Source of the DNA: a virus
Reading direction: 5' to 3' (one strand)
DNA: 64,000 nucleotides
Virus record (IMG/VR): IMGVR_UViG_3300035670_013168
Coordinates: 1-64,000 of that record
In this document: positions 1-64,000 of the stretch, in pieces
How positions within the stretch are numbered: position 1 is the first letter of the stretch
How the letters are laid out: each line of letters begins with the position of its first letter
Notes under the pieces: generated by a model
The model's database searches: none
Told to the model about the DNA's origin: nothing
What the model saw: only the letters and a program-made list of their open reading frames with translations
Position numbers and translations under genes: made by a program

Positions 1-614
1 GCATCGTTTCCAAGAAGCCTAAAGTGTGTCACCTGCCAGTTCTCAAGCATTTGATTGCCCTGAGTGATCCAGCGGTACCTGACTGCCATCGGATCCTTTG
101 GATCAAATCCCTCCTCTCGCTCGATCTCTGAGATTGAGATAGGAATGCAGTTGATCACTCCGAACTCAGGAGAAACGTCGTTGAAGAGGAAGAAGTCACC
201 GTACTTGCAGAGATTTCTGACCCACATGACCATATTGAACTCGACGTTCAGTGTGTCATAGAATAGGCTCTCAAGTAGCTCCTGGATCTTCCTGTTGTCT
301 GAGTAGATGTGTAGAATTCTACCATCTGTTCCCGGTGAGACAGTCTCCTCAGCGTATATGTCAAGTGCAGAGGCTATCTCAGGAGTTGACTCCATCTCAC
401 TGAAGTCTGAGTATCTCGACATCCTATCGAAGGCACCGTAGGCGGACAGTGTGCTGTTGTAGACATCGCTGTGTGCGGCCTTAAATACCTCTAGGGCGGT
501 GGAGGTGGATCCTGTCTTGCTCCCCATGCCCTTGACGCGGCGCCGTATGACAGGGCCGGACCTAAAGAGCTTGGTGAGCCTTCCAAATAAGTTTCTATTA
601 GTGTTGTCTGCCAT
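1..614 (-). CDS. Portal protein, T4 gp20 type (3' part cut off by window edge)
   Basis: Reading leftward from the ATG at 614 gives a protein starting MADNTNRNLFGRLTKLF; about 204 codons are present and the frame is open at base 1. The stretch with MESTPEIASALDIYAEE (about residues 75-91), followed by a segment with YGDFFLFNDV, is typical of the clip/wing region of T4-type portals. The portal is the dodecameric ring at the capsid vertex through which DNA is packed, and it is the docking site of the large terminase. It lies directly downstream of the terminase gene in the same direction, as in T4 (17 then 20). Only the N-terminal portion is visible. Confidence 0.85.
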   Translation of the reverse strand, partial: MADNTNRNLFGRLTKLFRSGPVIRRRVKGMGSKTGSTSTALEVFKAAHSDVYNSTLSAYGAFDRMSRYSDFSEMESTPEIASALDIYAEETVSPGTDGRILHIYSDNRKIQELLESLFYDTLNVEFNMVMWVRNLCKYGDFFLFNDVSPEFGVINCIPISISEIEREEGFDPKDPMAVRYRWITQGNQMLENWQVTHFRLLGND

Positions 615-665
615 TTCTGCTTCTAAGTATCAGTGCCATTGTAGACAGGCCACAGGCAACATAAA

Positions 666-2264
666 CTATCTAAAGAGCCAGGCAGTGTCACCGTAGGGAT
701 GCATGCTGCCAGAGTTGTAAGGCATGTCAGATGCGATAAAGGGTGCGAAGGGATTGTATATCTTGCCGGCCCAGGGGTTGATAATTGTATCCTTGCTCGT
801 GACATTAGTGGCAAATCCTGCCAACATCGCCTTGTTGAGCGTGCTGGTCATATTGTTGTGTGTGGGTGAGGCATCGTATAGCCACACACCAATCGCCAAC
901 GACATAATCAGGTCGTCATTCTTCCCCTTCTGCGCCTGCGCCTTTGCTCCTGTCCAGATGAAGGTCTTGAGCTCATTGTAGAGCCTCGACGAGTATATTC
1001 TGACACCACCTGTCCTCAGCACCTCCTCGAGCTTAGTGAGGATCTGCGCCCTAGACTGGCCTGAAGTCGTGAATCCTGCCTTTGAGATGTCAGTCTCTCC
1101 TGTGCTGTAGAGAGCGTTGAACTTGTCCCTCTCGCTCTTGAAGTACAGGTTCTTGTATCCTAGGTCACGGAGCTTCATATTCACGGCGTAGCCGTACGTG
1201 TTGTTCTCAGCGCATATAACTGCGTTGTTGTATCTCTTGCCTGCCTCGGCAAGTATTACTGCGAACTGATCAGGTGGCATCTTACCCTTGTACTCACAGA
1301 CGACCTCAGACTCATTTGTGTCTATGACATGGAACGCTGAGTAGTCTGCGGAGTCTCCTCTGGCGACGTCTGCTGATATGATGTATTTGTGCTCAGACAG
1401 AGCATACTTCCACACCCACACTGCCATCTCTGGACCCCACTTCTCTATGGGGTTTCTAATCCCGAAGCTCAGCTTCTCAATGTCCTCGCTGCTGAAGTAG
1501 GTGTCACCGGAGGATGAGAAGTCGCAGAGGAGCTCCTGTGCTATCTGCTTCTGAGTGAAGTTTCGGCTCTCGTTGTCGAACCACGTCTGATCGTGCTCCG
1601 GGTGCACATCCCACGGTAGCTTAATGGGGTGAAACTCATTCTCTCCCGACTCAGCCTTCACCCACAGGTCGTAGTACTGCCCACCCATGCCGTTCGGTGT
1701 GGAGAGGATGATGGCGCGGCCGCCTGTTGAAATCGTGGGGTAGAGTGATGTCCACAGCGTGTCAAAGTTTCTAACGAAGGCAGCCTCATCAACGATAAGG
1801 AGAGAAAGCGCCTCAGATCTGCCTGCGTCCTCCGACGTTGGGATGGCCTTGATGGATGAGCCGTTGCTAAGCTCCACAGCCTGCCTGTTGTCAATGTTCA
1901 TCTCAGGAATCAGGAGCCACTTCGGCATGGACCTAAGTGCCACCTTCACCTTCTTAATGAAGTTCTGCGCGACTGCCAGTCGGGTCGCAATGATCAGGAT
2001 GTTCTTGTCCTTGTAGAACGCTGCCAGCCAGACAGCGTATGCAGCTGCAACTGTGGAGATACCTAACTGCCTGGACTTTAGGATGATATTGAATCGATGC
2101 TTAATAAAGTCATTGATGCACTCATCCTGAAATGGATATGTGCTAAAGGGTATTAGACCTTTCGTCGGATGCTGGATCTTGATGTACTTGTTGATGAAGT
2201 ACACCGGATCCTTGCCACAACGAATGATCTCCTTGATCTGAGCCGGCTTGGATGTGATTGTCAT
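666..2264 (-). CDS. Terminase large subunit, T4 gp17 type
   Basis: The 532-residue packaging motor has both expected domains. ATPase domain: Walker A-like KSRQLGIST at residues 63-71 (T4 gp17 has a similar deviant P-loop), Walker B LLIVDEAAF with D159/E160, and coupling motif LSTPNG near 188-192. Nuclease domain: ISADVARGDSADYSAFHVID with D299, a second acidic centre at E353 (CAENN), and NDDLIMSLAIG with D450/D451. These correspond to the RNase H-fold metal ligands of T4 gp17. It powers DNA translocation into the prohead and cuts the concatemer. Portal follows downstream; a 121-residue unknown protein precedes it where T4 carries the small terminase. Confidence 0.95.
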   Translation of the reverse strand: MTITSKPAQIKEIIRCGKDPVYFINKYIKIQHPTKGLIPFSTYPFQDECINDFIKHRFNIILKSRQLGISTVAAAYAVWLAAFYKDKNILIIATRLAVAQNFIKKVKVALRSMPKWLLIPEMNIDNRQAVELSNGSSIKAIPTSEDAGRSEALSLLIVDEAAFVRNFDTLWTSLYPTISTGGRAIILSTPNGMGGQYYDLWVKAESGENEFHPIKLPWDVHPEHDQTWFDNESRNFTQKQIAQELLCDFSSSGDTYFSSEDIEKLSFGIRNPIEKWGPEMAVWVWKYALSEHKYIISADVARGDSADYSAFHVIDTNESEVVCEYKGKMPPDQFAVILAEAGKRYNNAVICAENNTYGYAVNMKLRDLGYKNLYFKSERDKFNALYSTGETDISKAGFTTSGQSRAQILTKLEEVLRTGGVRIYSSRLYNELKTFIWTGAKAQAQKGKNDDLIMSLAIGVWLYDASPTHNNMTSTLNKAMLAGFATNVTSKDTIINPWAGKIYNPFAPFIASDMPYNSGSMHPYGDTAWLFR

Positions 2265-2276
2265 CCTGAGATTGTA

Positions 2277-2642
2277 TCAATCTATTTCTAGGACGTGTAC
2301 CCTTCTGTAGTACGCAACCTTCCGCATTGAGAGGGCGGATATCAGCTCAACAGAGTCGTTGCTCTTCACTTCCTTGAGCTTCACTGACTCACCTGACATC
2401 TCCTTGACGTCCTTCTTGAGAGCTGTGACCATCTGCCCAAGATATGACAGGGACTCCTCAGCGAGCTGCGCCATCTGCATCTGCATGCTTCGCTCCTCGG
2501 CGTAGTGAAACACCGTGGTGTATTTGAGCGTGAGGGTATTGCCTGAGAAGGCGGCAGTTACGGACCTTGTGCCCGATGGCGACCCGGACTTTCCGTATGT
2601 CGTATTGCAGAGCGTGCTGAGGGCATCGTGTCGACTCATCAT
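2277..2642 (-). CDS. Conserved-looking hypothetical protein upstream of terminase
   Basis: A 121-residue protein with no motif I recognise. The N-terminal third is Ser/Thr/Gly-rich and probably beta (FSGNTLTLKYTTVFHY). A helical middle follows (residues about 48-85, rich in Met/Gln/Glu), and the tail ends RKVAYYRRVHVLEID. The first of two adjacent ATGs is chosen because AGGAG sits 9 bases upstream. Position directly before the large terminase matches the T4 small terminase (gene 16), but the length and composition do not support that call by themselves; it could equally be a small virion or regulatory protein. Confidence 0.6.
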   Translation of the reverse strand: MMSRHDALSTLCNTTYGKSGSPSGTRSVTAAFSGNTLTLKYTTVFHYAEERSMQMQMAQLAEESLSYLGQMVTALKKDVKEMSGESVKLKEVKSNDSVELISALSMRKVAYYRRVHVLEID

Positions 2643-2660
2643 TTGACTTTTCTCCTACAC

Positions 2661-2882
2661 TTACCTGTGTAAGTATGACGCACGAGACATCAGCTGCTGC
2701 CTGAATGCCTCTATTTCTTCAGAAGTGGGCCTGCTTCCTAATTTCCAGGCGTCTAGGTTCCTGAAGACAAAGTGGTCCTGACAGTCTGTGCAGCACTCGT
2801 ACTCCTCATACGAGAGGACATCGCTCACATCTCTCAGTGTCAGGCGGCACACAGGACAGTCGTGGGGAATTATGTCACTCAT
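2661..2882 (-). CDS. Small zinc-ribbon-like protein
   Basis: About 73 residues starting MSDIIPHDCPVCRLTL. Two cysteine pairs (CPVC near residue 9 and CCTDC near residue 30) separated by an acidic helix look like a zinc ribbon, followed by a short basic tail. The ATG at 2882 overlaps the stop of the upstream SbcDC-like gene by 8 bases, which favours this start over an in-frame upstream codon at 2897. A role as a small DNA- or protein-binding accessory factor is only an inference. Its neighbours are recombination genes on one side and terminase on the other. Confidence 0.6.
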   Translation of the reverse strand: MSDIIPHDCPVCRLTLRDVSDVLSYEEYECCTDCQDHFVFRNLDAWKLGSRPTSEEIEAFRQQLMSRASYLHR

Positions 2883-5800
2883 GCACCACTCTCGCATTCA
2901 TGTCCTTCTGCTCGATATCGAGGACATTGTCGACTGCGTCCTTGACAGCGTCAACGTGGGATATCACGAGGATTGACTTAAACCACCTCTTCAGGGAGTT
3001 GAGGAGGCGCGTGCAGGCCTCCACGTTCATGTCATCGAGGGCACCAAAGCCCTCATCGATGATTAGGAAGTCTGACTTGGGGAGCGTGGTGGTATTGATG
3101 AGTGCCACTCTAATTGCTAGTGAAGCCATCATCTTCTCCATGCCAGATCCGCACTCGATGATTCGCTTGGAGTCACCGTAGTTCAGGTAGATCTCCATCT
3201 CATTTGTGTCCGGGTCAGCCTCCAGCTCAACTGTGAAGCCAGTGACACCCTGGAGTATCTTTGCGATCTCCACGTTGATCGCAGGAAGCTGGACGGACAT
3301 AATCTTGAGTGGTATCCCATTCTTAGAGACAGCTGCTATAAAGAGCTCGTAGATCCTCCAATCAGAGATGAGCTTCGCAAACTTGTCCTTCTCGGACCTT
3401 GTCCTCTCGATCTTGGAGTCGAGAGTGCCAATGTGCTGCGCGTGATTTAGGCGGGAGGCGTCCTTCTGATTCACCTCAGCTGTGAGGTCGGCGATGAGCT
3501 TCTTGGCGATTCTAACACGCTCCGCCTCCTCGGTGTCAGAGACGCGCATCTTCATGGAGGACAGCTCCTGGTCCAGGTCCTTGATCAGCGTCTTGAGGTT
3601 CATCAGGCGGCTTGACATCCTGCCGGACTCAAGCTGCTTCGATGATAGTGACACCTGGAGGTCCCGCTCGCGCTCGAGGACGCCGTTGTACTTGTCGATC
3701 TTCTCCTTGAGGTTCTCCTTGTCCATTGAGTCCAACGACTTTCTCATGGCGCTCAGCTTATCGATGAGCTCAGTGGCAGCGCGCTCATGCGCCGGAAGAT
3801 GCTCCTTGCTCTCGTGCGAGGTCTTAATGAACTTGCACTTTGGGAAAGAGTCACCGCATGGCACCTCCTCGAGCAGCTTGAGGGACTTCTTGTGGCCTGC
3901 GATGCTGCTCTTCTCTGTCTCGAGCATGTGCTTCATCTGCATCATGTTTCTCTCGAGGTCCTGCCTCGCATCGTACCGTGATCGAAGATCTGCTATAGGA
4001 AACTGCTGCTTGAGCGCAGAGATTGACGACAGCTTCTCCTCGATCGATGAGATCTCGGCAGTGATCTTGCTGAACGTCTCCTCTGCTGCAGAGAGCTCTG
4101 AGTTCCTCTTCTCTAGCTCTGCCTCCTTCTCGACGACATCCTGTGAAGTCACTAGCGACTTGCTGCCTAGCGTTGCCAGATCGATCTGGGACTTCTGGAG
4201 CTTCATGCGCAGGACCTCAAGGTCCTCCTCGATCCTCACACGATCCTCAGTGTGCTTCTGCCTCTCGTCCGTGAGCTCCTTGATGATGACATCCCAGTCA
4301 CGATCGGGAACATTGACCAGGTTCGCCTTGATGGCAGAAGCGTCCGACTTTGCCAGCGCGCTCATCTCATCGAAGATCTCAAGGTCGAGGAACTTGGTGA
4401 GTATGGTCTTTCTCGCTGAGGCCTTGTGCCTAATGAAGTTGTTCATCTCGCCCTGGGATGCGAGAGACGTCAGGAGGAAGTCATCTGAGGTTCCGACAAC
4501 AGCGCGTAGGAACTTCTCAGTCTCACGACGCTGCTCACCGTTTAGGTCCTTTGTGACGCTTCCATTCTCATCCAGCTCATAGAAGTTGAGATTTGTCACA
4601 GCGCTCTCGGTGCCGTTCTTGTTGTTCTTTCGAACAGACTGACGCTCGAGTCGATAGAAGCTACCGTTGGCTGCGAGGTCGATCTTCGTCTCGCAGTGGC
4701 CCTTTCGCATGTTGATCACGTGGAGGTTGCTCATGGCTCCGCGGTCTGTGGAGTTGTAGAGGCCGTACATGATCGTGCCTGGGATCGATGACTTGCCGGC
4801 CCTATTCCTTCCAAATATGCCGGTAATTCCCCTGAGGTTGTCGAAGTTGATGATGTTTCCCTTGCCGTAGGAGAACATGTTGTCAAACTCTAATCTCTTG
4901 ATGGACCACTTGATGTTCCTTATGCAGTCTCCGTGGGAGGCGGCGCCGAAGTACTTCTGGGTCAGGGCCTCAAGCCGCTTCCACTCCTCCTCAGTGAGCT
5001 TTGCTCCCGAGTAGAAGTCGCGCATCAGCTTCGTGTGGGTCGAAAGCGTTCGAAGGTCCTCGGGCTTGTACTGGTTGTCGGCGACAGAGATCGTGGAGAT
5101 GTCCTGCTCCTGATCGTTCTTGAAGACGATCTCTGTGGCCTTCTTGATGCCACGCAGCTCACCGAACAGCTGCTTCATCTCGGCGTGCGAGATAGGAGTT
5201 GTGGTCCGAATCCGGAACCTCGACATGTCAGGGTGCTTCATGGCAGCCTGAATCGTGGAGGGAATGTCACCGCCCCACTCGATTGTCACGTAGGGCTGCT
5301 TGTGGGGAATGACATGGAAGGTGGACTTGTAGGTGTCCCTATCGTCAATCTCCCAGAAGAGGAATCCCTTTCCTGTGGTCTCACCGAAGTTCTGCTGGAT
5401 GGTGGATCCAGGATACGCCACGCGGTTCTCGGTGTCCATGTACTGGAACTTGTGGATGTCGCCGAGGAAGGTGAAGTCGTAGGGCTTAAAGAACTCTAGG
5501 TCAGTGTCGGCCTCGAGGTACCAGTCGACGTCCGTCCTCGATCCCCTAACAGAGCCGTGGAACGTGGCGATGTTTACCTCACCTGGAACGGGCTTCACGT
5601 TAGGCCACCCCTCCTCGTCAAAGCAGGAGAAGACGCACCAGTTGAATCCAGGCACGCCAGTCGGATAGACGCCTGACTCCTTGTACAGGTGCAGCCTTGG
5701 ATTTCCCAGCGCGTTCACAATGGGTGTGATGGCGTCCTGCCTGTCCTTGTTGAGGATCAGGCCGTCGTGGTTGCCCAGGATGATATGCGTGGGAGCGATC

Positions 5801-6030
5801 TTCGCCATCTCAGTGAACCACCAGTTGAGGCAGTCAATGAGCTCAGGCGATATGCCTTGCGTCTTGGAGTGCACAATGTCGCCGCCAATGAAGATGACGT
5901 TTGGGTCCATCTCGCGGACCATGTCGAACATGGCGCTAAAGGTCTCGCGGTACTCATCATGCCTAGAGAGGCCTCGCCAGTGTATGTCGCTTAAGTGAAC
6001 GCAGCGTAGTTTCAAGTTGTCTCCTGTCAT
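2875..6030 (-). CDS. Fused SbcD-SbcC (gp47-gp46, Mre11-Rad50 type) recombination nuclease
   Basis: A single uninterrupted 1051-residue reading frame joins both subunits. Residues 1 to about 350 are a calcineurin-type phosphoesterase: SDIH (D15, H17), GGD (D51), GNHD (N87, H88), H158, and GDIH at 190-193 where Mre11 usually has GHxH. Residues about 375-1051 are an SMC/Rad50 ATPase: Walker A GRNRAGKSS at 407-415, a coiled coil from about 560 to 890, hook cysteines C725 and C732 at the turn, signature ECGSGMEKM near 959-967, Walker B FLIIDEGFG near 988-996, D-loop ALDD, and switch VISHVD. In T4 these are two genes (46, 47), needed for end resection in recombination-dependent replication. The upstream primase stop overlaps the start (ATGA). 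Confidence 0.93.
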   Translation of the reverse strand: MTGDNLKLRCVHLSDIHWRGLSRHDEYRETFSAMFDMVREMDPNVIFIGGDIVHSKTQGISPELIDCLNWWFTEMAKIAPTHIILGNHDGLILNKDRQDAITPIVNALGNPRLHLYKESGVYPTGVPGFNWCVFSCFDEEGWPNVKPVPGEVNIATFHGSVRGSRTDVDWYLEADTDLEFFKPYDFTFLGDIHKFQYMDTENRVAYPGSTIQQNFGETTGKGFLFWEIDDRDTYKSTFHVIPHKQPYVTIEWGGDIPSTIQAAMKHPDMSRFRIRTTTPISHAEMKQLFGELRGIKKATEIVFKNDQEQDISTISVADNQYKPEDLRTLSTHTKLMRDFYSGAKLTEEEWKRLEALTQKYFGAASHGDCIRNIKWSIKRLEFDNMFSYGKGNIINFDNLRGITGIFGRNRAGKSSIPGTIMYGLYNSTDRGAMSNLHVINMRKGHCETKIDLAANGSFYRLERQSVRKNNKNGTESAVTNLNFYELDENGSVTKDLNGEQRRETEKFLRAVVGTSDDFLLTSLASQGEMNNFIRHKASARKTILTKFLDLEIFDEMSALAKSDASAIKANLVNVPDRDWDVIIKELTDERQKHTEDRVRIEEDLEVLRMKLQKSQIDLATLGSKSLVTSQDVVEKEAELEKRNSELSAAEETFSKITAEISSIEEKLSSISALKQQFPIADLRSRYDARQDLERNMMQMKHMLETEKSSIAGHKKSLKLLEEVPCGDSFPKCKFIKTSHESKEHLPAHERAATELIDKLSAMRKSLDSMDKENLKEKIDKYNGVLERERDLQVSLSSKQLESGRMSSRLMNLKTLIKDLDQELSSMKMRVSDTEEAERVRIAKKLIADLTAEVNQKDASRLNHAQHIGTLDSKIERTRSEKDKFAKLISDWRIYELFIAAVSKNGIPLKIMSVQLPAINVEIAKILQGVTGFTVELEADPDTNEMEIYLNYGDSKRIIECGSGMEKMMASLAIRVALINTTTLPKSDFLIIDEGFGALDDMNVEACTRLLNSLKRWFKSILVISHVDAVKDAVDNVLDIEQKDMNARVVHE

Positions 6031-7001
6031 AGTATAGACCCAGACTTGATATTGGATATCATGTGAAGGAGCCTATCTCTCTGCTCCCAGACTGTTGCGG
6101 TCTCAACGAGTCGGGTGAACTCATTCTTTGTCATATCACCAACGTCCCTTCCAGCTGGAACATCGACGCTCCTCACCCTTATGCCGTACGAGTAGAGCAT
6201 CTTCGCAATGTTGTGCGACTTCTCACGGGCATCAGGATCAAGCGCGAGGAGCACCGGCGTCCTGTGCCTGATTATGCTGCCACCGAGGGCGCTGTCCTTC
6301 GATAGGTGGGATCCAAGGAGGCACGTCGAGTTGCCGGCGGCCTTGGTGAGGTCGAAGGGCCCCTCCACGAGGTTGAGCTCCCGGCTCCAGTCGATGTTGA
6401 TCTCATTGAAGATGACCTCCTTCTTTGGGACCTTCGCGTTGATGTACTTCATTGTCTTAATGGGGTCGATCGCGCGGGCCGTGAAGTAGTTCAGCGTGCC
6501 CTCAGCATCGAAGGATGGGAAGATGACTCGACGGCGGAATGATCCCGAGGTGCACGTCCCCAGCTTGAAGTACCACAGGTCCTTGTGAGAGAGGCCTCGA
6601 TCGTAGCAGTACCTCACGGCGTCCTTGACATCAGGATCGTGCGAGGCCGTATTTGATGCCAGGAGTATGAAGCCGTCTGGTATCCGTGCTTCCTGGTGAT
6701 CATCCGTGACATTCGTTTCAGTCAAATGGGTGTTTTCACCTTTGGTGAATCGAATGGATCTAGCCTCATCCAGATGACTCGGAGCGTACTTTCGAAACAG
6801 GTGCTCGATGTTCTGCCCCTTGAGGCCGCACACCCAGCAGTGAAAGACACCGTCCTCGAGCCTGACGCTCAGCTTCTTCTTGGACTTGCCGCCCTTCTTA
6901 CAGCTCGGGCAGACAATGACATAGTCATATCCGTCCCTAGATGAGTCTCCAGGTCCGAAAGCCTTTCGAAGCAAGTTTACTCGCTTGGTATTATCGCTCA
7001 C
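6027..7001 (-). CDS. DnaG-type primase (zinc finger plus TOPRIM)
   Basis: A 324-residue protein. The N-terminal zinc-binding domain has C31/C34 and C55/C58 (CPSC and CWVC), the CHC2-like template-recognition fold of DnaG primases. The TOPRIM part has the acidic motif LVEGPFDL (E213) and the DxD motif LALDPDA (D255, D257), followed by DVGDM. It would make RNA primers for lagging-strand synthesis; no helicase domain is fused to it. It is shorter than bacterial DnaG (about 580) and lacks a C-terminal helicase-binding domain. The start is GTG at 7001 with no clear Shine-Dalgarno sequence. Its stop overlaps the fused recombination nuclease downstream. Confidence 0.88.
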   Translation of the reverse strand: MSDNTKRVNLLRKAFGPGDSSRDGYDYVIVCPSCKKGGKSKKKLSVRLEDGVFHCWVCGLKGQNIEHLFRKYAPSHLDEARSIRFTKGENTHLTETNVTDDHQEARIPDGFILLASNTASHDPDVKDAVRYCYDRGLSHKDLWYFKLGTCTSGSFRRRVIFPSFDAEGTLNYFTARAIDPIKTMKYINAKVPKKEVIFNEINIDWSRELNLVEGPFDLTKAAGNSTCLLGSHLSKDSALGGSIIRHRTPVLLALDPDAREKSHNIAKMLYSYGIRVRSVDVPAGRDVGDMTKNEFTRLVETATVWEQRDRLLHMISNIKSGSIL

Positions 7002-7019
7002 TTAGGCTGATTCTAGACA

Positions 7020-7604
7020 TCAGTCCTCAGATTGTTCACTGGACACGAGAGGCCCTGAGAGGGCTATGACAAACGCGTCTGACATGTCAAAGACGTGCGC
7101 CTCGAGCACTTCGACACCCTTTCGTGCGCCTGAGCTTATCACCCGAGTGGGCCACACGTAGTCCCTGAGCAGGGGGTGCTGCCGGACCCAGGTGTGAACC
7201 TGCTCCTTGGTCGGAATGCCGCACACCTTCTCCCGCTTGAGGTCTATTCCAAGGGCCTTGCGAGCGTGGTTCACGTTCACGTTGATGGGTGCTGTGCCTG
7301 TCACCTGCTGCGCGAGGTAAGAGACGATCCCATTGAACTTTGCCAGCTTGACGAGTGTCTGTGCCGAGGAGGCGCCGGGTCGAAATGCCTGCATGTTCTC
7401 CTCGACGTACACCTGGGTGAGTCTGTGATCTCGGTGAATCAGGCTAATCGCGTCCTTGACTGCGTTTGCCTTGTCGAATAGGCCCTCTATCTTGTCCAGC
7501 TTCACATGGCTCATCTCTACTGACACAACTTGTCCGCCGTCGACAGTAGACACACAGAGGCCTGTGCAGCTAGTTGAGATGTCTAGTCCGAGGTGCTTCT
7601 CCAT
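7020..7604 (-). CDS. RuvC-like Holliday junction resolvase
   Basis: A 194-residue RNase H-fold nuclease. The first strand carries LGLDISTSCTG with catalytic D8, the second acidic centre is VYVEEN (E68/E69), and the C-terminal helix carries FDMSDAFVIAL with D173/D176. This arrangement is that of RuvC and its phage relatives. The likely role is cutting branched DNA before packaging, the job endonuclease VII does in T4. The ATG at 7604 overlaps the stop of the upstream virion gene by one base (TGATG). Primase follows 19 bases downstream. Confidence 0.85.
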   Translation of the reverse strand: MEKHLGLDISTSCTGLCVSTVDGGQVVSVEMSHVKLDKIEGLFDKANAVKDAISLIHRDHRLTQVYVEENMQAFRPGASSAQTLVKLAKFNGIVSYLAQQVTGTAPINVNVNHARKALGIDLKREKVCGIPTKEQVHTWVRQHPLLRDYVWPTRVISSGARKGVEVLEAHVFDMSDAFVIALSGPLVSSEQSED

Positions 7605-10102
7605 CAGTAGTCAATCTTGAGACGAATGAGAAACTTATCGTCGTCCCTCTTGACGAGGGGCTGGGCAAACGTTGCCTTGCCTATAATATTGAGGTTGTCG
7701 TCATGCAAGTTAACGTGAGAAATGTAGACAAACTTTCCTGCGTTCTCGTTCTCATTGTCCGATGGCTTCAGAGGAATCCAGTTGGGATTTGATGATGAGT
7801 TGACAGATCCTGCAGGAGCTAGAACATTTATCTCCTTGACAAAGACAGGCCTCTCACCCTGCATCGTTAGCTCAAACTGATCCTTTCCGTAGAGCATTGC
7901 TGTGGGATCAGTGACAACTGCAATGCCCTCATCATAAATGATGCTTCCAACTGTGGACCACGTGGCGTGCTGAGAAAGTGAGTCTGCCCTGTATAGATTC
8001 CCATTGCCGTTGTCCAGGATTCTCATTGACACTCTTCCGTTTGAGCCTGTTAGAGAAGTGTCAAACAAGTTGAAAGATTCAGGCATTATCCTTCTACCAT
8101 AGAAGAGGTTTGAGACATCGAAGAATGTCACCTCATTGGAAGAGGGGTCACGTGTCCTATCAAGGACTGTGAGAAGTGGCCCTTTCTCTAGGCCTGGATC
8201 TTCAGGCGGTGCACCTTGCAGCTCATAGGCAATTGATTCAGGACTAGGCAAAGCAACTGCATCAAACGGAAATATCTTTGAGAGATAGGATGATGTGAGC
8301 ACAAGATCGTTCAAAGAGACGAGATCGTATCTAAGGGCGCCATCATCTGACTGAAACTTATCTGTGAGCGTTCCTGACTTTGGAGGGCTTAGATCTGGAT
8401 CAGACCCCGTTCTAAGAAGATTGAAATTAGGACTAAACTTTCCATTATCATTTGGAAGTATCGTTAGATTTCCCTTCACCAACGATGGCTGCTGATAGAG
8501 AAAATTATTTGCCGTGTCTGCTGTGGTCGTGGTTGTTATCTCAGACCCGGTTAGACTATAGAGCCTAGGATACTGTTTCTGAACAAACTCTCTGACAAAG
8601 TTTGGTAAGTTTATCTGCCTTCCTGCGACGCCAAATGAGAGCGCGACATTGAATGGATCGTCCGTGTTTGTCCTTACAGACTTGAACGGCGTCTGGAGCA
8701 CGTCTCTTACCGGTGACTCACGCACAAAAAAGACAGGAAGATAGAATATGAGACTCTCATCTATCGACGTTGGCCCTGCTGCCATGTCTTCTTTAATCTC
8801 ACCTATCGTTTTACACCTATTGTATATCCTCACATCGTGTATCTCAGCATTAAGAGGATGTGACAGGTTAAAGATCGAGCTATCTATGTCTGAGTAGTCT
8901 GGAGAGCTTCCTGGCGGCTGATATGCTGTTGTGTCATCAACGAATGTTGTCGGATAGTAGTTTGCAATTCCGTCGTGATAGCTTCTCCAGGCATTAAAGA
9001 ATCTTGCGATAAGAGGTGTTCCTGCCAGTGAGCTGTTATTAGGGCCGTCATAGTAGTTTCCCACGAACAGTGCGTCAGGATCACCCTGGGGATTTGTAAA
9101 GTTCTGTGGCACTAGACTTGAAGACTGAACTACAAACATTTTATCCAACATGCCATTGATCACAAATGATCCTGTGTGCTTGTTGGCATTCTCAACTAGT
9201 CCTGTGCTAGTTGCCTCCCATCGAACTGCTACGTGTGTCCACTCATTCCAAGGAATGTCTGAGGATGTGAAGACAAGATCGGGCATATAACCCGCTCCCA
9301 GAGAAGTTGTGAATCCTGTTCCTCCTGCGGCAATTGTTGACGGTGGTATGTCAGCGCTGTGGCTCAGCTGAAGCATCACCTTATACGTGTCAACAATTCC
9401 ATTGATGTCTCTGTGTGTCCCCGTTATAAGCGACAAACAGTAAGACGATGACAAGTGCAGGATAGAGCCGGCTCTAAACTCAGAGTCGGTGCTTGTAGTC
9501 TTATACCTAGGGTTTATGTAAAACTCAAATGTGAATGAGCCTGTGGGTGAGTAAGGAAAAGGATCCACTGTTGTTGACAGCGCTGATCCGGATCCTGCGG
9601 GATATATCAGCGCACTGTCAGATGGCACAGATGAAGCTGTGAAGAAATTAATGCTGTGATAGTTTGTAAAGCACCAGTTCAGGTTGCTGTACAAGGGCCT
9701 GTAGAACGGAAACAGGACATTCTTTGTCACAGACTTTCTGAGAGTGTCTTTTGTGAACTTTGCGGAGGGAGAAAACTTTGTTACTTCAAGTCGCTTATTG
9801 TAAGCGGCAGAAGGAGGCGCAGTGTTGACAGCACTCATATACTGCAATAGGCCGCCCTCAATATTGACGCTTGAAGTCGATAGGCCTATTGCAGATCTTC
9901 TAATTTCTTCAAGTTGCTGTGTGTCAAACGCTGTTGCAGCGTAGTCCTCATTGGGAACAGCGTCCTTAATAATTCTATTCTCTCTCGCAAAGAGAAGTAC
10001 AGAACCCGTTATTCCTGATGATGATGAGACATATGTGCGAGAAGGATACGTTTGTAACGTAAAGTTCTCAATATTGTCCTTCGTTATCCTCTGTATGGAC
10101 AT
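7604..10102 (-). CDS. Large virion protein with LamG domain
   Basis: An 832-residue protein. The N-terminus (PSRTYVSSSSGITGSV) is a Ser/Gly beta region. Residues about 185-425 form a concanavalin/LamG-like domain: FTFEFYINPR near 190, EWTHVAVRWE near 287-296, and HDVRIYNRC in the last strands. The last 70 residues (ending LHDDNLNIIGKA and RLKIDY) match the C-terminus of the next gene upstream (10122-11384), marking a shared assembly module. It is part of the long tail/baseplate gene run, so it is most likely a virion surface protein. Exact location in the particle cannot be told. Confidence 0.75.
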   Translation of the reverse strand: MSIQRITKDNIENFTLQTYPSRTYVSSSSGITGSVLLFARENRIIKDAVPNEDYAATAFDTQQLEEIRRSAIGLSTSSVNIEGGLLQYMSAVNTAPPSAAYNKRLEVTKFSPSAKFTKDTLRKSVTKNVLFPFYRPLYSNLNWCFTNYHSINFFTASSVPSDSALIYPAGSGSALSTTVDPFPYSPTGSFTFEFYINPRYKTTSTDSEFRAGSILHLSSSYCLSLITGTHRDINGIVDTYKVMLQLSHSADIPPSTIAAGGTGFTTSLGAGYMPDLVFTSSDIPWNEWTHVAVRWEATSTGLVENANKHTGSFVINGMLDKMFVVQSSSLVPQNFTNPQGDPDALFVGNYYDGPNNSSLAGTPLIARFFNAWRSYHDGIANYYPTTFVDDTTAYQPPGSSPDYSDIDSSIFNLSHPLNAEIHDVRIYNRCKTIGEIKEDMAAGPTSIDESLIFYLPVFFVRESPVRDVLQTPFKSVRTNTDDPFNVALSFGVAGRQINLPNFVREFVQKQYPRLYSLTGSEITTTTTADTANNFLYQQPSLVKGNLTILPNDNGKFSPNFNLLRTGSDPDLSPPKSGTLTDKFQSDDGALRYDLVSLNDLVLTSSYLSKIFPFDAVALPSPESIAYELQGAPPEDPGLEKGPLLTVLDRTRDPSSNEVTFFDVSNLFYGRRIMPESFNLFDTSLTGSNGRVSMRILDNGNGNLYRADSLSQHATWSTVGSIIYDEGIAVVTDPTAMLYGKDQFELTMQGERPVFVKEINVLAPAGSVNSSSNPNWIPLKPSDNENENAGKFVYISHVNLHDDNLNIIGKATFAQPLVKRDDDKFLIRLKIDY

Positions 10103-10121
10103 GTGTGGAGGACATCTCTCA

Positions 10122-11384
10122 TCAGAAGTCTAGTCGAACTCGAAAAGTTACATCTCTCTCGTCATTCTTCTCAACTGGCCTAGAAAGCTTGGCGACTGCG
10201 AGTAGGTTTCCTTGAGCGTCATGCAGGCCTATTGTCGTCGGGAAGGTGAAACTCCGCTGAGTTGCGCTCTGACCGTCTTCTATCACTCTAATTCTGCCTT
10301 CTGATGTCACATAGGTGGGATTAGTTGAGTAGTTGTATGAGTCAGCGGGAGCTCTGCAGAAATAGAGTGCAGAGTTGATGATCGTGTTGTTCTGGAACGT
10401 CATCGCTGTGAGCGATCCTGACTGGAACCTCGTTGAAGCGAGGTGATCAACTATATTGTCAATTGAGGCAGACACAAGCAGATCAGGTATATACTTTGCG
10501 TCCCTATTGCCAGATCCAACGCCACCTATCACCATCGTTCCTGTCATAAGCACGCCATCAGGTGAGCCGCCATTCATCGCGTTGATGACTCCTGACACGT
10601 GCTGACTGCCTGACATTATCTTTTTTAGGTCAAACACAGCTGTGCCATGGTCGTAGAAGAGCAGCCCTACTTTATTTGCTGTGTTCGTGGCCTCGACGAT
10701 ATTGGACACCTCGCCGCCAAATATTCTTCTTGTGTTTGTGGCTGCACCAATGTCAGTGAATATTGCAGAGCCGCTAGTGGATGTTACGTCTAGAGTTGTT
10801 CGCTCCGGACTCACGCCGTCCTCATAGGCTGACATGGTTCCGGTTCGATAGAACCTCATGGCAAAAGTCTCCTTCTTTATTGCGTCTCTAGAGAATAGAC
10901 GCTTGAAGGAGATGAACATTGCCTCATCGATTCTATTGACCTCATCAGTCGAGTCAATAGGAGAAAAGAAAGAAGACTCAGCATTTCCAAGGAGAGTCTT
11001 TGCATACTGCTTGTAGACGTCAATCTTTTCTCTCATCATTACAGACTCAGAAGGAAACAAAAGCTTTCCCGATGAGTCTTCAGTTATAAGAGCTTCGGAC
11101 ACAGTGTTTACAACAGTGGCATCTTCTGAATAAAACAGGCCTACGGTCATATCAAACACAGGATTCGAAGTCTGCAGAGTAAAATCCTGATCGTATACGG
11201 TCTGAAAGAGTGAGGATGTTATTCCTGGTCCTATGCCACCGGTGACGAAGACCTGATATGCTCTTCTAGAGAGCGATCCAGAGACATCCTCTTGAATGAC
11301 GTCAACAAGCTGATTTAGTACTGATCTCGAATTCTTCTGATCATCGTCATCGAGAGTTGTTAGACTTCCAACCGGTATGGGCAT
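10122..11384 (-). CDS. Virion structural protein with shared C-terminal module
   Basis: A 420-residue protein preceded by a good ribosome binding site (AAGGAG, about 10 bases from the ATG at 11384). The N-terminal half is helical and acidic, with a segment ending DEVNRIDEAMFISFKRLFSRDAI. The middle is beta-rich with FGGEVSN and LLFYDHGTAVFDLKKI. The C-terminal 70 residues (YSTNPTY, then GLHDAQGNLLAVAKLSRP, ending FRVRLDF) are related to those of the downstream 832-residue protein. No enzymatic motif is seen. A tail or baseplate component is the best guess from context. Confidence 0.7.
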   Translation of the reverse strand: MPIPVGSLTTLDDDDQKNSRSVLNQLVDVIQEDVSGSLSRRAYQVFVTGGIGPGITSSLFQTVYDQDFTLQTSNPVFDMTVGLFYSEDATVVNTVSEALITEDSSGKLLFPSESVMMREKIDVYKQYAKTLLGNAESSFFSPIDSTDEVNRIDEAMFISFKRLFSRDAIKKETFAMRFYRTGTMSAYEDGVSPERTTLDVTSTSGSAIFTDIGAATNTRRIFGGEVSNIVEATNTANKVGLLFYDHGTAVFDLKKIMSGSQHVSGVINAMNGGSPDGVLMTGTMVIGGVGSGNRDAKYIPDLLVSASIDNIVDHLASTRFQSGSLTAMTFQNNTIINSALYFCRAPADSYNYSTNPTYVTSEGRIRVIEDGQSATQRSFTFPTTIGLHDAQGNLLAVAKLSRPVEKNDERDVTFRVRLDF

Positions 11385-11448
11385 TATTTCTTCTCCTTAG
11401 ACCTTTTCGCTATCTTCAGGTACTGAATATCAGACAGAGCTACAAATT

Positions 11449-12141
11449 TCAGGTAGCTGTACTCTGAATAACAACTGGAATTGTGGTTCTCAGACCCGTG
11501 GCTGTTCCAATAACAGATATGACACAGTCTATTCTTGTCTTTTCACTGTTAGTGCCAAATGTGTTGAAGACTGTTGCGTCTATGCCCTGCGTTGCAACTT
11601 TTAGCGTGACTGACGGCAGGGTGCCTGGGCTTGTTGAAGTTCCTGCGACTGTGTATATTGCAGTTTGTGTTCCCTGCTCAATTATAGAAGATGTGCCTCT
11701 GCCTGAGTCTAGCAGCTTAAGAAATCGATTTGGCAGTTCGACAAAAAACTCTGTATCTATAGGGAATGCAGAGAGATTAGTGATGCCTGTTATGGTCTGA
11801 GTGAGAGTTATTTCCTGATTCGATCCTGGAGTGAATGCCGTAGGAGCACGCTCCACAGACATGGTAGGCACATAGATAAAGGTCGCATCTGCAATTGTCA
11901 GAAGACGATGCTTCATTGCAAGAGTCGCAACAGTTTGAGCCTCAAATATAGGAGTGTTCTTTATGATCTTCTCCTTGCCCACAGTCCTACCAAACTTCTC
12001 AATGAGAGTGTAGTCCACCTCATCATCAGCAAGACTAAAAGATGCCACATTAAACGTTCCATTTGCCATGGCTTGGCGTCCTAGGTCTGTAAGGACAGCA
12101 TCAACTATAATGTTGTTTGTAGAGTGATCTAAGAATCCCAT
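11449..12141 (-). CDS. Virion protein of the LTD-GR N-terminal family
   Basis: A 230-residue protein. Its N-terminus (MGFLDHSTNNIIVDAVLTDLGR, residues 1-22, then FNVASFSLADDEVDY) has the same pattern as the protein at 21047-22027 (LDPKTRVMDFILTDEGRRQ then IAYASFSDLGD), so the two share a paralogous domain. The rest is beta-rich and Thr/Ser-rich. The start is supported by CAGGAGTAAGAA before the ATG and by a promoter-like sequence at 12163-12190. The family is common among virion genes of large myoviruses; no biochemical role is known to me. Confidence 0.7.
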   Translation of the reverse strand: MGFLDHSTNNIIVDAVLTDLGRQAMANGTFNVASFSLADDEVDYTLIEKFGRTVGKEKIIKNTPIFEAQTVATLAMKHRLLTIADATFIYVPTMSVERAPTAFTPGSNQEITLTQTITGITNLSAFPIDTEFFVELPNRFLKLLDSGRGTSSIIEQGTQTAIYTVAGTSTSPGTLPSVTLKVATQGIDATVFNTFGTNSEKTRIDCVISVIGTATGLRTTIPVVIQSTAT

Positions 12142-12162
12142 TTCTTACTCCTGCACGGTCTA

Positions 12163-12190
12163 AGTATAAAACTGCGTGAGTTCTGGTAAA
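12163..12190 (-). promoter_or_regulatory. Possible promoter for the gene at 12141
   Basis: Read on the minus strand: TTTACC, 16 bases, TATACT, ending about 21 bases before the ATG at 12141, with CAGGAG between. It has 4 of 6 and 5 of 6 matches to the bacterial -35 and -10 boxes. It sits in one of the few gaps of the structural block. No transcript evidence. Confidence 0.3.
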
Positions 12191-12197
12191 CAATTTG

Positions 12198-14138
12198 CTA
12201 AAAGAGACTTGAAAGCCCCGCGTCTGTCTGAATTGCTATTGAGAGATTTTTTGATATCTGCCTATCCAGATTGATAATCTGGATCTTGTAGACACCTTTT
12301 TCACTTGATAGAACAATTGGAGACTCATCAGTGACTGCTGTATCACTGGTGACCTTGTAGGCGTCAGGATTGAAGTATATTCTCAGTCTGCCGTGCCCAC
12401 TGTCCTTTATGACGTCCTCAATGAGCCTATCTGAGCCTATCTCATCGAGCTCCGTGGGGTCGATGTAGTAGTTTGGATACGCTCTAGGAGCGCCTGACTG
12501 TGAGATTTTTCTTGTCTCAATTTTGTTTGTGTACCTATTGAATTTGACTTCCACTTGAGTCCCGTAGTTAGACAGAAATCCATGAGCGTCAACAGAGGCA
12601 ACACAGTATATGTAAGATGACTCTCGATTGAACTCATCATCCATGTGAAAATACTGGGGCAGCGTTGATCTAGATACAAGGCTCGGATCGATGCTCTCGC
12701 TCTGAACAAATTGTGTGTAATTGGGATCAGTAAAGTCGTACTCTGCGATAATCTCAAAGGGATCTTTTATAGAAAGACGCCTAAAAATCTGGTATTTCTT
12801 AATGTCTCTGGCGGGATTTATAGGCGGTGCCCAGTCCAATCTGACACCTCTCCCCCGATCGTACATAAATTTTGCAAAGAGAATGCTGGGCGGAGCGGGT
12901 GGCGTCTGCTCCTTTGCGACGCACATAGACGCCGCAGGTGTTCCGGACGCAATTGCACACGTCAAGAACACATACTTAATTTCTGTTTCATCTGGAAATT
13001 CTGCTTCTTGAGGGAATGTTGCAATGTAAAGCTGCCTTGCCTTGTAGAAATAAGTGTGTCCGTACTTTACGCGCGTGTCTATGAACTGCGTTGTCGTGGT
13101 ATTTAGGGATACAATTTGTGGAAAAGTTTCTAGGGAACCGTCCGGAGTCTTTGCGTACTTCTCAAGAATGTAGCCTATGTGTGTGAATCTCGGAAAATTA
13201 GGCTCTGTAGTTCCATCTGCATATGCTGTCTCACTAGAAAGATCTAATCTTCTAATGGGCTCAGGATCAGTTGAGATCAGAACATTCATCACAGGCTTAA
13301 AGCTTTCTATCTCTCTAACAAGAGACGTCTCAGGAAGCTCAATAGGTGAGACAAGAAGTGGGTTTATATCAGCATCCTCAGCATGAGTTCCAAGTAGATC
13401 CCGCCTAAAATTTGATGAGAAAGGGTTAGATCTCTGCATCAGGGTTGTTATCTGCTTGTATGCACCCACATTTGTCTTTATTGGATAGGAAGCGTCTGCC
13501 TTTTGATCGACACGATTGTCATTCTTTGTTTTCACTTGATTGACAAACTCAATGCCTTTTATCTCATTGTCCGAGAGCGCATCAAGTATTGCAGCGCCAT
13601 CGATCTCATCGGACATCATGCGATTCAGCTGCAGTGCTATCTGCTCATCTGATATTTCATCATAAATGCTTCCACTCTGCAGAAGAGCGTTTGAAATGCG
13701 GTATATCGATCTCTGCATCCTTCCTCTAAAACCTGAGTCGGTGTACACTGAGGATGCGTAATAGCTATTTTCTATCCTTCCCTCGATATTGTAGTTGCCG
13801 TCTATAATTCTCTCTCTTATGCTATTGGGAATTTCTCCAATATTGTCTGGCGTCACTCCTACTGTATTAGGCGTAATGTTTATGACAATATATCTAGGAA
13901 CTCTTGCTCGAAGGGCCCCTCGTTCTCTGGCCTCAATAACATCAATTGTAGACTTATCAAGAACACCTGATGCCGGGTCATACTCGGGTATCCTTGTGGG
14001 ATGATACTCGACGTCCTCATTCTTGACATAAAAGTTGTAGATGAACTTCGTCTCAATGCCAACTGGGTCTGGCACATTACAGACCGTCATTGGAATAGAA
14101 ATTAGAGAAGTTATCTCTTCTAGTGTTGACTCAGGCAT
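12198..14138 (-). CDS. Large virion protein with FN3-like region
   Basis: A 646-residue protein without catalytic motifs. The N-terminal 250 residues are mixed alpha/beta, with RIPEYDPASG and a helical segment with QIALQLNRMMSDEIDG. From about residue 400 it has fibronectin III-like strands: PPAPPSILFAKF, then VRLDWAPPINPARDIKKYQIFRR, then SSYIYCVASVDAHG, which are the B, C and F/G strand signatures. The related-looking 1063-residue protein at 17859 also has FN3-like strands. The start at 14138 has GGAGC upstream. Tail or baseplate role is inferred from position. Confidence 0.7.
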   Translation of the reverse strand: MPESTLEEITSLISIPMTVCNVPDPVGIETKFIYNFYVKNEDVEYHPTRIPEYDPASGVLDKSTIDVIEARERGALRARVPRYIVINITPNTVGVTPDNIGEIPNSIRERIIDGNYNIEGRIENSYYASSVYTDSGFRGRMQRSIYRISNALLQSGSIYDEISDEQIALQLNRMMSDEIDGAAILDALSDNEIKGIEFVNQVKTKNDNRVDQKADASYPIKTNVGAYKQITTLMQRSNPFSSNFRRDLLGTHAEDADINPLLVSPIELPETSLVREIESFKPVMNVLISTDPEPIRRLDLSSETAYADGTTEPNFPRFTHIGYILEKYAKTPDGSLETFPQIVSLNTTTTQFIDTRVKYGHTYFYKARQLYIATFPQEAEFPDETEIKYVFLTCAIASGTPAASMCVAKEQTPPAPPSILFAKFMYDRGRGVRLDWAPPINPARDIKKYQIFRRLSIKDPFEIIAEYDFTDPNYTQFVQSESIDPSLVSRSTLPQYFHMDDEFNRESSYIYCVASVDAHGFLSNYGTQVEVKFNRYTNKIETRKISQSGAPRAYPNYYIDPTELDEIGSDRLIEDVIKDSGHGRLRIYFNPDAYKVTSDTAVTDESPIVLSSEKGVYKIQIINLDRQISKNLSIAIQTDAGLSSLF

Positions 14139-14152
14139 CTACGGGCTCCAGA

Positions 14153-17100
14153 TCACGCGCCATAGGACACTCTAAACGCGAGAGTATAAATATCAAACTT
14201 CCTTCTCAATCTCTTTCTAGCAGTAGTGTCACCTGCAATTCTATTTCTAACTAGTGACTCGTCATAGAAAAAGTGATAAATCCTCTCATAATCGCGATTG
14301 GCAATAATTCTGTCGGTTGATGTCAGAGGCATCATTGACGCCATGAGCCCTGCAAATTTTGCATCATCACTAGTAAATCTTGGAGGAGATCCTACAGATC
14401 TAGGTGCCAGCAGAAGTCGAAGGTTCGCTCCAGTCCGCATTCTTCTTGTTGTGGCGTCAAACATATCAATAAAGCCTGTGGGGCAGAGAGAAAGTCGAGA
14501 TAGGCTTTGATTAGAAGACACCTGCGCTGCCAAGTCAAGTCCCTGCGCGCTCATCGAGGGCTCGCCGTATGGGCTAAGTCCGTCTAGGTATCTCACACCT
14601 GCCGTCTCATAAACATAGAGGTCTAGAAGGTAGCTCACTAGTGCGTTTCTGTAGAGAACTAATTTCGATGTCTCAATTGTGTCAACTGTGGGCCTCTCAA
14701 TAATCTCGCCTGACCTTATCTTATAGAATGTCGTTGACGAGAGAATCCTATCTATCACACCTGTAGATGCAGTAACTGGAGCATCAGGATCATAGGCAAT
14801 GGACCCGGGTAGAACAAATATTTCAGGATCAAATTCCATTATGTCTGAATCATTTAGTGCATCGACAAATATTCCGCTGCCTCTGTTCACATGAACATCG
14901 TCGTACCTGTCCACCTCGATGCGAACGATATTTCCTCTTTTTTGTCCCTCTGTGCCTCTTCTTGCAGTGTTAAAACCATCGACTCCTGAACTTCTAATTG
15001 CAGGTCTATAGAGTGACTCAATTATTCCTCGCCTTAGCCCTAGAGATATCACTTGTAGGTCTTCTATTCCTGTGCTGCCATAGACCTCTCTGATAAAGTC
15101 TCTCAGAGCAAGTCTCTCAGACCTGCTAGGAACGATGTCTTTTCTCAAGAAGACAGGACTAGTTGAAAGATAGAGTTGCTCAGCAGCAGCATTTAGATTT
15201 GCTTGCTGTTCTGATAGCCCCTCTAGAACATCGGCGTACTTTTCCTTTTCAGTGACAAACATGTCGTATAGGGTCGCATCTGGCCCTTTTAGCTTGTCTC
15301 TCTTTATTGTACTAGAGTTGCTAAGAATGCTGAAGATTTGTGTCATTGCAGCCGAAGACGCAGTGACTCCTGCCGCTATTGATTCAAGTATCTTCATCGA
15401 TGACTTTATGTAGTATCTGTGTTTTGTGAGCCTTGAAATAGAGTCACACATTGCGCCCAATGTTGTTATCAGGGTTTGATCGCCCACGACCCTATAATTT
15501 ACAGACGTATTCGAATCTACACCTGTTAGCCGTTGAATTGCGTCTGATGTTACTTCCGATCCATTGATGAGCGAATTAGAGATCGCTGTAACAACTGCGA
15601 GACCTCCACGAACTCTTTCTGTAGGCACATAAGTGTTGAATATATTGAGCCGCCGGTCTGCTTCTTGCTTAGTAACGCCTATGGGCAATATGAGGTACGC
15701 CAGCTTTGCGTATATGTCGCAGACAACGTCGATAAATCTATCGTCGTCACAGTTAGAAAGCATTGTTCTCTTTCCAATGTTCCTGTAGTCGGACTTTGCA
15801 GAGTTTCTCTGCGCGAGATTTAGGGCCTCCTTTTGCACTTCTCTTATGAATCTCGCAACTAGATTTATGAGATTAGACTTTGAAGAAACGTCTTCATCGT
15901 ACAGAGGGTACAGATTATTCGAACGCCTTACTCCAGAGAAAGTCCTGTAATATTTTTTCACGTAGTAAGGCTCAGGCTTGCGAAGACCTGCAGGTGAAGT
16001 GCTAAAAACATCGCTGTCTGTTGTGGGCTGATATTGAAACAAAAACTCATCAAAATTTAGATCCGGATCATTTTGACTGTCGCCCTTCTCCCAAACGAGC
16101 TTTTCATTGGAAAGCTTTTGCTCAGATCCCTCTGCTCTTCTGTCAAACTCCCTAAGCATTTGCACAACGGAAATTTTTAAGGCATCGGCAATTGTCACAT
16201 TGTGTCCTGAAAATCCAGGAACATCTGTGGACCTTTTTGTGATTAGGCTGTTTGGCCGGCGACCCGCATCAACAAACATTCCGGCAACAAAACAAGACTT
16301 TGCTGACACATCACTTTCAGGCTTATCAAGCTCCCTTAAGACATCTGCAAAGTCTTGCAGGATCCTCGCAGTAAGCAAATGAGGTGCTAGCGGTGTGTCC
16401 TCTGATAGTGCTAGAAGCTCGGTCATGTAACTTGACATGTCACCGAAAAAGCTTCCTATGTCGTTAGAAAATCTCTTCAAAGCACCTCTCTGTGTTGCTG
16501 CACTTTCATCGCTAGACTGAATTGCGAGGTCTATGAAGTACTTTTTACCAGAGACATAAGGCTTTGATCCATCCACAACAGTGTTGGTCTCAAAGGGCAT
16601 CACAACAAGCTTTTCTTCTGGCACCTCCTCGCCTAGTGCAAGAAAATCGAGGAGTGATCCGGCGCGATCGGGTCCTGTTGTCAAAAATGTTTCAACTCTC
16701 TCAGCCCGCTCATTTGGATTAAATCCAAGAACTCTTATGAAAGGGTTTAGGATAAATGGGTTTTCTGTGTCTCGCTCTATGAATCTATTTCCTAATGCAG
16801 ACCCTAGAAGGCGGCCTAACCCAGCTGAAATGATCATTTCATTGGAAAGGCACGTGATCATGTGAACAGCAATATCCCAGGCCTCATCAACAGATGTGTC
16901 TTTCCCTGCGCTAATGGCACCTCTCAGCCTTCTTTTTCCGAGATCATTCATTGACATCATGAACGCCTGAGGAATTGACTTTTCGTTTTGTAGAAACAGA
17001 TCAGTTGTGGTAGGAATTTTTCCTATGTCATCTAACGATAACGCATATCCTGCCTTATAAGTTACAGTCTCTGGAATCCGAATTATTCGAGAGGATCTTG

Positions 17101-17854
17101 CCCGGGCGAGATACTTGCGATCAATATTCTTGAGAAGCGTAGGATGAACGCTTATCGCAGAAAAGAACATGTCCTGTGCGATCACAATTATTCTGCCTGT
17201 GTTAGTTAGATAGCCATCAACTCCATACCTTGTGTCGCTTGTAGGAAATGTGAGCGCAATGTAGTCATCAATGCTGAGTGGAAGCTGTTTGTTCGATGCC
17301 TCACTGAGCACAGTTATCTTTCCCAATGAATCTACAGCACGTTGCATTATCTGAGGCGAGAGTCTCGTGATATCTAGACCTGTTGCAGCAATATCTGAGG
17401 TCTTCTGGATATAAGACACTGCCTGAATCTTGTCGCGCGCGCTCTTAAGGTCCTGCTTAGTCCTCTCCTTTGCCGCAGTTCCAGTTCCGCGAGGATCGCT
17501 GTTTAGAATCTCAGCGACACCCTTCACTAGGGCTTCATTAACAATCTGTTTCTCAAATTGACCGGTCTCTAGTAGTTTATCCATGTATGTGGAGCTAACT
17601 GTGGGCAGTCTAAGTGCTGATAGTACTACGGGCTGGGGCCCTAGGCTTGACTCAAGTATTCTACTGCTCATACTTGAGTCAGAAGAATCTAGAACTATAC
17701 CCACTGTGGTGCTGGTGCTGTCTGATCTCGTGAGAACCGGAGTGCCGGTTGGAGTCAATACGATTCCATCCACACTTATAGAGTCAGGCCTGTCGCTATC
17801 CGTGCTAGAGAGGGGGCTAGTTGATGCAGAAGTATCTCTTATGTGACTAGTCAT
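14153..17854 (-). CDS. Very large virion protein, unidentified
   Basis: A 1233-residue protein. The first 90 residues are a low-complexity Ser/Thr/Asp-rich leader, probably disordered. The remainder is largely helical and basic/acidic (for example NEALVKGVAEILNSDPRG, and IFSILSNSSTIKRDKLKG). A predicted-helical centre with many Leu/Arg and a Tyr/Asp-rich C-terminal part follow. No membrane segment or known enzymatic motif is visible. Its size and position among tail genes would fit a tape-measure-like or baseplate-hub protein, but the pattern is not diagnostic. AGAGG precedes the ATG at 17854; the upstream stop is 4 bases away. Confidence 0.65.
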   Translation of the reverse strand: MTSHIRDTSASTSPLSSTDSDRPDSISVDGIVLTPTGTPVLTRSDSTSTTVGIVLDSSDSSMSSRILESSLGPQPVVLSALRLPTVSSTYMDKLLETGQFEKQIVNEALVKGVAEILNSDPRGTGTAAKERTKQDLKSARDKIQAVSYIQKTSDIAATGLDITRLSPQIMQRAVDSLGKITVLSEASNKQLPLSIDDYIALTFPTSDTRYGVDGYLTNTGRIIVIAQDMFFSAISVHPTLLKNIDRKYLARARSSRIIRIPETVTYKAGYALSLDDIGKIPTTTDLFLQNEKSIPQAFMMSMNDLGKRRLRGAISAGKDTSVDEAWDIAVHMITCLSNEMIISAGLGRLLGSALGNRFIERDTENPFILNPFIRVLGFNPNERAERVETFLTTGPDRAGSLLDFLALGEEVPEEKLVVMPFETNTVVDGSKPYVSGKKYFIDLAIQSSDESAATQRGALKRFSNDIGSFFGDMSSYMTELLALSEDTPLAPHLLTARILQDFADVLRELDKPESDVSAKSCFVAGMFVDAGRRPNSLITKRSTDVPGFSGHNVTIADALKISVVQMLREFDRRAEGSEQKLSNEKLVWEKGDSQNDPDLNFDEFLFQYQPTTDSDVFSTSPAGLRKPEPYYVKKYYRTFSGVRRSNNLYPLYDEDVSSKSNLINLVARFIREVQKEALNLAQRNSAKSDYRNIGKRTMLSNCDDDRFIDVVCDIYAKLAYLILPIGVTKQEADRRLNIFNTYVPTERVRGGLAVVTAISNSLINGSEVTSDAIQRLTGVDSNTSVNYRVVGDQTLITTLGAMCDSISRLTKHRYYIKSSMKILESIAAGVTASSAAMTQIFSILSNSSTIKRDKLKGPDATLYDMFVTEKEKYADVLEGLSEQQANLNAAAEQLYLSTSPVFLRKDIVPSRSERLALRDFIREVYGSTGIEDLQVISLGLRRGIIESLYRPAIRSSGVDGFNTARRGTEGQKRGNIVRIEVDRYDDVHVNRGSGIFVDALNDSDIMEFDPEIFVLPGSIAYDPDAPVTASTGVIDRILSSTTFYKIRSGEIIERPTVDTIETSKLVLYRNALVSYLLDLYVYETAGVRYLDGLSPYGEPSMSAQGLDLAAQVSSNQSLSRLSLCPTGFIDMFDATTRRMRTGANLRLLLAPRSVGSPPRFTSDDAKFAGLMASMMPLTSTDRIIANRDYERIYHFFYDESLVRNRIAGDTTARKRLRRKFDIYTLAFRVSYGA

Positions 17855-17858
17855 TCTT

Positions 17859-20800
17859 CTACCTCTTTGTGGGATTGAGCGACTTTTCTAAGTCAATTCT
17901 ATCTGTTGAGAAAAGAGCGTTTCTGTCTGCAATGGTCTGGTCTACAGGATTACTGATTGTTGCGTCACCATAAGACAGCTCATCAACACTAGAGTTTAGA
18001 AGATTGTACTCTTCTGATCCAGGCGTCAATTGACTAATGTCGGTACCTAGTCTCACAATAGACTGTCTTCTCACAGCCTCATCAAGTATCTTTATAGGCA
18101 TTGTCGATCCCGCATACACTTGATTGCTTACAGCGTCATTAGACCTTGACATGTCCATGTAAATTGCTTTCACAGAATATCTAACTGGAACGATCTCATG
18201 CACAAATAACTCATCTGCTATTTCATACCTTTCGTCATCAGACGCATTAACAGAAATTGATCTTAGAGGAAATGTATTTTCCTCTCCCACAGTAATGTCA
18301 ACCTGATATGATAGCACATTTGATGTGTCACCTTCAGACTGCCAACTTATGATGTTTGCTGCGCGACCACCTACGTTTCTAGTGACTGACACATTTCTTG
18401 GAGCACCGCTCTGTCCTGGTATTGTGACAAGTGCACTATACATGATTCCAGTATATGAATTTTCGGCCTCATTTCTAAAGTTTAGCTCCTTTGATAGTGC
18501 CGTAGTGCCGACAACCACTCCGTTCTTAACTGCAAAATTCTCACCAAACTTTTTAGAAGAGACTCTTATGAAGTTAGGATCACCTGATTCGATGCTTTGC
18601 TGAGTGGCTGCCGGCAGCCTAGTAATGGCCTCTCTAAAAAATCTCTCAGCATTTACAATTAAGAGCTTAGCTGTGTAAAGATACTTGTTGCCTGGCTGAA
18701 GGTCGAGTGAAGTTTCACGTGGAAATCCAGATGTCGCCTTTAGCCTCGTTTTGGTGTTATCAACAAATTTTCCTGGTCTCTGTAGTGGCCATGTCACTAT
18801 CTCTTTTGTTCTAATGTTCTTTCTTGAGACTGAGTACAGCAGCAAATTCGATATGAGCGACCTATCTCTTCTAAGCTCCTCAATAAAGATGGGGCTCACA
18901 CCTGCCTCTGAGAGAATTCTATTTAGTTCATCAAGCCCTTCGTCGCTTATAGAGGCGGACAGGTCAAATGAGACAGATGAGTTTGATGTCCTTGTTGTAA
19001 CATCAATATTGCTTATCGATGAGACTATTGACTTTTTAGGAGGGATTCTATATTCTAAAAACTCCTCTGAATTTGAGACGGTCCTCTGTCTATCCTTCCA
19101 ATCAAATAGAACGTAATAGCGATATAGACCTCTATCGACAAGGTTATATGAAAAGTCCTGAAATACTGCGACAGTGCTCTCATCTGTCACTGCGAAAAAA
19201 TCCTGTCCCAGACCCTCATCGCTATCAATAGCACGTGTTCTCACCGTTAGATGATCCACAGCATTTCTCTTCAGCTGTGAAGTATTTATTAGCTGACGCT
19301 TTAGGAAGACTCGACTAACGCCCAGTGGTATATCACTCACCTCTATAGAGATGTCTTTGTCATCCTGTCTTACAACAATAGTGCAGTCTCCATAAGTCTT
19401 TTTGTTTGAAATTACCGCAGCCCTCTTTATCCCCTCCTGGATTGCTCTAGAGGTTGAAGAGCAAATAGTTCCGTTGACACCGCTGCACCTTGCCTCATAT
19501 ATCACAATATTGGGACGAACGTTTGAGCCAATATTTCTGTCAACTATTCTGATAGGCCCACTCTTGTTATTTGCTCTAACGTCTGCAATTCTTGACCATC
19601 TTGTCTGAGACATTGACTCAGGATTGACAACTGCTCTGTACACAGTTATATCTGTTGCTAAGGGATCATTTTGTCTAACAAGAATCTCAGTGCTGCCTAG
19701 AGCTTGTCTTGCTATCTTTATAGTTGGTGGCTCACTTGGTGTGAGAATTGTCTTGAGTTGACGCCTATAAGAAATATTGTAGATTCGTCTGTGACTCACT
19801 CTATTGTCTCTATCCATGAGGCACATCTCGATCCAGATCTGGGGTGTTGCTGTGGGCTTAAGCGCACCAAAGCTCAAATCAAAGTCTGCTCTATACTGAC
19901 GGAGGAATGATCTAAAGCTCACTCTTTGCACAGGAAACTTTACAAATGGGCTTCCTCCTGCGCTTAGAGAAGAGATTGAGGCAGACTTTTTATACAGACG
20001 CTCTAAGAACTGATTTCCACCAAACGTCGCTTGTTTTTGAGTCTCAAAATTCTGCCTTCCGCTAGGAGCAACACTCACATACTCACTCACGTTTAGCCTT
20101 CCTGCCTTGCTCACTTCAACTTGACCTCCTACTGATTCTTCTGTCATCGCTTGATATAAGACAGGATTTTTAGGAGAACCGGCGAGTGCAGTAGGTCCGG
20201 ACGCATAGTAAAAGTTTGCGTGAACAGTAGGATCATCAAATTTGTCAAGTAGGGACTTTTGAGACAAGTATTGAAAACTATCCTTCTCAAGTCTATTGAT
20301 GCTTGTTAGAAGCAGGCTGTCAACTTTACAACGCTGATTATTCACGCTGTTGTTTCCAACTCTATAGAGGCCTCTTACTTGCTCAGTCACGAGCACACTG
20401 TATTCCTGATCTAGTCCTAGGTCTTGAAGAACTTGTGAGACTGTCTTTGCCTTTAATCTGTCTCTTGCAGATGCGGCACCAGTAGCATAGACATCATTTA
20501 CCGCTCTAACACTCGCATCAGATATGCCTATGTCAACGCTGAACTCCTTTATTAGTCCATCAGACCTCTCTCCTATCTTAAGCTCGTCTTTGCTTGAGCT
20601 CGCCTTACCTAGGACGCTGCTGGGGATCTTTGTAATAGCATCACCGTATCCAGAGACTCCGCCTCGAATTTTTGAAGTGCCAGTCATTGACACTGCAAAT
20701 CTCTCATTAAAGTACTGACGTGTGCCTATCTTTGATGTTATTGTTGAGTTAGCTTTTAGAGTAGGATCTTTTCTGTATATCTTAAATCTGACTTTTCTAA

Positions 20801-21050
20801 TGTTTGACCTATTGGCTGCCTCCATGTCTACATAAAAGTTGGTCTCAAAGGAAAAATAACCATCCCCATCAAAAATGTCGTCAATTGATGAGACAGACCC
20901 GGGTCTATACTGAATGTCGCGCAGGCTCACGAAATTCTGTGTTGAGTCAGTATCTGAGTCAATAGGAAACTTGACTATCCTGTCAAATTCCAGGTCCTCT
21001 TTTGCGCTCTTTCCTGTGGTTATTACAGGATCAACAACTTTAAACTTCAT
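17859..21050 (-). CDS. Large virion protein with C-terminal FN3-like domain
   Basis: A 1063-residue protein. The N-terminus (KFKVVDPVITTGKSAKEDLEF) is followed by a region of repeated beta strands. Near the C-terminus there is an FN3-like unit: SGAPRNVSVTRN, IISWQSEGDTSNVLSYQVDI, and VRYSVKAIYMDMSRSND. Another beta repeat lies in the middle, with VYRAVVN, IYEARCSG and RYYVLFDWKD. The start codon overlaps the stop of the upstream gene (ATGA at 21047-21050). Together with the FN3-bearing gene at 12198 it may form part of an extended tail or baseplate periphery. No catalytic residues are apparent. Confidence 0.68.
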   Translation of the reverse strand: MKFKVVDPVITTGKSAKEDLEFDRIVKFPIDSDTDSTQNFVSLRDIQYRPGSVSSIDDIFDGDGYFSFETNFYVDMEAANRSNIRKVRFKIYRKDPTLKANSTITSKIGTRQYFNERFAVSMTGTSKIRGGVSGYGDAITKIPSSVLGKASSSKDELKIGERSDGLIKEFSVDIGISDASVRAVNDVYATGAASARDRLKAKTVSQVLQDLGLDQEYSVLVTEQVRGLYRVGNNSVNNQRCKVDSLLLTSINRLEKDSFQYLSQKSLLDKFDDPTVHANFYYASGPTALAGSPKNPVLYQAMTEESVGGQVEVSKAGRLNVSEYVSVAPSGRQNFETQKQATFGGNQFLERLYKKSASISSLSAGGSPFVKFPVQRVSFRSFLRQYRADFDLSFGALKPTATPQIWIEMCLMDRDNRVSHRRIYNISYRRQLKTILTPSEPPTIKIARQALGSTEILVRQNDPLATDITVYRAVVNPESMSQTRWSRIADVRANNKSGPIRIVDRNIGSNVRPNIVIYEARCSGVNGTICSSTSRAIQEGIKRAAVISNKKTYGDCTIVVRQDDKDISIEVSDIPLGVSRVFLKRQLINTSQLKRNAVDHLTVRTRAIDSDEGLGQDFFAVTDESTVAVFQDFSYNLVDRGLYRYYVLFDWKDRQRTVSNSEEFLEYRIPPKKSIVSSISNIDVTTRTSNSSVSFDLSASISDEGLDELNRILSEAGVSPIFIEELRRDRSLISNLLLYSVSRKNIRTKEIVTWPLQRPGKFVDNTKTRLKATSGFPRETSLDLQPGNKYLYTAKLLIVNAERFFREAITRLPAATQQSIESGDPNFIRVSSKKFGENFAVKNGVVVGTTALSKELNFRNEAENSYTGIMYSALVTIPGQSGAPRNVSVTRNVGGRAANIISWQSEGDTSNVLSYQVDITVGEENTFPLRSISVNASDDERYEIADELFVHEIVPVRYSVKAIYMDMSRSNDAVSNQVYAGSTMPIKILDEAVRRQSIVRLGTDISQLTPGSEEYNLLNSSVDELSYGDATISNPVDQTIADRNALFSTDRIDLEKSLNPTKR

Positions 21051-22027
21051 ACATCAAGCTCCAGTGTAAAGATGTTGAAATACTTTAGCGATCCATCCTT
21101 CGCTCGAGTCATCTTTCCTAGGAAGAAAACATGCACTCCGGCGGAGGTACCCTTCTCATTTGGAAAGACACCGTAGTCAATAATTGACAGCTTCTTCACG
21201 GTTCCATCAAATCCACTGAACTCAAATGGCTGTAGAATGACATTATTGTCCCTGCTTGTTGGATCAAATCTTACTTCCTTGACTTCCTTGCCTTTTAGCT
21301 CTTGTTTAAGAGAGTCGTAAGTGAGTATCTCAGGCTGATTTAGACGAGCATAGTTTCCTGTCTGCTTACCAGACAATGTGCCTGCTCCTTTTTTGTTTAT
21401 TGGAGGAAGAAACTTATAGTTGGGGAAATGTGCAAATCTCCTATCAAAGACTATTGCATCAAATGATGAAAGAGCAGGCGCTCTAAATTCGCCTATGTCT
21501 GTTGTGTAAAGCCAAGTGTTTATAGGGTTATCAACAGACGCTCTAAATGTTATGCTATCATTGGACAGCTCAAAACCTTGCTTATAGGAGAAGACATCCT
21601 CCTTCGATATGAGCTGATTGTCAGTAAAATTCTGTGTTATTCCTGTCAGAACATCGTCAGCGCTACTAACCACAGACGAGCCTGTAAATGTGAGATAAGA
21701 GCTAGCGCTCAGAGGCTGCTCAGACAAGAGTGCGACTTGCTCACCTGATAGTGTGTATGACCCTGATGACTCTGCAGTGTCAAAACTTGAGATAGATCCC
21801 AGGAATGACTCAACTACAATTCTATCCTGACACCTGCTTTGTGCCTCAAAGTGAATCCTTGATGAAGCATCAGTGGCAACACCATCAGCGTCCTCGCTGT
21901 AAAAATCTCCTAGATCAGAGAACGAAGCGTACGCTATTCTAAGATCTCCATCCCTCACCTGACGCCGTCCCTCGTCAGTTAGAATGAAGTCCATCACACG
22001 CGTTTTGGGATCAAGTATTCCTGCCAT
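21047..22027 (-). CDS. Virion protein, paralogue of the 230-residue protein at 11449
   Basis: A 326-residue protein whose N-terminus (GILDPKTRVMDFILTDEGRR, then YASFSDLGDFY) matches the N-terminal domain of the gene at 11449-12141. Its C-terminus (GVHVFFLGKMTRAKDG, ending FTLELDV) has the same layout as the shared C-terminal modules of the genes at 7604 and 10122, but is more divergent. GGAGAG lies just before the ATG at 22027. The stop overlaps the next start by four bases. It is a structural component by family and context. Confidence 0.7.
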   Translation of the reverse strand: MAGILDPKTRVMDFILTDEGRRQVRDGDLRIAYASFSDLGDFYSEDADGVATDASSRIHFEAQSRCQDRIVVESFLGSISSFDTAESSGSYTLSGEQVALLSEQPLSASSYLTFTGSSVVSSADDVLTGITQNFTDNQLISKEDVFSYKQGFELSNDSITFRASVDNPINTWLYTTDIGEFRAPALSSFDAIVFDRRFAHFPNYKFLPPINKKGAGTLSGKQTGNYARLNQPEILTYDSLKQELKGKEVKEVRFDPTSRDNNVILQPFEFSGFDGTVKKLSIIDYGVFPNEKGTSAGVHVFFLGKMTRAKDGSLKYFNIFTLELDV

Positions 22028-22077
22028 CGCTCTCCAGTAAGTATTACCCTAGCAAAGCTGTCACTACAACTGTGCTA

Positions 22078-25000
22078 CTATAGATTCTCAGGAAGCACGG
22101 TGTCGCGATCCCAGATCTGACCATAGTCAGCAAGTGCATCATCATATGGGTGCTCAGAGGTGGCGAACTTTGATATGTTGGAAGAGTTTGTGTCTTCTCC
22201 TGAAGCAAGATTCAGTGTTCCTGCAGGCGCACTTCTATTAATGAATATCACATCAACCGAAGCTTCAGATAATGATGCAGATCTTCGTCTTCGAGATGCA
22301 TCATAGCACTTAGTCAGCTGTCTTTGCTCTAACATGTCACGAAAGTGACCGAAGTGTCTTCCGCTAAATACTGATTTGGTGAACAAAGGGATTGGGTTGA
22401 TAAGTCCGTGTTTTGTTCCTCTATACACCATGCCTTCTAAACCTACAACAACTACTGCAAAGATATCACGTTGATACATTGGAAGCCTAAAGTATCCATC
22501 TCCAAAACAGCCCATGAATCTAGAGAGTTTTGGATTGTAAGATCCAAATATCGGACTGGAGATGTCCTTTGCAGATCCTGACACAAATCCTAATGGGCCA
22601 CCTAGGTATGGTTCTGTGTCAAAATCGTCATCTGTTGTCGGAATTCCCATAATGCCATATCCAGTCACTGATGGTGATACTACTAGCGCTCTGTCGGCCG
22701 ACAATTGATTGTCATATGTGTCTCTAAAGCCCAGATATGAAATTTTCTGTAAGCCATGACTTTCCTGGCTGGATGGAGTTAGGCTTGACTTGAATCTGTA
22801 AGTTTCTACAGGAGATCTAAGAATTAGCTTAGAATCAATTTTAGGAACTCTTGGAATATTTCTATAAATCGAGTCAAAGGGAAAGCTTCCTATGAACACT
22901 CTATTTGCAAATAACCCAGTATTGTAGTACGGATCGCTTGGTAGTCCATCAACTGATCCGCTTGGAGGCATAATAAATGCCCATGCAATATCTTTGTCTG
23001 CATTTGTTGAAAGTGCTCTGGCAGTCGATCCCTCATATTCGAATAGAAGCTTAATTGGATTAGGCTGCATTGAGTCATAATATTGTTCACTTAAATCATA
23101 GGCAGACAAATTTCTAGAAAATGAATACCTCTGCTTAAGATTACCATCACTGGCACGAGCACCTACTACACGAACGCCAAATGTTCCACTATTTAGAATG
23201 TTCTCATCAGTAACAATGAGCGCGCCGCGGCTGCCTTTTGTCACCATTGATCCTGTGACATACTCCTCTCGCATGCTTCCAGAGAACACCATCGTAGGCT
23301 CCGAGTCAAACTGATCTAGAACCCATGGGCCACTCGGAATGGTCTCGTGGAGAGCCTCTGACGTGAGACACTCTTGAAATATATTGTGGACAGGCTTATT
23401 GTCCTTGAGGTAAGAGCCGTAGAGAGTGATCTTTCCTTTTCCAGCGAGAATGTTGAAAGTAGTTTCAGGATTGCTGGAAGTAATGTCATTTGAAATAGGA
23501 GACTGCCAACCAAACACAAGTTTGTCTCCTGGTCTTATGAGATACGGGGAAGGCTCACTGTCCTTTCCAGGATGTGGAGCGTCTACTGAATACTTCCCTA
23601 ATAGACCGCCGAAAGGAATGTAATCATATTTGTAAGCTATTTCCGGTCCTAGGAACTCTGACCTATAAGCTCTTCCTGTTGGGATGTCTATGGAATTTCT
23701 TGTCGAAGAAAGCTTGGAGCTATACAGTCCTGTGTAGTTATCTGTTGGTGTATTTACTGCTTGGAAATTATAATACGAATTTGACTCACTGCTTGAAGGC
23801 GCACGAACAGGAGCTGCTAGAGTAAATGATCCACTAAATGTTCCACTTGGTGGAACCTCAATTGCAAGATCCATAAAGTCTGCAGGATGTGGAAATTCTG
23901 GCTCTATGTCTGCGTCTATTTCCTCATCATAAGATGGCCAGACTGTTCCCACTCTTGCAAAAGTGACTAAGTCACGCACAGTGTCGACGTATACTTGCGG
24001 ACCAGATCTTGAGAGCTGTAAGTTTCTAGGAATTCCGCCGTTGTTGTATGACTTTATGAGGTAATTACCACCTCTAGATGGAATAGAGTAAGCTGTAATT
24101 AGAATACCGTTGAGTCTTGAGTAAATGTAAGCTTTAGTGTAAGAGATCTCTTGTCCCGGATTAGGATTTGCCTTCCTCTGGTTGAGAATGAAGAAAGTTC
24201 CTCCAGATCCCTCGTAGTCATTGCTTGTAAGACGACTCTGCAAATTTGGCATCGATGCCGAGAACTCATAGACAATTTTCTCAACAAGAAATGGCCTATC
24301 AACAATGTTTTCAGCATCTAGCTGCTGTGATCCAGTTGCATGATATTTTGGGTGTAGAGGAAATCCAAAAGTGTCAGTTGGAGACGCCCATCCCGGTTCT
24401 GTGAAGACCTTTTTTTCACCAGTAAATGTAGATCTTAGCTGAGGATCTATTATGTCCAAATCTATAGTAGTAGAAAAGAATGGCGCTGGTAAACTACCGA
24501 CGCTATTTTGCTTTGAGTTCTTCCAGTTTGGTCCGAAGCCTATATAGCCTCTATCAAACACATCATCTAGAGTTGTTGCAGTACTTACTTGAAGACCTTT
24601 TCCAATCGGCTCCCATCGCCTACTGTCAAAGTTATAGTAGGCCATGGTGTAGTTAGGATCTCCGCCAGATAGATGAAGAGTTGTATCAACTGTCGGTGTG
24701 AGGTCGATAACAATCTTGTCCTTATTTCTCAGCGGCTCATCGAGAGGGCCTAAAGTCGATCCTCTAGTGAAGAACTCGTCATCCACCTCTGTCTGTGTGC
24801 CATAAAGTGATGAGCCTCCGGAGACGCCAAAAGCTGCCTGTGAATTTGTCTCATCGAACGGAGTGAACTCACAAACTGGATGCTGGTCTGACAGTACATT
24901 GACGAGGCCTCCCGCTCCGGCACCAGGTACCTCAAGTGTGCCGGCGTGAGGTGTGGCCATCATCTTCCTTACAATCGATCTTGCGGAAGAGAATGGATCG

Positions 25001-26232
25001 CCTGAATCATACGGCACACCAAACGGAAAATTTGCTGTACTTTCAGAGCCACCTACGAAATAGAAAGTCTCATACTTAGTCCTGGACTTTAGGCCTAGGC
25101 GGCGAGGCTGAGGAGTCGTGACGTATCCGTAGTTATCTGAGCCTTCTCCTAGGCCTGCATTTGACTTTGGAAGAGCGTATACGGGTGTGTTTCCGGAAGG
25201 TCCGGTTACCGCCTGCTGAACAACTACTGTGTTGGACTTCTTTCCTATCCTAGCAGTTATCTTTAGCAGAGTGTTTGTATTAATTGCGTCCACAAGACGC
25301 TGAGCGACTCTTCTGAGTGTCACATCCTTGTTGGATGAGAATGCATTATTTTCAGACAACGCTCCGGATCGCTTCTCCTGATCTGTAATGTTTTTAGGTC
25401 CGACACTGCCTAGCTGAACTACGTCTGATATATCGACTGGAAAAACTCGTGATGTTCCACATCCAGGTGTTACTGTGGTAGAAGTCATACCACAGAGAGA
25501 TATATCAGGATCAACAGGCAATACATTTGTGAGAATGAGTTGTCCGGCGCCAGCAATATTGTCTGTCGAATAGACACCGATTGAAATCCACTCGCCTTGT
25601 GAGAAAGTGATGCTCAGCTGTCCGGACTGTGGAGTGTTGATTGTTGGATTTCCTGACGCGAATGTATTGGGATAATTGCTTGGAAGTCCATTATCACCAT
25701 CATCCGTTCCATATGGCTCCTGCTGATCGACAGAATAAAATGGCCAATCAAAAGCTGTATTAGGCAACTGTTGATCACCTGGATCTGCTGAGGTCCATGT
25801 ATAGTTTAAGTTGAGCGTTCCTGCGGCAGGCGCCTGTATCTTTATGTACGTCATTCGACCAGGCAATGGATTAAACTGTCTATTGCTGTTCGCTAAATCA
25901 GGGCCATCGATAATGTACGCACAGGGCGTAGAGATTTGACTTGGAGGAATAGTAGCGCCCGGGCCTGTTATAGATCCGGCAATTCCTATTGATGAAGTGT
26001 CTGGTGATGTGACCTTCACCCAATTCTCAGACACAGTGTTGGATGTTTCAGGTGCCGAGATCTCCTGAATACCTGTGGGAATTGGTCGAGTCCGATAGAA
26101 AGTGAATCCTATCTCATTACATGTCTGTTGCTGCTGATCATCCTTGTAGAACACCAGCTTCGATAGGTGCTCAGGTGTGTCAATAAACTCGAGAGTGACC
26201 TCGGCATTTGTCTTAGGTGTGATGAACGTCAC
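22078..26232 (-). CDS. Giant virion surface protein
   Basis: At 1384 residues this is the longest gene in the window. The start is GTG at 26232, with AAGGAAGGAG about 6 bases upstream. It is a Pro/Ser/Thr/Gly/Tyr-rich beta protein throughout, with repeated aromatic and Asn-Asp turns and no helix-rich segment of note. The C-terminal 200 residues hold the segment KHGLINPIPLFTKSVF (and GHFRDMLEQRQ), which I associate with large adhesin-like proteins of marine myoviruses. The C-terminus is acidic (YGQIWDRDTVLPENL). It is probably exposed on the tail or baseplate. No enzymatic motif is seen. Confidence 0.68.
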   Translation of the reverse strand: MTFITPKTNAEVTLEFIDTPEHLSKLVFYKDDQQQQTCNEIGFTFYRTRPIPTGIQEISAPETSNTVSENWVKVTSPDTSSIGIAGSITGPGATIPPSQISTPCAYIIDGPDLANSNRQFNPLPGRMTYIKIQAPAAGTLNLNYTWTSADPGDQQLPNTAFDWPFYSVDQQEPYGTDDGDNGLPSNYPNTFASGNPTINTPQSGQLSITFSQGEWISIGVYSTDNIAGAGQLILTNVLPVDPDISLCGMTSTTVTPGCGTSRVFPVDISDVVQLGSVGPKNITDQEKRSGALSENNAFSSNKDVTLRRVAQRLVDAINTNTLLKITARIGKKSNTVVVQQAVTGPSGNTPVYALPKSNAGLGEGSDNYGYVTTPQPRRLGLKSRTKYETFYFVGGSESTANFPFGVPYDSGDPFSSARSIVRKMMATPHAGTLEVPGAGAGGLVNVLSDQHPVCEFTPFDETNSQAAFGVSGGSSLYGTQTEVDDEFFTRGSTLGPLDEPLRNKDKIVIDLTPTVDTTLHLSGGDPNYTMAYYNFDSRRWEPIGKGLQVSTATTLDDVFDRGYIGFGPNWKNSKQNSVGSLPAPFFSTTIDLDIIDPQLRSTFTGEKKVFTEPGWASPTDTFGFPLHPKYHATGSQQLDAENIVDRPFLVEKIVYEFSASMPNLQSRLTSNDYEGSGGTFFILNQRKANPNPGQEISYTKAYIYSRLNGILITAYSIPSRGGNYLIKSYNNGGIPRNLQLSRSGPQVYVDTVRDLVTFARVGTVWPSYDEEIDADIEPEFPHPADFMDLAIEVPPSGTFSGSFTLAAPVRAPSSSESNSYYNFQAVNTPTDNYTGLYSSKLSSTRNSIDIPTGRAYRSEFLGPEIAYKYDYIPFGGLLGKYSVDAPHPGKDSEPSPYLIRPGDKLVFGWQSPISNDITSSNPETTFNILAGKGKITLYGSYLKDNKPVHNIFQECLTSEALHETIPSGPWVLDQFDSEPTMVFSGSMREEYVTGSMVTKGSRGALIVTDENILNSGTFGVRVVGARASDGNLKQRYSFSRNLSAYDLSEQYYDSMQPNPIKLLFEYEGSTARALSTNADKDIAWAFIMPPSGSVDGLPSDPYYNTGLFANRVFIGSFPFDSIYRNIPRVPKIDSKLILRSPVETYRFKSSLTPSSQESHGLQKISYLGFRDTYDNQLSADRALVVSPSVTGYGIMGIPTTDDDFDTEPYLGGPLGFVSGSAKDISSPIFGSYNPKLSRFMGCFGDGYFRLPMYQRDIFAVVVVGLEGMVYRGTKHGLINPIPLFTKSVFSGRHFGHFRDMLEQRQLTKCYDASRRRRSASLSEASVDVIFINRSAPAGTLNLASGEDTNSSNISKFATSEHPYDDALADYGQIWDRDTVLPENL

Positions 26233-26233
26233 G

Positions 26234-27562
26234 TCAGTCTCCTTCCTTAAATGCCGTGCTAGTCATATTTGAGCCTGGTGAAAAATTGGAGGTGGGATAC
26301 TGTCCTGCAGTGTTGTCTCGATCTCTTATGACTGATCGTGGTGGGTTATTGAGGTACCCAGACTGTGGGTCGTAGGCTCCTCGATGAGCGCTGTAGATTG
26401 CTGCAATCTCATCTCCTGATAGCCCTCTGTTCCATATTGCAACATCGTCCATATTACCTAGAAAGAATGATCCTACTACAGCTGACTTACTTATAGGCGC
26501 TGGTGGAAACCCTGTGAATATTATTTGGACAACTGCTTGTTCGCTATAGTCGACATCTTCGACGCCTCCAATAGAATAGTCAATATCTGTCTCTATGATG
26601 TATTTGCTCTGAGCCGGCTGCACATCAAATTTAAATGACTTGAGGTATCTACCGTCACAATAAAATCTTACACTGGTATCCGGTGTTAGATAGGAACTGT
26701 TATCCTGATCAACAGCAACAGCGACATGGTGCCACTCATCGTCAATAGGTGCTTCTATGTACGACGTCCAAAGGCTAGGTGTTGTTCCGTATGTGTCCTT
26801 GTACCTAAAATAAAGGTGCTTGTGAAGACTCTCATGATAGTGACTATTCGTTCCACTATTGAAAAGACTTACCATGTATCCAAATGATATTAGTGCTTCT
26901 TCATTTGACGGAAGTCCACTTGTTCTTCTTGATCGAAATATAGGCCTGAAGTGTAATGTGGTAGACTCATCTCCTGAGCCTTCAAAATTCGCAGTCAAAT
27001 CATTTTTTCTTGTCTTGATCCAAGCAGCAGCTGTAAATCCTTTGAATGGCAGTAATAAGTTATCTTTAAAATCCGAATTTTGAACATTTACAAAAATGTG
27101 GTCATCGCCTGTTCCATTTTCAACTATTGTTGTCGGTGAGACATTGTCAACTTTTGGATCAGATATCCCAAGACTCTGTGTGTAGGTTCCGGCATTCTGT
27201 CCAAACTCCACAGACCTTATCTGTCTAGACTCATCTGATGTTAGTCGACTGCCAGTGACAGAATTTGTGTATAGGTAAGGAGTCTCAGTGGAGTAGTTCG
27301 GATACAATGAGGAGTTACCTGTTCCTGCAGTGCTCTGAAATCTGGGTGATATATTCACCTGTGTGTCTGAGTAATACTGCTCATCACTAGTTAGATTTGT
27401 CCTTCTATTGTCTGGGTCCTCAAATCGAAGAAACAGCAGAGGTTTTCCGCCATGAGCAGGATCAATTATCTCTGCGGGATCGACATGATAAGAAAAGCCT
27501 CCCGCAACAAATGATGATGTCAGACTTAGCTCTCTTTGCGATCCTTTAGTTGCTCTAGGCAT
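26234..27562 (-). CDS. LamG (concanavalin-like) virion protein
   Basis: A 442-residue protein with a clear LamG/pentraxin-type jelly roll at about residues 165-392. FTAAAWIKTRKND opens it, DDEWHHVAVAVDQDNSS (275-290) is the central signature, FYCDGRYLKSF follows, and FFLGNMDDVAIWNRGLSGDEIAAIY closes it. Such domains bind carbohydrate or protein ligands. The N-terminal 160 residues are specific to this gene. The start overlaps the previous stop by one base (TAATG), and the stop lies one base from the next GTG. A host-glycan-binding or decorating role is an inference. Confidence 0.8.
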   Translation of the reverse strand: MPRATKGSQRELSLTSSFVAGGFSYHVDPAEIIDPAHGGKPLLFLRFEDPDNRRTNLTSDEQYYSDTQVNISPRFQSTAGTGNSSLYPNYSTETPYLYTNSVTGSRLTSDESRQIRSVEFGQNAGTYTQSLGISDPKVDNVSPTTIVENGTGDDHIFVNVQNSDFKDNLLLPFKGFTAAAWIKTRKNDLTANFEGSGDESTTLHFRPIFRSRRTSGLPSNEEALISFGYMVSLFNSGTNSHYHESLHKHLYFRYKDTYGTTPSLWTSYIEAPIDDEWHHVAVAVDQDNSSYLTPDTSVRFYCDGRYLKSFKFDVQPAQSKYIIETDIDYSIGGVEDVDYSEQAVVQIIFTGFPPAPISKSAVVGSFFLGNMDDVAIWNRGLSGDEIAAIYSAHRGAYDPQSGYLNNPPRSVIRDRDNTAGQYPTSNFSPGSNMTSTAFKEGD

Positions 27563-28614
27563 TATCTAAGAAGTCCTCCAAACGCTAGCGAGTCAATTCC
27601 AACTACGTTATTATCATACACAAAACCGTGTCTAGGTGAAATATGATCACGCGATAACTGATCGTGTGTGGGATATCTATTGCTTCCTGAGAGAGAGATC
27701 ACGATGCTCTTCATCACAGAGTCATTCTGACTTCTCAAGAGTCCTGCTGTCAACTCACTGTCGTCTGATTCCTTGTAAGGAGATGTTCGTGACTCCTCAG
27801 GAAGAACATATCCTTCTGAATTAATGGGACCTATCTCAAGTGAGCCAGCAAGATCTTCAAGACCGAACTCATCACCTGCATCAAGAAATGGATCAGTGCT
27901 GTAAAGCGGTCCAATTCCAAAATTATCGATCTTAAATCTAGAGATGACTGTGGGCACCTCATCCACAGTCAAAAATGATCGCCTATAGACGTTGTCATTG
28001 ACGAGGTCTCCTCTTATGCCTTTGTACCTAAAAGGCACCTCAATAAAGCTTCTATCAGCTTCTTTTCTCACAGAGAACTGATCTATGACTCCATCAAGAG
28101 AGATCATCTCTGTGGAATTCATCATCTCTTCTGAGAGGTAATACGGTAGATTAAGCGGATCCTGCTCTATTATCCACAGTGGATCAATATTGGTGTTTTT
28201 GTCTAGATAACTTGTTCCGTCTTGAAAAGTGTCTGGCTGGCCAAAGTCATTGTCAAGAAGCTCATGTGAGGGTGCGACTGTTATGCCTGTCTTCTTTAGC
28301 GCAGCGTAATTTTCAGCGTACGGATCGAATAGAGCAAGGCTTATTTGCGCTCTCTCAACTCTCACAACACCAAGCGAATCAGTGTATGTCGATCCGCCTA
28401 GGTTGATCGGAGACTCTGTGTCGTCAAAGGATCCTACGGTGATGTTAACAGGACGACCATTCTTCAGCTTATAGAAGTCATTGATGGGTTTTAGCTTAGC
28501 TGATGCAGGGCTGTACATCGTGTTGATGTCATTTACATGCACACCCTGGTCAAACTGTGAGAGGTTTGATCCTGAAAATTCTTGAGGGAATACGACTGAA
28601 CGTCTTGTTGACAT
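27562..28614 (-). CDS. Virion structural protein, unidentified
   Basis: A 350-residue acidic protein beginning STRRSVVFPQEFSGSNLSQF. It contains a DPYAENYAALKKTG segment and ends HISPRHGFVYDNNVVGIDS then FGGLLR. No fold can be assigned by eye. Both junctions are TAATG-type one-base overlaps with LamG-containing neighbours, suggesting coupled translation and perhaps joint assembly with them. A role as a connector or small baseplate component is only inferred from position. Confidence 0.62.
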   Translation of the reverse strand: MSTRRSVVFPQEFSGSNLSQFDQGVHVNDINTMYSPASAKLKPINDFYKLKNGRPVNITVGSFDDTESPINLGGSTYTDSLGVVRVERAQISLALFDPYAENYAALKKTGITVAPSHELLDNDFGQPDTFQDGTSYLDKNTNIDPLWIIEQDPLNLPYYLSEEMMNSTEMISLDGVIDQFSVRKEADRSFIEVPFRYKGIRGDLVNDNVYRRSFLTVDEVPTVISRFKIDNFGIGPLYSTDPFLDAGDEFGLEDLAGSLEIGPINSEGYVLPEESRTSPYKESDDSELTAGLLRSQNDSVMKSIVISLSGSNRYPTHDQLSRDHISPRHGFVYDNNVVGIDSLAFGGLLR

Positions 28615-31600
28615 TAGTACCTCCTAATCACTCCCACAAGCTGCTGCAGTAGTAGCTGTCCTGCTGCCCTATCATTTGGTCCTAGGTACAGGTCAAATGT
28701 GTTGTACCTTATTTTTGGCCTTTCGAGCATGTGTGGCTCAACAACGAAGTTCACACCAAGGAACTTTGTTTTTTGAGGTATGAGGTTCTCAATCATCTGC
28801 GATATTGTTGAGTCAAACCACTTGAAGAATGAGAAGAAGGTCTTAAAATTGACCTTGTCATTGAGCCTATTGAAGTAAATATCTCTCAATGTCTGGAGGT
28901 CTGGATAGTCCTCTGAGAACTGTAACTCCGGCCGCCCTATGTAGTTGTCAAACGACTCCAACGTTGAGAATATTCTTATAATGTCCTCATTTAGAGCCTG
29001 CACAGCATTTATCTCTATGGAGAATCTCGTGTCATCTACGGGCTGCTCATCCTGTGGTATCTCATGCAGCGGTGCAAATACACCTCCAAATTTTTTGATA
29101 TTCTGCTGGCTCTTCCATGATCTAACTCGAATCTTGTTAAAGTTCGTTGCTTGATCAAAGTATGGATTGACAGTCGAGTACGTGACTAACTCAGGGACCA
29201 GAACATTCTTATTTGACTCAAATCCTGTTCCAGTAAAGTGATAGAGATTTTGTGACATGTCTATGACTCGTATATTTCCAAGTGCATCAGAATCACTTGT
29301 CTCCTGAATAAAGTCCAAATCGACTCGAACCTTTTCCCACGATCCTGAAACTGAATTGACAAAGTTAAAGTGTGTCTTTGCGTCCTCTGCACCAACTGAA
29401 AGAGGGTTCAAAGTGTGCTCTCTTTTCTCGGAGTCAGTCAGCGCCTTTGTCCAGAATCGTAGGTTCATCACTCTTCCACCGAAGAATGAGTCCCTCTCGA
29501 ATGAGCCTACACTAGTGTGTGAGAGGCCTCGAAGGGATGATCCGACAGGAATCGACTGTGAGCCAATATGAATCACTGTTCCTGACATATTGAGACGCTG
29601 AGTTCCTACACCTGTGCTTCCCCAAGTCGTTAGTATGCTTGTTCCTAGGCCTGCTGTGCCTGGAACTGAGTCGTCAAAGTACACAGAATTTTCATAATCA
29701 TCTGACAAGTTTCCGCCCTGCTGCTTTGCGGCTCGAAGGAACCATGATGACGAGACAACAGATCCTATGTCATCATTCCTTCTCCTTCCAAAGCATATGT
29801 GCCAGTAGTCACCATCAAATATGTTGACGCCTGTTAGCGGAAGGTACAGAGTAGGTGCGGCTGTTGCGCTCCATGTGTCTCGAAACACTAGCATCAGAGA
29901 TGATGTCGTGTTATTAAGCTCCGAGCCTGACAGTGCAATCAGATTTATGTAGGTAGAGTCAAGTTGTCCGGAGATGTTCTCCGAGCCCGAGGTGGCGAAT
30001 CGAACTAGAGAGCATGTTGCGGGTGTTTTTACGTTCAGATAAGAAGGCGCAGGGAGCTTATATGTGGCCTCATAGGTCCACGATCCAGACGTCAGAATTC
30101 TATCAAATGCGGGTGTAGCTCCAGGCAGAGGATATCCTGGCTCGTCACGAACAACAGTGCTTATTTCAGAGAATGACAGTGTACCACTGTCAAGAAGCCC
30201 TGGAGACATGAGGTGAGGAAGAGAATTTGGAATGCCTTGAGGATTGAGAGTTACAGTTGCCTGAGAGTGTGACCCGGAGAACTCAATGGCCCTCAGCGTC
30301 GATGTCTTTCTGACTCTCTGATCTGATATTCTACCTGTTCTTGTTCCACCGAACTCTCGAAATCTAAAATTTGAGTCAGGATTTAGACCCATGTCTCTTA
30401 TGAGAGACTTTATGCTGTGAAGAGTTCCCTTTGATCTAATGATCTCAACCATGTCGCTGAGAATTCTTCGCCAGATCTGATTCTGAACTTGTTGAAGACT
30501 AGAGACAGCAAGTGTTGGATCTGTCTTGATGGTGGCTCTTCCATAGAACTGATCCACAGATGAGTTGGGGAAGAGATCTGGGAGAGTGATGCCATACGTC
30601 TCGGCAAGGTAAGGAAGAAATGAGTTCGCAATTGTTCCTGCCTCTATTGGATCAATTTTCCTCTGCTTGCCGAACTGATCGAGGAATATCTTGATCTCAT
30701 CAAAGTGCTTTGCCCAAATGAACAGTAGCGAGGCAATTATCTGAGCAGATCCTAACTTTCCTCCACCAGGAAAGTCCTGTGTCTTGCCATACTCATCGGT
30801 TATTGTTCCAAAGTCCTTGTCAGGATCAAATCCTTCGAAAATGCTCGCTTCCTGCAGATAGTGTCTGGGTATTAGCTTAGATATGAGATTTGGATTATTT
30901 GCATCGTATTCAGACGCAGTAACAAGAAGAGACTCGTTGAGAGACACTACGTCCGGATGACTTGGAAACAGCACGGGAGACGTCTCCTCGTGCTCATAGT
31001 GCAGAGGAGGAGATCCCACCAAGTCTCCTCTAACACTTGCCCATGTATTTGTTACAGAGGTGTGCAGACCATTTCCGCTGGTGTCTATGATGCTGGAGTT
31101 TCCGGAAAATGATCCAGTTGGCTCGTTAAACTTATAGTAAAGTTTGAGATGTGGCTCTGCGTATATTGAAGTGTAAGCTGACCTCTTTTGCTCAGTAATA
31201 TTCCTCGCTGAGTGAAAAACTCTCAGCTCATCAATCGATCCTGAAAACGTTTGAGAGAAGCTGAGCCCTGCGCCTATTGATCCAAAGTTACCTACTTTGT
31301 GATTTGTTCCGCTTGCAATTGTTAGGCTCTCGTTTCCATATCCAAAAGCGCCCATCTCCAGCGGCGTTGAGGCAGCTTTAATCTCAAAGTCCTGATAGAG
31401 TCGAACTGCATTGACACCAGGTGTGGAATCATACACAGCACACACGTGGTGAAACTCTCCCTTGTTTATCGGCATCGAAGCGCTTATAAACGACGACCCT
31501 GAGGACACCAACATTAGAAAGTTCACAGAAGCGTCTGTGTTCAATGTTGAGCTCAGAGCCAGTGTTATCCCATGGTCCTGATTTCGAAGTCTCTGAAGAA

Positions 31601-32174
31601 CAACCTGGTTACCCTGTGTCAATCCTGGCGGCACTCGTAGGTGCATCTCAAAGCTTATAGGATCTTCTCCTTGATCGAGCACAGCTTTTCCGGTTGAAAC
31701 CTTGGACAAAGAAGGCGCGTACGCACCTTGTCGATCTCTCACAATAAGGTGAGTGCCACCGGAAGGAGCACCGCTACCTGAAAAATTGAGATATCCTAGG
31801 CTCTTTGGGAATATGTCAAGAACATATTTCTCAAATCCCGTCAGGCTGTCTAGGAACTCTAAGACCTCTCTCTTAGAACCGTCAAACGGGTAGTTATTGA
31901 TGATTAGATCAAACGTGGTGTTTATCTTCGCCTCAGCTGAGCTAAAGAATGTGTGATTCTCAAATTTTGACCAGTCAAGAGGTATTTGCTGTGTCGACTT
32001 AATTGGTGAACCAGGAGGATCATATCTAAATGATTGAGTAAATGACTGAATCGATCCGCTAAGTGTGGCGGCATTTACATTGACAACAGCAGCAGCATCT
32101 CCCGTAAGTCCTCTTACTATGCTAGGCGTAAAGAGGCTCGATCCTGGCGCAAACGTGTTTCCCTGTCTTCTCAT
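28614..32174 (-). CDS. Baseplate-type virion protein with two LamG-like domains
   Basis: A 1186-residue protein. Residues about 165-330 are a first LamG-like unit (EFHHVCAVYDSTPG near 240; SGSIDELRVFHSARN near 311-325). Residues 480-600 contain IWRRILSDMVEIIRSKGTLHS and SLIRDMGLNP, a pattern I know from baseplate proteins that close the wedge region (P2 gpI-like KGT motif). A second LamG-like unit lies around 690-910 (DYWHICFGRR; RVMNLRFWTKALTDSEK). The C-terminal 120 residues are helical. It comes two genes after gp6, where T4-like phages carry large wedge proteins such as gp7. The start overlaps the upstream stop (ATGA). Confidence 0.72.
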   Translation of the reverse strand: MRRQGNTFAPGSSLFTPSIVRGLTGDAAAVVNVNAATLSGSIQSFTQSFRYDPPGSPIKSTQQIPLDWSKFENHTFFSSAEAKINTTFDLIINNYPFDGSKREVLEFLDSLTGFEKYVLDIFPKSLGYLNFSGSGAPSGGTHLIVRDRQGAYAPSLSKVSTGKAVLDQGEDPISFEMHLRVPPGLTQGNQVVLQRLRNQDHGITLALSSTLNTDASVNFLMLVSSGSSFISASMPINKGEFHHVCAVYDSTPGVNAVRLYQDFEIKAASTPLEMGAFGYGNESLTIASGTNHKVGNFGSIGAGLSFSQTFSGSIDELRVFHSARNITEQKRSAYTSIYAEPHLKLYYKFNEPTGSFSGNSSIIDTSGNGLHTSVTNTWASVRGDLVGSPPLHYEHEETSPVLFPSHPDVVSLNESLLVTASEYDANNPNLISKLIPRHYLQEASIFEGFDPDKDFGTITDEYGKTQDFPGGGKLGSAQIIASLLFIWAKHFDEIKIFLDQFGKQRKIDPIEAGTIANSFLPYLAETYGITLPDLFPNSSVDQFYGRATIKTDPTLAVSSLQQVQNQIWRRILSDMVEIIRSKGTLHSIKSLIRDMGLNPDSNFRFREFGGTRTGRISDQRVRKTSTLRAIEFSGSHSQATVTLNPQGIPNSLPHLMSPGLLDSGTLSFSEISTVVRDEPGYPLPGATPAFDRILTSGSWTYEATYKLPAPSYLNVKTPATCSLVRFATSGSENISGQLDSTYINLIALSGSELNNTTSSLMLVFRDTWSATAAPTLYLPLTGVNIFDGDYWHICFGRRRNDDIGSVVSSSWFLRAAKQQGGNLSDDYENSVYFDDSVPGTAGLGTSILTTWGSTGVGTQRLNMSGTVIHIGSQSIPVGSSLRGLSHTSVGSFERDSFFGGRVMNLRFWTKALTDSEKREHTLNPLSVGAEDAKTHFNFVNSVSGSWEKVRVDLDFIQETSDSDALGNIRVIDMSQNLYHFTGTGFESNKNVLVPELVTYSTVNPYFDQATNFNKIRVRSWKSQQNIKKFGGVFAPLHEIPQDEQPVDDTRFSIEINAVQALNEDIIRIFSTLESFDNYIGRPELQFSEDYPDLQTLRDIYFNRLNDKVNFKTFFSFFKWFDSTISQMIENLIPQKTKFLGVNFVVEPHMLERPKIRYNTFDLYLGPNDRAAGQLLLQQLVGVIRRY

Positions 32175-33715
32175 TTGACATTTACTCTAAATTCAGGACT
32201 CTTCTGCGCCACCTGCAACTCTACTCCCCTGTCAATGACAAGAAACTCAAAGTGATAAACTCTTCCAGGAGGAAGTGCACTTGTCTTGAAGTTAAAGAAC
32301 ATGCCATCAGAGTCTGTTGAGCATCGAGTCCCATACGAGCTCCTCTCGTATGGAATTACAACTCTACCTGTGTCAGAGTCTACGACTCGATAGTACACTT
32401 CCTCAAACATTTCACTCTTGACATTCCTGTAAGACTTTGCGGGTTTGTTCTGGACATTGTTTGTGTCTAATCCAAACACTCTCACTTTGACGGTGTCACT
32501 GAGAGAGTAATCTCCCAGGAGATTGACGACCTTGAGCACAGGGTTCCTCGGGATGTATGTCAGAGATGTTCTCGTTGGAGATGTGACCACAAGTGAGGAC
32601 GTGTGGTAGCCTATTGTTCCATCATTTGACGACCAGATCTCACTGAAGGTTATTGACCCACTGCTTCTCACTACATCGCCTATCGTTGTAGTTCCACTTA
32701 TGACTGAAGTGTCGACAGATGAGAGAGCAAATGTTGTATAATAGAGGCCAGATATCCCTGTTCCATCCGTGCTTATGTTGTATTGGCTCACATCAATTGT
32801 CTTTGAGAAAGATCCTGTCTCAATTCTCAGCTTCATACATGAGTCACCAACAACAGGAACGAGTGATGATCCTGATACTATATTGGCTGGAAGGCCTCGA
32901 TGGTAGTTGGACAAGAAAAGTGATCCTGAGACATCAAATATAAATGACTCATGATAGTCCTGTATTGTGTCATTAAACGTGACATGAATTGACGGCCGAA
33001 GAAACACATTCTTCGAGTGCCTTGATCCAAATCTCTTGACAAATCTTGTCTTTTGATCTTCCTCCTCCGAGCCTGTGAAGGAGAGCCTAAAGCCACAGTC
33101 AGGAAGGATTCCGGCGAGAGTCGCAGACACAATTTTTGTGACGTCTACCGATAGATCCTCTGTGCCTATGGAAAAGTGCTGCGTTACGCCTAGCTGGACA
33201 ATACCGGCGCCAAGTGTTCCAGATCCTATGACATCAATATCGCTCGATCCTAGCAGGCCTATGCTGTTGGCACCGGTTGTGAACCAAGGATAAACAGTTC
33301 CGTCTCGATACGATGCAGTCACAAAGTTTGTGACATCGATGTCGGAGAAGGATCCCACATCTCTTCCGTCACCCTCATCGAATGACTGTGACAGTGGGTA
33401 AACTGAGAGCCTAAAATTACGAGGAACAGTCTGCGTTCCTAAAGCATCATAGAGTTTTAGAGTGCATCGAAAGCTAGGATCATTTATGTCAAGTATGGAG
33501 GACGTGAGAGCACGAATTGTGTCATACTCAAACTTAAGTAATCCTCTAGAGACCTCTATTGGCGCTGTCTCTCCTGATACTCTTGACTCATCGTAGAGCT
33601 TAAAAATGTCTATTGTACCTGCTCGACCCACATTTGCATCTGTCGCTCGAAAATCATTTGCAATGATTTTGTTGGTGATGTATGTGTCCTTGCTAGCTGT
33701 AAGAATGAGGTACAC
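32171..33715 (-). CDS. Virion structural protein downstream of gp6
   Basis: About 514 residues. The start chosen is GTG at 33715 because GAGGAG lies 6 bases upstream (33722-33727); an in-frame TTG at 33751 would add 12 residues inside the gp6 gene and has no ribosome binding site. The product begins MYLILTASKDTYITNKIIAND. It is beta-rich with repeated SGS and VTS strands, including GFRLSFTGSEEEDQKTRF, and ends VAQKSPEFRVNVK. No domain is recognised. Its position suggests a baseplate wedge or peripheral protein. Confidence 0.66.
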   Translation of the reverse strand: MYLILTASKDTYITNKIIANDFRATDANVGRAGTIDIFKLYDESRVSGETAPIEVSRGLLKFEYDTIRALTSSILDINDPSFRCTLKLYDALGTQTVPRNFRLSVYPLSQSFDEGDGRDVGSFSDIDVTNFVTASYRDGTVYPWFTTGANSIGLLGSSDIDVIGSGTLGAGIVQLGVTQHFSIGTEDLSVDVTKIVSATLAGILPDCGFRLSFTGSEEEDQKTRFVKRFGSRHSKNVFLRPSIHVTFNDTIQDYHESFIFDVSGSLFLSNYHRGLPANIVSGSSLVPVVGDSCMKLRIETGSFSKTIDVSQYNISTDGTGISGLYYTTFALSSVDTSVISGTTTIGDVVRSSGSITFSEIWSSNDGTIGYHTSSLVVTSPTRTSLTYIPRNPVLKVVNLLGDYSLSDTVKVRVFGLDTNNVQNKPAKSYRNVKSEMFEEVYYRVVDSDTGRVVIPYERSSYGTRCSTDSDGMFFNFKTSALPPGRVYHFEFLVIDRGVELQVAQKSPEFRVNVK

Positions 33716-33721
33716 TTTGAT

Positions 33722-33727
33722 CTCCTC
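33722..33727 (-). promoter_or_regulatory. Ribosome binding site that sets the start at 33715
   Basis: Minus-strand GAGGAG, six bases before the GTG at 33715. It overlaps the stop region of the gp6-like gene and is the reason for preferring the shorter reading frame. Confidence 0.6.
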
Positions 33728-35573
33728 AGATTGACGTGCCTGTGATGTCAAAGTCAGGGTATTTTAGCTCAAATATTGTTCCCCGAGGTGCCGTGATTAG
33801 CTTATTTCTAGTGGAGTTCTCGTAGTCAAAATAGAAGTCAGAGTAGATTCTATCCTGGTCTGTTCCGTTCTTTGGAAGAATGTCTAGACTTATCAGTGAG
33901 ACAACACCTGGTGTATTTATGATCACATTGATGATGTCATCAATAACAATCGGCTGATCTATCTGAAAATTGTCTACCTTGAGAATGTCTCTCAGACGGG
34001 ATATAACTGTCTGTATTGTTCCATTCTTATTCGCTGTTGGTGAGGTCATTATTCCAAATCGCACTTCAAAATTAGACACTCTTGCATCTAGAATATCCAG
34101 TGAGTCAGATATTAGACGGAACTCGTTCAAGTATGTGCTCAAATTTCTCTTAAGCGAGTCAGGCGAAACAGACAGGTTCCCAAATCTATCCTTGCTGATA
34201 ATGTAGAGTTGGGCTGCGAGAGGATTTACAGGATTGTCAGAAATTCCTGCTCTAAATACTCTGCCAAAGCTATTAGGCATTGTGTATATTCTTGCAAGTA
34301 GATCCTGACGGCTCACAATTCTTGACTGCATCTGTCTAGAGCTTGGTATTCTTGACCTGAGATCTTCCAGTGTAGGAGCGGCATCTCCGCCTCTCGCAGG
34401 ATCTGCGTTGCGAAGCTCTAGGCTACCACGAACCTGAGCAGCTTCTGATGCGCTGGGCTTATTGGGGAAGGATATGTTAAGTGAGCTGAGCACTCGAATC
34501 GATCCTGCAGCTACATTGTGCGAGAGGCCACCTCCATATCGATATCTTATTGACAGAGTTGTTCCCTTGGGACTTATGCCAAGTGTCTGCGTCTGAAGAA
34601 GTGAATTGGGATCTATTGAGAACCTAGAGAATTGCTTTTTCCCATAGAGGGGTAGGGCTAACTCACTTGGGTCAGGAACAATATCATCATCGAGAGTGTC
34701 AGCATTTCCTGCACCGAAGCGCATTGTTGTGAGACGAGTAGTTGGATCAAATGTTGAGATGAACCTCCTGGGTGCAGATATCACCTCTAGGTTCATTGGA
34801 ACAGAATTTCCATCTTCATCATAGTTTGTAATTGCTCTAAAGACAGTGTCCTGTGAAAGGCTCTCTACCTGATAGTACTCATTCCCCTCACTGTCTGACA
34901 CGGCGATAATGTCGCTGATGTCTGCATTGCTCAGAACTATCTCTCTAAATGGAACATGCTGATTGCTCAATATGAGTCTCTCAGTCGTCTCATTACCTGA
35001 GACACATAGACCTGACATTGTCACAACATACTGTGTTGGATTTCCCGAGTCATTTGTTGAAAATACCGTTGTGCTGTGAATAAAGTTTCCATCCGGATCT
35101 GTCTCTGAAAAGTCCAAATCCTCCACGAGATTGAAGGTCACACCTGAGGCTGACTTACAGACAGTTCCACTCTTTATGATCGGCAGTGCTGTAAGCTTTG
35201 GTCTATAGGATCCGTCTGCAACCTGTTCGGCAGGAGCTTTTATGTAAAATTTCACCTGGACGGATGCAGGAGAGGATCCTACAGCCTTCACTCCTGCATT
35301 TCTCAGGTGAAGTATTATGTTCTTTCTCTCAACTGCTGTGAGAGGATTTAGTTCTGTGAACTGATGATCTAGGTAGAATGAGAGGCTGTCACCAACAAAA
35401 GAGGCCATGTCGAGAAACAGGCCGCCGAGCGATGACTCTGAGAAATCCTGAATCTTGTCAGGGAAGTAAGTTCGTGCGTAGCTCAGAATTTCTGCGCGAA
35501 ATGCATCAAAGTCCTTGGAAAGGAATGTCCTGCTTCTCTCCTTGCGTAGTTGATTCTTGACATTGACTGGCAT
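33726..35573 (-). CDS. Baseplate wedge protein, gp6/J type
   Basis: A 615-residue protein. The N-terminal part has DFSESSLGGLFLDMASFVGD then LSFYLDHQFTELNPL and ERKNIILHLRNAGVK, a signature of T4 gp6-like and P2 J-like wedge proteins that form the baseplate iris. The C-terminal part (YIISKDRFGNLSVSPDSLKR, then VSNFEVRFGIMTSPTANKNG) matches the J-type domain with its terminal beta sandwich. It lies just after gp25, as in many myoviruses. The stop at 33726 overlaps the ribosome binding site of the next gene. Confidence in the gp6/J call is good. Confidence 0.85.
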   Translation of the reverse strand: MPVNVKNQLRKERSRTFLSKDFDAFRAEILSYARTYFPDKIQDFSESSLGGLFLDMASFVGDSLSFYLDHQFTELNPLTAVERKNIILHLRNAGVKAVGSSPASVQVKFYIKAPAEQVADGSYRPKLTALPIIKSGTVCKSASGVTFNLVEDLDFSETDPDGNFIHSTTVFSTNDSGNPTQYVVTMSGLCVSGNETTERLILSNQHVPFREIVLSNADISDIIAVSDSEGNEYYQVESLSQDTVFRAITNYDEDGNSVPMNLEVISAPRRFISTFDPTTRLTTMRFGAGNADTLDDDIVPDPSELALPLYGKKQFSRFSIDPNSLLQTQTLGISPKGTTLSIRYRYGGGLSHNVAAGSIRVLSSLNISFPNKPSASEAAQVRGSLELRNADPARGGDAAPTLEDLRSRIPSSRQMQSRIVSRQDLLARIYTMPNSFGRVFRAGISDNPVNPLAAQLYIISKDRFGNLSVSPDSLKRNLSTYLNEFRLISDSLDILDARVSNFEVRFGIMTSPTANKNGTIQTVISRLRDILKVDNFQIDQPIVIDDIINVIINTPGVVSLISLDILPKNGTDQDRIYSDFYFDYENSTRNKLITAPRGTIFELKYPDFDITGTSI

Positions 35574-35578
35574 GTTTA

Positions 35579-36070
35579 TTATCCCGCAGTGTATACTATC
35601 GCTTCTATTATACGCTCTCGCTGAGAGAGTGCTGAGACTTTGTAAGTAATACGCACTCCTACTTTTGCGACATCCTTATTATCTCTTCTATCAACTAGTG
35701 GTTCAAATGTGAGAAGCTGCACAAACGGCATGTACTTCTCTGTGGTTCGTCTAATTCTTCTTACGGCTTCCTCATCAAATCTATCAGTTCCGAGCTCAAA
35801 TGCCAGCTCAGTTAAATTTGCTCCAAAGTCATAGAGTCCTAGACGCTCACCATGATTTGTCATGATCATGTTTCGAAAGTTGTCTGCGATGTTGTTGTCG
35901 ATGTCCGTGTGCATCTTCAGCAGGCCATCGCTTCCTACTCCGAGCTCAACAGGAACTTTTATTCCAATGGGAATAAGAACTCTGTCAGAAAGTGTCTTTG
36001 AGCTACGAGCATCAAAGTCCTCTTTAGACTCTCCAACAGAAGAAAAGTCGTACTTTTTTCTAATGGCCAT
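35579..36070 (-). CDS. Baseplate wedge protein gp25 (GPW/gp25 family)
   Basis: A 163-residue protein with the family core at about residues 50-140: IDNNIADNFRNMIMTNHGERLGL, then YDFGANLTELAFELGT. This corresponds to the 'N-x-x-L-L-T-x-G-E-R-x-x-x-P-x-F-G' pattern of T4 gp25 and P2 W. The N-terminal 45 residues are extra relative to T4 gp25 (132 residues). It joins gp6 in the inner baseplate ring. A purine-rich GAGAGGAGGAAG stretch lies about 12-23 bases before the ATG. The gene follows a 60-base gap with no convincing promoter. Confidence 0.92.
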   Translation of the reverse strand: MAIRKKYDFSSVGESKEDFDARSSKTLSDRVLIPIGIKVPVELGVGSDGLLKMHTDIDNNIADNFRNMIMTNHGERLGLYDFGANLTELAFELGTDRFDEEAVRRIRRTTEKYMPFVQLLTFEPLVDRRDNKDVAKVGVRITYKVSALSQRERIIEAIVYTAG

Positions 36071-36130
36071 TGATGCTAACTTCCTCCTCTCTAACTATGC
36101 TCAGAGATGAAGATGACAACTCAGTCTTTT

Positions 36131-36436
36131 TCAGGAGAGGCTTCCAAAGCCCTCGTGCTTTGCAGATGCAGAACTTGATGTTGCTCCTGAAGCTGTCAAT
36201 GATCCACTTGTAAACGTGGTGGACACAGATATCCCTGCAGCAATTGTAGAGACTACTTGTGTGATGTCTACATCTGCAGAGGACACGTACTCGTGTATAG
36301 CGGCGGCAAGCATTTTAGCAAATGCACTAATGTTGTCTTCTGGGTTTGTCCCTTCTTGTGTGCCTCTGTTGGCTGAGTCCTGAACTGCCTGCCTTATGTC
36401 TTTTTCAAGTTTTTCTCTGGCGACCTTTAGAGACAT
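36131..36436 (-). CDS. Small hypothetical protein between gp5-like and gp25
   Basis: About 101 residues starting MSLKVAREKLEKDIRQAV. The ATG at 36436 has GGAGAG five bases upstream and overlaps the stop region of the gp5-like gene; an in-frame TTG at 36448 lacks such a site. The first 60 residues are helical. The C-terminus is a Ser/Ala/Gly/Thr-rich tail ending KHEGFGSLS, which resembles a flexible virion-attached tail. Function unknown; conserved position between hub and wedge genes hints at a small baseplate or assembly factor. Confidence 0.6.
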   Translation of the reverse strand: MSLKVAREKLEKDIRQAVQDSANRGTQEGTNPEDNISAFAKMLAAAIHEYVSSADVDITQVVSTIAAGISVSTTFTSGSLTASGATSSSASAKHEGFGSLS

Positions 36437-36437
36437 A

Positions 36438-38114
36438 TTACTCTCCAAATACTCTTGTTGATTGAAGGTTTGTTATCTCCTGCTTTCTCTGCAGTATATC
36501 GGTTTGAAGCATTGTTGCACCCTGTGTAATTTGAGGAGACGGCAGTCCATATCCAGGAGTTGTGTGTGTCAACAGTTTTTGACAAAATTGATCTATGGCA
36601 TCATACGTCTTTGTTAGAAGCTTCTCAAGTTCAGAATACTTTACATAGGGTTCTGAGCCCTTCTCTCCCGGGCCTGCTCCTTGATCAGGCTGTCCTAGAT
36701 AGATCTTGTTTCCACTTATCTGAACTATTCCTGAGGGCAGCAAATATACTGACGCAGCATCATCATTCAACGCTCCCTCTTTGATTATTCGAATTCCTCC
36801 GTTAATTGTTCCTCGATCGGTCTCTTTTCTTGCTATGATTCGAATTTCATCTGACTTCATAACAATGAAAGGACTGTCTACAATGTTCTCTATGTCACCC
36901 TCAAACGCGGGATAAATTAGATCACTAGTAACATTAAAATTTGCGTCTCCATTTGTTCTCATGGAGACGTATATCCTACTAGCGTCTGCTAAAAAGTCAG
37001 GATCTCCTTCTTGAGGCCTGTCGAGCCTGTTCCACTCTATAGAGGACCTTACTGAGTCATTGACATATACAGCGGCATTCTTATCAACCTCAAGCTTACC
37101 TCTCGTGTTCTGAATCACACGCGGCTGCGTGTCCTTTACTGTTCTGTTGTCCTGCTCAGGCTGTGACTGCTCATAAAATCTTCCTCTTCCGGAAACTATG
37201 TCTATGGTCCCACAGAAGTCAGGAATTGGAGTTGTTGCAACATTCGAAGAGTCGACATCAACATAAGCATTGCTGTTGACAGCGCTGTCAGGCCTATTTG
37301 TTGCGCTCCAGCCTCTATCTTGTCCTAGACATATGAGTGTATTGTTAGACCCCTGCAAAACCAGATCACCTGGTCGCTTTGTGAACCTTGGAACAGGCTC
37401 TAGAACAAATGACTGCATTGCAAGAGAGCCTGTGTAGATCTGATCGAATGGATTTACAGTGGGAGACTCTTCTGATGGTCTTATAGTTGGTGAAGACTCT
37501 TCGTCTGTTTCTGCACCGTTAGGATATCCAGGAGGACCGGGGTTCTTACCTGCATCCTTAACGCCATCAAACGGATTAGTCTCTTCAGCGTCATCATCAT
37601 CACCTGCCGCACGCACCAATGTGTCAGTCGTGACCTTGTCAAAATAAAGAGCGTGTCTTCTATCAGCGTGCGTAAAGTTTATATCATCAACAAAGTCTGA
37701 CTCCGATATGCGACAAAGCCAGTATCCTACTTGTGCGCCTGACTCTTGCATTATCCACACAGTCTCACCTGGTTTTAGAGGCATTGAGAAATGTGGGGGA
37801 AAGAATGGAAAACAGAGTAAATTCTGCGCGGCAGCAGATGCGCCAGGTGAGCTTGTCATCTGAACGATTATGCTGTTTCTAGGTGCGGTTCGAAGTACAG
37901 TTATTCCGCCAAGAACAGAGGATGCTATGCTCTGAAGTTCATCATTAGAGCGTCTTGAAATGTCTCCTAACACTTCTGTAACTGTCGCTCTAGTAAAGGG
38001 TCCTCCTGCACCTGCAGAAGTTGCTCTCATTGAGGCGAGCTCGGACCCTATGGTTGCTGTACCAGGACCACCTGCTGCAGTTCTAATCGGATCTATTCTT
38101 GCTGACCTAGGCAT
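36438..38114 (-). CDS. Baseplate hub / spike protein, gp5-type OB fold
   Basis: A 558-residue protein. Residues about 60-160 look like the OB-fold of T4 gp5/VgrG-type hubs: an N-terminal strand with SSVLGGITVLRTAPRN, then FFPPHFSMPLKPGETVWIM and GYWLCRISESDFVDD. An acidic Pro-rich linker follows near 190-230. The C-terminal half has beta strands with VYVND, IYVSMRTNGDANFN, IVMKSDEIRII and VYLLPSGIVQISG. No lysozyme domain like that of T4 gp5 is visible. It would form the central spike that first contacts the cell envelope. One-base overlap (TAATG) with the upstream gene. Confidence 0.75.
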   Translation of the reverse strand: MPRSARIDPIRTAAGGPGTATIGSELASMRATSAGAGGPFTRATVTEVLGDISRRSNDELQSIASSVLGGITVLRTAPRNSIIVQMTSSPGASAAAQNLLCFPFFPPHFSMPLKPGETVWIMQESGAQVGYWLCRISESDFVDDINFTHADRRHALYFDKVTTDTLVRAAGDDDDAEETNPFDGVKDAGKNPGPPGYPNGAETDEESSPTIRPSEESPTVNPFDQIYTGSLAMQSFVLEPVPRFTKRPGDLVLQGSNNTLICLGQDRGWSATNRPDSAVNSNAYVDVDSSNVATTPIPDFCGTIDIVSGRGRFYEQSQPEQDNRTVKDTQPRVIQNTRGKLEVDKNAAVYVNDSVRSSIEWNRLDRPQEGDPDFLADASRIYVSMRTNGDANFNVTSDLIYPAFEGDIENIVDSPFIVMKSDEIRIIARKETDRGTINGGIRIIKEGALNDDAASVYLLPSGIVQISGNKIYLGQPDQGAGPGEKGSEPYVKYSELEKLLTKTYDAIDQFCQKLLTHTTPGYGLPSPQITQGATMLQTDILQRKQEITNLQSTRVFGE

Positions 38115-38485
38115 TATCCCCTGCTTATGGTGTCAAAGACATCGTCCGGACTTATTTTCTGATCCTGCTTCTCAGCATCGCTTATCATCTCAGCAAGTCT
38201 GAGAATCTGCTCGTTTGACTTGCTCATTCTCTCGAGGTACTTTGTGAGTGTGGCACCTAGTGACACATGCTCAGCAGTGCCAGCAGACATTCTCGACCAG
38301 GCATCTGTGAAGAGCATGGCAGCGTTCTCACGGTCGACCAGGGCATTCTCATACACTTCCTTCCACAGGAGCTTCTTCTTCTCCTCTGTGGATGTAAGCT
38401 CATCTAGAATGTCAGAGAATGCCTCAAGCTTCTTCTTGAGCTTCTCTGTGCTGTCCATCACTTTTTCCAGCTTTTCAGTTGACAC
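38114..38485 (-). CDS. Small helical hypothetical protein
   Basis: A 123-residue, highly charged, almost entirely helical protein (STEKLEKVMDSTEKLKKKL, then ILDELTSTEEKKKLLWKEVYE, later LTKYLERMSKSNEQILRLAE). It starts with GTG directly after the stop of the sigma factor gene, with GGAGGG about 10 bases upstream. Position between the late sigma factor and the baseplate hub is shared, as far as I recall, with similar small proteins of marine T4-like phages. It could be a transcription partner of the sigma factor or an assembly chaperone. Neither can be shown here. Confidence 0.6.
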   Translation of the reverse strand: MSTEKLEKVMDSTEKLKKKLEAFSDILDELTSTEEKKKLLWKEVYENALVDRENAAMLFTDAWSRMSAGTAEHVSLGATLTKYLERMSKSNEQILRLAEMISDAEKQDQKISPDDVFDTISRG

Positions 38486-39229
38486 TTAGAACATCCCTCC
38501 CATGCCACCGTCATCATTCGTGAGACGCTTATAGTGCTTTCGTATTGAGGACATTGCAACTGATAGCCGCTTAGAGGAAAGTCCTGAAATGTCCCTCACG
38601 TATATGAGCACAGCGCGCTTGTTTAGAAAGTCTAGGTCGTCGATCTTGTCAAAGACTGTAATTATTGCCCTTATGCATGTGAGCTCAGTCTCGCTGGTGA
38701 CAGACTTTTCAATCTCTCTAAGCATTGACTGTATCTCACTTCGAGCATTTCTATTGATCAGCACCTCGTCAGGGGCCGGAGCGACATCATACGACTCTAT
38801 TGCATGAAGCTGCTCCCTGGTGAGGCTCTCAGGAGCGTCAATAGATATGTGACGCTTATTCTGCTTCTGGTGCTTCCTGGATCGAATAATGAGCCAGTTC
38901 TTTGCCACAACGTTAAAGTAAGAGAACGCCTTTGTGCCCTTGTCAGGGGACCACTTATTGAGCGACTCATACAGGAATGAAACGCAGTCAGACTTTAGCT
39001 CCTCAAATGTGTCGTGCTGAGTCTTAAATCCGTAGACCAAGATGAGATTTTCAACGAGTGAGTCGAATGCAGGTTGAATTTGCTGCAGGTACAGGGCACG
39101 CTTATCGTCATCACACGATGCCACCTGAAACCTTGTTATCGCTTCCTGTGTGACATCTGTGAAGTACATCGATGTCGATGGTGACTCACCTGGGCGTCGC
39201 TTGATTCTCTTCTTAACTCTCTTGATCAT
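38486..39229 (-). CDS. Late sigma factor, T4 gp55 type
   Basis: About 247 residues. The ATG at 39229 is preferred because GAGAGG lies six bases upstream; an earlier ATG at 39262 has no ribosome binding site. The N-terminus is very basic (IKRVKKRIKRR). The core has sigma-70 region 2 features: FEELKSDCVSFLYESLNKW, then KGTKAFSYFNVVAKNWLI, then KHQKQNKRHISID. There is no recognisable region 4, as in T4 gp55, which directs late transcription with the sliding clamp. The last residues (GGMGGMF) are hydrophobic, in the place where T4 gp55 carries its clamp-binding tail, but the similarity is only positional. Confidence 0.82.
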   Translation of the reverse strand: MIKRVKKRIKRRPGESPSTSMYFTDVTQEAITRFQVASCDDDKRALYLQQIQPAFDSLVENLILVYGFKTQHDTFEELKSDCVSFLYESLNKWSPDKGTKAFSYFNVVAKNWLIIRSRKHQKQNKRHISIDAPESLTREQLHAIESYDVAPAPDEVLINRNARSEIQSMLREIEKSVTSETELTCIRAIITVFDKIDDLDFLNKRAVLIYVRDISGLSSKRLSVAMSSIRKHYKRLTNDDGGMGGMF

Positions 39230-39530
39230 CAGAGGCCTCTCCGTCCTCGACCGCCCTGTCATCTATTGAGGCAAAACGATTTGCAATTAGCAAAAGCGTG
39301 TCCCTTGTTGCCTTTATGTCGTTGACAACTTGCCTGATTTGAGGACTATCGTAGAATATAGGTATCTCGAGCACCTTACTCATTGATCGATACCTCTCAT
39401 CAAGGGCATCAAGAGACTGCTCAATCGCGTCCTCTATCCTGAGGATTATGCGTGCGAACTTGTAGACGTAGTACAAGCTCACTGCGAGGCACAGGAGTAG
39501 GAAGACAATTGTGATCAGCGCAAAGGTCAT
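39213..39530 (-). CDS. Small membrane-anchored hypothetical protein
   Basis: A 105-residue protein with one N-terminal membrane segment (residues about 3-22, ALITIVFLLLCLAVSLYYVY). Next comes an amphipathic helical region with RIEDAIEQSLDALDERYRS, then a conserved-looking patch with VLEIPIFYDSPQIRQVVNDI. The C-terminus is acidic. The predicted topology is N-out/C-in or N-in with the bulk in the cytoplasm. I recall similar proteins in marine T4-like phages but no assigned role. It overlaps the sigma factor gene downstream by 17 bases. Confidence 0.65.
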   Translation of the reverse strand: MTFALITIVFLLLCLAVSLYYVYKFARIILRIEDAIEQSLDALDERYRSMSKVLEIPIFYDSPQIRQVVNDIKATRDTLLLIANRFASIDDRAVEDGEASDDQES

Positions 39531-39531
39531 A

Positions 39532-40692
39532 TCATATAAAGCTTGCTAGCTTCTCATCGTACATCTTACAAATGGACGAGAAGCTGTAATCTTTTCTAAT
39601 TCTCTTTGCAGCCTCTGATGCTCGGTGCTTCGGCATCACTGACTTCTCATAGAACTTTCTCAGCTTCTTCTTGGCGTCGGCTTCGTGTGGGGCGGCCCAC
39701 CTTGTGCCCTTCATGAAGATCTTGTTGTCCACCCTGGAGTCGTGAATCTCAGACAGCGTGTAGTCTACAGAGACAAAGTCCTCCTTGAGGAAGTCGAGGT
39801 GGCCTGACCAACCCGTAGCTATGACTGGCACTCCTGCAGCAGCAGCCTCTAGCGTTGGAAGCCCATATCCCTCTCCCCTAGTAAGGGAGACAAGGGCCTT
39901 GACTGATGGGTGTCGCATGAGTGAAACCATCTCCCTGTCTGACATCTTGCCGTGAAGAAAATGGACTCTCGGATAGGGAGACTTCCTCGCCTCCTTCACG
40001 ATCTGTGACACAAAGCGCTCAGTGACAAGCCTATCAATTCTAGTTGTCTTTCCTGAGTTTGTCTTTAGAATGAGCCCTACATCCTCGTTATTCTTAAACT
40101 CCTCAAACATCCACTTGAGAGTGTAGAAGAGGTTCTTCCTGTCATTCTCCGGGTTGTTTCCTGTGAGCTGTCCGAACAAAAGGAAATTGAATGAGGTGCT
40201 GAAATTGTGAGGAAATTCCTCGATATTGTCGTTTAGGATCTCATCGTAGAATGACTCAGCAATAACAATGATTGGCACTCTTAGTAGGCCTGATGCCTCA
40301 AGTGTTCGCTTAGTGTGACTCGATGGGACAACGACAGCGGACATTCTATTGCATGCCTCGATCCACTCAGGGTTGCACCTGTCTGTCTCAACTGCAGCTG
40401 TCACTCCAATGTTGACTCTCGCGACTCGAGGATCCCACTCATTTGGAAGCTGCACCTGTAGTGAGAGATCAAACACAGAGACATTTTCCATATGACCTGT
40501 TCTCATCATTATCTTGCCAATGAGACCTTCCTCCTCGTTGGCGTCAATAATCCAAGGTGTGACACCCCACGGAAGTGTCTGAATCTTCACGTCCCAGTCT
40601 GGCTTCGAAATTGCCCACCTGGCAACCTGCCTTGCGTGGACTCCATAGCCTGAGCTGGTGAGAAATGGCCCTCTAAGTAGTACTCTCTTCAT
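39532..40692 (-). CDS. Glycosyltransferase, GT4/GT-B type
   Basis: A 386-residue GT-B enzyme. N-terminal Rossmann half begins KRVLLRGPFLTSSGYGVHAR. The donor-binding half has the GT4 signature VSLTRGEGYGLPTLEAAAAG then VPVIATGWSGHLDFL, with the two conserved Glu of the E-x7-E motif near residues 274 and 282. The acceptor and sugar donor are not predictable. It shares a TGATG junction with the next gene, also a GT4 enzyme, so the pair probably acts in sequence on one glycan. No membrane segment is present. Confidence 0.85.
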   Translation of the reverse strand: MKRVLLRGPFLTSSGYGVHARQVARWAISKPDWDVKIQTLPWGVTPWIIDANEEEGLIGKIMMRTGHMENVSVFDLSLQVQLPNEWDPRVARVNIGVTAAVETDRCNPEWIEACNRMSAVVVPSSHTKRTLEASGLLRVPIIVIAESFYDEILNDNIEEFPHNFSTSFNFLLFGQLTGNNPENDRKNLFYTLKWMFEEFKNNEDVGLILKTNSGKTTRIDRLVTERFVSQIVKEARKSPYPRVHFLHGKMSDREMVSLMRHPSVKALVSLTRGEGYGLPTLEAAAAGVPVIATGWSGHLDFLKEDFVSVDYTLSEIHDSRVDNKIFMKGTRWAAPHEADAKKKLRKFYEKSVMPKHRASEAAKRIRKDYSFSSICKMYDEKLASFI

Positions 40693-41939
40693 CAGTGCTC
40701 CGTAATTCTCCAGGTGGACTTATTGCTACGCCAATTCTCTGTGAGATCAGTTAGCGTAGCGTCCCAGTCGTCTATCGTCTTCTGTAAGCTGAACTCTGAG
40801 AGGGCGTAGCTTCTGGCTTTCTGTCCTAGTGCTTCACGCTCATTTGGGCTCATCTCGTACAGCTTCAGAATTGCATTTGCTGTGGTCTCTGCAGAGCAGT
40901 AGTCCTCGTAGATATAAGGCACCTGCTGTGATCCCACCAGGGACTGCATCTCAACAGGAAGGGCGACGCCGTTCTCAGTTCCATCTCGGTGATCAACCAC
41001 CTGTCGCGTGAGTCCGCCTGTCTTGAGGGCGACGATTGGCTTGCCGCACTGCATTGCCTCTAGGGTTGCGAGGCCAAATCCCTCAGCATAGGAGATGTTG
41101 ATGCATGCGTCTGAGATGTTGTGCAGGACATTCATCTTTGCAAAGTCAATTCGCTCCGGAGAGAAGACGACTGTATCCTGTATTCCCATCATCTCAGATG
41201 TCGCGTAGAGGTTTGGCCCCTCCTGATCGTCCGGCTGTGTGTGCATGAGGAGGCACACGTCTTTCTTGCCGTACTTCTCCTGGACCTTTTGCGTGAAGAG
41301 CTGCCAGGCCCAGAGGATGTCATTGGGGCGCTTTCTCTTAGCGTTCCTATTGACCCAGAAGAGGACGAACTGGTCCTTGCGTGGCTCACCTAGCACCTGC
41401 ACTTTAAGACGCTTCACCTCATCCTTGTTTGGAATTTGGTGGAATATCTCCTCTGGAAGAGCGTGAGGAATGAAGTTCGTCTTTCCTGGACACATGTCCT
41501 TGACGTAGCTGTAGGTCGCGTGCGAGTGGCAGTTGATCAGGTCAGTTGAGTCGTATAGGACCTGATTGAACTTTGGAACAGGAAGATTGTCCCACACATG
41601 CCAGTATGCAATTGGGCAGATCTGGTGAATCTCGTCCTCCATCTCCCACACCCAGATGAAGAACCTTGGATCAGTGAACAGAAGGAGGACGTCAGGGCGC
41701 TCAACGGCAAGAGTCTGCCTGAGCATATCAGGGGTGCCAAATCCATCGACAGGCTTGATGATGAAGTCATCGCTGAGACGAACGACGTCGTAGTTCGTGT
41801 GCTTGATGGCTGCACCAAACTGGCGCACCGACCACTTGCCCTTCTTGATCAGACCGTCTATCAGGTATCTGCTCTGGCAGCCGACTCCGGATGTGGAGAG
41901 GGCGTGGTCGGATAGCATTAGGATCTTCTTCTTGGCCAT
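40692..41939 (-). CDS. Glycosyltransferase, GT4/GT-B type
   Basis: A 415-residue enzyme. The N-terminus AKKKILMLSDHALSTSGVGC is the glycine-rich start of the acceptor domain. The donor half contains NISYAEGFGLATLEAMQCGK then PIVALKTGGLTRQV, with the EGFGLxxLEAM motif. A segment with FVLFWVNRNAKRKRPNDIL is the linker strand and helix typical of this clan. It is upstream of the second GT4 gene (stop and start overlap) and follows a 65-base gap with no strong promoter. TAGGAGTGGAG precedes the ATG. The glycan target is unknown. Confidence 0.85.
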   Translation of the reverse strand: MAKKKILMLSDHALSTSGVGCQSRYLIDGLIKKGKWSVRQFGAAIKHTNYDVVRLSDDFIIKPVDGFGTPDMLRQTLAVERPDVLLLFTDPRFFIWVWEMEDEIHQICPIAYWHVWDNLPVPKFNQVLYDSTDLINCHSHATYSYVKDMCPGKTNFIPHALPEEIFHQIPNKDEVKRLKVQVLGEPRKDQFVLFWVNRNAKRKRPNDILWAWQLFTQKVQEKYGKKDVCLLMHTQPDDQEGPNLYATSEMMGIQDTVVFSPERIDFAKMNVLHNISDACINISYAEGFGLATLEAMQCGKPIVALKTGGLTRQVVDHRDGTENGVALPVEMQSLVGSQQVPYIYEDYCSAETTANAILKLYEMSPNEREALGQKARSYALSEFSLQKTIDDWDATLTDLTENWRSNKSTWRITEH

Positions 41940-42004
41940 CTAAACTCCACTCCTAGGTAACCATGGAAAACTAACTTGGATGTCACAGAAGTAAACGTGG
42001 TGTC

Positions 42005-42859
42005 TCAGGGACAGTGCTTTGTGCCCTTGTAGGGACAAAAACCACAGGAGTCGCGATTCTTCAGGAACATGCCCTTTCGGACTGAGGACACCATACTGCG
42101 CACAATCTTGTTTGCCTTCTCGATTGATCCTGGGCCAACTGACACGGGCACAAGCTCGCAGATCTTGCCTGGTTTCGCGGCGCGCTTGAGGAGAATGAAG
42201 CCACAGCGTATGTCCTTGAGGGGTACACCGTGCTTCTTGGCCCAGAAGTGCTTGTAGAGGATGAGCTGAGCGGTCATTAGAATGTCCTGCTTCTTCTCGC
42301 GCTTCCAGCCATATGACTGCGCTGTCTTCCAGTCAATGATCCAGTAGATGTGTCCATCGCCCTTCTTGTTTGGAACCTTTAGAACACCGTCCACGAATCC
42401 CTTGAACTTGACGCCGAGGTCATCGATGTCCTCGTAGAGATCCTCCTCCGCCTTGAAGATCTCCCATCCTGGAAACTCCTCATCGAGGAATCCTAGGACA
42501 TCATCCCACATCTCATTGGCCCACTTTGACCACGTCTCAAAAGGAGCGTGCTTGTACCACCCAGGCTGGCGTGCGATCCACTCAGGGTCGTCAAAGTTGC
42601 ACTTGTCCCACTCAGACTTGAAAGCAGTTATGAGCTCCTCCCTATTCACCTGCTTTGTCTCAATGAGCGACTCACATCCGGCGTGGACAGCAGTTCCAAA
42701 AGGGAGGAAGGGAGACGGCTCGCCCATCTCAATCTTATCAATGTGCATCAGCTTGTGACGGTAGGAGCACTCCTTCCAACACTTCACCTCCGAGAAGGAG
42801 ATGTGTGGCTTGCCGGTTGGTAGTAGTGGTAGAGATACTTTTTCAGTCTGTTCTGTCAT
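42005..42859 (-). CDS. Cas4/RecB-like PD-(D/E)XK nuclease with Fe-S cluster
   Basis: A 284-residue nuclease. SFSEVKCWKECSYRHKL (21-37) opens it, H59 lies in FGTAVHAG, and the active site is GFVDGV (D157) and IIDWKT (D176, K178), followed by QLILYKHFW. Cysteines at 27/31 and at 272, 275, 283 (CGFC and C at the end) fit the Fe-S cluster of Cas4 and AddB nucleases. It lies between an epimerase and a glycosyltransferase, apart from other recombination genes. A role in end processing or in degrading host DNA is inferred. It has its own good promoter (42866-42894). Confidence 0.88.
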   Translation of the reverse strand: MTEQTEKVSLPLLPTGKPHISFSEVKCWKECSYRHKLMHIDKIEMGEPSPFLPFGTAVHAGCESLIETKQVNREELITAFKSEWDKCNFDDPEWIARQPGWYKHAPFETWSKWANEMWDDVLGFLDEEFPGWEIFKAEEDLYEDIDDLGVKFKGFVDGVLKVPNKKGDGHIYWIIDWKTAQSYGWKREKKQDILMTAQLILYKHFWAKKHGVPLKDIRCGFILLKRAAKPGKICELVPVSVGPGSIEKANKIVRSMVSSVRKGMFLKNRDSCGFCPYKGTKHCP

Positions 42860-42865
42860 GTCCTG

Positions 42866-42894
42866 ATTATAGACACGACAGAAGAGATCTTCAA
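42866..42894 (-). promoter_or_regulatory. Sigma-70-like promoter for the nuclease gene
   Basis: On the minus strand: TTGAAG, 17 bases, TATAAT. The -10 box is a perfect match, and the expected start of transcription falls at or within a base or two of the ATG at 42859, so the mRNA would be leaderless. The whole element fits in the 42-base gap after the epimerase stop. Confidence 0.5.
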
Positions 42895-42901
42895 AATATT
42901 C

Positions 42902-43780
42902 TCACTGTTTAAGATCACGGAGGAAGCCAGAAACATAGTCTTCAAGTCTTATTCTAGGCGACCAACCTGTCTCAGCTGATGTCTTAGAGATGTCTGCCAG
43001 CGTCACTCTTGCTTCTCCTGAGCGTGCTGGGATATAGGTTATCTCGTTGGGATTAAAAAGTTTCGCAAGCTCATTGATGGAGTAATTTCTACCGGTTCCA
43101 AGATTGTAGACTTCGCCTCTGTGATCGCCTTGAGAAAGAGTGTATAGTCCTCGTACGATGTCAGTCACATGTATAAAGTCACGACGTTGCTCGCCGTCTC
43201 CTGTGACAGTGAGAGGTGCGGCCGCCTTCTTTTGTCTCTCAAAGATTCCGACAACAGTTGCATAGGGTCCTACAATAGGCTGCCTCACACCATACACGTT
43301 AAAGAACCTCGATACCGCCGTGTTCATTGAGTAAACGCTCGAGTACATCTCACAGAGCTGTTCACCTGTGTACTTTGCGTACGCGTATGGATTGAGCATT
43401 GGGCCTGCATAGGCAGAGCTGCTTCCTGCGTACACAACATTTGCGCCGAGGCGTCGAGCATACTCTAGAACATTGGCAGTGCCATGAACATTCGTTGAGA
43501 GACAAGTAAGAGGATCAGTAAAGCTGGGCTGGATCCTAGAGAACCCGGCAATATGGAACACAGTGTCGAACTTGCTATCTGCGTACTTGTAAGTGTTGAT
43601 GTGCTGGATGTCATCAATCCAGTACTCAACACCCTCTCTCATATTGCTGCGAGATGAGCTCTCTGACGATAGATTGTCCATCACAGTCACTTCGAACTGT
43701 TCGCCCTCACTCAGGAGTAGATCTACCATGTGCGAGCCGATAAACCCTAGTCCGCCTGTTACTAGTACTCTCTTCTTCAT
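42902..43780 (-). CDS. NAD-dependent nucleotide-sugar epimerase/dehydratase
   Basis: A 292-residue extended SDR enzyme. NAD-binding VTGGLGFIGSHMVDLL is at residues 6-21, the active-site SSSAYAG lies near 119-125, and the catalytic YAYAK (Y-x3-K) near 133-137. The family includes UDP-glucose/UDP-GlcNAc 4-epimerase and dTDP-glucose dehydratase; the sequence alone does not choose between them. It follows the nucleotide-sugar dehydrogenase (ATGA overlap, 43777-43780), so the two may act on related UDP- or GDP-sugars. Cytoplasmic; no signal peptide. Confidence 0.85.
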   Translation of the reverse strand: MKKRVLVTGGLGFIGSHMVDLLLSEGEQFEVTVMDNLSSESSSRSNMREGVEYWIDDIQHINTYKYADSKFDTVFHIAGFSRIQPSFTDPLTCLSTNVHGTANVLEYARRLGANVVYAGSSSAYAGPMLNPYAYAKYTGEQLCEMYSSVYSMNTAVSRFFNVYGVRQPIVGPYATVVGIFERQKKAAAPLTVTGDGEQRRDFIHVTDIVRGLYTLSQGDHRGEVYNLGTGRNYSINELAKLFNPNEITYIPARSGEARVTLADISKTSAETGWSPRIRLEDYVSGFLRDLKQ

Positions 43781-44739
43781 GATAATTTCTCCTTCTTCGA
43801 TGAAACAGCTCTTCCCACTTGACGCTCCCAGTCTCTATCATCGGGGCCTCTTACCTCGAGATTCTTTCTCCAGGCAGCCTCTAGAACCATAGGATCAACT
43901 CCATGCGTCCTGGCCAGACACATCATTGCGTTAATGTCCTTGGGAAAGCAGTGACCTCCATAACCACGTTTGCCATCAGGACCAGGAACTGCCCAGTGAC
44001 TTTCTCCTAGACGGAGATCATACTTGGCATACTCAACGACCTTATCATAGTCAATATCTAGCCCGGACTTATCTAGTGACTCGCACACCTGTGCCATCTC
44101 ATTGGCAAAAGCAACCTTGACAGTGAGAAAGTTGTTGGTGATATACTTGACCATCTCGGCAGTTGTGGAGGAAGTCTTGATAATTGGTACCTTTGGAAAT
44201 ACAGACTGAAAGACTTGCTTCACTTGATTGATCCACGGGCTCGGACCACCTAGGATAATTCTGTTTTGTCCCCGCATATCATTCAGAGCATTTGCTTCTG
44301 TCAAGAACTCGGGATTGAAAATGACGTGCAGTCCTTGAGAACAATACTTCTTATTCCACGTCTCTGTTGAGCCTGGTGGAATTGTCGACTTCACAACAGC
44401 CACCCTCTCACCAGGAACAGATGCTAGTTCAGATAGCACACTTTCAACAATTGATAGATCGGATGATCCATCTTCGTACATTGGTGTAGGCACACAGACA
44501 AAGTACACCTTCGTAAAGTCACTCATGCTCTCAGCTGCACGTACTAATTCAGCAATACTGTCAGGAGTGAAGAAACTATCAGGTCTGTTTGGATTGTCAC
44601 TTTTTAGCGCAAATATCCTGATTCCTCCTGGAGCCAGTTTCATTGCCTTGTCATAGACATAAACAGCTGTTCTTCTCTCGGAGAAAACTGTCGTTAGTGA
44701 ACCACCTACAAATCCCTGACCTATCACTGCAATAGACAT
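43777..44739 (-). CDS. UDP-glucose/GDP-mannose-type nucleotide-sugar dehydrogenase (short form)
   Basis: About 320 residues starting MSIAVIGQGFVGGSL. The ATG at 44739 has GAGGTTGAG directly upstream and lies 7 bases after the gmd stop; a longer start at 44769 would run into gmd. Visible features are the Rossmann motif, NPEFLTEANA (E145), KYITNNFLTVKVAFANE with catalytic Lys/Asn, and GYGGHCFPKD with C264. These make NAD-dependent oxidation of a nucleotide sugar to a uronic acid likely. Bacterial members are about 430 residues with a C-terminal second nucleotide domain; here it stops after the first plus linker. Substrate UDP-Glc, UDP-HexNAc or GDP-Man is open. Confidence 0.85.
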   Translation of the reverse strand: MSIAVIGQGFVGGSLTTVFSERRTAVYVYDKAMKLAPGGIRIFALKSDNPNRPDSFFTPDSIAELVRAAESMSDFTKVYFVCVPTPMYEDGSSDLSIVESVLSELASVPGERVAVVKSTIPPGSTETWNKKYCSQGLHVIFNPEFLTEANALNDMRGQNRIILGGPSPWINQVKQVFQSVFPKVPIIKTSSTTAEMVKYITNNFLTVKVAFANEMAQVCESLDKSGLDIDYDKVVEYAKYDLRLGESHWAVPGPDGKRGYGGHCFPKDINAMMCLARTHGVDPMVLEAAWRKNLEVRGPDDRDWERQVGRAVSSKKEKLS

Positions 44740-44746
44740 CTCAACC

Positions 44747-45730
44747 TCACAGCTTGAGTGCCAAATCAAAATCTTCTCTATACATCATCTCGACAAGCTG
44801 CTCAAAGTTGACCTTTGGCTTCCAGCCTAGCACGCTTCGAGCCTTTGATGAGTCACCCTCGAGGTGAGGCACCTCATGTGGCCTAAAGAGGCGCGGATTA
44901 ATTCGAACATGGTCCTCAACCTTGAGACCTGCAATCTCAAATGTCTTATCGAGAAACTCCTGTACTGTGTGTGTCTCTCCAGTTGCAATTACATAGTCAT
45001 CAGGAGTTCTCTGCTGAAGCATCAGCCACATCGCCTCAACATAGTCACCTGCAAAGCCCCAATCCCTCTTGGCGTCCAGGTTCCCGAGCTCGAGGATGCT
45101 CTGGCGCCCCAGCTTGATGTTGGCCGCGGCCATCGTAATCTTGCGGGTGACGAAGGTCTCACCGCGGAGGGGCGACTCGTGGTTGAACAGGATGCCCGAG
45201 GAGGCGTGCATTCCGTAGCCCAGCCGGTAGTTTCTGACGAGACCGTGCGAGAAGAGCTTGGCACAGGCATAGGGGGAGGCCGGGGTCATTCGGGTCTCCT
45301 CGTTCTGGGGTACCTCGGGATTGTCCCCGTACATCTCGGAGGAGCTTGCCTGGTAGAAACGGGCCCCCTTACCCTTCACATCTCTGAGAAGGCGGATGGC
45401 CTCGAGCAGGCGCAGGGTTCCAACCGCCACGGCATCAACCGTCTCCTCCGGCACCTCGAAGGACACCTTGACGTGCGACTGGGCGCCCAGGTTATAGACC
45501 TCGTCAGGCTCGAGCTCGAGGACAAGGCGATTGAGGCCTGGTCCGTCGTGCAGGTTGCCATAGTGGAGGTGGAAGTTGGGATGGTCAAAAAACTCATTGA
45601 CCCGGTCCGTGTTGATGAGGGACGTGCGGCGCTTGACGCCGTGAACCTCATAGCCCTTATCTAGTAGAAGACGGGTCAGGTAGGCTCCATCCTGCCCTGT
45701 CACACCGGTTATCAGAGCCCTCTTGCTCAC
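44747..45730 (-). CDS. gmd: GDP-mannose 4,6-dehydratase
   Basis: A 327-residue extended SDR with the hallmarks of Gmd: [19 protein letters not shown] at the NAD site, [38 protein letters not shown], and YACAK as Y-x3-K. It converts GDP-D-mannose to GDP-4-keto-6-deoxy-D-mannose, the first step to GDP-L-fucose. The next step (fcl) is the gene directly upstream, overlapping by GTGA. The 5' two thirds (45,060-45,730) are GC-rich with a codon use unlike neighbours, while the 3' third is not; see findings. GTG start at 45730. Confidence 0.95.
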
Positions 45731-46719
45731 TCCACACCTCTCACATTGGGATATTGTAGCATGAACCAGTCGGATGTTTCCCTTATTGCAATATCGAAAG
45801 GTGTGTAGTCCTCTTCCTGCCAGGAGGTGAGATCGAAGAGGCGCCGATTGGATGACGGTTTCCGGTGCTGTCCCATCGGCTTGGTGGTGTCATAGGATAT
45901 CTGTCCCTCATACCCCAGAGCGTCACGCAGGGTCTCTGCGACCTCGCGGATGGATCTCTCCTCGGTGCAGCCGATGTTGAGGGGCAGGTCATCGTCATAC
46001 TCATCCGCGACAACCTTGAGGATGCGCGCGGCGTCTGGGGCATAGGTGAATTCCCTCAGGGGGGAGCCATCGCCCCACACCGTCACGCTGGGGGCACCTG
46101 AGAGCTTGGCCTCCCAGATGCGCCTCATTAGGGCCGGAATAACATGCCCGTCCTCAAGGTGGAAGTTGTCGCCCGGGCCAAAGAGATTGTTTGGAATGAC
46201 TGTGATGTACGGGAGGCCTAATTGGGCGCGAATGGCACGGGTGTGCACGTCCAACATCCTCTTGGCATAGGCATACCCAAAATTGCTCGGATGCGGAGGG
46301 CCCAGGTGGAGCTGGTCCTCCGTCAGCGGCAGGGTCACGTAGGGAGTGTCGGGATAGACACAGGTCGAGAGGACTGATACTACCTTGGGCACCCGACTCC
46401 GGGAGCAGGCATCTAGCAGGTTCAGCCCCATCTGGGCGTTCTGGTGGAAGAAGGTTGCCAGGCGCTCGCTGTTCGCCTTGACCCCGCCAACGTAGGCCGC
46501 CAGGTGATAGACGGTGTCGAGCCCACTCGACCACGTGGGATTGGCATCAGGATTGCGGATATCGAATTGCTCAACATACTCCCTGACCGATGTCTCATCG
46601 GAAATATTGAGCTCGCGGCGGGATGGGGCCAGGACTTTGGAGCCGGTGCTCTCGAGATAGGAGCGCAGTGAGCTGCCCAGCATTCCTCCTGCACCGGTAA
46701 TTGTGATGAGGTCAGTCAT
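45727..46719 (-). CDS. fcl: GDP-L-fucose synthase
   Basis: A 330-residue [19 protein letters not shown] is the NAD motif, [19 protein letters not shown] and LSTCVYPD are typical of GDP-fucose synthases (WcaG), and YAYAKRM is the Y-x3-K catalytic motif. It performs epimerisation at C3/C5 and NADPH reduction at C4 of the Gmd product, giving GDP-L-fucose. The gene overlaps gmd (GTGA), so a two-gene fucose module. The whole gene is GC-rich relative to both sides. A promoter-like element and a palindrome lie just upstream. Consumer in this cassette: the GT11 enzyme at 50793. Confidence 0.95.
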
Positions 46720-46730
46720 AAAGTCATGCC

Positions 46731-46759
46731 ATTATAGTTGGGGTGTACACCCATGACAC
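46731..46759 (-). promoter_or_regulatory. Promoter-like element upstream of fcl
   Basis: On the minus strand: GTGTCA, 17 bases, TATAAT, with a predicted transcription start about 5 bases before the ATG at 46719. The -10 box is perfect. The spacer contains the 12-base palindrome at 46741-46752. It occurs in an 82-base gap between fcl and the FkbM-like methyltransferase gene. Confidence 0.4.
46741..46752. repeat. Palindrome in promoter spacer
   Basis: GGGTGTACACCC, a perfect 12-base palindrome placed between the -35-like and -10 boxes of the element above. This is where a repressor would bind, but the sequence alone does not show that. Confidence 0.4.
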
Positions 46760-46801
46760 TATCCTGGTTAGGCAATCACTAGCTCTGCGGCTGCTGTGTC
46801 T

Positions 46802-47497
46802 TTACTTGCTAGAAATTGAACTTGCAAAGTCCTCAGAGAGAAAGAAAAAGTTTGTATGTTCGTATGTGTCATACTGATACTGAAGAGAAGATAGGATAAT
46901 GCCTGACGGGGTCATAACCGGTTGAAGTGGAACTAACCCTAGAGAACTTAGCTTTTCTATCATCGTCAATAATGAAATATTTCTTTCTCTCCAACATCCC
47001 CCATATTCGAACTGACCCCCTACTATCCTCTTAGAAAGGTTAGAATCGATGGTGTCAATGGCGTCTAGCTCATATCCTTCAACGTCCATCTTTAGATACC
47101 AAAGTTTCTTATCATACTTCTGGTTTTTGACCAGGATATCTTTCAACGTATTCTTCACAACCGGTGTTTCTAGAATTTGCTTTGACTTAAGCTCATTCGT
47201 GAAAGCAGGACGATTATTCAGAGATGTCTTAGAGTATTGTCCGTCCGGCGTATATACCTTGCCTACCCCCGTGTCTTTGCAAACAGCAAAGTTGTATATC
47301 TCAAAATGAGGAAATGCAATAGATAAACTTTCACACAAGGTTGGGATGGCCTCAATTAGAATTGCACTGTCTATCAGGTCAGAAACACTAGAGGTGAACT
47401 TACCTTCGTTTGCTCCGCAGTCTATCAATGAGACTTTATCACCATATCTGTCGGACATTTTTTTGAGGATGCCCCTAGCAATTGCAGTTTCTAACAT
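46802..47497 (-). CDS. FkbM-family methyltransferase
   Basis: A 231-residue class I methyltransferase. SLIDCGANEGKFTSSVSDLI (residues about 24-43) is SAM motif I, ILIEAIPTL follows as the motif II acidic strand, and WYLKMDVEGYELDAIDTI with GGQFEYGG is typical of FkbM, a sugar or secondary-metabolite O-methyltransferase family. It is common in polysaccharide clusters, where it methylates hydroxyls of sugars. Composition is AT-rich, and it opens the AT-rich part of the cassette. AGGTGTGTA precedes the ATG. Target unknown. Confidence 0.8.
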   Translation of the reverse strand: MLETAIARGILKKMSDRYGDKVSLIDCGANEGKFTSSVSDLIDSAILIEAIPTLCESLSIAFPHFEIYNFAVCKDTGVGKVYTPDGQYSKTSLNNRPAFTNELKSKQILETPVVKNTLKDILVKNQKYDKKLWYLKMDVEGYELDAIDTIDSNLSKRIVGGQFEYGGCWRERNISLLTMIEKLSSLGLVPLQPVMTPSGIILSSLQYQYDTYEHTNFFFLSEDFASSISSK

Positions 47498-47513
47498 TAC
47501 ACACCTATATAAT

Positions 47514-48215
47514 TCAACGTTTTATGAAAAAAGCCCCAGTATAATCAACCATGGTAATGTCAAACTTAAGATTTCTAGACTCCTCAAATTCATGAATGGC
47601 TTTTTTGAACCCCATCCAGTGTCCATAATCATCTAAAAAAATATATCCACCTGGTGCAACAAGATCATAAAGGTTTTCTATCACATGCTTTGTAGGGTAA
47701 TAAAAGTCGACATCTATTCTCAGCATTGATATTGTTGCCGGTCTTGTTTTTTCATCTAGTATGCTAATAGTATCCTCAACCTTGCCATTTATGATGCGCA
47801 GTTTTTCTTCAAGAACGCCAGTCTGTAGCATCTTTTCCTTTACCCACTCATCTGATACAAGATACTCTAAATTCTTTTTCAATGATTGATTGTCCCACAA
47901 GTCGACTGCTTTTACACCTGTATACGACACGTCATATTCTTCGTGTGGTCTATCCCAACCGGCAACCTGGTCATTTGTTCCCGCATATGTGTCATATAAC
48001 CAAAAATTTCTATTTGAGCAATCATTCTCCATGGACATATATGAAGATATCGCTATGAAAGAAGACTTACCAGATGCTACACCACATTCGACATAATCCC
48101 CGGGTATACCTTTTCCTACAATGTCTTTGATGCAATTATAAAGCCCTAGGCCTCTTTGTTGATGATGACCGCTACCATAGACTCGAGACATTTTATTGAA
48201 TATTATACTATACAT
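47514..48215 (-). CDS. TylF/MycF-like O-methyltransferase
   Basis: A 233-residue methyltransferase. GDYVECGVASGKSSFIAIS is a TylF-type SAM motif; FWLYDTYAGTND, LRIDVDFYYPTKHVIENLYD and APGGYIFLDDYGHWMGFKKA are further family signatures (Asp residues bind the metal and the sugar diol). TylF and MycF methylate sugar hydroxyls in macrolide pathways, and relatives occur in cell-surface glycan clusters. GGAGAAAATAA precedes the ATG at 48215. It is AT-rich and adjacent to two other methyltransferases. Probable product: a methylated sugar on the cassette's glycan. Confidence 0.85.
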   Translation of the reverse strand: MYSIIFNKMSRVYGSGHHQQRGLGLYNCIKDIVGKGIPGDYVECGVASGKSSFIAISSYMSMENDCSNRNFWLYDTYAGTNDQVAGWDRPHEEYDVSYTGVKAVDLWDNQSLKKNLEYLVSDEWVKEKMLQTGVLEEKLRIINGKVEDTISILDEKTRPATISMLRIDVDFYYPTKHVIENLYDLVAPGGYIFLDDYGHWMGFKKAIHEFEESRNLKFDITMVDYTGAFFIKR

Positions 48216-48241
48216 TTATTTTCTCCAAAACTATACGTCTG

Positions 48242-48820
48242 TCATGTCTTTGAGGACATAATAAAAAGCACTAAAGAGTTCTCAATATCTTGCAAGACAA
48301 CATTAATACCACAGCCATTTTTTCTTGCTAACTCATAAAAATCATGTGTGAATACATGTAAAGCTGATGTCCGATAATCAGGACAAACATCAATGACTAT
48401 CAATCGATCAGTTACTCTAAGCACTTCTCTTATGACACCTTCTATGTCTTTATGAGGTACATGCAACAAAACCAAAGATAGCACAATAGCATCAAAAGAG
48501 TTATCACCATAAGGTAGATTAGACAAATGTTCAATTAACTTAAAAGAATAGCTTACATTATTTCTTTTACATGATTCATAAAGTCTGGATCTAAATCCTT
48601 CATGGATATCCATGAAGGTTACATCTTTGCCTGCATAAGATTCAACTAATCTTCCAGTACCAGGTCCTAAATCGCATATTTTCTGACAATCTGAAATGTT
48701 ATCCTTTATAAAATTCACATGCAAATTTTTCATCTTTTCATCTTTAGTCGACTCTTCACTATTGGGTTCTAGTCGTTGTGACCAGTAGTTCCTGGGCTCG
48801 TATACATTGCTCTTAGACAT
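48242..48820 (-). CDS. Class I SAM-dependent methyltransferase
   Basis: A 192-residue enzyme. ICDLGPGTGRLVESYAGKDV (about residues 45-64) is motif I, VTFMDIHEGF ends with the acidic motif II, NLPYGDNSFDAIVLSLVLLH is motif IV, and VLRVTDRLIVIDV is motif V. It belongs to the Methyltransf_11/25 group, so the substrate could be a sugar, a small molecule or a protein. It sits between the TylF-like and GT64 genes; AAGGA is 8 bases before the ATG. AT-rich, about one third G+C in a stretch I counted near its 3' end. Confidence 0.82.
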   Translation of the reverse strand: MSKSNVYEPRNYWSQRLEPNSEESTKDEKMKNLHVNFIKDNISDCQKICDLGPGTGRLVESYAGKDVTFMDIHEGFRSRLYESCKRNNVSYSFKLIEHLSNLPYGDNSFDAIVLSLVLLHVPHKDIEGVIREVLRVTDRLIVIDVCPDYRTSALHVFTHDFYELARKNGCGINVVLQDIENSLVLFIMSSKT

Positions 48821-48844
48821 TATGTTGTCCTTATATCCCGCATG

Positions 48845-49594
48845 CTATAGTATGTCGAACCTAAAATGTGTCGCAGGTGGTCTCTGATATCCTAAACTTT
48901 CTAGAAACTTGCACATATGAAATCTCTTGTCCAGGTGCCCGGGATCCATGGTGCTAATTCCATTATTGGAAATACGCCTCCAGGTCTTGACCTTGTCATC
49001 ATGATGCACATAAAACCTAGGGGCTGACGAATGTCGAAAGTGCATATAGTTGAAGTATATGTCTTCGGCGTTCATTTGTTTGTCGACTAGGCTTTTTGCG
49101 TTAGTATTTTCATTGTATAAATCCAAGTATTTTCTATGAAACATTGCATATCCAGTTAAAAGAAAGTTGTATGGAATATTGCTCTTGTAGTGAGCTGCGT
49201 CTCCAGTATACAGCCTTTTACTTGGATCGATCAGCCTAGGAACACAACCGACCAGAGAATCCGTTGAGCTTGACCAGAACTTATACATCTCGACTATTGA
49301 CTCTTTGGTGCAGGTATAATCATCATCTATAGAAACTATGCAATCAGTCTTTATCTCCTCAAAGTTCATGAATCGATTGTTTAGAGAATTAACCTTGGGA
49401 CATACCAACACTATCTTTTTATTGCCAATAGATTCGATATGCTTTAAAAGCTCACTTGAAGGCTCTCTATCGACATTCTGCCATACGATTATGAGTCTGT
49501 CTATTGTATCATTGTTAGCAATCCTAAGTGTTGGATGCTCGCTATCCAATAGGAAAACATCTCTATTGTAAGATGGCATTATGATCGTGATCAT
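48845..49594 (-). CDS. Glycosyltransferase, GT64 (exostosin-like EXTL2 type)
   Basis: A 249-residue GT-A enzyme whose pattern follows EXTL2/GT64: ITIIMPSYNR, then LIIVWQNVDREP, NSLNNRFMNFEEIKTD, VSIDDDYTCTKESI (the DDD metal motif), VGCVPR, FLLTGYAMFHRKYLDLY and MNAEDIYFNYM. In animals GT64 domains add GlcNAc in heparan sulfate synthesis. In bacteria and phages the acceptor is unknown. It is translationally linked to the LmbE-like deacetylase (ATGA at 49591). A separate GT47-like gene lies 2 kb upstream, giving both halves of an EXT-like set. Cytoplasmic, no membrane anchor. Confidence 0.85.
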   Translation of the reverse strand: MITIIMPSYNRDVFLLDSEHPTLRIANNDTIDRLIIVWQNVDREPSSELLKHIESIGNKKIVLVCPKVNSLNNRFMNFEEIKTDCIVSIDDDYTCTKESIVEMYKFWSSSTDSLVGCVPRLIDPSKRLYTGDAAHYKSNIPYNFLLTGYAMFHRKYLDLYNENTNAKSLVDKQMNAEDIYFNYMHFRHSSAPRFYVHHDDKVKTWRRISNNGISTMDPGHLDKRFHMCKFLESLGYQRPPATHFRFDIL

Positions 49595-50247
49595 CGCATA
49601 TTTTCTTCCAACATACTGTAGGGAACAATGCGTTCAATCCAGCCCCCATTACCATCCTCTCTATAGACATTATACAGATAAAATGGAAATTTGACTAAGT
49701 TATGATCATCGCTTAAATCATGGTTGCAATCATAAGTCATTTCAAAAAGATTCTTTTTGTTATCAGGTATACTTGCTCTATCTTTTTTCTGAGGGTCAAA
49801 AACATATAACTTTTGTATTAATGACATATCACTGCAAATGTTTTTCACTATTTCATGAACTTGCCTGTGATGCATATGTCCATACTCCCCAATGCGACCA
49901 TGTGTTACTATCATTTCCCATCGTTGAGAAGAAATAATACGAGATATATCTGGTTCAATATTTTCTTGGATTCTATTTTTCTTTCCACTGTCGATACAGT
50001 TTAGCATTAAAGAATCACAACCTAAGACACTGGGGAGCCTCTCTAGAAAAGCATTTCTTCTTCTGTCTCCAACAAAACTAGGCTGTGGCGTTGTTACTGA
50101 GACTATCAACCACTTTTTATCTCTATTTTGTAAAAGAAATGATCCTGCAAAAACTATTTCATCATCTGGATGCGCAACAAACATGACACAGCTGCTAGCA
50201 ATATCATTTGTTGAACCAAAGGACCAAGACTCTTTAATAAAAAGCAT
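49591..50247 (-). CDS. LmbE/PIG-L family deacetylase
   Basis: A 218-residue metal-dependent N-deacetylase. CVMFVAHPDDEIVFAGS contains the AHPDDE motif (His-Pro-Asp-Asp), VTTPQPSFVGDRRRNAF includes the RR-x-E/A helix, and IVTHGRIGEYGHMHHRQVHE supplies the H-x2-H metal ligands. Members remove acetyl from GlcNAc-type sugars (GlcNAc-PI, MshB, BshB). In this cassette it could deacetylate an N-acetylhexosamine in the glycan or its precursor. It follows an unidentified gene with zero gap and overlaps the GT64 gene. AT-rich. Confidence 0.87.
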   Translation of the reverse strand: MLFIKESWSFGSTNDIASSCVMFVAHPDDEIVFAGSFLLQNRDKKWLIVSVTTPQPSFVGDRRRNAFLERLPSVLGCDSLMLNCIDSGKKNRIQENIEPDISRIISSQRWEMIVTHGRIGEYGHMHHRQVHEIVKNICSDMSLIQKLYVFDPQKKDRASIPDNKKNLFEMTYDCNHDLSDDHNLVKFPFYLYNVYREDGNGGWIERIVPYSMLEENMR

Positions 50248-50796
50248 TTATAGCTTTCTATACCCAACTATGGACTCATAGTCGATAGATTTTTGTATAT
50301 TGTCAAATCGACAAATAATCTTATTTGCTTTTGAAAAGGCTGAACTCTTTTTGTAGAAAAAAATAAGCCCATCTCTATTTAGAAGACTAATAAAAAGATT
50401 TAGAGCACTAGCGTCGTTCAATATGTGATATGGCATGCCCTCAACATAGTATTCGCACAAATGAAATAAATTAACAATATCAAAATGAGGTAAAAAGTTT
50501 TCACTTAAAGTATAGAAATCGGCAAACATTACTTTGTAGTTTTTTGCTAAATTAGGATCTTGTCTCAACAGATCAATATAGGCATTATGCTCTTCATGCT
50601 GTAATGTTATTCCCAGTATATTGTTTGGAATAGGCAGTGTTTTATTCTTCAATCCAATGTAGTGATGGCCGCCGGTACCATAGTGAAATATATTTTTACC
50701 ATAAAAATTTTTCTCCATATACTCGGCAAAGTGTAAATCACACGGACATTCATGCGGTTGAAAGCTATAGAACTTTCTATACTCGTTTAGCTTCAT
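50248..50796 (-). CDS. Divergent methyltransferase-like protein
   Basis: A 182-residue protein. KNIFHYGTGGHHYIGLK looks like a SAM motif I with histidines in place of the usual small residues, FADFYTLSENFLPHFDIVNL resembles motifs II and IV, and LLNRDGLIFFYKKSSAF resembles motif V. The order and spacing fit a Rossmann methyltransferase, but the glycine loop is atypical, so activity is uncertain. The N-terminal HECPCDLHFAE has two cysteines. ATGA overlap with the GT11 gene upstream. It could also be a pseudo-enzyme partner. Confidence 0.55.
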   Translation of the reverse strand: MKLNEYRKFYSFQPHECPCDLHFAEYMEKNFYGKNIFHYGTGGHHYIGLKNKTLPIPNNILGITLQHEEHNAYIDLLRQDPNLAKNYKVMFADFYTLSENFLPHFDIVNLFHLCEYYVEGMPYHILNDASALNLFISLLNRDGLIFFYKKSSAFSKANKIICRFDNIQKSIDYESIVGYRKL

Positions 50797-51560
50797 AGGC
50801 TCATTCCCTCATATCCATATCGTGACATTCCTTCTACAAGATTTATTTCTGGTTTATTACTTAAGCCCCATGCTCCCATATTGTGGGTGATTGGATATAC
50901 GACTCTATTGGCATTTGAAAAAAAGGAGGCCCACCAACTATAGGAACTCTGGGATATAATCATGTTTCGAAACTTTGAGAAGTAATACCAGTCCAAGATA
51001 TAATTGTCTGTACAGACTATAGTTGGTCTTAAATGAGAAAAGTAGCTTATGAATGGGTCGTTAGGAGAATCTGTGAATATCCATATTCGTTCATGATTAA
51101 AAGAGTTGATCATTTTCATGTAATGATCAGTTGTTATTGTGTATCCATGAGAGTGATAATCACCCAATCGAATATGCACTCCTAGGTCGGACTCATCTGG
51201 CATATCGATATATCTAGAACTTACCATATGGTCGAATAGCAGCTTAATCTCCTCAGAAACGCCAATCCATTCCTGGGTTAATTTTTCTCTATATGGAAGA
51301 TAGTATGAAGATCTCTGAAAGTACCCCTCAAGGTGTATTGGCCCATTATGTTTTAGGGCTGACTCAATATCAATAATGTGTCTCTTTAGCGTTAATACAC
51401 TATTTCCTTGTGGGTTTCTTCCTGTGATATTCTCCTGTATATCAAAACCGTATATGGGAGGACACGACATACTCATGCCCGTTTCTTCTGATAAAATTCT
51501 GGCCATCGCATATTGGAAAAGCTGATTGCCAGTTCTTCCCAGGTATTTTACGGTTATCAT
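50793..51560 (-). CDS. Glycosyltransferase, GT11 (fucosyltransferase-like)
   Basis: About 255 residues from the ATG at 51560 (ATGA overlap with the GT47-like gene; a longer in-frame start is not needed). ITVKYLGRTGNQLFQYAMA is the GNQLFQYA motif of alpha-1,2-fucosyltransferases, LGVHIRLGDYHS is the HxRxGD motif that binds GDP-fucose, and FRNMIISQSSYSWWASFFS is the third GT11 motif. The family uses GDP-L-fucose; gmd and fcl in the same cassette make that donor. A transfer to a galactose-type acceptor is the family norm, inferred here. Confidence 0.88.
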   Translation of the reverse strand: MITVKYLGRTGNQLFQYAMARILSEETGMSMSCPPIYGFDIQENITGRNPQGNSVLTLKRHIIDIESALKHNGPIHLEGYFQRSSYYLPYREKLTQEWIGVSEEIKLLFDHMVSSRYIDMPDESDLGVHIRLGDYHSHGYTITTDHYMKMINSFNHERIWIFTDSPNDPFISYFSHLRPTIVCTDNYILDWYYFSKFRNMIISQSSYSWWASFFSNANRVVYPITHNMGAWGLSNKPEINLVEGMSRYGYEGMSL

Positions 51561-52396
51561 GGCATACCACCTAGATGACAAAGGATGTTTTCATGAAAGT
51601 TATCAGGCATCAAAAACCCCTGATAGAAAGTAAAGATCTTTTCTTGCGCTTCTTTTATCCACTTTTCATCTAGATTCAAAAAGTCTGATGCATGCGAAGC
51701 ATGCTTTTCATCAACTAGAATATAACTGTCTTTTGGAAGTGTACTGGGGACTTTGAATCCATCTGAAATAATGACCGGTATGCAGCCAGAAGATATCGAC
51801 TCCCACAATCTTATTGTGCCATATCCAGTGCCGCGTGGGCATATTGAATAGATCGACCTAGACAATAAATCTTTGTAGTCGTTTTCATTCGACGCGCTCG
51901 GGGACTCAAAGTGCCATTTGCCAGTGTCTATAGAAAGAACCCTAGGATCACGAGATATCTCTTTTCTAGTTTTGTGTGTCTCATAACTTCCCATAAAGCT
52001 GGCCAGTATGTCTCTTCCAAACGCTTGATTGACATTTTTGGTCTCACAATTAATCGGCCAGTGAGGTATAGATACGTGGTTAACATGACTCGAAGCATGA
52101 CAAGAAAAAACGGAGCATTCATACCATTGCAACATATCACAGTTAATATGCTGGGATATCATGATACATCTCGAATATTCTTCGCCTAGATGCCTTCTAA
52201 TGCCATCGATAATTTGCTGAGTTGATCCTACACCATATTTTTTAATAACTCTGACCCAGCTAACATCTATTAGAGTTCTGTCTATTGAAGAGTATGAATC
52301 AATATTTTTTTTTATGAGATTGTGATAGTTTTCCTCAGTCGGAACACTGCAAGAAACACCCGACACATCTAGATTTTCTATGGCAAGTATTTTCAA
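51557..52396 (-). CDS. Exostosin-like glycosyltransferase (GT47 type)
   Basis: A 279-residue GT-B enzyme. The C-terminal half shows the exostosin signature: GRDILASFMGSYETHKTR, YSICPRGTGYGTIRLWES, and SGCIPVIISDGFKVPSTLPK, like the donor-binding domain of animal and plant GT47 enzymes (F-x-L-x-P-x-G, S-x-R-x-x-E, GC-x-PV-I-x-D). The start is TTG at 52396, overlapping the upstream stop, with AGGGG eight bases before. In animals the family polymerises GlcA/GlcNAc with GT64. The combination here is unusual; the acceptor is unknown. Confidence 0.82.
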   Translation of the reverse strand: MKILAIENLDVSGVSCSVPTEENYHNLIKKNIDSYSSIDRTLIDVSWVRVIKKYGVGSTQQIIDGIRRHLGEEYSRCIMISQHINCDMLQWYECSVFSCHASSHVNHVSIPHWPINCETKNVNQAFGRDILASFMGSYETHKTRKEISRDPRVLSIDTGKWHFESPSASNENDYKDLLSRSIYSICPRGTGYGTIRLWESISSGCIPVIISDGFKVPSTLPKDSYILVDEKHASHASDFLNLDEKWIKEAQEKIFTFYQGFLMPDNFHENILCHLGGMP

Positions 52397-53169
52397 TGTT
52401 TTGCCCCTACTTCTTTTTCATAAGTTTCTTTATATTTTGTGTATATTGGACAATTGATATTCCATGGCTTGGCATTATTCCAATAGTGATTTAGATACAC
52501 CGGGTGTTCAACAGGCAGCCCTTTGCAATATGCGCTTTCCCCATCAAAGACCGTATATCGGGCCCAACTATTCCATTCATAGCCCACGTCTTGATGTGTA
52601 TAATCATAATTGGCTTCTTTAAAAAAGCTATTGATGAGAGACTGATCAGTTCCTGGATGGACAAATCTTCTATCTCGAAAAAGAATTGCCATAAAGTCAT
52701 TCCAGGAAAAAAGCTTTTGATCAGAGACCAACATTACCCCGGAGTTTAAGACTGGCTCTGTCAGGTGATCAGTTTGACCAGGGATCACCTGGTGATTGAC
52801 GGCTATGAATGGCTTTTGCTTTGACGCATTGATCAAAGCCTTAGTATCGTGGATTACAAAGGCATCGGCATCGATGAAAATAAATGGCTCATCAATCAAA
52901 CAAAGGTTGTACAGTTTAAACAATACATTGTGACTGGCCTTCTTTTCATCAGGGTGTCCTGAAAAAGATATATCTGTATTGCGATGCCGAATTTCATTTC
53001 GAATATTCAAGCTAGAACACTTCGTCTCTAGATATTGAGGCAAAGGTTTTTCACTAAGAACTAGAATATCATTATCTGGAAAATATTTTCTAACCTGATG
53101 CATCCAGGCTGAGCACATGATATTGTAGTTTTCATTATCCGGATAATTGAAGACAGACGTAATCAACAT
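52393..53169 (-). CDS. Glycosyltransferase-like protein (GT-A, GT8-like)
   Basis: A 258-residue GT-A protein. LITSVFNYPDNENY starts the nucleotide-binding fold, EPFIFIDADAFVIHDTKAL has the DxD metal motif (DAD), and LNSGVMLVSDQKLF with QSLINSFFKEAN and DVGYEWNSWARY is typical of GT8-like or Glyco_transf_8 relatives. The substrate is not predictable. The ATG at 53169 overlaps the stop of the GT2 gene by 7 bases; its stop overlaps the TTG of the GT47-like gene. AT-rich. Confidence 0.72.
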   Translation of the reverse strand: MLITSVFNYPDNENYNIMCSAWMHQVRKYFPDNDILVLSEKPLPQYLETKCSSLNIRNEIRHRNTDISFSGHPDEKKASHNVLFKLYNLCLIDEPFIFIDADAFVIHDTKALINASKQKPFIAVNHQVIPGQTDHLTEPVLNSGVMLVSDQKLFSWNDFMAILFRDRRFVHPGTDQSLINSFFKEANYDYTHQDVGYEWNSWARYTVFDGESAYCKGLPVEHPVYLNHYWNNAKPWNINCPIYTKYKETYEKEVGAKH

Positions 53170-54059
53170 GATATTTTCTCATCGATAGAAATTTTTCCGG
53201 TTTCCTTCTCTACTTTTAGATCGATCAAGAAGTCATCTTGCAAAAAACAGTTACTGTTGATATTTTCATCTCCAATATTTTCGAATGAAACAACTCTGTT
53301 TTTTGAATCTTCGATATTGAAGCCATCCCTAGATCTTCTATAGTAGATCAGGTGATTTCCATATGGCAGGTCCATATCCTGACCCTTTTTTTCAGTCTGA
53401 TTTTTTGGTAACCACGGATACATACAGGCTCCCCATGGATTGATAGGGTCCGGCCCAAACCTGATTTCTCCAGAAGTCTTTATGCAACAAAAGGTCCAGT
53501 CTCCAGCATTTTCGTATAGTTTTCTTCTTTTCATCCCAGGATTTTGAAGACCAACTCGAACATACTTTCTATTGACTACATTTACAAGGTTAAAATACTC
53601 ACAGTCAGTGTCTGGTTCTTCCCACGCAGATATTCTGTCCAATATCCTGTCCTTGATACCGTCATATAGCATGACATCATCTTCTAGTGAGAAGTAGATC
53701 GATTCAGGGTATAGATTTCTACAAACTTCCAAGCTTTTGATTTGAGCTTTTGAGTGTGTCTTTGAGACGGGGTGCGTGTCTATTGTGTTTCCGTGGTCTC
53801 TTTTTAGCTTCAAGCTTGGGATAGGATCCCATTCACTGACATCAATATACGATATTTTTACACTTTCTTGACTTTGGCGCCTGTATCTCTCTACTTCCTT
53901 CGATGTCTCATCAGTAGATCCGTCGTCGGTTACAATAATGTGATCGAATATTTTTGCAGCGTGTCTTAGACATGAGTAAATTGTTGGCCCAGAGTTGTAT
54001 GTCTTAATGCAACAAACCCAAGGAACGGTTCTACAATATTGTTTCCACAAAATGCTCAT
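53163..54059 (-). CDS. Glycosyltransferase, GT2-like
   Basis: A 298-residue protein. WVCCIKTYNSGPTIYSCLRHA is the N-terminal start of the GT-A fold, IIVTDDGSTDETSKEVERY is the classical GT2 motif, and FSLEDDVMLYDGI is the DxD-type centre (EDD). The C-terminal third is basic and aromatic, probably for acceptor binding. Unlike processive GT2 enzymes there is no membrane helix, so it probably adds single sugars in the cytoplasm. It starts right after a TAA (TAAATG junction). AT-rich, among the lowest G+C of the cassette. Confidence 0.8.
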   Translation of the reverse strand: MSILWKQYCRTVPWVCCIKTYNSGPTIYSCLRHAAKIFDHIIVTDDGSTDETSKEVERYRRQSQESVKISYIDVSEWDPIPSLKLKRDHGNTIDTHPVSKTHSKAQIKSLEVCRNLYPESIYFSLEDDVMLYDGIKDRILDRISAWEEPDTDCEYFNLVNVVNRKYVRVGLQNPGMKRRKLYENAGDWTFCCIKTSGEIRFGPDPINPWGACMYPWLPKNQTEKKGQDMDLPYGNHLIYYRRSRDGFNIEDSKNRVVSFENIGDENINSNCFLQDDFLIDLKVEKETGKISIDEKISC

Positions 54060-54929
54060 TTAGATATCTACTCCAATTGATCTCATTCTGGCGCTTAAGC
54101 AGTTTTCCTCAAATAGTGATGCACTATCATCCACAACAACACTTCTCACAGAGCCTATTTTTCTCTTTAGTTCGCTGGGGCTTTTGAAAAATATCACCGC
54201 TGATTTATCTCTCAACATCTCCTCGTGCCTCCTGTAGGAACCAACTGTGTGCTGTAGCAATAGCCGACCAGAATACATGACCTCGTAGGCCCTTGTATTG
54301 AGGGCCCGGAGGACACCGATGGGATTAATCACGGTTCGATATGACATTAGGTTTAGTATGTAATCATCCCAACCTAACGACCTTGAGGTGTTGGTGATGA
54401 CAATACGGTCCTTCAAATCCGGATCCTGCAGTATCGATGACAGGAGCTCATTGCGCATCTGATACTCGGGCTTTCCTGCCTGGCCACTGAAGAGAAGTTT
54501 ATCCGTCTCAGGAAGAGGGGTTCTCTCATTGTAGAACCGGCACGAGGCCCACTGGGGAAGCCAATCGAAGCCATACTTGTCACAGTCGTCCTCGTCACAG
54601 GCCAGCACCCTCTTGCAGAACTTGGACGCCCTCAACAGTGATAGGTGGCTCTTGTATTGCCAGGCTGGGACAATGGCATCGATCCTCTCGAAGCACCAGA
54701 CCCAGTGCTCCCATTTTTCCTTGCGCGCGATCCAACGTGTAAGCTTCTCATCCGTGTCCCAGAGAAAGAAGAGGAAATCATGCCCGATGAAGAGCAGGTC
54801 ATCCTCGACTTCAAAGACGTGCTCATAGTCCTGCTCGGAAACGACCACTACATCCTGTATTCCATAGTCGAGAATCGAGGATGAGGTGCCGCAGCCATAG
54901 TCCTGTGTGACCAGCTTCACTCTTCCCAC
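54060..54929 (-). CDS. Glycosyltransferase, CgeB-like GT-B
   Basis: About 286-289 residues. The likely start is GTG at 54920 (GTGA overlap with the upstream stop) or GTG at 54929. SLLRASKFCKRVLACDEDD resembles the sugar-nucleotide linker region. LNLMSYRTVINPIG, LRALNTRAYEVMYSGRLLL and HTVGSYRRHEEMLRDK follow the Glyco_trans_1_2/CgeB pattern (N-x-R-x-x-E-v-x-x-x-G-x-x-L). Composition: the 5' three quarters match the phage average, the last 200 bases are as AT-rich as the following genes. The acceptor is unknown. Confidence 0.75.
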   Translation of the reverse strand: MGRVKLVTQDYGCGTSSSILDYGIQDVVVVSEQDYEHVFEVEDDLLFIGHDFLFFLWDTDEKLTRWIARKEKWEHWVWCFERIDAIVPAWQYKSHLSLLRASKFCKRVLACDEDDCDKYGFDWLPQWASCRFYNERTPLPETDKLLFSGQAGKPEYQMRNELLSSILQDPDLKDRIVITNTSRSLGWDDYILNLMSYRTVINPIGVLRALNTRAYEVMYSGRLLLQHTVGSYRRHEEMLRDKSAVIFFKSPSELKRKIGSVRSVVVDDSASLFEENCLSARMRSIGVDI

Positions 54930-56809
54930 TCAATCCACGGGGTGGGCTTATTCCAATCCACCTTGCTGTGAAATACGTGGCCGCCGAGCTCGGTGGCCAG
55001 CTTCTTTCCTAGCGCCTCAATCTCCTCCTCTGACACCTCGGACCAGGGGAGATCGAAGAACATATTGTTCTCAGCCGTGTCCTCCTGCTTGATATCATAG
55101 AGGCTCTGCCAGTGCTGGGACCAGTAGTCGCGGTAGGTCCGAATCTTTCGGGGGATGTCGAACCACGAGTAGTGTCTGACTCCCGGAATCGCATCTGTCA
55201 CCCTCCTGAACCAATCAGTGTAGGCGTCCTGAGCCTGCTTGTTTCCGGAGAGCGCGGCCATTCGAGCGCGGTGTACATCCTCTGTGTAGAATGAGGCGTG
55301 AGGAATAGGCATGCCTGTCTCTGTGTGCACGTAGTCGCAGCCGTCAGTTCCCATCGAGGCATACAGGTGACCCTCAGCGTCACTCCTTCTCAGTGGGCCT
55401 GGTACACCGTGTGTGATGTGTGGGAGGTTCCTAGATAGGCGCCACTTCCACGGATTGATATCCATGCGGGCCTTGGTCGGTCCTCCCCAGAACTCCACGA
55501 CAGGAAGCGATATGAGGTCCGCCTCCTTCGGGAAATTGCGACAGAGCTGGACGATCTTCTCGTAGTCCTGCGGCTCCACCACCTCGTCGGCGTCCATCTG
55601 CCAGAGGAACTGAGAAGTGCAGAGCTTTCTAGCCTCCGCCTTCTGCGCTCCGTCGAACACTGCGAACCGAGGATGGCTCCAGTCCCTCTCGACCAGGTGC
55701 ACCTTGAGTTTCGGCTCAGTCTCAGACCACTTCTGCAGCGCCTCGAGGGTGCCGTCCTTTGAGCCGCCGTCTACAACAACTACCTCATCGCAGAATCCGA
55801 GAAGTGACGTGATGGACTCCCTCCAGGGATACTTTGACTGAATGCAGTCCTTTGTCGTGGTGTAGCCACTGATGGTTGGCTTGTACTCCATGGCGGACTT
55901 GATCCCATTCCAGAACTGCTCACGTGCAGCAAACAGGTAGGACTCTGTTGTGAGCATATCGTCAGTGTCGAACCACTCCTCGGTGGCATGCTGCACGTTG
56001 TTGTTGATCACCAGCTTACAGCCTAGCAGCTTTGCCTCAATCACGAGACGAGGGCACGTGTCCCATCCAGCTGGGAGGTAGACGAGGCCTGCGGACTGAG
56101 CGAGCTTCTCCAGGAGCTGGTCATACGGAAGGTTCCACACAACCTCGTGGTCTAGCATGTGCGCCTTGACGTGGTCCAGCGCATTCTGGTAGCCCTTGAC
56201 CCAGGACTCTGATCCTAGCACGATCCACTTCTTCCTCTCCTCCACCTTGTCCTCCGTGCCGTAACGGGACCTGAGGAGCTTGAGGGCGAGGAAGAACTTA
56301 TCATCGAAGACGCTGCTGAGAACAGTGTTAGGCCTCTCCTCGAGAAAGGGAAACAGCTTGTGGTAGTGCTCCATCTGTCGCTCTGACATCCACCAGAGGT
56401 ACTTGGCACCGTAGTAGAAGGCAGATATAAGCTTGCCGTGCATCTGGTCATGGCAGTCGCAGGGTGTGTTCTCAGCGTGCTCGTGCTTCTGAGGAGATCG
56501 GTACTTGCAGTACTTGTAATCATACTCAAGCACTGAGTAGTTTAGATTCGCAACAATCGTGGGAATGAGCTCGAGCTTCATCTGACTGAAGTTGCCGAAG
56601 ATCCAGAAGCGATCGTGCAGCTGCTCCATGAGCTCTAGGGTAAGCTCTCTAGATCTAATTCTCTGAACCCTGAGAGGTGAGGAGTCAATGAGCGCCTGTG
56701 ATGTGAGCTCTGCGCCGCCTGTGTACTCATCTGCGAATAGGTCTGCTACAAACACGATCCTCGACTCTGGGTCGATATTTGGACCGGTACTGAAAGGGCT
56801 GTTAAACAT
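54917..56809 (-). CDS. Bifunctional glycosyltransferase (GT4-like plus GT2)
   Basis: A 630-residue two-domain protein. Residues about 15-300 look like a GT-B half: FVADLFADEYTGGAELTSQA, then WIVLGSESWVKGYQ and SAGLVYLPAGWDTCPRLVIEAKLLG, the GT4-type donor helix. Residues about 310-560 are GT2: FCDEVVVVDGGSKDGTLEALQ and SQFLWQMDADEVVEP (DxD). The upstream ATG (56809) has AGGAGACAG. It is the first gene after the divergent intergenic region and likely opens the glycan operon. Two linked transfers would give a disaccharide unit; this is inferred. Confidence 0.82.
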   Translation of the reverse strand: MFNSPFSTGPNIDPESRIVFVADLFADEYTGGAELTSQALIDSSPLRVQRIRSRELTLELMEQLHDRFWIFGNFSQMKLELIPTIVANLNYSVLEYDYKYCKYRSPQKHEHAENTPCDCHDQMHGKLISAFYYGAKYLWWMSERQMEHYHKLFPFLEERPNTVLSSVFDDKFFLALKLLRSRYGTEDKVEERKKWIVLGSESWVKGYQNALDHVKAHMLDHEVVWNLPYDQLLEKLAQSAGLVYLPAGWDTCPRLVIEAKLLGCKLVINNNVQHATEEWFDTDDMLTTESYLFAAREQFWNGIKSAMEYKPTISGYTTTKDCIQSKYPWRESITSLLGFCDEVVVVDGGSKDGTLEALQKWSETEPKLKVHLVERDWSHPRFAVFDGAQKAEARKLCTSQFLWQMDADEVVEPQDYEKIVQLCRNFPKEADLISLPVVEFWGGPTKARMDINPWKWRLSRNLPHITHGVPGPLRRSDAEGHLYASMGTDGCDYVHTETGMPIPHASFYTEDVHRARMAALSGNKQAQDAYTDWFRRVTDAIPGVRHYSWFDIPRKIRTYRDYWSQHWQSLYDIKQEDTAENNMFFDLPWSEVSEEEIEALGKKLATELGGHVFHSKVDWNKPTPWIEWEE

Positions 56810-57010
56810 CTGTCTCCTGTGTCTGTTCTGCTTTAAAGTACTTAAGATCTTAAGTCTTAAGATCAGATCTGTACACTCTGACTAAGAAAATTGTACATAC
56901 ATGTTAGAAGTAGCTAGCTTGTTATGTCTGCTCTGCTAAAACTAGACTCACTAGCGACTCACTCATGCATATTTACCGGTAGCGGTTAGAGCGCCACCGA
57001 GAGAAATATC
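56810..57010. promoter_or_regulatory. Divergent intergenic region
   Basis: About 200 bases between the leftward glycan operon and the rightward fibre genes. It must hold promoters for both directions. No clean -35/-10 pair or tRNA was found. It contains a perfect 14-base palindrome, a repeated CTTAAGATC, and a direct repeat GACTCACT at 56945 and 56956 (11-base spacing, one helical turn). Confidence 0.5.
56841..56864. repeat. Palindrome plus direct repeat upstream of glycan operon
   Basis: CTTAAGATCTTAAG (56841-56854) is a perfect palindrome, and CTTAAGATC recurs at 56856-56864. They lie 32-55 bases before the ATG at 56809. The spacing of a full and a partial copy suits a dimeric DNA-binding protein, but no binding protein is identified. 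Confidence 0.4.
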
Positions 57011-57463
57011 ATGACGGGCGATTTTAAGTCACATCAAATACAGACAAACAAGGTCATTGTCACTGGAAGCTTTGGGAGCGACACACTCAATCAGCTTCTC
57101 ATATACAACTACTCCGCCCAGGACACCGGGACACCAAACCAGGGTGTGATCGATGCTACAAAGTTCGACACTAGCTCCGGAATTGGAACAGACGTCCTAC
57201 TGTTCATATCAGGCGGAATTGGAGAGAAGGATGTTGCAGATGCAAACTCCATCACTTGCATAGGTGGCGACCTCCACGTCTCAGGAAATCTCTCAGTCTC
57301 AGGACTAGGAGCCGGCTCCACAGGAATTAAGTACTGGCTTGAGAGCTCTGACAACATCGTTGTACCTGGAAGGTATCAATACCTCGTTCAGGGTGCAATT
57401 ATCATTGATGCAGGAGGAGCTCTCACAGCTGATCCTGACGCACAAATAGTTATACTCCCGTAA
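57011..57463 (+). CDS. Short fibre-like virion protein, module copy 1
   Basis: A 150-residue protein rich in Gly/Ser/Ile/Val, beginning MTGDFKSHQIQTNKVIVTG. Residues 57-98 (GIGTDVLLFISGG, then GGDLHVSGNLSVSG) are one copy of the module that recurs in the two larger fibre genes. The C-terminus (YQYLVQGAIIIDAGGALTAD, ending IVILP) is a short beta finish. It lacks the 'KLSN' head of the next two. First gene of the plus-strand group; GAGAGAAATATC precedes the ATG. Likely a short tail fibre or fibre cap, from composition and neighbours. Confidence 0.7.
   Translation: MTGDFKSHQIQTNKVIVTGSFGSDTLNQLLIYNYSAQDTGTPNQGVIDATKFDTSSGIGTDVLLFISGGIGEKDVADANSITCIGGDLHVSGNLSVSGLGAGSTGIKYWLESSDNIVVPGRYQYLVQGAIIIDAGGALTADPDAQIVILP
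57179..57304 (+). repeat. Fibre module copy 1 (GTD..FVSG..GGD..VSG)
   Basis: Encodes GIGTDVLLFISGG followed by GGDLHVSGNLSVSG. Same order of motifs as copies at 57759, 59431, 59887 and 60964. Confidence 0.7.
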
Positions 57464-57488
57464 TAGGCACAAGGAAGAGGACAATCTC

Positions 57489-59093
57489 ATGAGTGAACTT
57501 AAACTTTCGAACATAACAGAGCCTGCATCACCTGCAACAGTTGGTCAAGTGACTGTCTATGTGTCAGGATCAGCGGCGACTCCAAACATTCCGGAGCTTT
57601 ACTACAAGGATGAGTTTGGAACTGTAACTGGTCCACTAGGCAGTGGAGGCGGCGGGGGAGGAGATGATCTCTGGTTTACTACACAAAATCTGTCTATCTA
57701 TACGACTGGATCAGCATTATTTAGAGGACCGGCCGGAACAAATGATTCTCCTGATGACTTTGGAACAGACATATTTTTCTATGTTTCTGGAACAAAAGCA
57801 AGCAAAAATACCGCAGTAACAGGAACTGCGGTATTCGAAGGTGATGTTGTAGTGTCAGGATCTTATTACATGGGTTCCGACGGCGGCAATATTCAGCCAC
57901 TTGACTTTGGAATTCCTCTTACACAAGTAGGTATTCTGTCGACAAATGAAGTCGGTATGAAGAGGAGCTCTTACTCAATCATTGCTGCCTCGTATGGAAT
58001 TGGTTTTGAAGCAAACACTTATTCTTCGGCAAGAAGCTCATATTCTGGTCTTTCTGGTTACGGCGTGTATCTGTCTAACTATTGCACGGTTGATTCAACT
58101 GCGATAGGCAATAATCATGCGCATCAGGCTAGCAGCTATAGCTCTATAATGGCATCAGACGGCGCACAAATAGTTGGGTCATCTAGATGTTTTACTGCAG
58201 CAGTAAATAAAAGTCCCAGTGGTCCCTCGTTAAATATTGGTAATCAGTCTGCAATAATTGCAACAAGTGATCCTACTTTACAATGGTTTAACAATTCAGC
58301 TATCATAGGAGGTTCAAGTAATATACTTGATGGTGGAGTTGGTCCATTAGATTCAAGTCTTATTCTTGCTGGTAAAAACTGGACAGTACAGGAGAGTGAC
58401 ACAATTGCTATAGGCGCAGCGTCCGGAGCTTCAACTCGTCTTTTAGTAAGTGCATCCGGTGGAATGTACTTAGGAGGAGATCTCCAGGTAACCGGAAGTA
58501 CTTTAGTAAATGGAAAAGTAGAAGCATCTCTGGGCCTCTCAGGTTCACTCACTACTCTAGCAAATGGTCAGTCATATCTCATCGCCGGCGATGGTATCAT
58601 AATATCAAGCGGTTCCAATACCTCTGTGACAATATCACAGAAGGAGTGGATGACTGTGACGCTAGGACACGCAGCTATTAATGCACCTGAGCTCAATACA
58701 AATTATTACGTAGGACAGATGTATGGATTGCCGGCATCAACCACTGTGCCATCGACAACAGGATCCTTTCAATACACGGCACAGGTAACAGGATCTATTA
58801 GAAAAGTAGATGTTTTCCTCTATAGCGCAAATAATACAGGACAAAAAGCAGGACCTATAACGATCAAAAATCTCACAACTAGCCAGGATAGAACGCTATT
58901 TGGAAATGAAGTTGTCGATATGACGTCTATCTACGAGACTAAAGCTGCTGTTATTTTAACATCATCTCTAGACATCTCACCAAATGATAGAGTAACAATC
59001 GAGTTTAATGCAGGATCAACCAAGTGGACGAACTCAAATCTTCACGCAACATATGATCTACTAATACAGGTGTCAGGATCTGCTTGGCCTTGA
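57489..59093 (+). CDS. Tail fibre-like protein with repeat module
   Basis: A 534-residue protein starting MSELKLSNITEPASPATVGQ, a head domain shared with the next gene (MSQLKLSNVSPPAAPSS). A poly-Gly hinge (GSGGGGGGDD, 51-60) follows, then module copy 2. The middle (residues about 150-300) is an SSYS/GNN-type repeat like the beta-roll of trimeric adhesins (SNYCTVDSTAIGNNHAH, YSSIMASDG). A second module (SYLIAGDGIIISSGSN) comes near 360. The C-terminus is beta. Strong Gly/Ser content suggests a trimeric, extended receptor-binding protein. AGGAAGAGG is about 8 bases before the ATG. Confidence 0.75.
   Translation: MSELKLSNITEPASPATVGQVTVYVSGSAATPNIPELYYKDEFGTVTGPLGSGGGGGGDDLWFTTQNLSIYTTGSALFRGPAGTNDSPDDFGTDIFFYVSGTKASKNTAVTGTAVFEGDVVVSGSYYMGSDGGNIQPLDFGIPLTQVGILSTNEVGMKRSSYSIIAASYGIGFEANTYSSARSSYSGLSGYGVYLSNYCTVDSTAIGNNHAHQASSYSSIMASDGAQIVGSSRCFTAAVNKSPSGPSLNIGNQSAIIATSDPTLQWFNNSAIIGGSSNILDGGVGPLDSSLILAGKNWTVQESDTIAIGAASGASTRLLVSASGGMYLGGDLQVTGSTLVNGKVEASLGLSGSLTTLANGQSYLIAGDGIIISSGSNTSVTISQKEWMTVTLGHAAINAPELNTNYYVGQMYGLPASTTVPSTTGSFQYTAQVTGSIRKVDVFLYSANNTGQKAGPITIKNLTTSQDRTLFGNEVVDMTSIYETKAAVILTSSLDISPNDRVTIEFNAGSTKWTNSNLHATYDLLIQVSGSAWP
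57759..57863 (+). repeat. Fibre module copy 2
   Basis: Encodes FGTDIFFYVSGTKASK and FEGDVVVSG. Same module as copy 1, with an insert of different length. Confidence 0.7.
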
Positions 59094-59136
59094 ATAATAT
59101 TGAAAATTCGATCATTAATAGACACAAAGGAATGAC

Positions 59137-61473
59137 ATGAGCCAGCTAAAACTATCAAACGTCTCTCCTCCTGCCGCTCCTTCGTCTGGCAAAGTCACCC
59201 TGTACGCAGATGGAGACCAGATCTACTACATCGACTACTTGGGAAACATAACCGGTCCTATAGGCGTCGGTGGCGGTGGAGGAGACAATTTCTTCTTCTC
59301 TGAGGTCGATAAGTTTATAGAGGCGTCTGGCTCACTAATTCTCTCTGAATCACTACTGTCCAGCTACCTCTCTGCGTCATTTGGTGCGGAGATATCAGGA
59401 AGTGTTGTGTTCGCAGGCCTAGGTGGATTCACAACAGGATCAGATGCGCTCTTCTTCGTATCCGGATCAATAGGGAGCAAGGACGGAATAACACCAGGTG
59501 TCTCTGTGTTTGGAGGAGATGTCCACGTCTCAGGAAACGTCTCAGCTGACGGCGACGCCACTGTCTCCGATTTTCTGGCAGTGGGCCAGAATCTTCAGGT
59601 GGTTGGTCTCCTAGGAGTGACAGGCAGTGCCCAGTTCCTCGGTGGCGTCACAGGATCCTTTACTGGAACAATGACAGGGTCGCACACCGAGATCACTCCT
59701 GGCATCGCATTTATAGTCCCTGGTGACTCAAGCATCGATATTGTGACTGCCTCCAACGGCCAGATTCAGATAACTTCAACAGGTGGTGGAAGTAGCGCAG
59801 AGTATTGGAAATCAGATGTCAACGATGCAATATGGGCATCAGGATCAGTTCTAATTCGCGGAGCTGATACAACTACAGCTACTTCTGATTATGGCACGGA
59901 CACATTCTTCTTTGTGTCAGGATCAACACAAGATAATTCGAGCAAAAAAGCTGTATTTGGTGGAACTACATTTGTTTCAGGAAATTTGCAAGTTCCATTT
60001 AACACACCAATTCAGTCAAGAGGAACAGGATCAGCCTGGATTGGAATTGCAAGATACATTAACGCTTCACCAGCCTACGGAGCGCAGATCCTACTAATTG
60101 GCGATCCCGATTACAACACTACAGGCATCGGTTTAAATAGCGATGGTCGGACACTGGCTCTTATTTCTGGAAGCGGCGGTTACTTCTCTGGTTCCTACAT
60201 GTTCCACGATGGAATATCAGGATCGCTCACACAGCTCACCGATGGCACATCTTATCTCGTTGCCGGTCAAAACATTACAATTACAACTGCCTCAAATGGT
60301 CAGGTGACGATTGAGGCGACAGCAGGAGGTGGTAGCAGCCCACAGTTCTGGTTCTCCACAGGATCTAATGAAGTGTATACAACAGGTTCAGTTCTAGTTA
60401 GAGCCGGCCTGTCAGCTACACCAGCGATTAGCAAAATAGAGTTTGACGTATCAGGCAGTGAGTACTCTATCTACTCGGACGCAAATGGAACCTTGCATCC
60501 TTATAATGGAAGTCTTTTAAAGTCCAAGGACATTGAAGTTGCAGATGCGTCCTACAGTTGGTTGTCAGGAAGCATCACAATATCTTCGACAACTGTTCTA
60601 GCATCTGGATCAGGTGGTGACATTAGTCTATACTCCGGACATGGAGGTTGGGACGCTTCTGTTTCACGAGACGGTGGCTTCATAGACTTGATTGCCGGAA
60701 ACGGAGGAAACACTGACAATTTAGGAGTAGGAGATGCAGGTCCTGGTGGGTCTATTAACATAACGGCCGGCGCGCCGGGGTGGAATGGTGGCGCATTCCA
60801 GGTTGGTGAGGAAGGCAAGGCCGGAGATATCAGAATTCTTGGCGGTGTGATTACGCCTATCAGCAGGTCGATAAATGGCTCATGGCTCATAATTGGTGAT
60901 CCAGCTTCAAGCTCAAGTTTTGCATATATTGGATTTGATGATTCTGATATTGGCGCTACAAATTACTTCAGCACAACAGACACATACTTCTTTGTATCCG
61001 GCTCAGTAGGATCTAGAGGAACCGCCGATAGAGGAACTGCAGTATTTGGTGGCGATGTCGTAATTTCAGGAACACTTTGGGGAGGTTCACCTCTAAAAAT
61101 AGGGTCAGGCTTACAAATAACAGGATCACTATTAGTAAGTGGTTCTGACTCCACTCTGGAAATGTTTGGAGGATATCGACTGTATCCCACCGGAGTGAGC
61201 ACACTTCCTTACACTGCATCACAAACAGACTACATCATTGCAGTCAGCGCATCTGTTGGAGTCAATCCACACGGTGTAGAGCTCCGACCATTTGAGTACG
61301 GCAGGACATTCGTCGTCAAGGACGTGAGCGGATCGGCCGCTGCTGACAACATCACAGTGACCGCGGAGGGTGGTGAGCTGATTGATGGAGCCTCTTCCTA
61401 TGTGCTATCAATCAATAGAGGCTCAGCGACATTCGTCTACTTTGGACCAACAACAGGATGGGGAGTGGTCTAA
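59137..61473 (+). CDS. Large tail fibre-like protein with three repeat modules
   Basis: A 778-residue protein starting MSQLKLSNVSPPAAPSSGK, followed by a poly-Gly hinge (GVGGGGGDN) near 43-51. Three module copies occur (59431, 59887, 60964). A second repeated unit with PGDSSIDIVTASNGQIQITS near 197 recurs with AGQNITITTASNGQVTIEA near 380, each followed by a GGGSS linker and a TGS-VLVRG strand. The C-terminal end with YGRTFVVKDVSGSAAADNI, then EGGELIDGASSYVLSINRG and a tryptophan, is typical of phage fibre tips. Last plus-strand gene of the group. AAAGGAATGAC precedes the ATG. Confidence 0.78.
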   Translation: MSQLKLSNVSPPAAPSSGKVTLYADGDQIYYIDYLGNITGPIGVGGGGGDNFFFSEVDKFIEASGSLILSESLLSSYLSASFGAEISGSVVFAGLGGFTTGSDALFFVSGSIGSKDGITPGVSVFGGDVHVSGNVSADGDATVSDFLAVGQNLQVVGLLGVTGSAQFLGGVTGSFTGTMTGSHTEITPGIAFIVPGDSSIDIVTASNGQIQITSTGGGSSAEYWKSDVNDAIWASGSVLIRGADTTTATSDYGTDTFFFVSGSTQDNSSKKAVFGGTTFVSGNLQVPFNTPIQSRGTGSAWIGIARYINASPAYGAQILLIGDPDYNTTGIGLNSDGRTLALISGSGGYFSGSYMFHDGISGSLTQLTDGTSYLVAGQNITITTASNGQVTIEATAGGGSSPQFWFSTGSNEVYTTGSVLVRAGLSATPAISKIEFDVSGSEYSIYSDANGTLHPYNGSLLKSKDIEVADASYSWLSGSITISSTTVLASGSGGDISLYSGHGGWDASVSRDGGFIDLIAGNGGNTDNLGVGDAGPGGSINITAGAPGWNGGAFQVGEEGKAGDIRILGGVITPISRSINGSWLIIGDPASSSSFAYIGFDDSDIGATNYFSTTDTYFFVSGSVGSRGTADRGTAVFGGDVVISGTLWGGSPLKIGSGLQITGSLLVSGSDSTLEMFGGYRLYPTGVSTLPYTASQTDYIIAVSASVGVNPHGVELRPFEYGRTFVVKDVSGSAAADNITVTAEGGELIDGASSYVLSINRGSATFVYFGPTTGWGVV
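59431..59544 (+). repeat. Fibre module copy 3
   Basis: Encodes FTTGSDALFFVSGSIGSKDG then VFGGDVHVSGNV. Closest in wording to copies 1 and 5. Confidence 0.72.
59887..59994 (+). repeat. Fibre module copy 4
   Basis: Encodes DYGTDTFFFVSGSTQDNSS then VFGGTTFVSGNL. The inner loop is shorter than in copies 3 and 5. Confidence 0.72.
60964..61080 (+). repeat. Fibre module copy 5
   Basis: Encodes YFSTTDTYFFVSGSVGSRG then AVFGGDVVISGTLW. Third copy within the same gene. Confidence 0.72.
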
Positions 61474-61496
61474 ATAGAATTAGACAAAAATTTAAT

Positions 61497-61739
61497 CTAG
61501 ATTCCAGTAGCCTGATAGTTGATATCTACGTCTTCTGCAGAAGCTCTTACAACCACATTCCACTGTCCAGAAATTAGAGATACGCTCTCTACGTACACTG
61601 AGTAGTTGCCGTCACTGTCAACTGGGCTCACTGTGACAGTTGGCGGCGCAGTGAAAGGCGCTGTGAGAAGAATTGTGACAGTGCCACCTGCGCCCACTGT
61701 GGCTGTCCCTGTCTCCCACTCAAAGTCAACAAGCCTCAC
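61497..61739 (-). CDS. Small H-type-lectin-like protein
   Basis: An 80-residue beta protein: TVTILLTAPFTAPPTVTVSP, SDGNYSVYVESVSLISG and VVVRASAEDVDINYQATG. The pattern of a PP-x-V strand, a VY-VESV strand and a final WNVVVRASAE strand is like H-type lectins and like the C-terminal half of the next gene. GTG start at 61739; the stop of the upstream gene is one base away, so the pair is probably coupled. It is converging with the last fibre gene. Glycan binding is suggested, not shown. Could be a small fibre-tip or attachment protein. Confidence 0.6.
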   Translation of the reverse strand: MRLVDFEWETGTATVGAGGTVTILLTAPFTAPPTVTVSPVDSDGNYSVYVESVSLISGQWNVVVRASAEDVDINYQATGI

Positions 61740-61740
61740 A

Positions 61741-62076
61741 TCACGCTCCTATGTAGATCGCCTGGACTGCGACCTGTGCAGTAATATCAGCTGAGGCACG
61801 AACTGTGATGCCCGTCTTGCTCACTGTGTAGGCGTAGACGTTAACTGATCCAACGGGATTTGAGTTCGTGAGTAGAGTGACAGCGACTGCAGGAACATCT
61901 GTAAATGCCTCAGAGAATGTGGCCGACTTTTCACTCTCCTGATTTAGGTCAATGATGAGTGTCTCGATCTCAACGAGCTTATCGGCAACATACCTTGGAA
62001 CAGGAAGGTGGCGAACTAGCGGGTACTTCTTCTGAATTCTACTGACATCCGTCAGCTTAAACTTAGTTCTTGCCAT
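61741..62076 (-). CDS. Small protein with lectin-like C-terminal domain
   Basis: A 111-residue protein. The N-terminal 45 residues are basic and helical (MARTKFKLTDVSRIQKKYPL then VPRYVADKLVEIETLI). The C-terminal half (TDVPAVAVTLLTNSNP, VNVYAYTVSKTGITVRASAD, VQAIYIGA) parallels the neighbouring 80-residue protein strand for strand. CTAGGAGAAGACG precedes the ATG at 62076. The helix may trimerise or anchor the lectin head to a fibre. Known H-lectin proteins are hexamers that bind N-acetylgalactosamine; the match here is weak to moderate. Confidence 0.58.
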   Translation of the reverse strand: MARTKFKLTDVSRIQKKYPLVRHLPVPRYVADKLVEIETLIIDLNQESEKSATFSEAFTDVPAVAVTLLTNSNPVGSVNVYAYTVSKTGITVRASADITAQVAVQAIYIGA

Positions 62077-62102
62077 CGTCTTCTCCTAGGTGTAACTATC
62101 GC

Positions 62103-63401
62103 TCAGAGTGCCTTTGATGCAAGAGTTGCCAGCGCGGACCTCTCGCCCTTTGGCAGGTGAATGTGGGCGACTAGACCACTGTCCCTCATCTTGTTGATAA
62201 CGATGGAGAGGCCGTTGGACCGCTTATCGATGTAGGGAGTGTCTACCTGATCCGTGTCGCCCATGAGGACGATCTTGGTGTTCTCACCAACACGTGTGAT
62301 AATCGTCTTCAGCTCGTGGATGGTGGCATTCTGCGCCTCGTCGACGATCACGAATGCGTTGCTGAACGTCCTTCCTCGAATGTAGGAGAGCGGTGAGATC
62401 TCGATCTGACCCTTGTTCACCATCATCTCAAAGTAAGACATGTCCTTGAAAGCGTGCCTAAAGTTGTCGACGAGGGGAGACATCCAGGGTGCCATCTTCT
62501 CCTTGATGTCACCAGGAAGGTAGCCTAGGTCTCGACCAACAGGCTGGATAGATCGCGTCACGATGATCCTCTCGTACTTGCCTGACTGCTGTCCCTCTAG
62601 GGCACTCATGAGCGTCAGGAAGGTCTTGCCTGATCCCGCGATTCCTGTCAGGCACACGAGGCTCACACTGTCGTCGGTGAGCGCGTCGAGGGCAAAGTGC
62701 TGCTCCTTGTTCTTAGGGCTAATGGCTCCGATCTTCTTAAACTCTGCTGTCTTGAGGCGGCGAAGCTCTCCGTCCGTGTACCTGCACAGGACACTGCTGC
62801 CTGTGTCCGACTTGCAGATGACATACTCATTCTCCAGGAGCGCTACCTCCTTTGCGCCTGACGACCAGTGAACGTATCCCTGTGAGTAGACCTCAGAGAC
62901 CACCGACGGTGACACCAGGATGGTCCTGGTGACATGGTCTTCATCCTCCTGAAGGTTTATGTAGTCCTTGTAGTAGTCCTCGGATTCGATCCCCAGGGCA
63001 TCACACTTTACTCGGAGATTGATGTCCTTGGTGACGACAATGATGGGCTTCCTCTTGTTCTTTGCCTTGAGGCTGAGCGCAACAGCAATGATCCTGTTGT
63101 CGCCCTTCTTGAAGTCCAGGTCCACGTGCAGGAGGTCATCAGGCTCCTGAGTGAAGACTTGAACAGTCTGGTCTGCCTCCGGAAGCTTTACTCCCTTGTC
63201 AAGACGGCCGTGCTCTCGGAGTCCATCGAGGTACCTGTTGACGTGTCGGGCATTCTCTCCGACAATACCAGGCTTCTCCTTGTTCCTATCTAGCTCATCG
63301 AGGACAATGAGTGGAATCACCACATCGTTCCCCGGAAAAGATCTAATAGAGTCTTTGTCGTACAGCAGAACCGATGTGTCGATTACGAATGTCTTTCTCA
63401 C
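62103..63401 (-). CDS. PIN-PhoH family ATPase
   Basis: A 432-residue protein. Residues 1 to about 150 are a PIN-type RNase domain (TFVIDTSVLL with D8, then VVIPLIVLDELDRNK and VTKDINLRVKCDALGI). Residues about 230-432 are the PhoH ATPase: Walker A TGIAGSGKT (252-260), PVGRDLGYLPGDIKEKMAPW, Walker B FVIVDEAQN (349-357) and TPYIDKRSNGLS. The PhoH2 fusion is a RNA helicase/nuclease in bacteria, and phoH genes are common in marine phages. GTG start; a promoter-like element lies 52 bases upstream. Role in the infection cycle is unclear. Confidence 0.9.
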   Translation of the reverse strand: MRKTFVIDTSVLLYDKDSIRSFPGNDVVIPLIVLDELDRNKEKPGIVGENARHVNRYLDGLREHGRLDKGVKLPEADQTVQVFTQEPDDLLHVDLDFKKGDNRIIAVALSLKAKNKRKPIIVVTKDINLRVKCDALGIESEDYYKDYINLQEDEDHVTRTILVSPSVVSEVYSQGYVHWSSGAKEVALLENEYVICKSDTGSSVLCRYTDGELRRLKTAEFKKIGAISPKNKEQHFALDALTDDSVSLVCLTGIAGSGKTFLTLMSALEGQQSGKYERIIVTRSIQPVGRDLGYLPGDIKEKMAPWMSPLVDNFRHAFKDMSYFEMMVNKGQIEISPLSYIRGRTFSNAFVIVDEAQNATIHELKTIITRVGENTKIVLMGDTDQVDTPYIDKRSNGLSIVINKMRDSGLVAHIHLPKGERSALATLASKAL

Positions 63402-63452
63402 TCTTGTCTCATTTTCCCAGCGTCAAGCTGTTGGTGTTGTACACACATTTGC

Positions 63453-63480
63453 TTTATAGTACTATTCAACCAACAGTAAA
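63453..63480 (-). promoter_or_regulatory. Possible promoter for PIN-PhoH
   Basis: On the minus strand: TTTACT, 16 bases, TATAAA, ending about 52 bases before the GTG at 63401. It shares the TTTAC-like box and 16-base spacing with the candidate at 12163-12190. It lies in the 100-base gap between the divergent PhoH and small HTH genes. Confidence 0.3.
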
Positions 63481-63489
63481 TATCACACT

Positions 63490-63497
63490 GGAGGAGG
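63490..63497 (+). promoter_or_regulatory. Strong ribosome binding site for TTG start at 63502
   Basis: GGAGGAGG at 63490-63497, four bases before the TTG at 63502. It supports initiation at this unusual codon. Confidence 0.65.
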
Positions 63498-63501
63498 CCG
63501 C

Positions 63502-63747
63502 TTGACCAAGTTTCATCTCACATGCTTTAAGGCTCACGAGGACCTAGGATTAGGATGCAAGAAGGCGGCATGCCGACAGTGGATGAAGAGCCCGACTCAC
63601 AACAACTGTGCCATTATAGCGGCAAAGTCAGGACCCATGACGCTCCAGGAGATTGGTGAGGTCTTCGATGTGACCAGGATGAGGATCTGCCAGATAGAGA
63701 AGACGATTCTAAAGAAGCTGGCTGATCACACCGAAGATCTCGCCTGA
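63502..63747 (+). CDS. Small sigma region 4-like helix-turn-helix protein with Cys cluster
   Basis: An 81-residue protein with a TTG start. The C-terminal half (GPMTLQEIGEVFDVTRMRIC then QIEKTILKKL) follows sigma-70 region 4.2 (TLxEIG-x-x-x-x-VTRxRIxQIE-x-x-x-x-KL), the part that reads the -35 box. The N-terminal half has four cysteines (C8, C19, C24, C36) and histidines, so may bind zinc. No region 2 is present, so it is not a complete sigma factor. Possibly a co-activator, like T4 gp33, which fills the region 4 place for gp55; this is inferred. Divergent from PIN-PhoH. Confidence 0.75.
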   Translation: MTKFHLTCFKAHEDLGLGCKKAACRQWMKSPTHNNCAIIAAKSGPMTLQEIGEVFDVTRMRICQIEKTILKKLADHTEDLA

Positions 63748-64000
63748 TCAGGCGCAGCCGCCGAGCATCGCGATGGCGATCAGTCCTGGAAGGCTCTCCT
63801 TGACGTACACACCCGAGAACAGAGTCCTTGTCCGGCCTCCGACATACGAGAACGATGCCTCGAGGCGCTTGCTCACGTCTGGGTCTCCCGCCATCTGCTC
63901 GGTCGCGACGAGGAGTAGGACACCCGTCTCAGACTGGCCTGTCGTCGTGGGACATGGGCTAGCCTTCAAGCAGCCCTGGAAGATCGTCGCGCCGAGGTCG
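63748..64000 (-). CDS. Unidentified gene, cut by right window edge
   Basis: The open frame runs from the right edge to the TGA at 63748 (about 84 codons: DLGATIFQGCLKASPCPTTT onwards, then LLLVATEQMAGDPDVSKRLE and SFSYVGGRTRTLFSGVYVK). The C-terminus (SLPGLIAIAMLGGCA) is hydrophobic. The stop abuts the stop of the HTH gene without a gap. The true start lies outside the window. I see no recognisable domain; the Thr/Val/Leu-rich composition suggests a soluble beta protein. Confidence 0.5.
   Translation of the reverse strand, partial: DLGATIFQGCLKASPCPTTTGQSETGVLLLVATEQMAGDPDVSKRLEASFSYVGGRTRTLFSGVYVKESLPGLIAIAMLGGCA

Follow-up and report, generated by a model that had tools for sequence, protein, structure and literature searches.

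This study reports a modular gene cassette of a T4-like phage which, with slightly better than even confidence, we take to build a short, branched, fucosylated and methylated oligosaccharide in the cytosol, its GT64 and GT47-type glycosyltransferases having been acquired separately and forming no polymerase. The window analysed is the whole stretch of 64,000 nucleotides (positions 1 to 64,000 of IMG/VR record IMGVR_UViG_3300035670_013168), and the source contig is a T4-like phage fragment of a metagenome-derived bacterial virus. The unusual element of the cassette is the GT64 protein itself, because it has no PHROGs family, is unmatched among 50,697 phage records and was found in a single other phage IMG/VR contig, where it occupies the same slot. 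GT64 is known mainly from eukaryotic exostosins, animal and other.

Gene content and operon context

Both glycosyltransferases and the PIG-L-type deacetylase lie in one 16-gene operon, as indicated by the ATGA gene overlaps, and all of the listed cassette genes are on the minus strand (Table 1). Besides GT64 and GT47, the operon encodes GDP-fucose synthesis (Gmd and GDP-L-fucose synthase), a GT11-like fucosyltransferase, three methyltransferases and four further glycosyltransferases. The GT64 and GT47 genes are separate open reading frames, divided by a distance of 1.96 kb that holds three other genes. One of the three encodes the PIG-L deacetylase that the original prediction had placed there, and its stop codon and the GT64 start share an ATGA overlap; the other two, for the GT11-like protein and the 182-residue protein, went unmentioned in that prediction. 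The 182-residue protein has no match in Pfam, PHROGs or PADLOC. The GT11-like protein carries the motifs GRTGNQLFQYA and HIRLGDY and matches cyanophage GT11 proteins, with PF01531 (GT11) at 0.0024, under the Pfam cut-off; translation probably begins with the ATG at 51560, overlapping the stop codon of the GT47 gene.

Table 1. Features of the cassette and its fixed flanks, with positions in the window.
Feature	Position	Strand	Evidence
PD-(D/E)XK nuclease, fixed flank	42005..42859	-	PF12705 2.3e-20; 55 related loci
SDR nucleotide-sugar epimerase (UDP-glucose 4-epimerase-like)	42902..43780	-	Best PDB match 4zrm 5.8e-39
Short nucleotide-sugar dehydrogenase	43777..44769	-	PF03721 and PF00984 only; TIGR03026 over cut-off
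GDP-mannose 4,6-dehydratase (Gmd)	44747..45730	-	TIGR01472 458.5 bits, over cut-off 415
GDP-L-fucose synthase	45727..46719	-	Best PDB matches GDP-L-fucose synthases, 1.6e-64
FkbM-type methyltransferase	46802..47497	-	PF05050 2.5e-9
TylF-type O-methyltransferase	47514..48215	-	PF05711 3.2e-32
Methyltransferase	48242..48820	-	PF08241 4.9e-13
GT64 protein, 249 aa, single domain, no membrane anchor	48845..49594	-	PF09258
PIG-L/LmbE-type de-N-acetylase	49591..50247	-	PF02585 E = 6.5e-13; AHPDDE metal motif (PIG-L/CE14 features)
Protein without assigned family, 182 aa	50248..50796	-	Methyltransferase-like by eye only
GT11-like (α-1,2-fucosyltransferase-type) protein	50793..51560	-	phrog_2644 glycosyltransferase 6.5e-18
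GT47-type (exostosin) GT-B protein, 279 aa	51557..52396	-	PF03016
GT8-like protein	52393..53169	-	PF01501 2.7e-4, under cut-off
GT2 protein	53163..54059	-	PF00535 7.4e-8
GT4-like protein	54060..54929	-	PF13524 0.0047, weak
630-aa glycosyltransferase with C-terminal GT2 domain	54917..56809	-	PF00535 7.4e-10
PhoH, other fixed flank	62103..63401	-	phrog_2765 5.6e-102; same neighbour in L082 and L085

The GC content is 32–40% across the 7.3-kb block 46802–54059, compared with at least 50% on its upstream side and 57–58% in the Gmd and fucose synthase genes on the other flank, and the block was therefore probably acquired as a single piece. A chimeric assembly is unlikely because the genes overlap and GT64 recurs in this slot on an independent contig. 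A defence system was also considered and rejected, PADLOC giving no match for seven cassette proteins including both glycosyltransferases and PIG-L. No evident membrane segment was seen in any cassette protein (the highest 19-residue hydropathy, 1.63, falls at a Rossmann start), nor did the cassette reveal a flippase, polymerase or initiating phosphoglycosyltransferase.

The GT64 and GT47-type proteins

The predicted assignment to GT64 holds: PF09258 matches at E = 1.6e-34 (119.8 bits against a curated Pfam cut-off of 21.3; profile positions 2–226 of 245), giving a complete domain. The PDB sequence matches are led by EXTL2 (1.1e-19), followed by EXTL3, EXT2 and EXT1, and a Foldseek search with a model of modest confidence (pLDDT 62) returned EXTL2 (3.8e-11), EXTL3 and EXT2 on top, at 1e-11 to 1e-8, indicating a GT-A fold like that of EXTL2. 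Asp90–Asp92 (the DXD motif), Glu177–Asp178 and Arg224 align with donor-site residues of EXTL2 and EXTL3. In EXTL2, EXT1 and EXT2 the DXD motif, the Glu/Asp-Asp pair and the C-terminal arginine bind the metal and UDP-GlcNAc (PMC9675754; residue roles also in PMC9178029), and the phage protein is predicted to be an Mn-dependent retaining α-HexNAc transferase. Some scans of viral and genome contigs for GT64 relatives yielded nothing; the genome sampling comprised 396 genomes, all from Bacteroidota.

The GT47 assignment was likewise borne out, PF03016 matching at E = 2e-14 (54.1 bits against a cut-off of 33.4) over the C-terminal half only (profile positions 137–274 of 293), with EXT1 as the best PDB match. 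Membership of GT114 was considered, since the GT114 enzyme AO75L matches PF03016 too; a six-member viral profile favours EXT1 (5e-19) over AO75L (1.6e-5), and Foldseek with a low-confidence model lists EXT1, EXTL3 and also AO75L. Arg144, Arg196 and Glu199 match the UDP-binding residues Arg280, Arg346 and Glu349 of EXT1 (PMC9675754), the latter two by profile alignment and Arg144 from an invariant column and visual inspection. The EXT1 loop Gly339–Phe345 has been proposed to recognize GlcA (PMC9675754); its sequence GRRLGSF is replaced by GTGYGTI in the phage protein, with Arg340 changed to Thr.

Nucleotide-sugar genes

The Gmd and fucose synthase genes (44747–46719), which the original prediction did not take into account, change the interpretation of the cassette. 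As Gmd scores over its cut-off, the fucose synthase is matched (NF047922 at 6.7e-65, under the NCBIfam equivalog cut-off) and a GT11-like gene is present, the nucleotide-sugar genes point first to L-fucose. The nucleotide-sugar dehydrogenase that had been proposed as a source of uronic acid is real by its TIGR03026 score but lacks the C-terminal UDP-binding domain PF03720, the profile covering positions 1–294 of 413, and the three-domain set of UDP-glucose 6-dehydrogenase (N-terminal, central and C-terminal) is thus incomplete; its homologues in relatives are, by length, equally short. A supply of UDP-xylose by the SDR protein was considered on account of weak RXYLT1_C matches and of human UXS1 among its PDB matches, but the SDR reads more like a 4-epimerase than a UDP-xylose enzyme.

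A swapped slot between fixed flanks

The cassette occupies a slot between fixed flanks, with PhoH and a large glycosyltransferase on one side and the PD-(D/E)XK nuclease on the other; homologues of the 630-residue glycosyltransferase, 48–50% identical, stand at the cassette edge in the related loci L082 and L085. The slot holds NeuB and a cytidylyltransferase in L072, and a DegT aminotransferase, a dTDP-sugar isomerase, a PfkB-type kinase and a cytidylyltransferase in L073. In L082 it holds a GT64–GT25 fusion and a sulfotransferase; the GT64 proteins are 38% identical (L082 7362–8759), and no PIG-L, GT47, dehydrogenase or Gmd was seen in the L082 cassette, so that the pairing of GT64 with PIG-L rests on one case. 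The cultured relative immuto has no sugar cassette within 60000–105000, the stretch examined.

GT64 and GT47 are not co-inherited. Among 19 close relatives, GT64 is present in one and the present GT47 in none, whereas the dehydrogenase is retained in 15, irrespective of the presence of GT64 or GT47. GT64 was found in none of the 27 GT47-type viral contigs tested, and GT47 in neither of the two other viral GT64 contigs.

Discussion

The oligosaccharide reading is preferred because the donor-site residues of GT64 are kept, the Gmd, fucose synthase and GT11-like genes are present, the slot is swapped and membrane proteins are absent, all of which, like the genes and their families, were observed directly. 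The enzymes would act in the cytosol of the infected cell, adding single sugars in turn. Gmd and fucose synthase would provide GDP-L-fucose as the donor for the GT11-like enzyme, and GT64 with Mn2+ would add α-linked GlcNAc or GalNAc from UDP-HexNAc, from which PIG-L, encoded by the overlapping gene, may strip the acetyl group and so expose a free amine. GT47 may attach another sugar, drawn from a UDP donor, and the three methyltransferases may cap the glycan, which would most likely be attached to a virion protein. Glycosylated phage virions have been described (Freeman 2023, as cited in PMC12619734). The sub-threshold scores of the GT11-like protein and the fucose synthase weigh against this reading, as do the single instance of GT64 beside PIG-L and the chance that host enzymes provide an initiating transferase or flippase.

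A tentative and rather unlikely alternative is that the cassette remodels the glycan on the surface of the infected host (LPS or capsule), with the aid of the host lipid carrier and export machinery, and so might, for instance, keep out superinfecting phages. Similar clusters of T4-like cyanophages, which comprise Gmd, fucose synthase, α-1,2-fucosyltransferase and glycosyltransferases, are usually read in this way (PMC9602691), and the swapped cassette looks like O-antigen loci. The cassette, however, encodes none of the membrane proteins or the flippase, polymerase and initiating transferase of such a pathway, and a lytic T4-like phage would have little time for it. Assembly of the sugars on modified bases of the phage's own DNA, a trait of T4 and other hypermodified phages, is improbable. 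T4-like relatives do glycosylate DNA, and phages are known to encode glycosyltransferases that make a variety of DNA glycans (Pyle 2024, as cited in PMC12619734), but the scanned genes, which are part of those in the window of an incomplete phage, included neither a base hydroxymethylase nor a thymidylate-synthase-like gene, and three methyltransferases, Gmd/Fcl and PIG-L would better suit a protein- or lipid-linked glycan.

The original prediction had GT47 and GT64 jointly making a heparosan-like polymer, or another in which uronate and hexosamine alternate, for which the dehydrogenase would supply UDP-GlcA and PIG-L would carry out N-deacetylation. Both domain families, a nucleotide-sugar dehydrogenase and a deacetylase do share one operon, the GlcNAc-binding residues of GT64 are kept and the GT47 is nearer to EXT1 than to the GT114 enzyme. 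Nevertheless, we consider this pathway highly improbable: the two proteins are not co-inherited, the GlcA loop is changed, the dehydrogenase persists without either of them and without its own C-terminal domain, and is missing beside the L082 GT64, and most of the remaining operon genes serve fucose, methylation and other glycosyltransferases. PIG-L as a heparan N-deacetylase was rejected since NDST deacetylases belong to a family other than PF02585; apart from one weak chance match PF02585 is the only Pfam match of this protein, and no NDST deacetylase domain was found. A split heparan polymerase was thus set aside as the leading reading, the donor-supply genes also lacking a specific fit, and we give almost no credence to a split exostosin of free-standing GT64 and GT47 making an alternating, N-deacetylated heparosan-like hexosamine/uronate chain on virion or host, which, if true, would be a glycosaminoglycan-type polymer of bacteriophage make.

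In conclusion, the occurrence of GT64 at one slot in two related phages, here as a soluble protein that has no membrane segment and keeps its active site intact, shows that bacterial viruses are among the carriers of the family. The phage GT64 would be a small enzyme suited to testing the residues that govern acceptor selection, and might serve as a practical α-GlcNAc transferase. The swapped slot shows that phages trade whole sugar sets, as bacteria do O-antigen clusters.

Comparison with known systems

One of the nearest systems is the related T4-like phage contig 3300024581_003789 (L082/L071), which shares the slot and a GT64 but has the GT64 fused to a GT25 domain, with a sulfotransferase next in line. 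Cyanophage S-SCSM1 is likewise T4-like, with a cell-wall gene set of Gmd, GDP-L-fucose synthase, α-1,2-fucosyltransferase and several glycosyltransferases (PMC9602691); in contrast to the present phage, neither GT64 nor a GT47/PIG-L pair figures in that description, as far as it goes. PBCV-1 A075L, a GT114 β-xylosyltransferase once annotated as exostosin/GT47 (PMC11571054), resembles the phage GT47 as a virus-encoded cytosolic GT-B protein with a PF03016 match and an R-x-x-E donor-binding pair, but has a family of its own and scores below EXT1 with the viral profile. The bi-domain heparan sulfate polymerase EXT1/EXT2 has GT47 and GT64 in common with the phage, including the three UDP-binding residues of EXT1, whereas the phage domains are unfused, encoded by separate genes and not co-inherited, with an altered GlcA-recognition loop. 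Unlike animal EXTL2, a single-domain GT64 α-1,4-N-acetylhexosaminyltransferase, the phage GT64 has no membrane anchor, is encoded by a gene overlapping that of PIG-L and shows about 20–30% identity, yet EXTL2 is its best Foldseek match, and the two share a complete domain, the DXD motif, the Glu/Asp-Asp pair and an arginine equivalent to EXTL2 Arg293.

Assignment of the GT64 and GT47 proteins

The assignment of one operon protein to GT64 is firm: PF09258 covers nearly the whole domain (1.6e-34), the best solved relative is EXTL2 (1.1e-19) and a four-member profile retrieves EXTL3 (1.8e-37), EXTL2 (1.4e-35) and EXT2 (1.1e-34). Aligned to EXTL2 and EXTL3, the protein retains the DXD motif (D90–D92), a Glu–Asp pair (E177–D178) and R224, which corresponds to EXTL2 R293 (number and equivalence counted here on the aligned sequence). 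In EXT1/EXT2, the metal and the donor's GlcNAc moiety are bound at these positions (PMC9675754). The AlphaFold model has modest confidence (pLDDT 62), and its top PDB matches are EXTL2 and then other exostosins.

Compared with GT64, the predicted exostosin GT47 is real but thinner, PF03016 matching the C-terminal half (2e-14). A profile of six viral homologues favours EXT1 (5e-19) over the GT114 enzyme AO75L of PBCV-1 (1.6e-5), and the model (pLDDT 62) matches EXT1, EXTL3 and EXT2, but also AO75L. The UDP-binding residues R280, R346 and E349 of EXT1 correspond to R144, R196 and E199 here. The EXT1 loop Gly339–Phe345 (GRRLGSF), which is proposed to read GlcA (PMC9675754), is replaced by GTGYGTI. 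A widespread viral family with the motif CPRGNGxDTHRLWE (L127–L177; more than 40 IMG/VR contigs), related to PF03016 and RXYLT1_C, forms a sister group to the window GT47.

Positions of the features discussed
Feature	Record	Position	Strand
Laminin-G/concanavalin-like protein	window	26234–27562	
Two GT4-type glycosyltransferases	window	39532–41939	
PD-(D/E)XK nuclease	window	42005–42859	
Sugar operon	window	56809 down to 42902	
Nucleotide-sugar dehydrogenase	window	43777–44769	
Low-GC block	window	46802–54059	
GT64	window	48845–49594	-
PIG-L	window	49591–50247	-
GT47	window	51557–52396	-
PhoH	window	62103–63401	
GT64 protein	L059	108–1466	
Multidomain GT64 protein	L070	1–2523	
GT64–GT25 protein	L082	7362–8759	
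Sulfotransfer_2 gene	L082	8756–9400	

The virus and its operon

The genes of the whole IMG/VR record (68,146 bases, linear, likely a fragment) mark it as a T4-like tailed phage: they include a primase, a baseplate wedge protein, PhoH and the large subunit of a T4-type terminase (phrog_2, 2.8e-55), which shares about 42% identity with its counterparts in Microcystis phage Mel-JY01 and the Flavobacterium immuto phages and up to 86% with unclassified metagenomic contigs. It also encodes a laminin-G/concanavalin-like protein (PF13385, 3.3e-11), possibly a sugar-binding adhesin.

The operon comprises 16 same-direction genes with frequent ATGA-type overlaps, in the order 630-aa GT, GT4-like, GT2, GT8-like, GT47, GT11-like, an unknown gene, PIG-L, GT64, three methyltransferases (Methyltransf_11, TylF and FkbM types), GDP-L-fucose synthase, Gmd, nucleotide-sugar dehydrogenase and SDR epimerase. 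Gmd lies above its equivalog cut-off; the GT11-like gene falls under the Pfam cut-off and matches phrog_2644 (6.5e-18) and cyanophage GT11 genes. The nucleotide-sugar dehydrogenase predicted near GT64/GT47 is present, but with just two of three domains; the same short form (about 280–330 aa, without the C-terminal UDP-binding domain) is retained in most relatives (L072–L099). The base composition is a mosaic: 32–40% GC in one block, 57–58% in Gmd and fucose synthase and 50–55% in the first two GTs. Two further GT4-type genes lie beyond the nuclease, outside the cassette.

Distribution of GT64 and of the GT47/GT64 pair

GT64 had no match among 50,697 phage records or 72,556 plasmids and has no PHROGs family. 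An IMG/VR scan for NxLNNRF...DDD, which requires exact motif letters and thus undercounts, gave two other contigs, L071 and L070 (probably from a eukaryotic virus); in contrast, viral contigs with GT47-type proteins are plentiful (CPRGxGxxxxRLWE occurs in 51). The L070 protein (at least 841 aa) combines a LicD-like and a GT-like region, the GT64 domain and an FkbM-like end, all but GT64 recognized by eye, and an ARF-type GTPase adjoins it. Among 396 Bacteroidota genomes the single strong match (8.3e-44; others marginal, 20–27 bits) is a protein with an N-terminal hydrophobic segment on L059, a 3.9-kb contig in a Flavobacteriales MAG, which may be eukaryotic or viral contamination because its other tested ORFs had no Pfam match.

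On present data the GT47/GT64 pairing is a one-off, since whole-record searches, of records that are fragments, found GT64 in none of 27 GT47-type contigs and GT47 in neither L070 nor L071; the same searches detect the window's own record, which shows that the method works.

The nuclease downstream of the cassette retrieved 55 related loci. The 19 in which the nuclease had an identity of 60% or more and was preceded by no less than 4 kb of sequence were compared by blastp (E up to 1e-10). The dehydrogenase occurs in 15 and the SDR in 13, a Gmd homologue in three, fucose synthase in two, GT64 in one and GT47 in none; the remaining content varies, with a sialic-acid-type pair (NeuB and cytidylyltransferase) in L072 and an aminotransferase, dTDP-sugar isomerase, kinase and cytidylyltransferase in L073. 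The one GT64 occupies the same slot in a related T4-like phage (L082; L071 and L082 are one contig). It forms a fusion protein with a GT25 domain, and the next gene matches Sulfotransfer_2 just above cut-off (6.3e-5); a sulfated glycan is possible there. The more distant L097 carries GT47 without GT64.

Proposed mechanism

No cassette protein has an evident membrane segment in a simple hydropathy test, nor was any flippase, polymerase or initiating transferase detected in the cassette, which fits stepwise, cytosolic glycosylation. Since the cassette provides for neither export nor a membrane step, a virion protein is the favoured candidate acceptor over the main rival, modification of the host surface by the cassette. 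α-GlcNAc glycosides are the substrates of the PIG-L enzymes that function in the GPI, mycothiol and bacillithiol pathways. Members of GT64 form α-HexNAc linkages in a retaining, metal-dependent reaction (PMC9178029, PMC9675754). With the stop codon of PIG-L overlapping the start of GT64, the two genes are most simply read as a two-step module in which an α-HexNAc would be placed and its amine then exposed. Fucose is the best-supported other sugar of the glycan, and methylation is predicted from the three methyltransferase genes.

Virion glycosylation is known in mycobacteriophages, as cited in PMC12619734. The operon resembles the clusters of T4-like cyanophages as described in PMC9602691, with Gmd, GDP-L-fucose synthase, several GTs and a GT11-like gene where those phages carry an α-1,2-fucosyltransferase. 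What is new relative to known phage sugar clusters is GT64 and its coupling to PIG-L.
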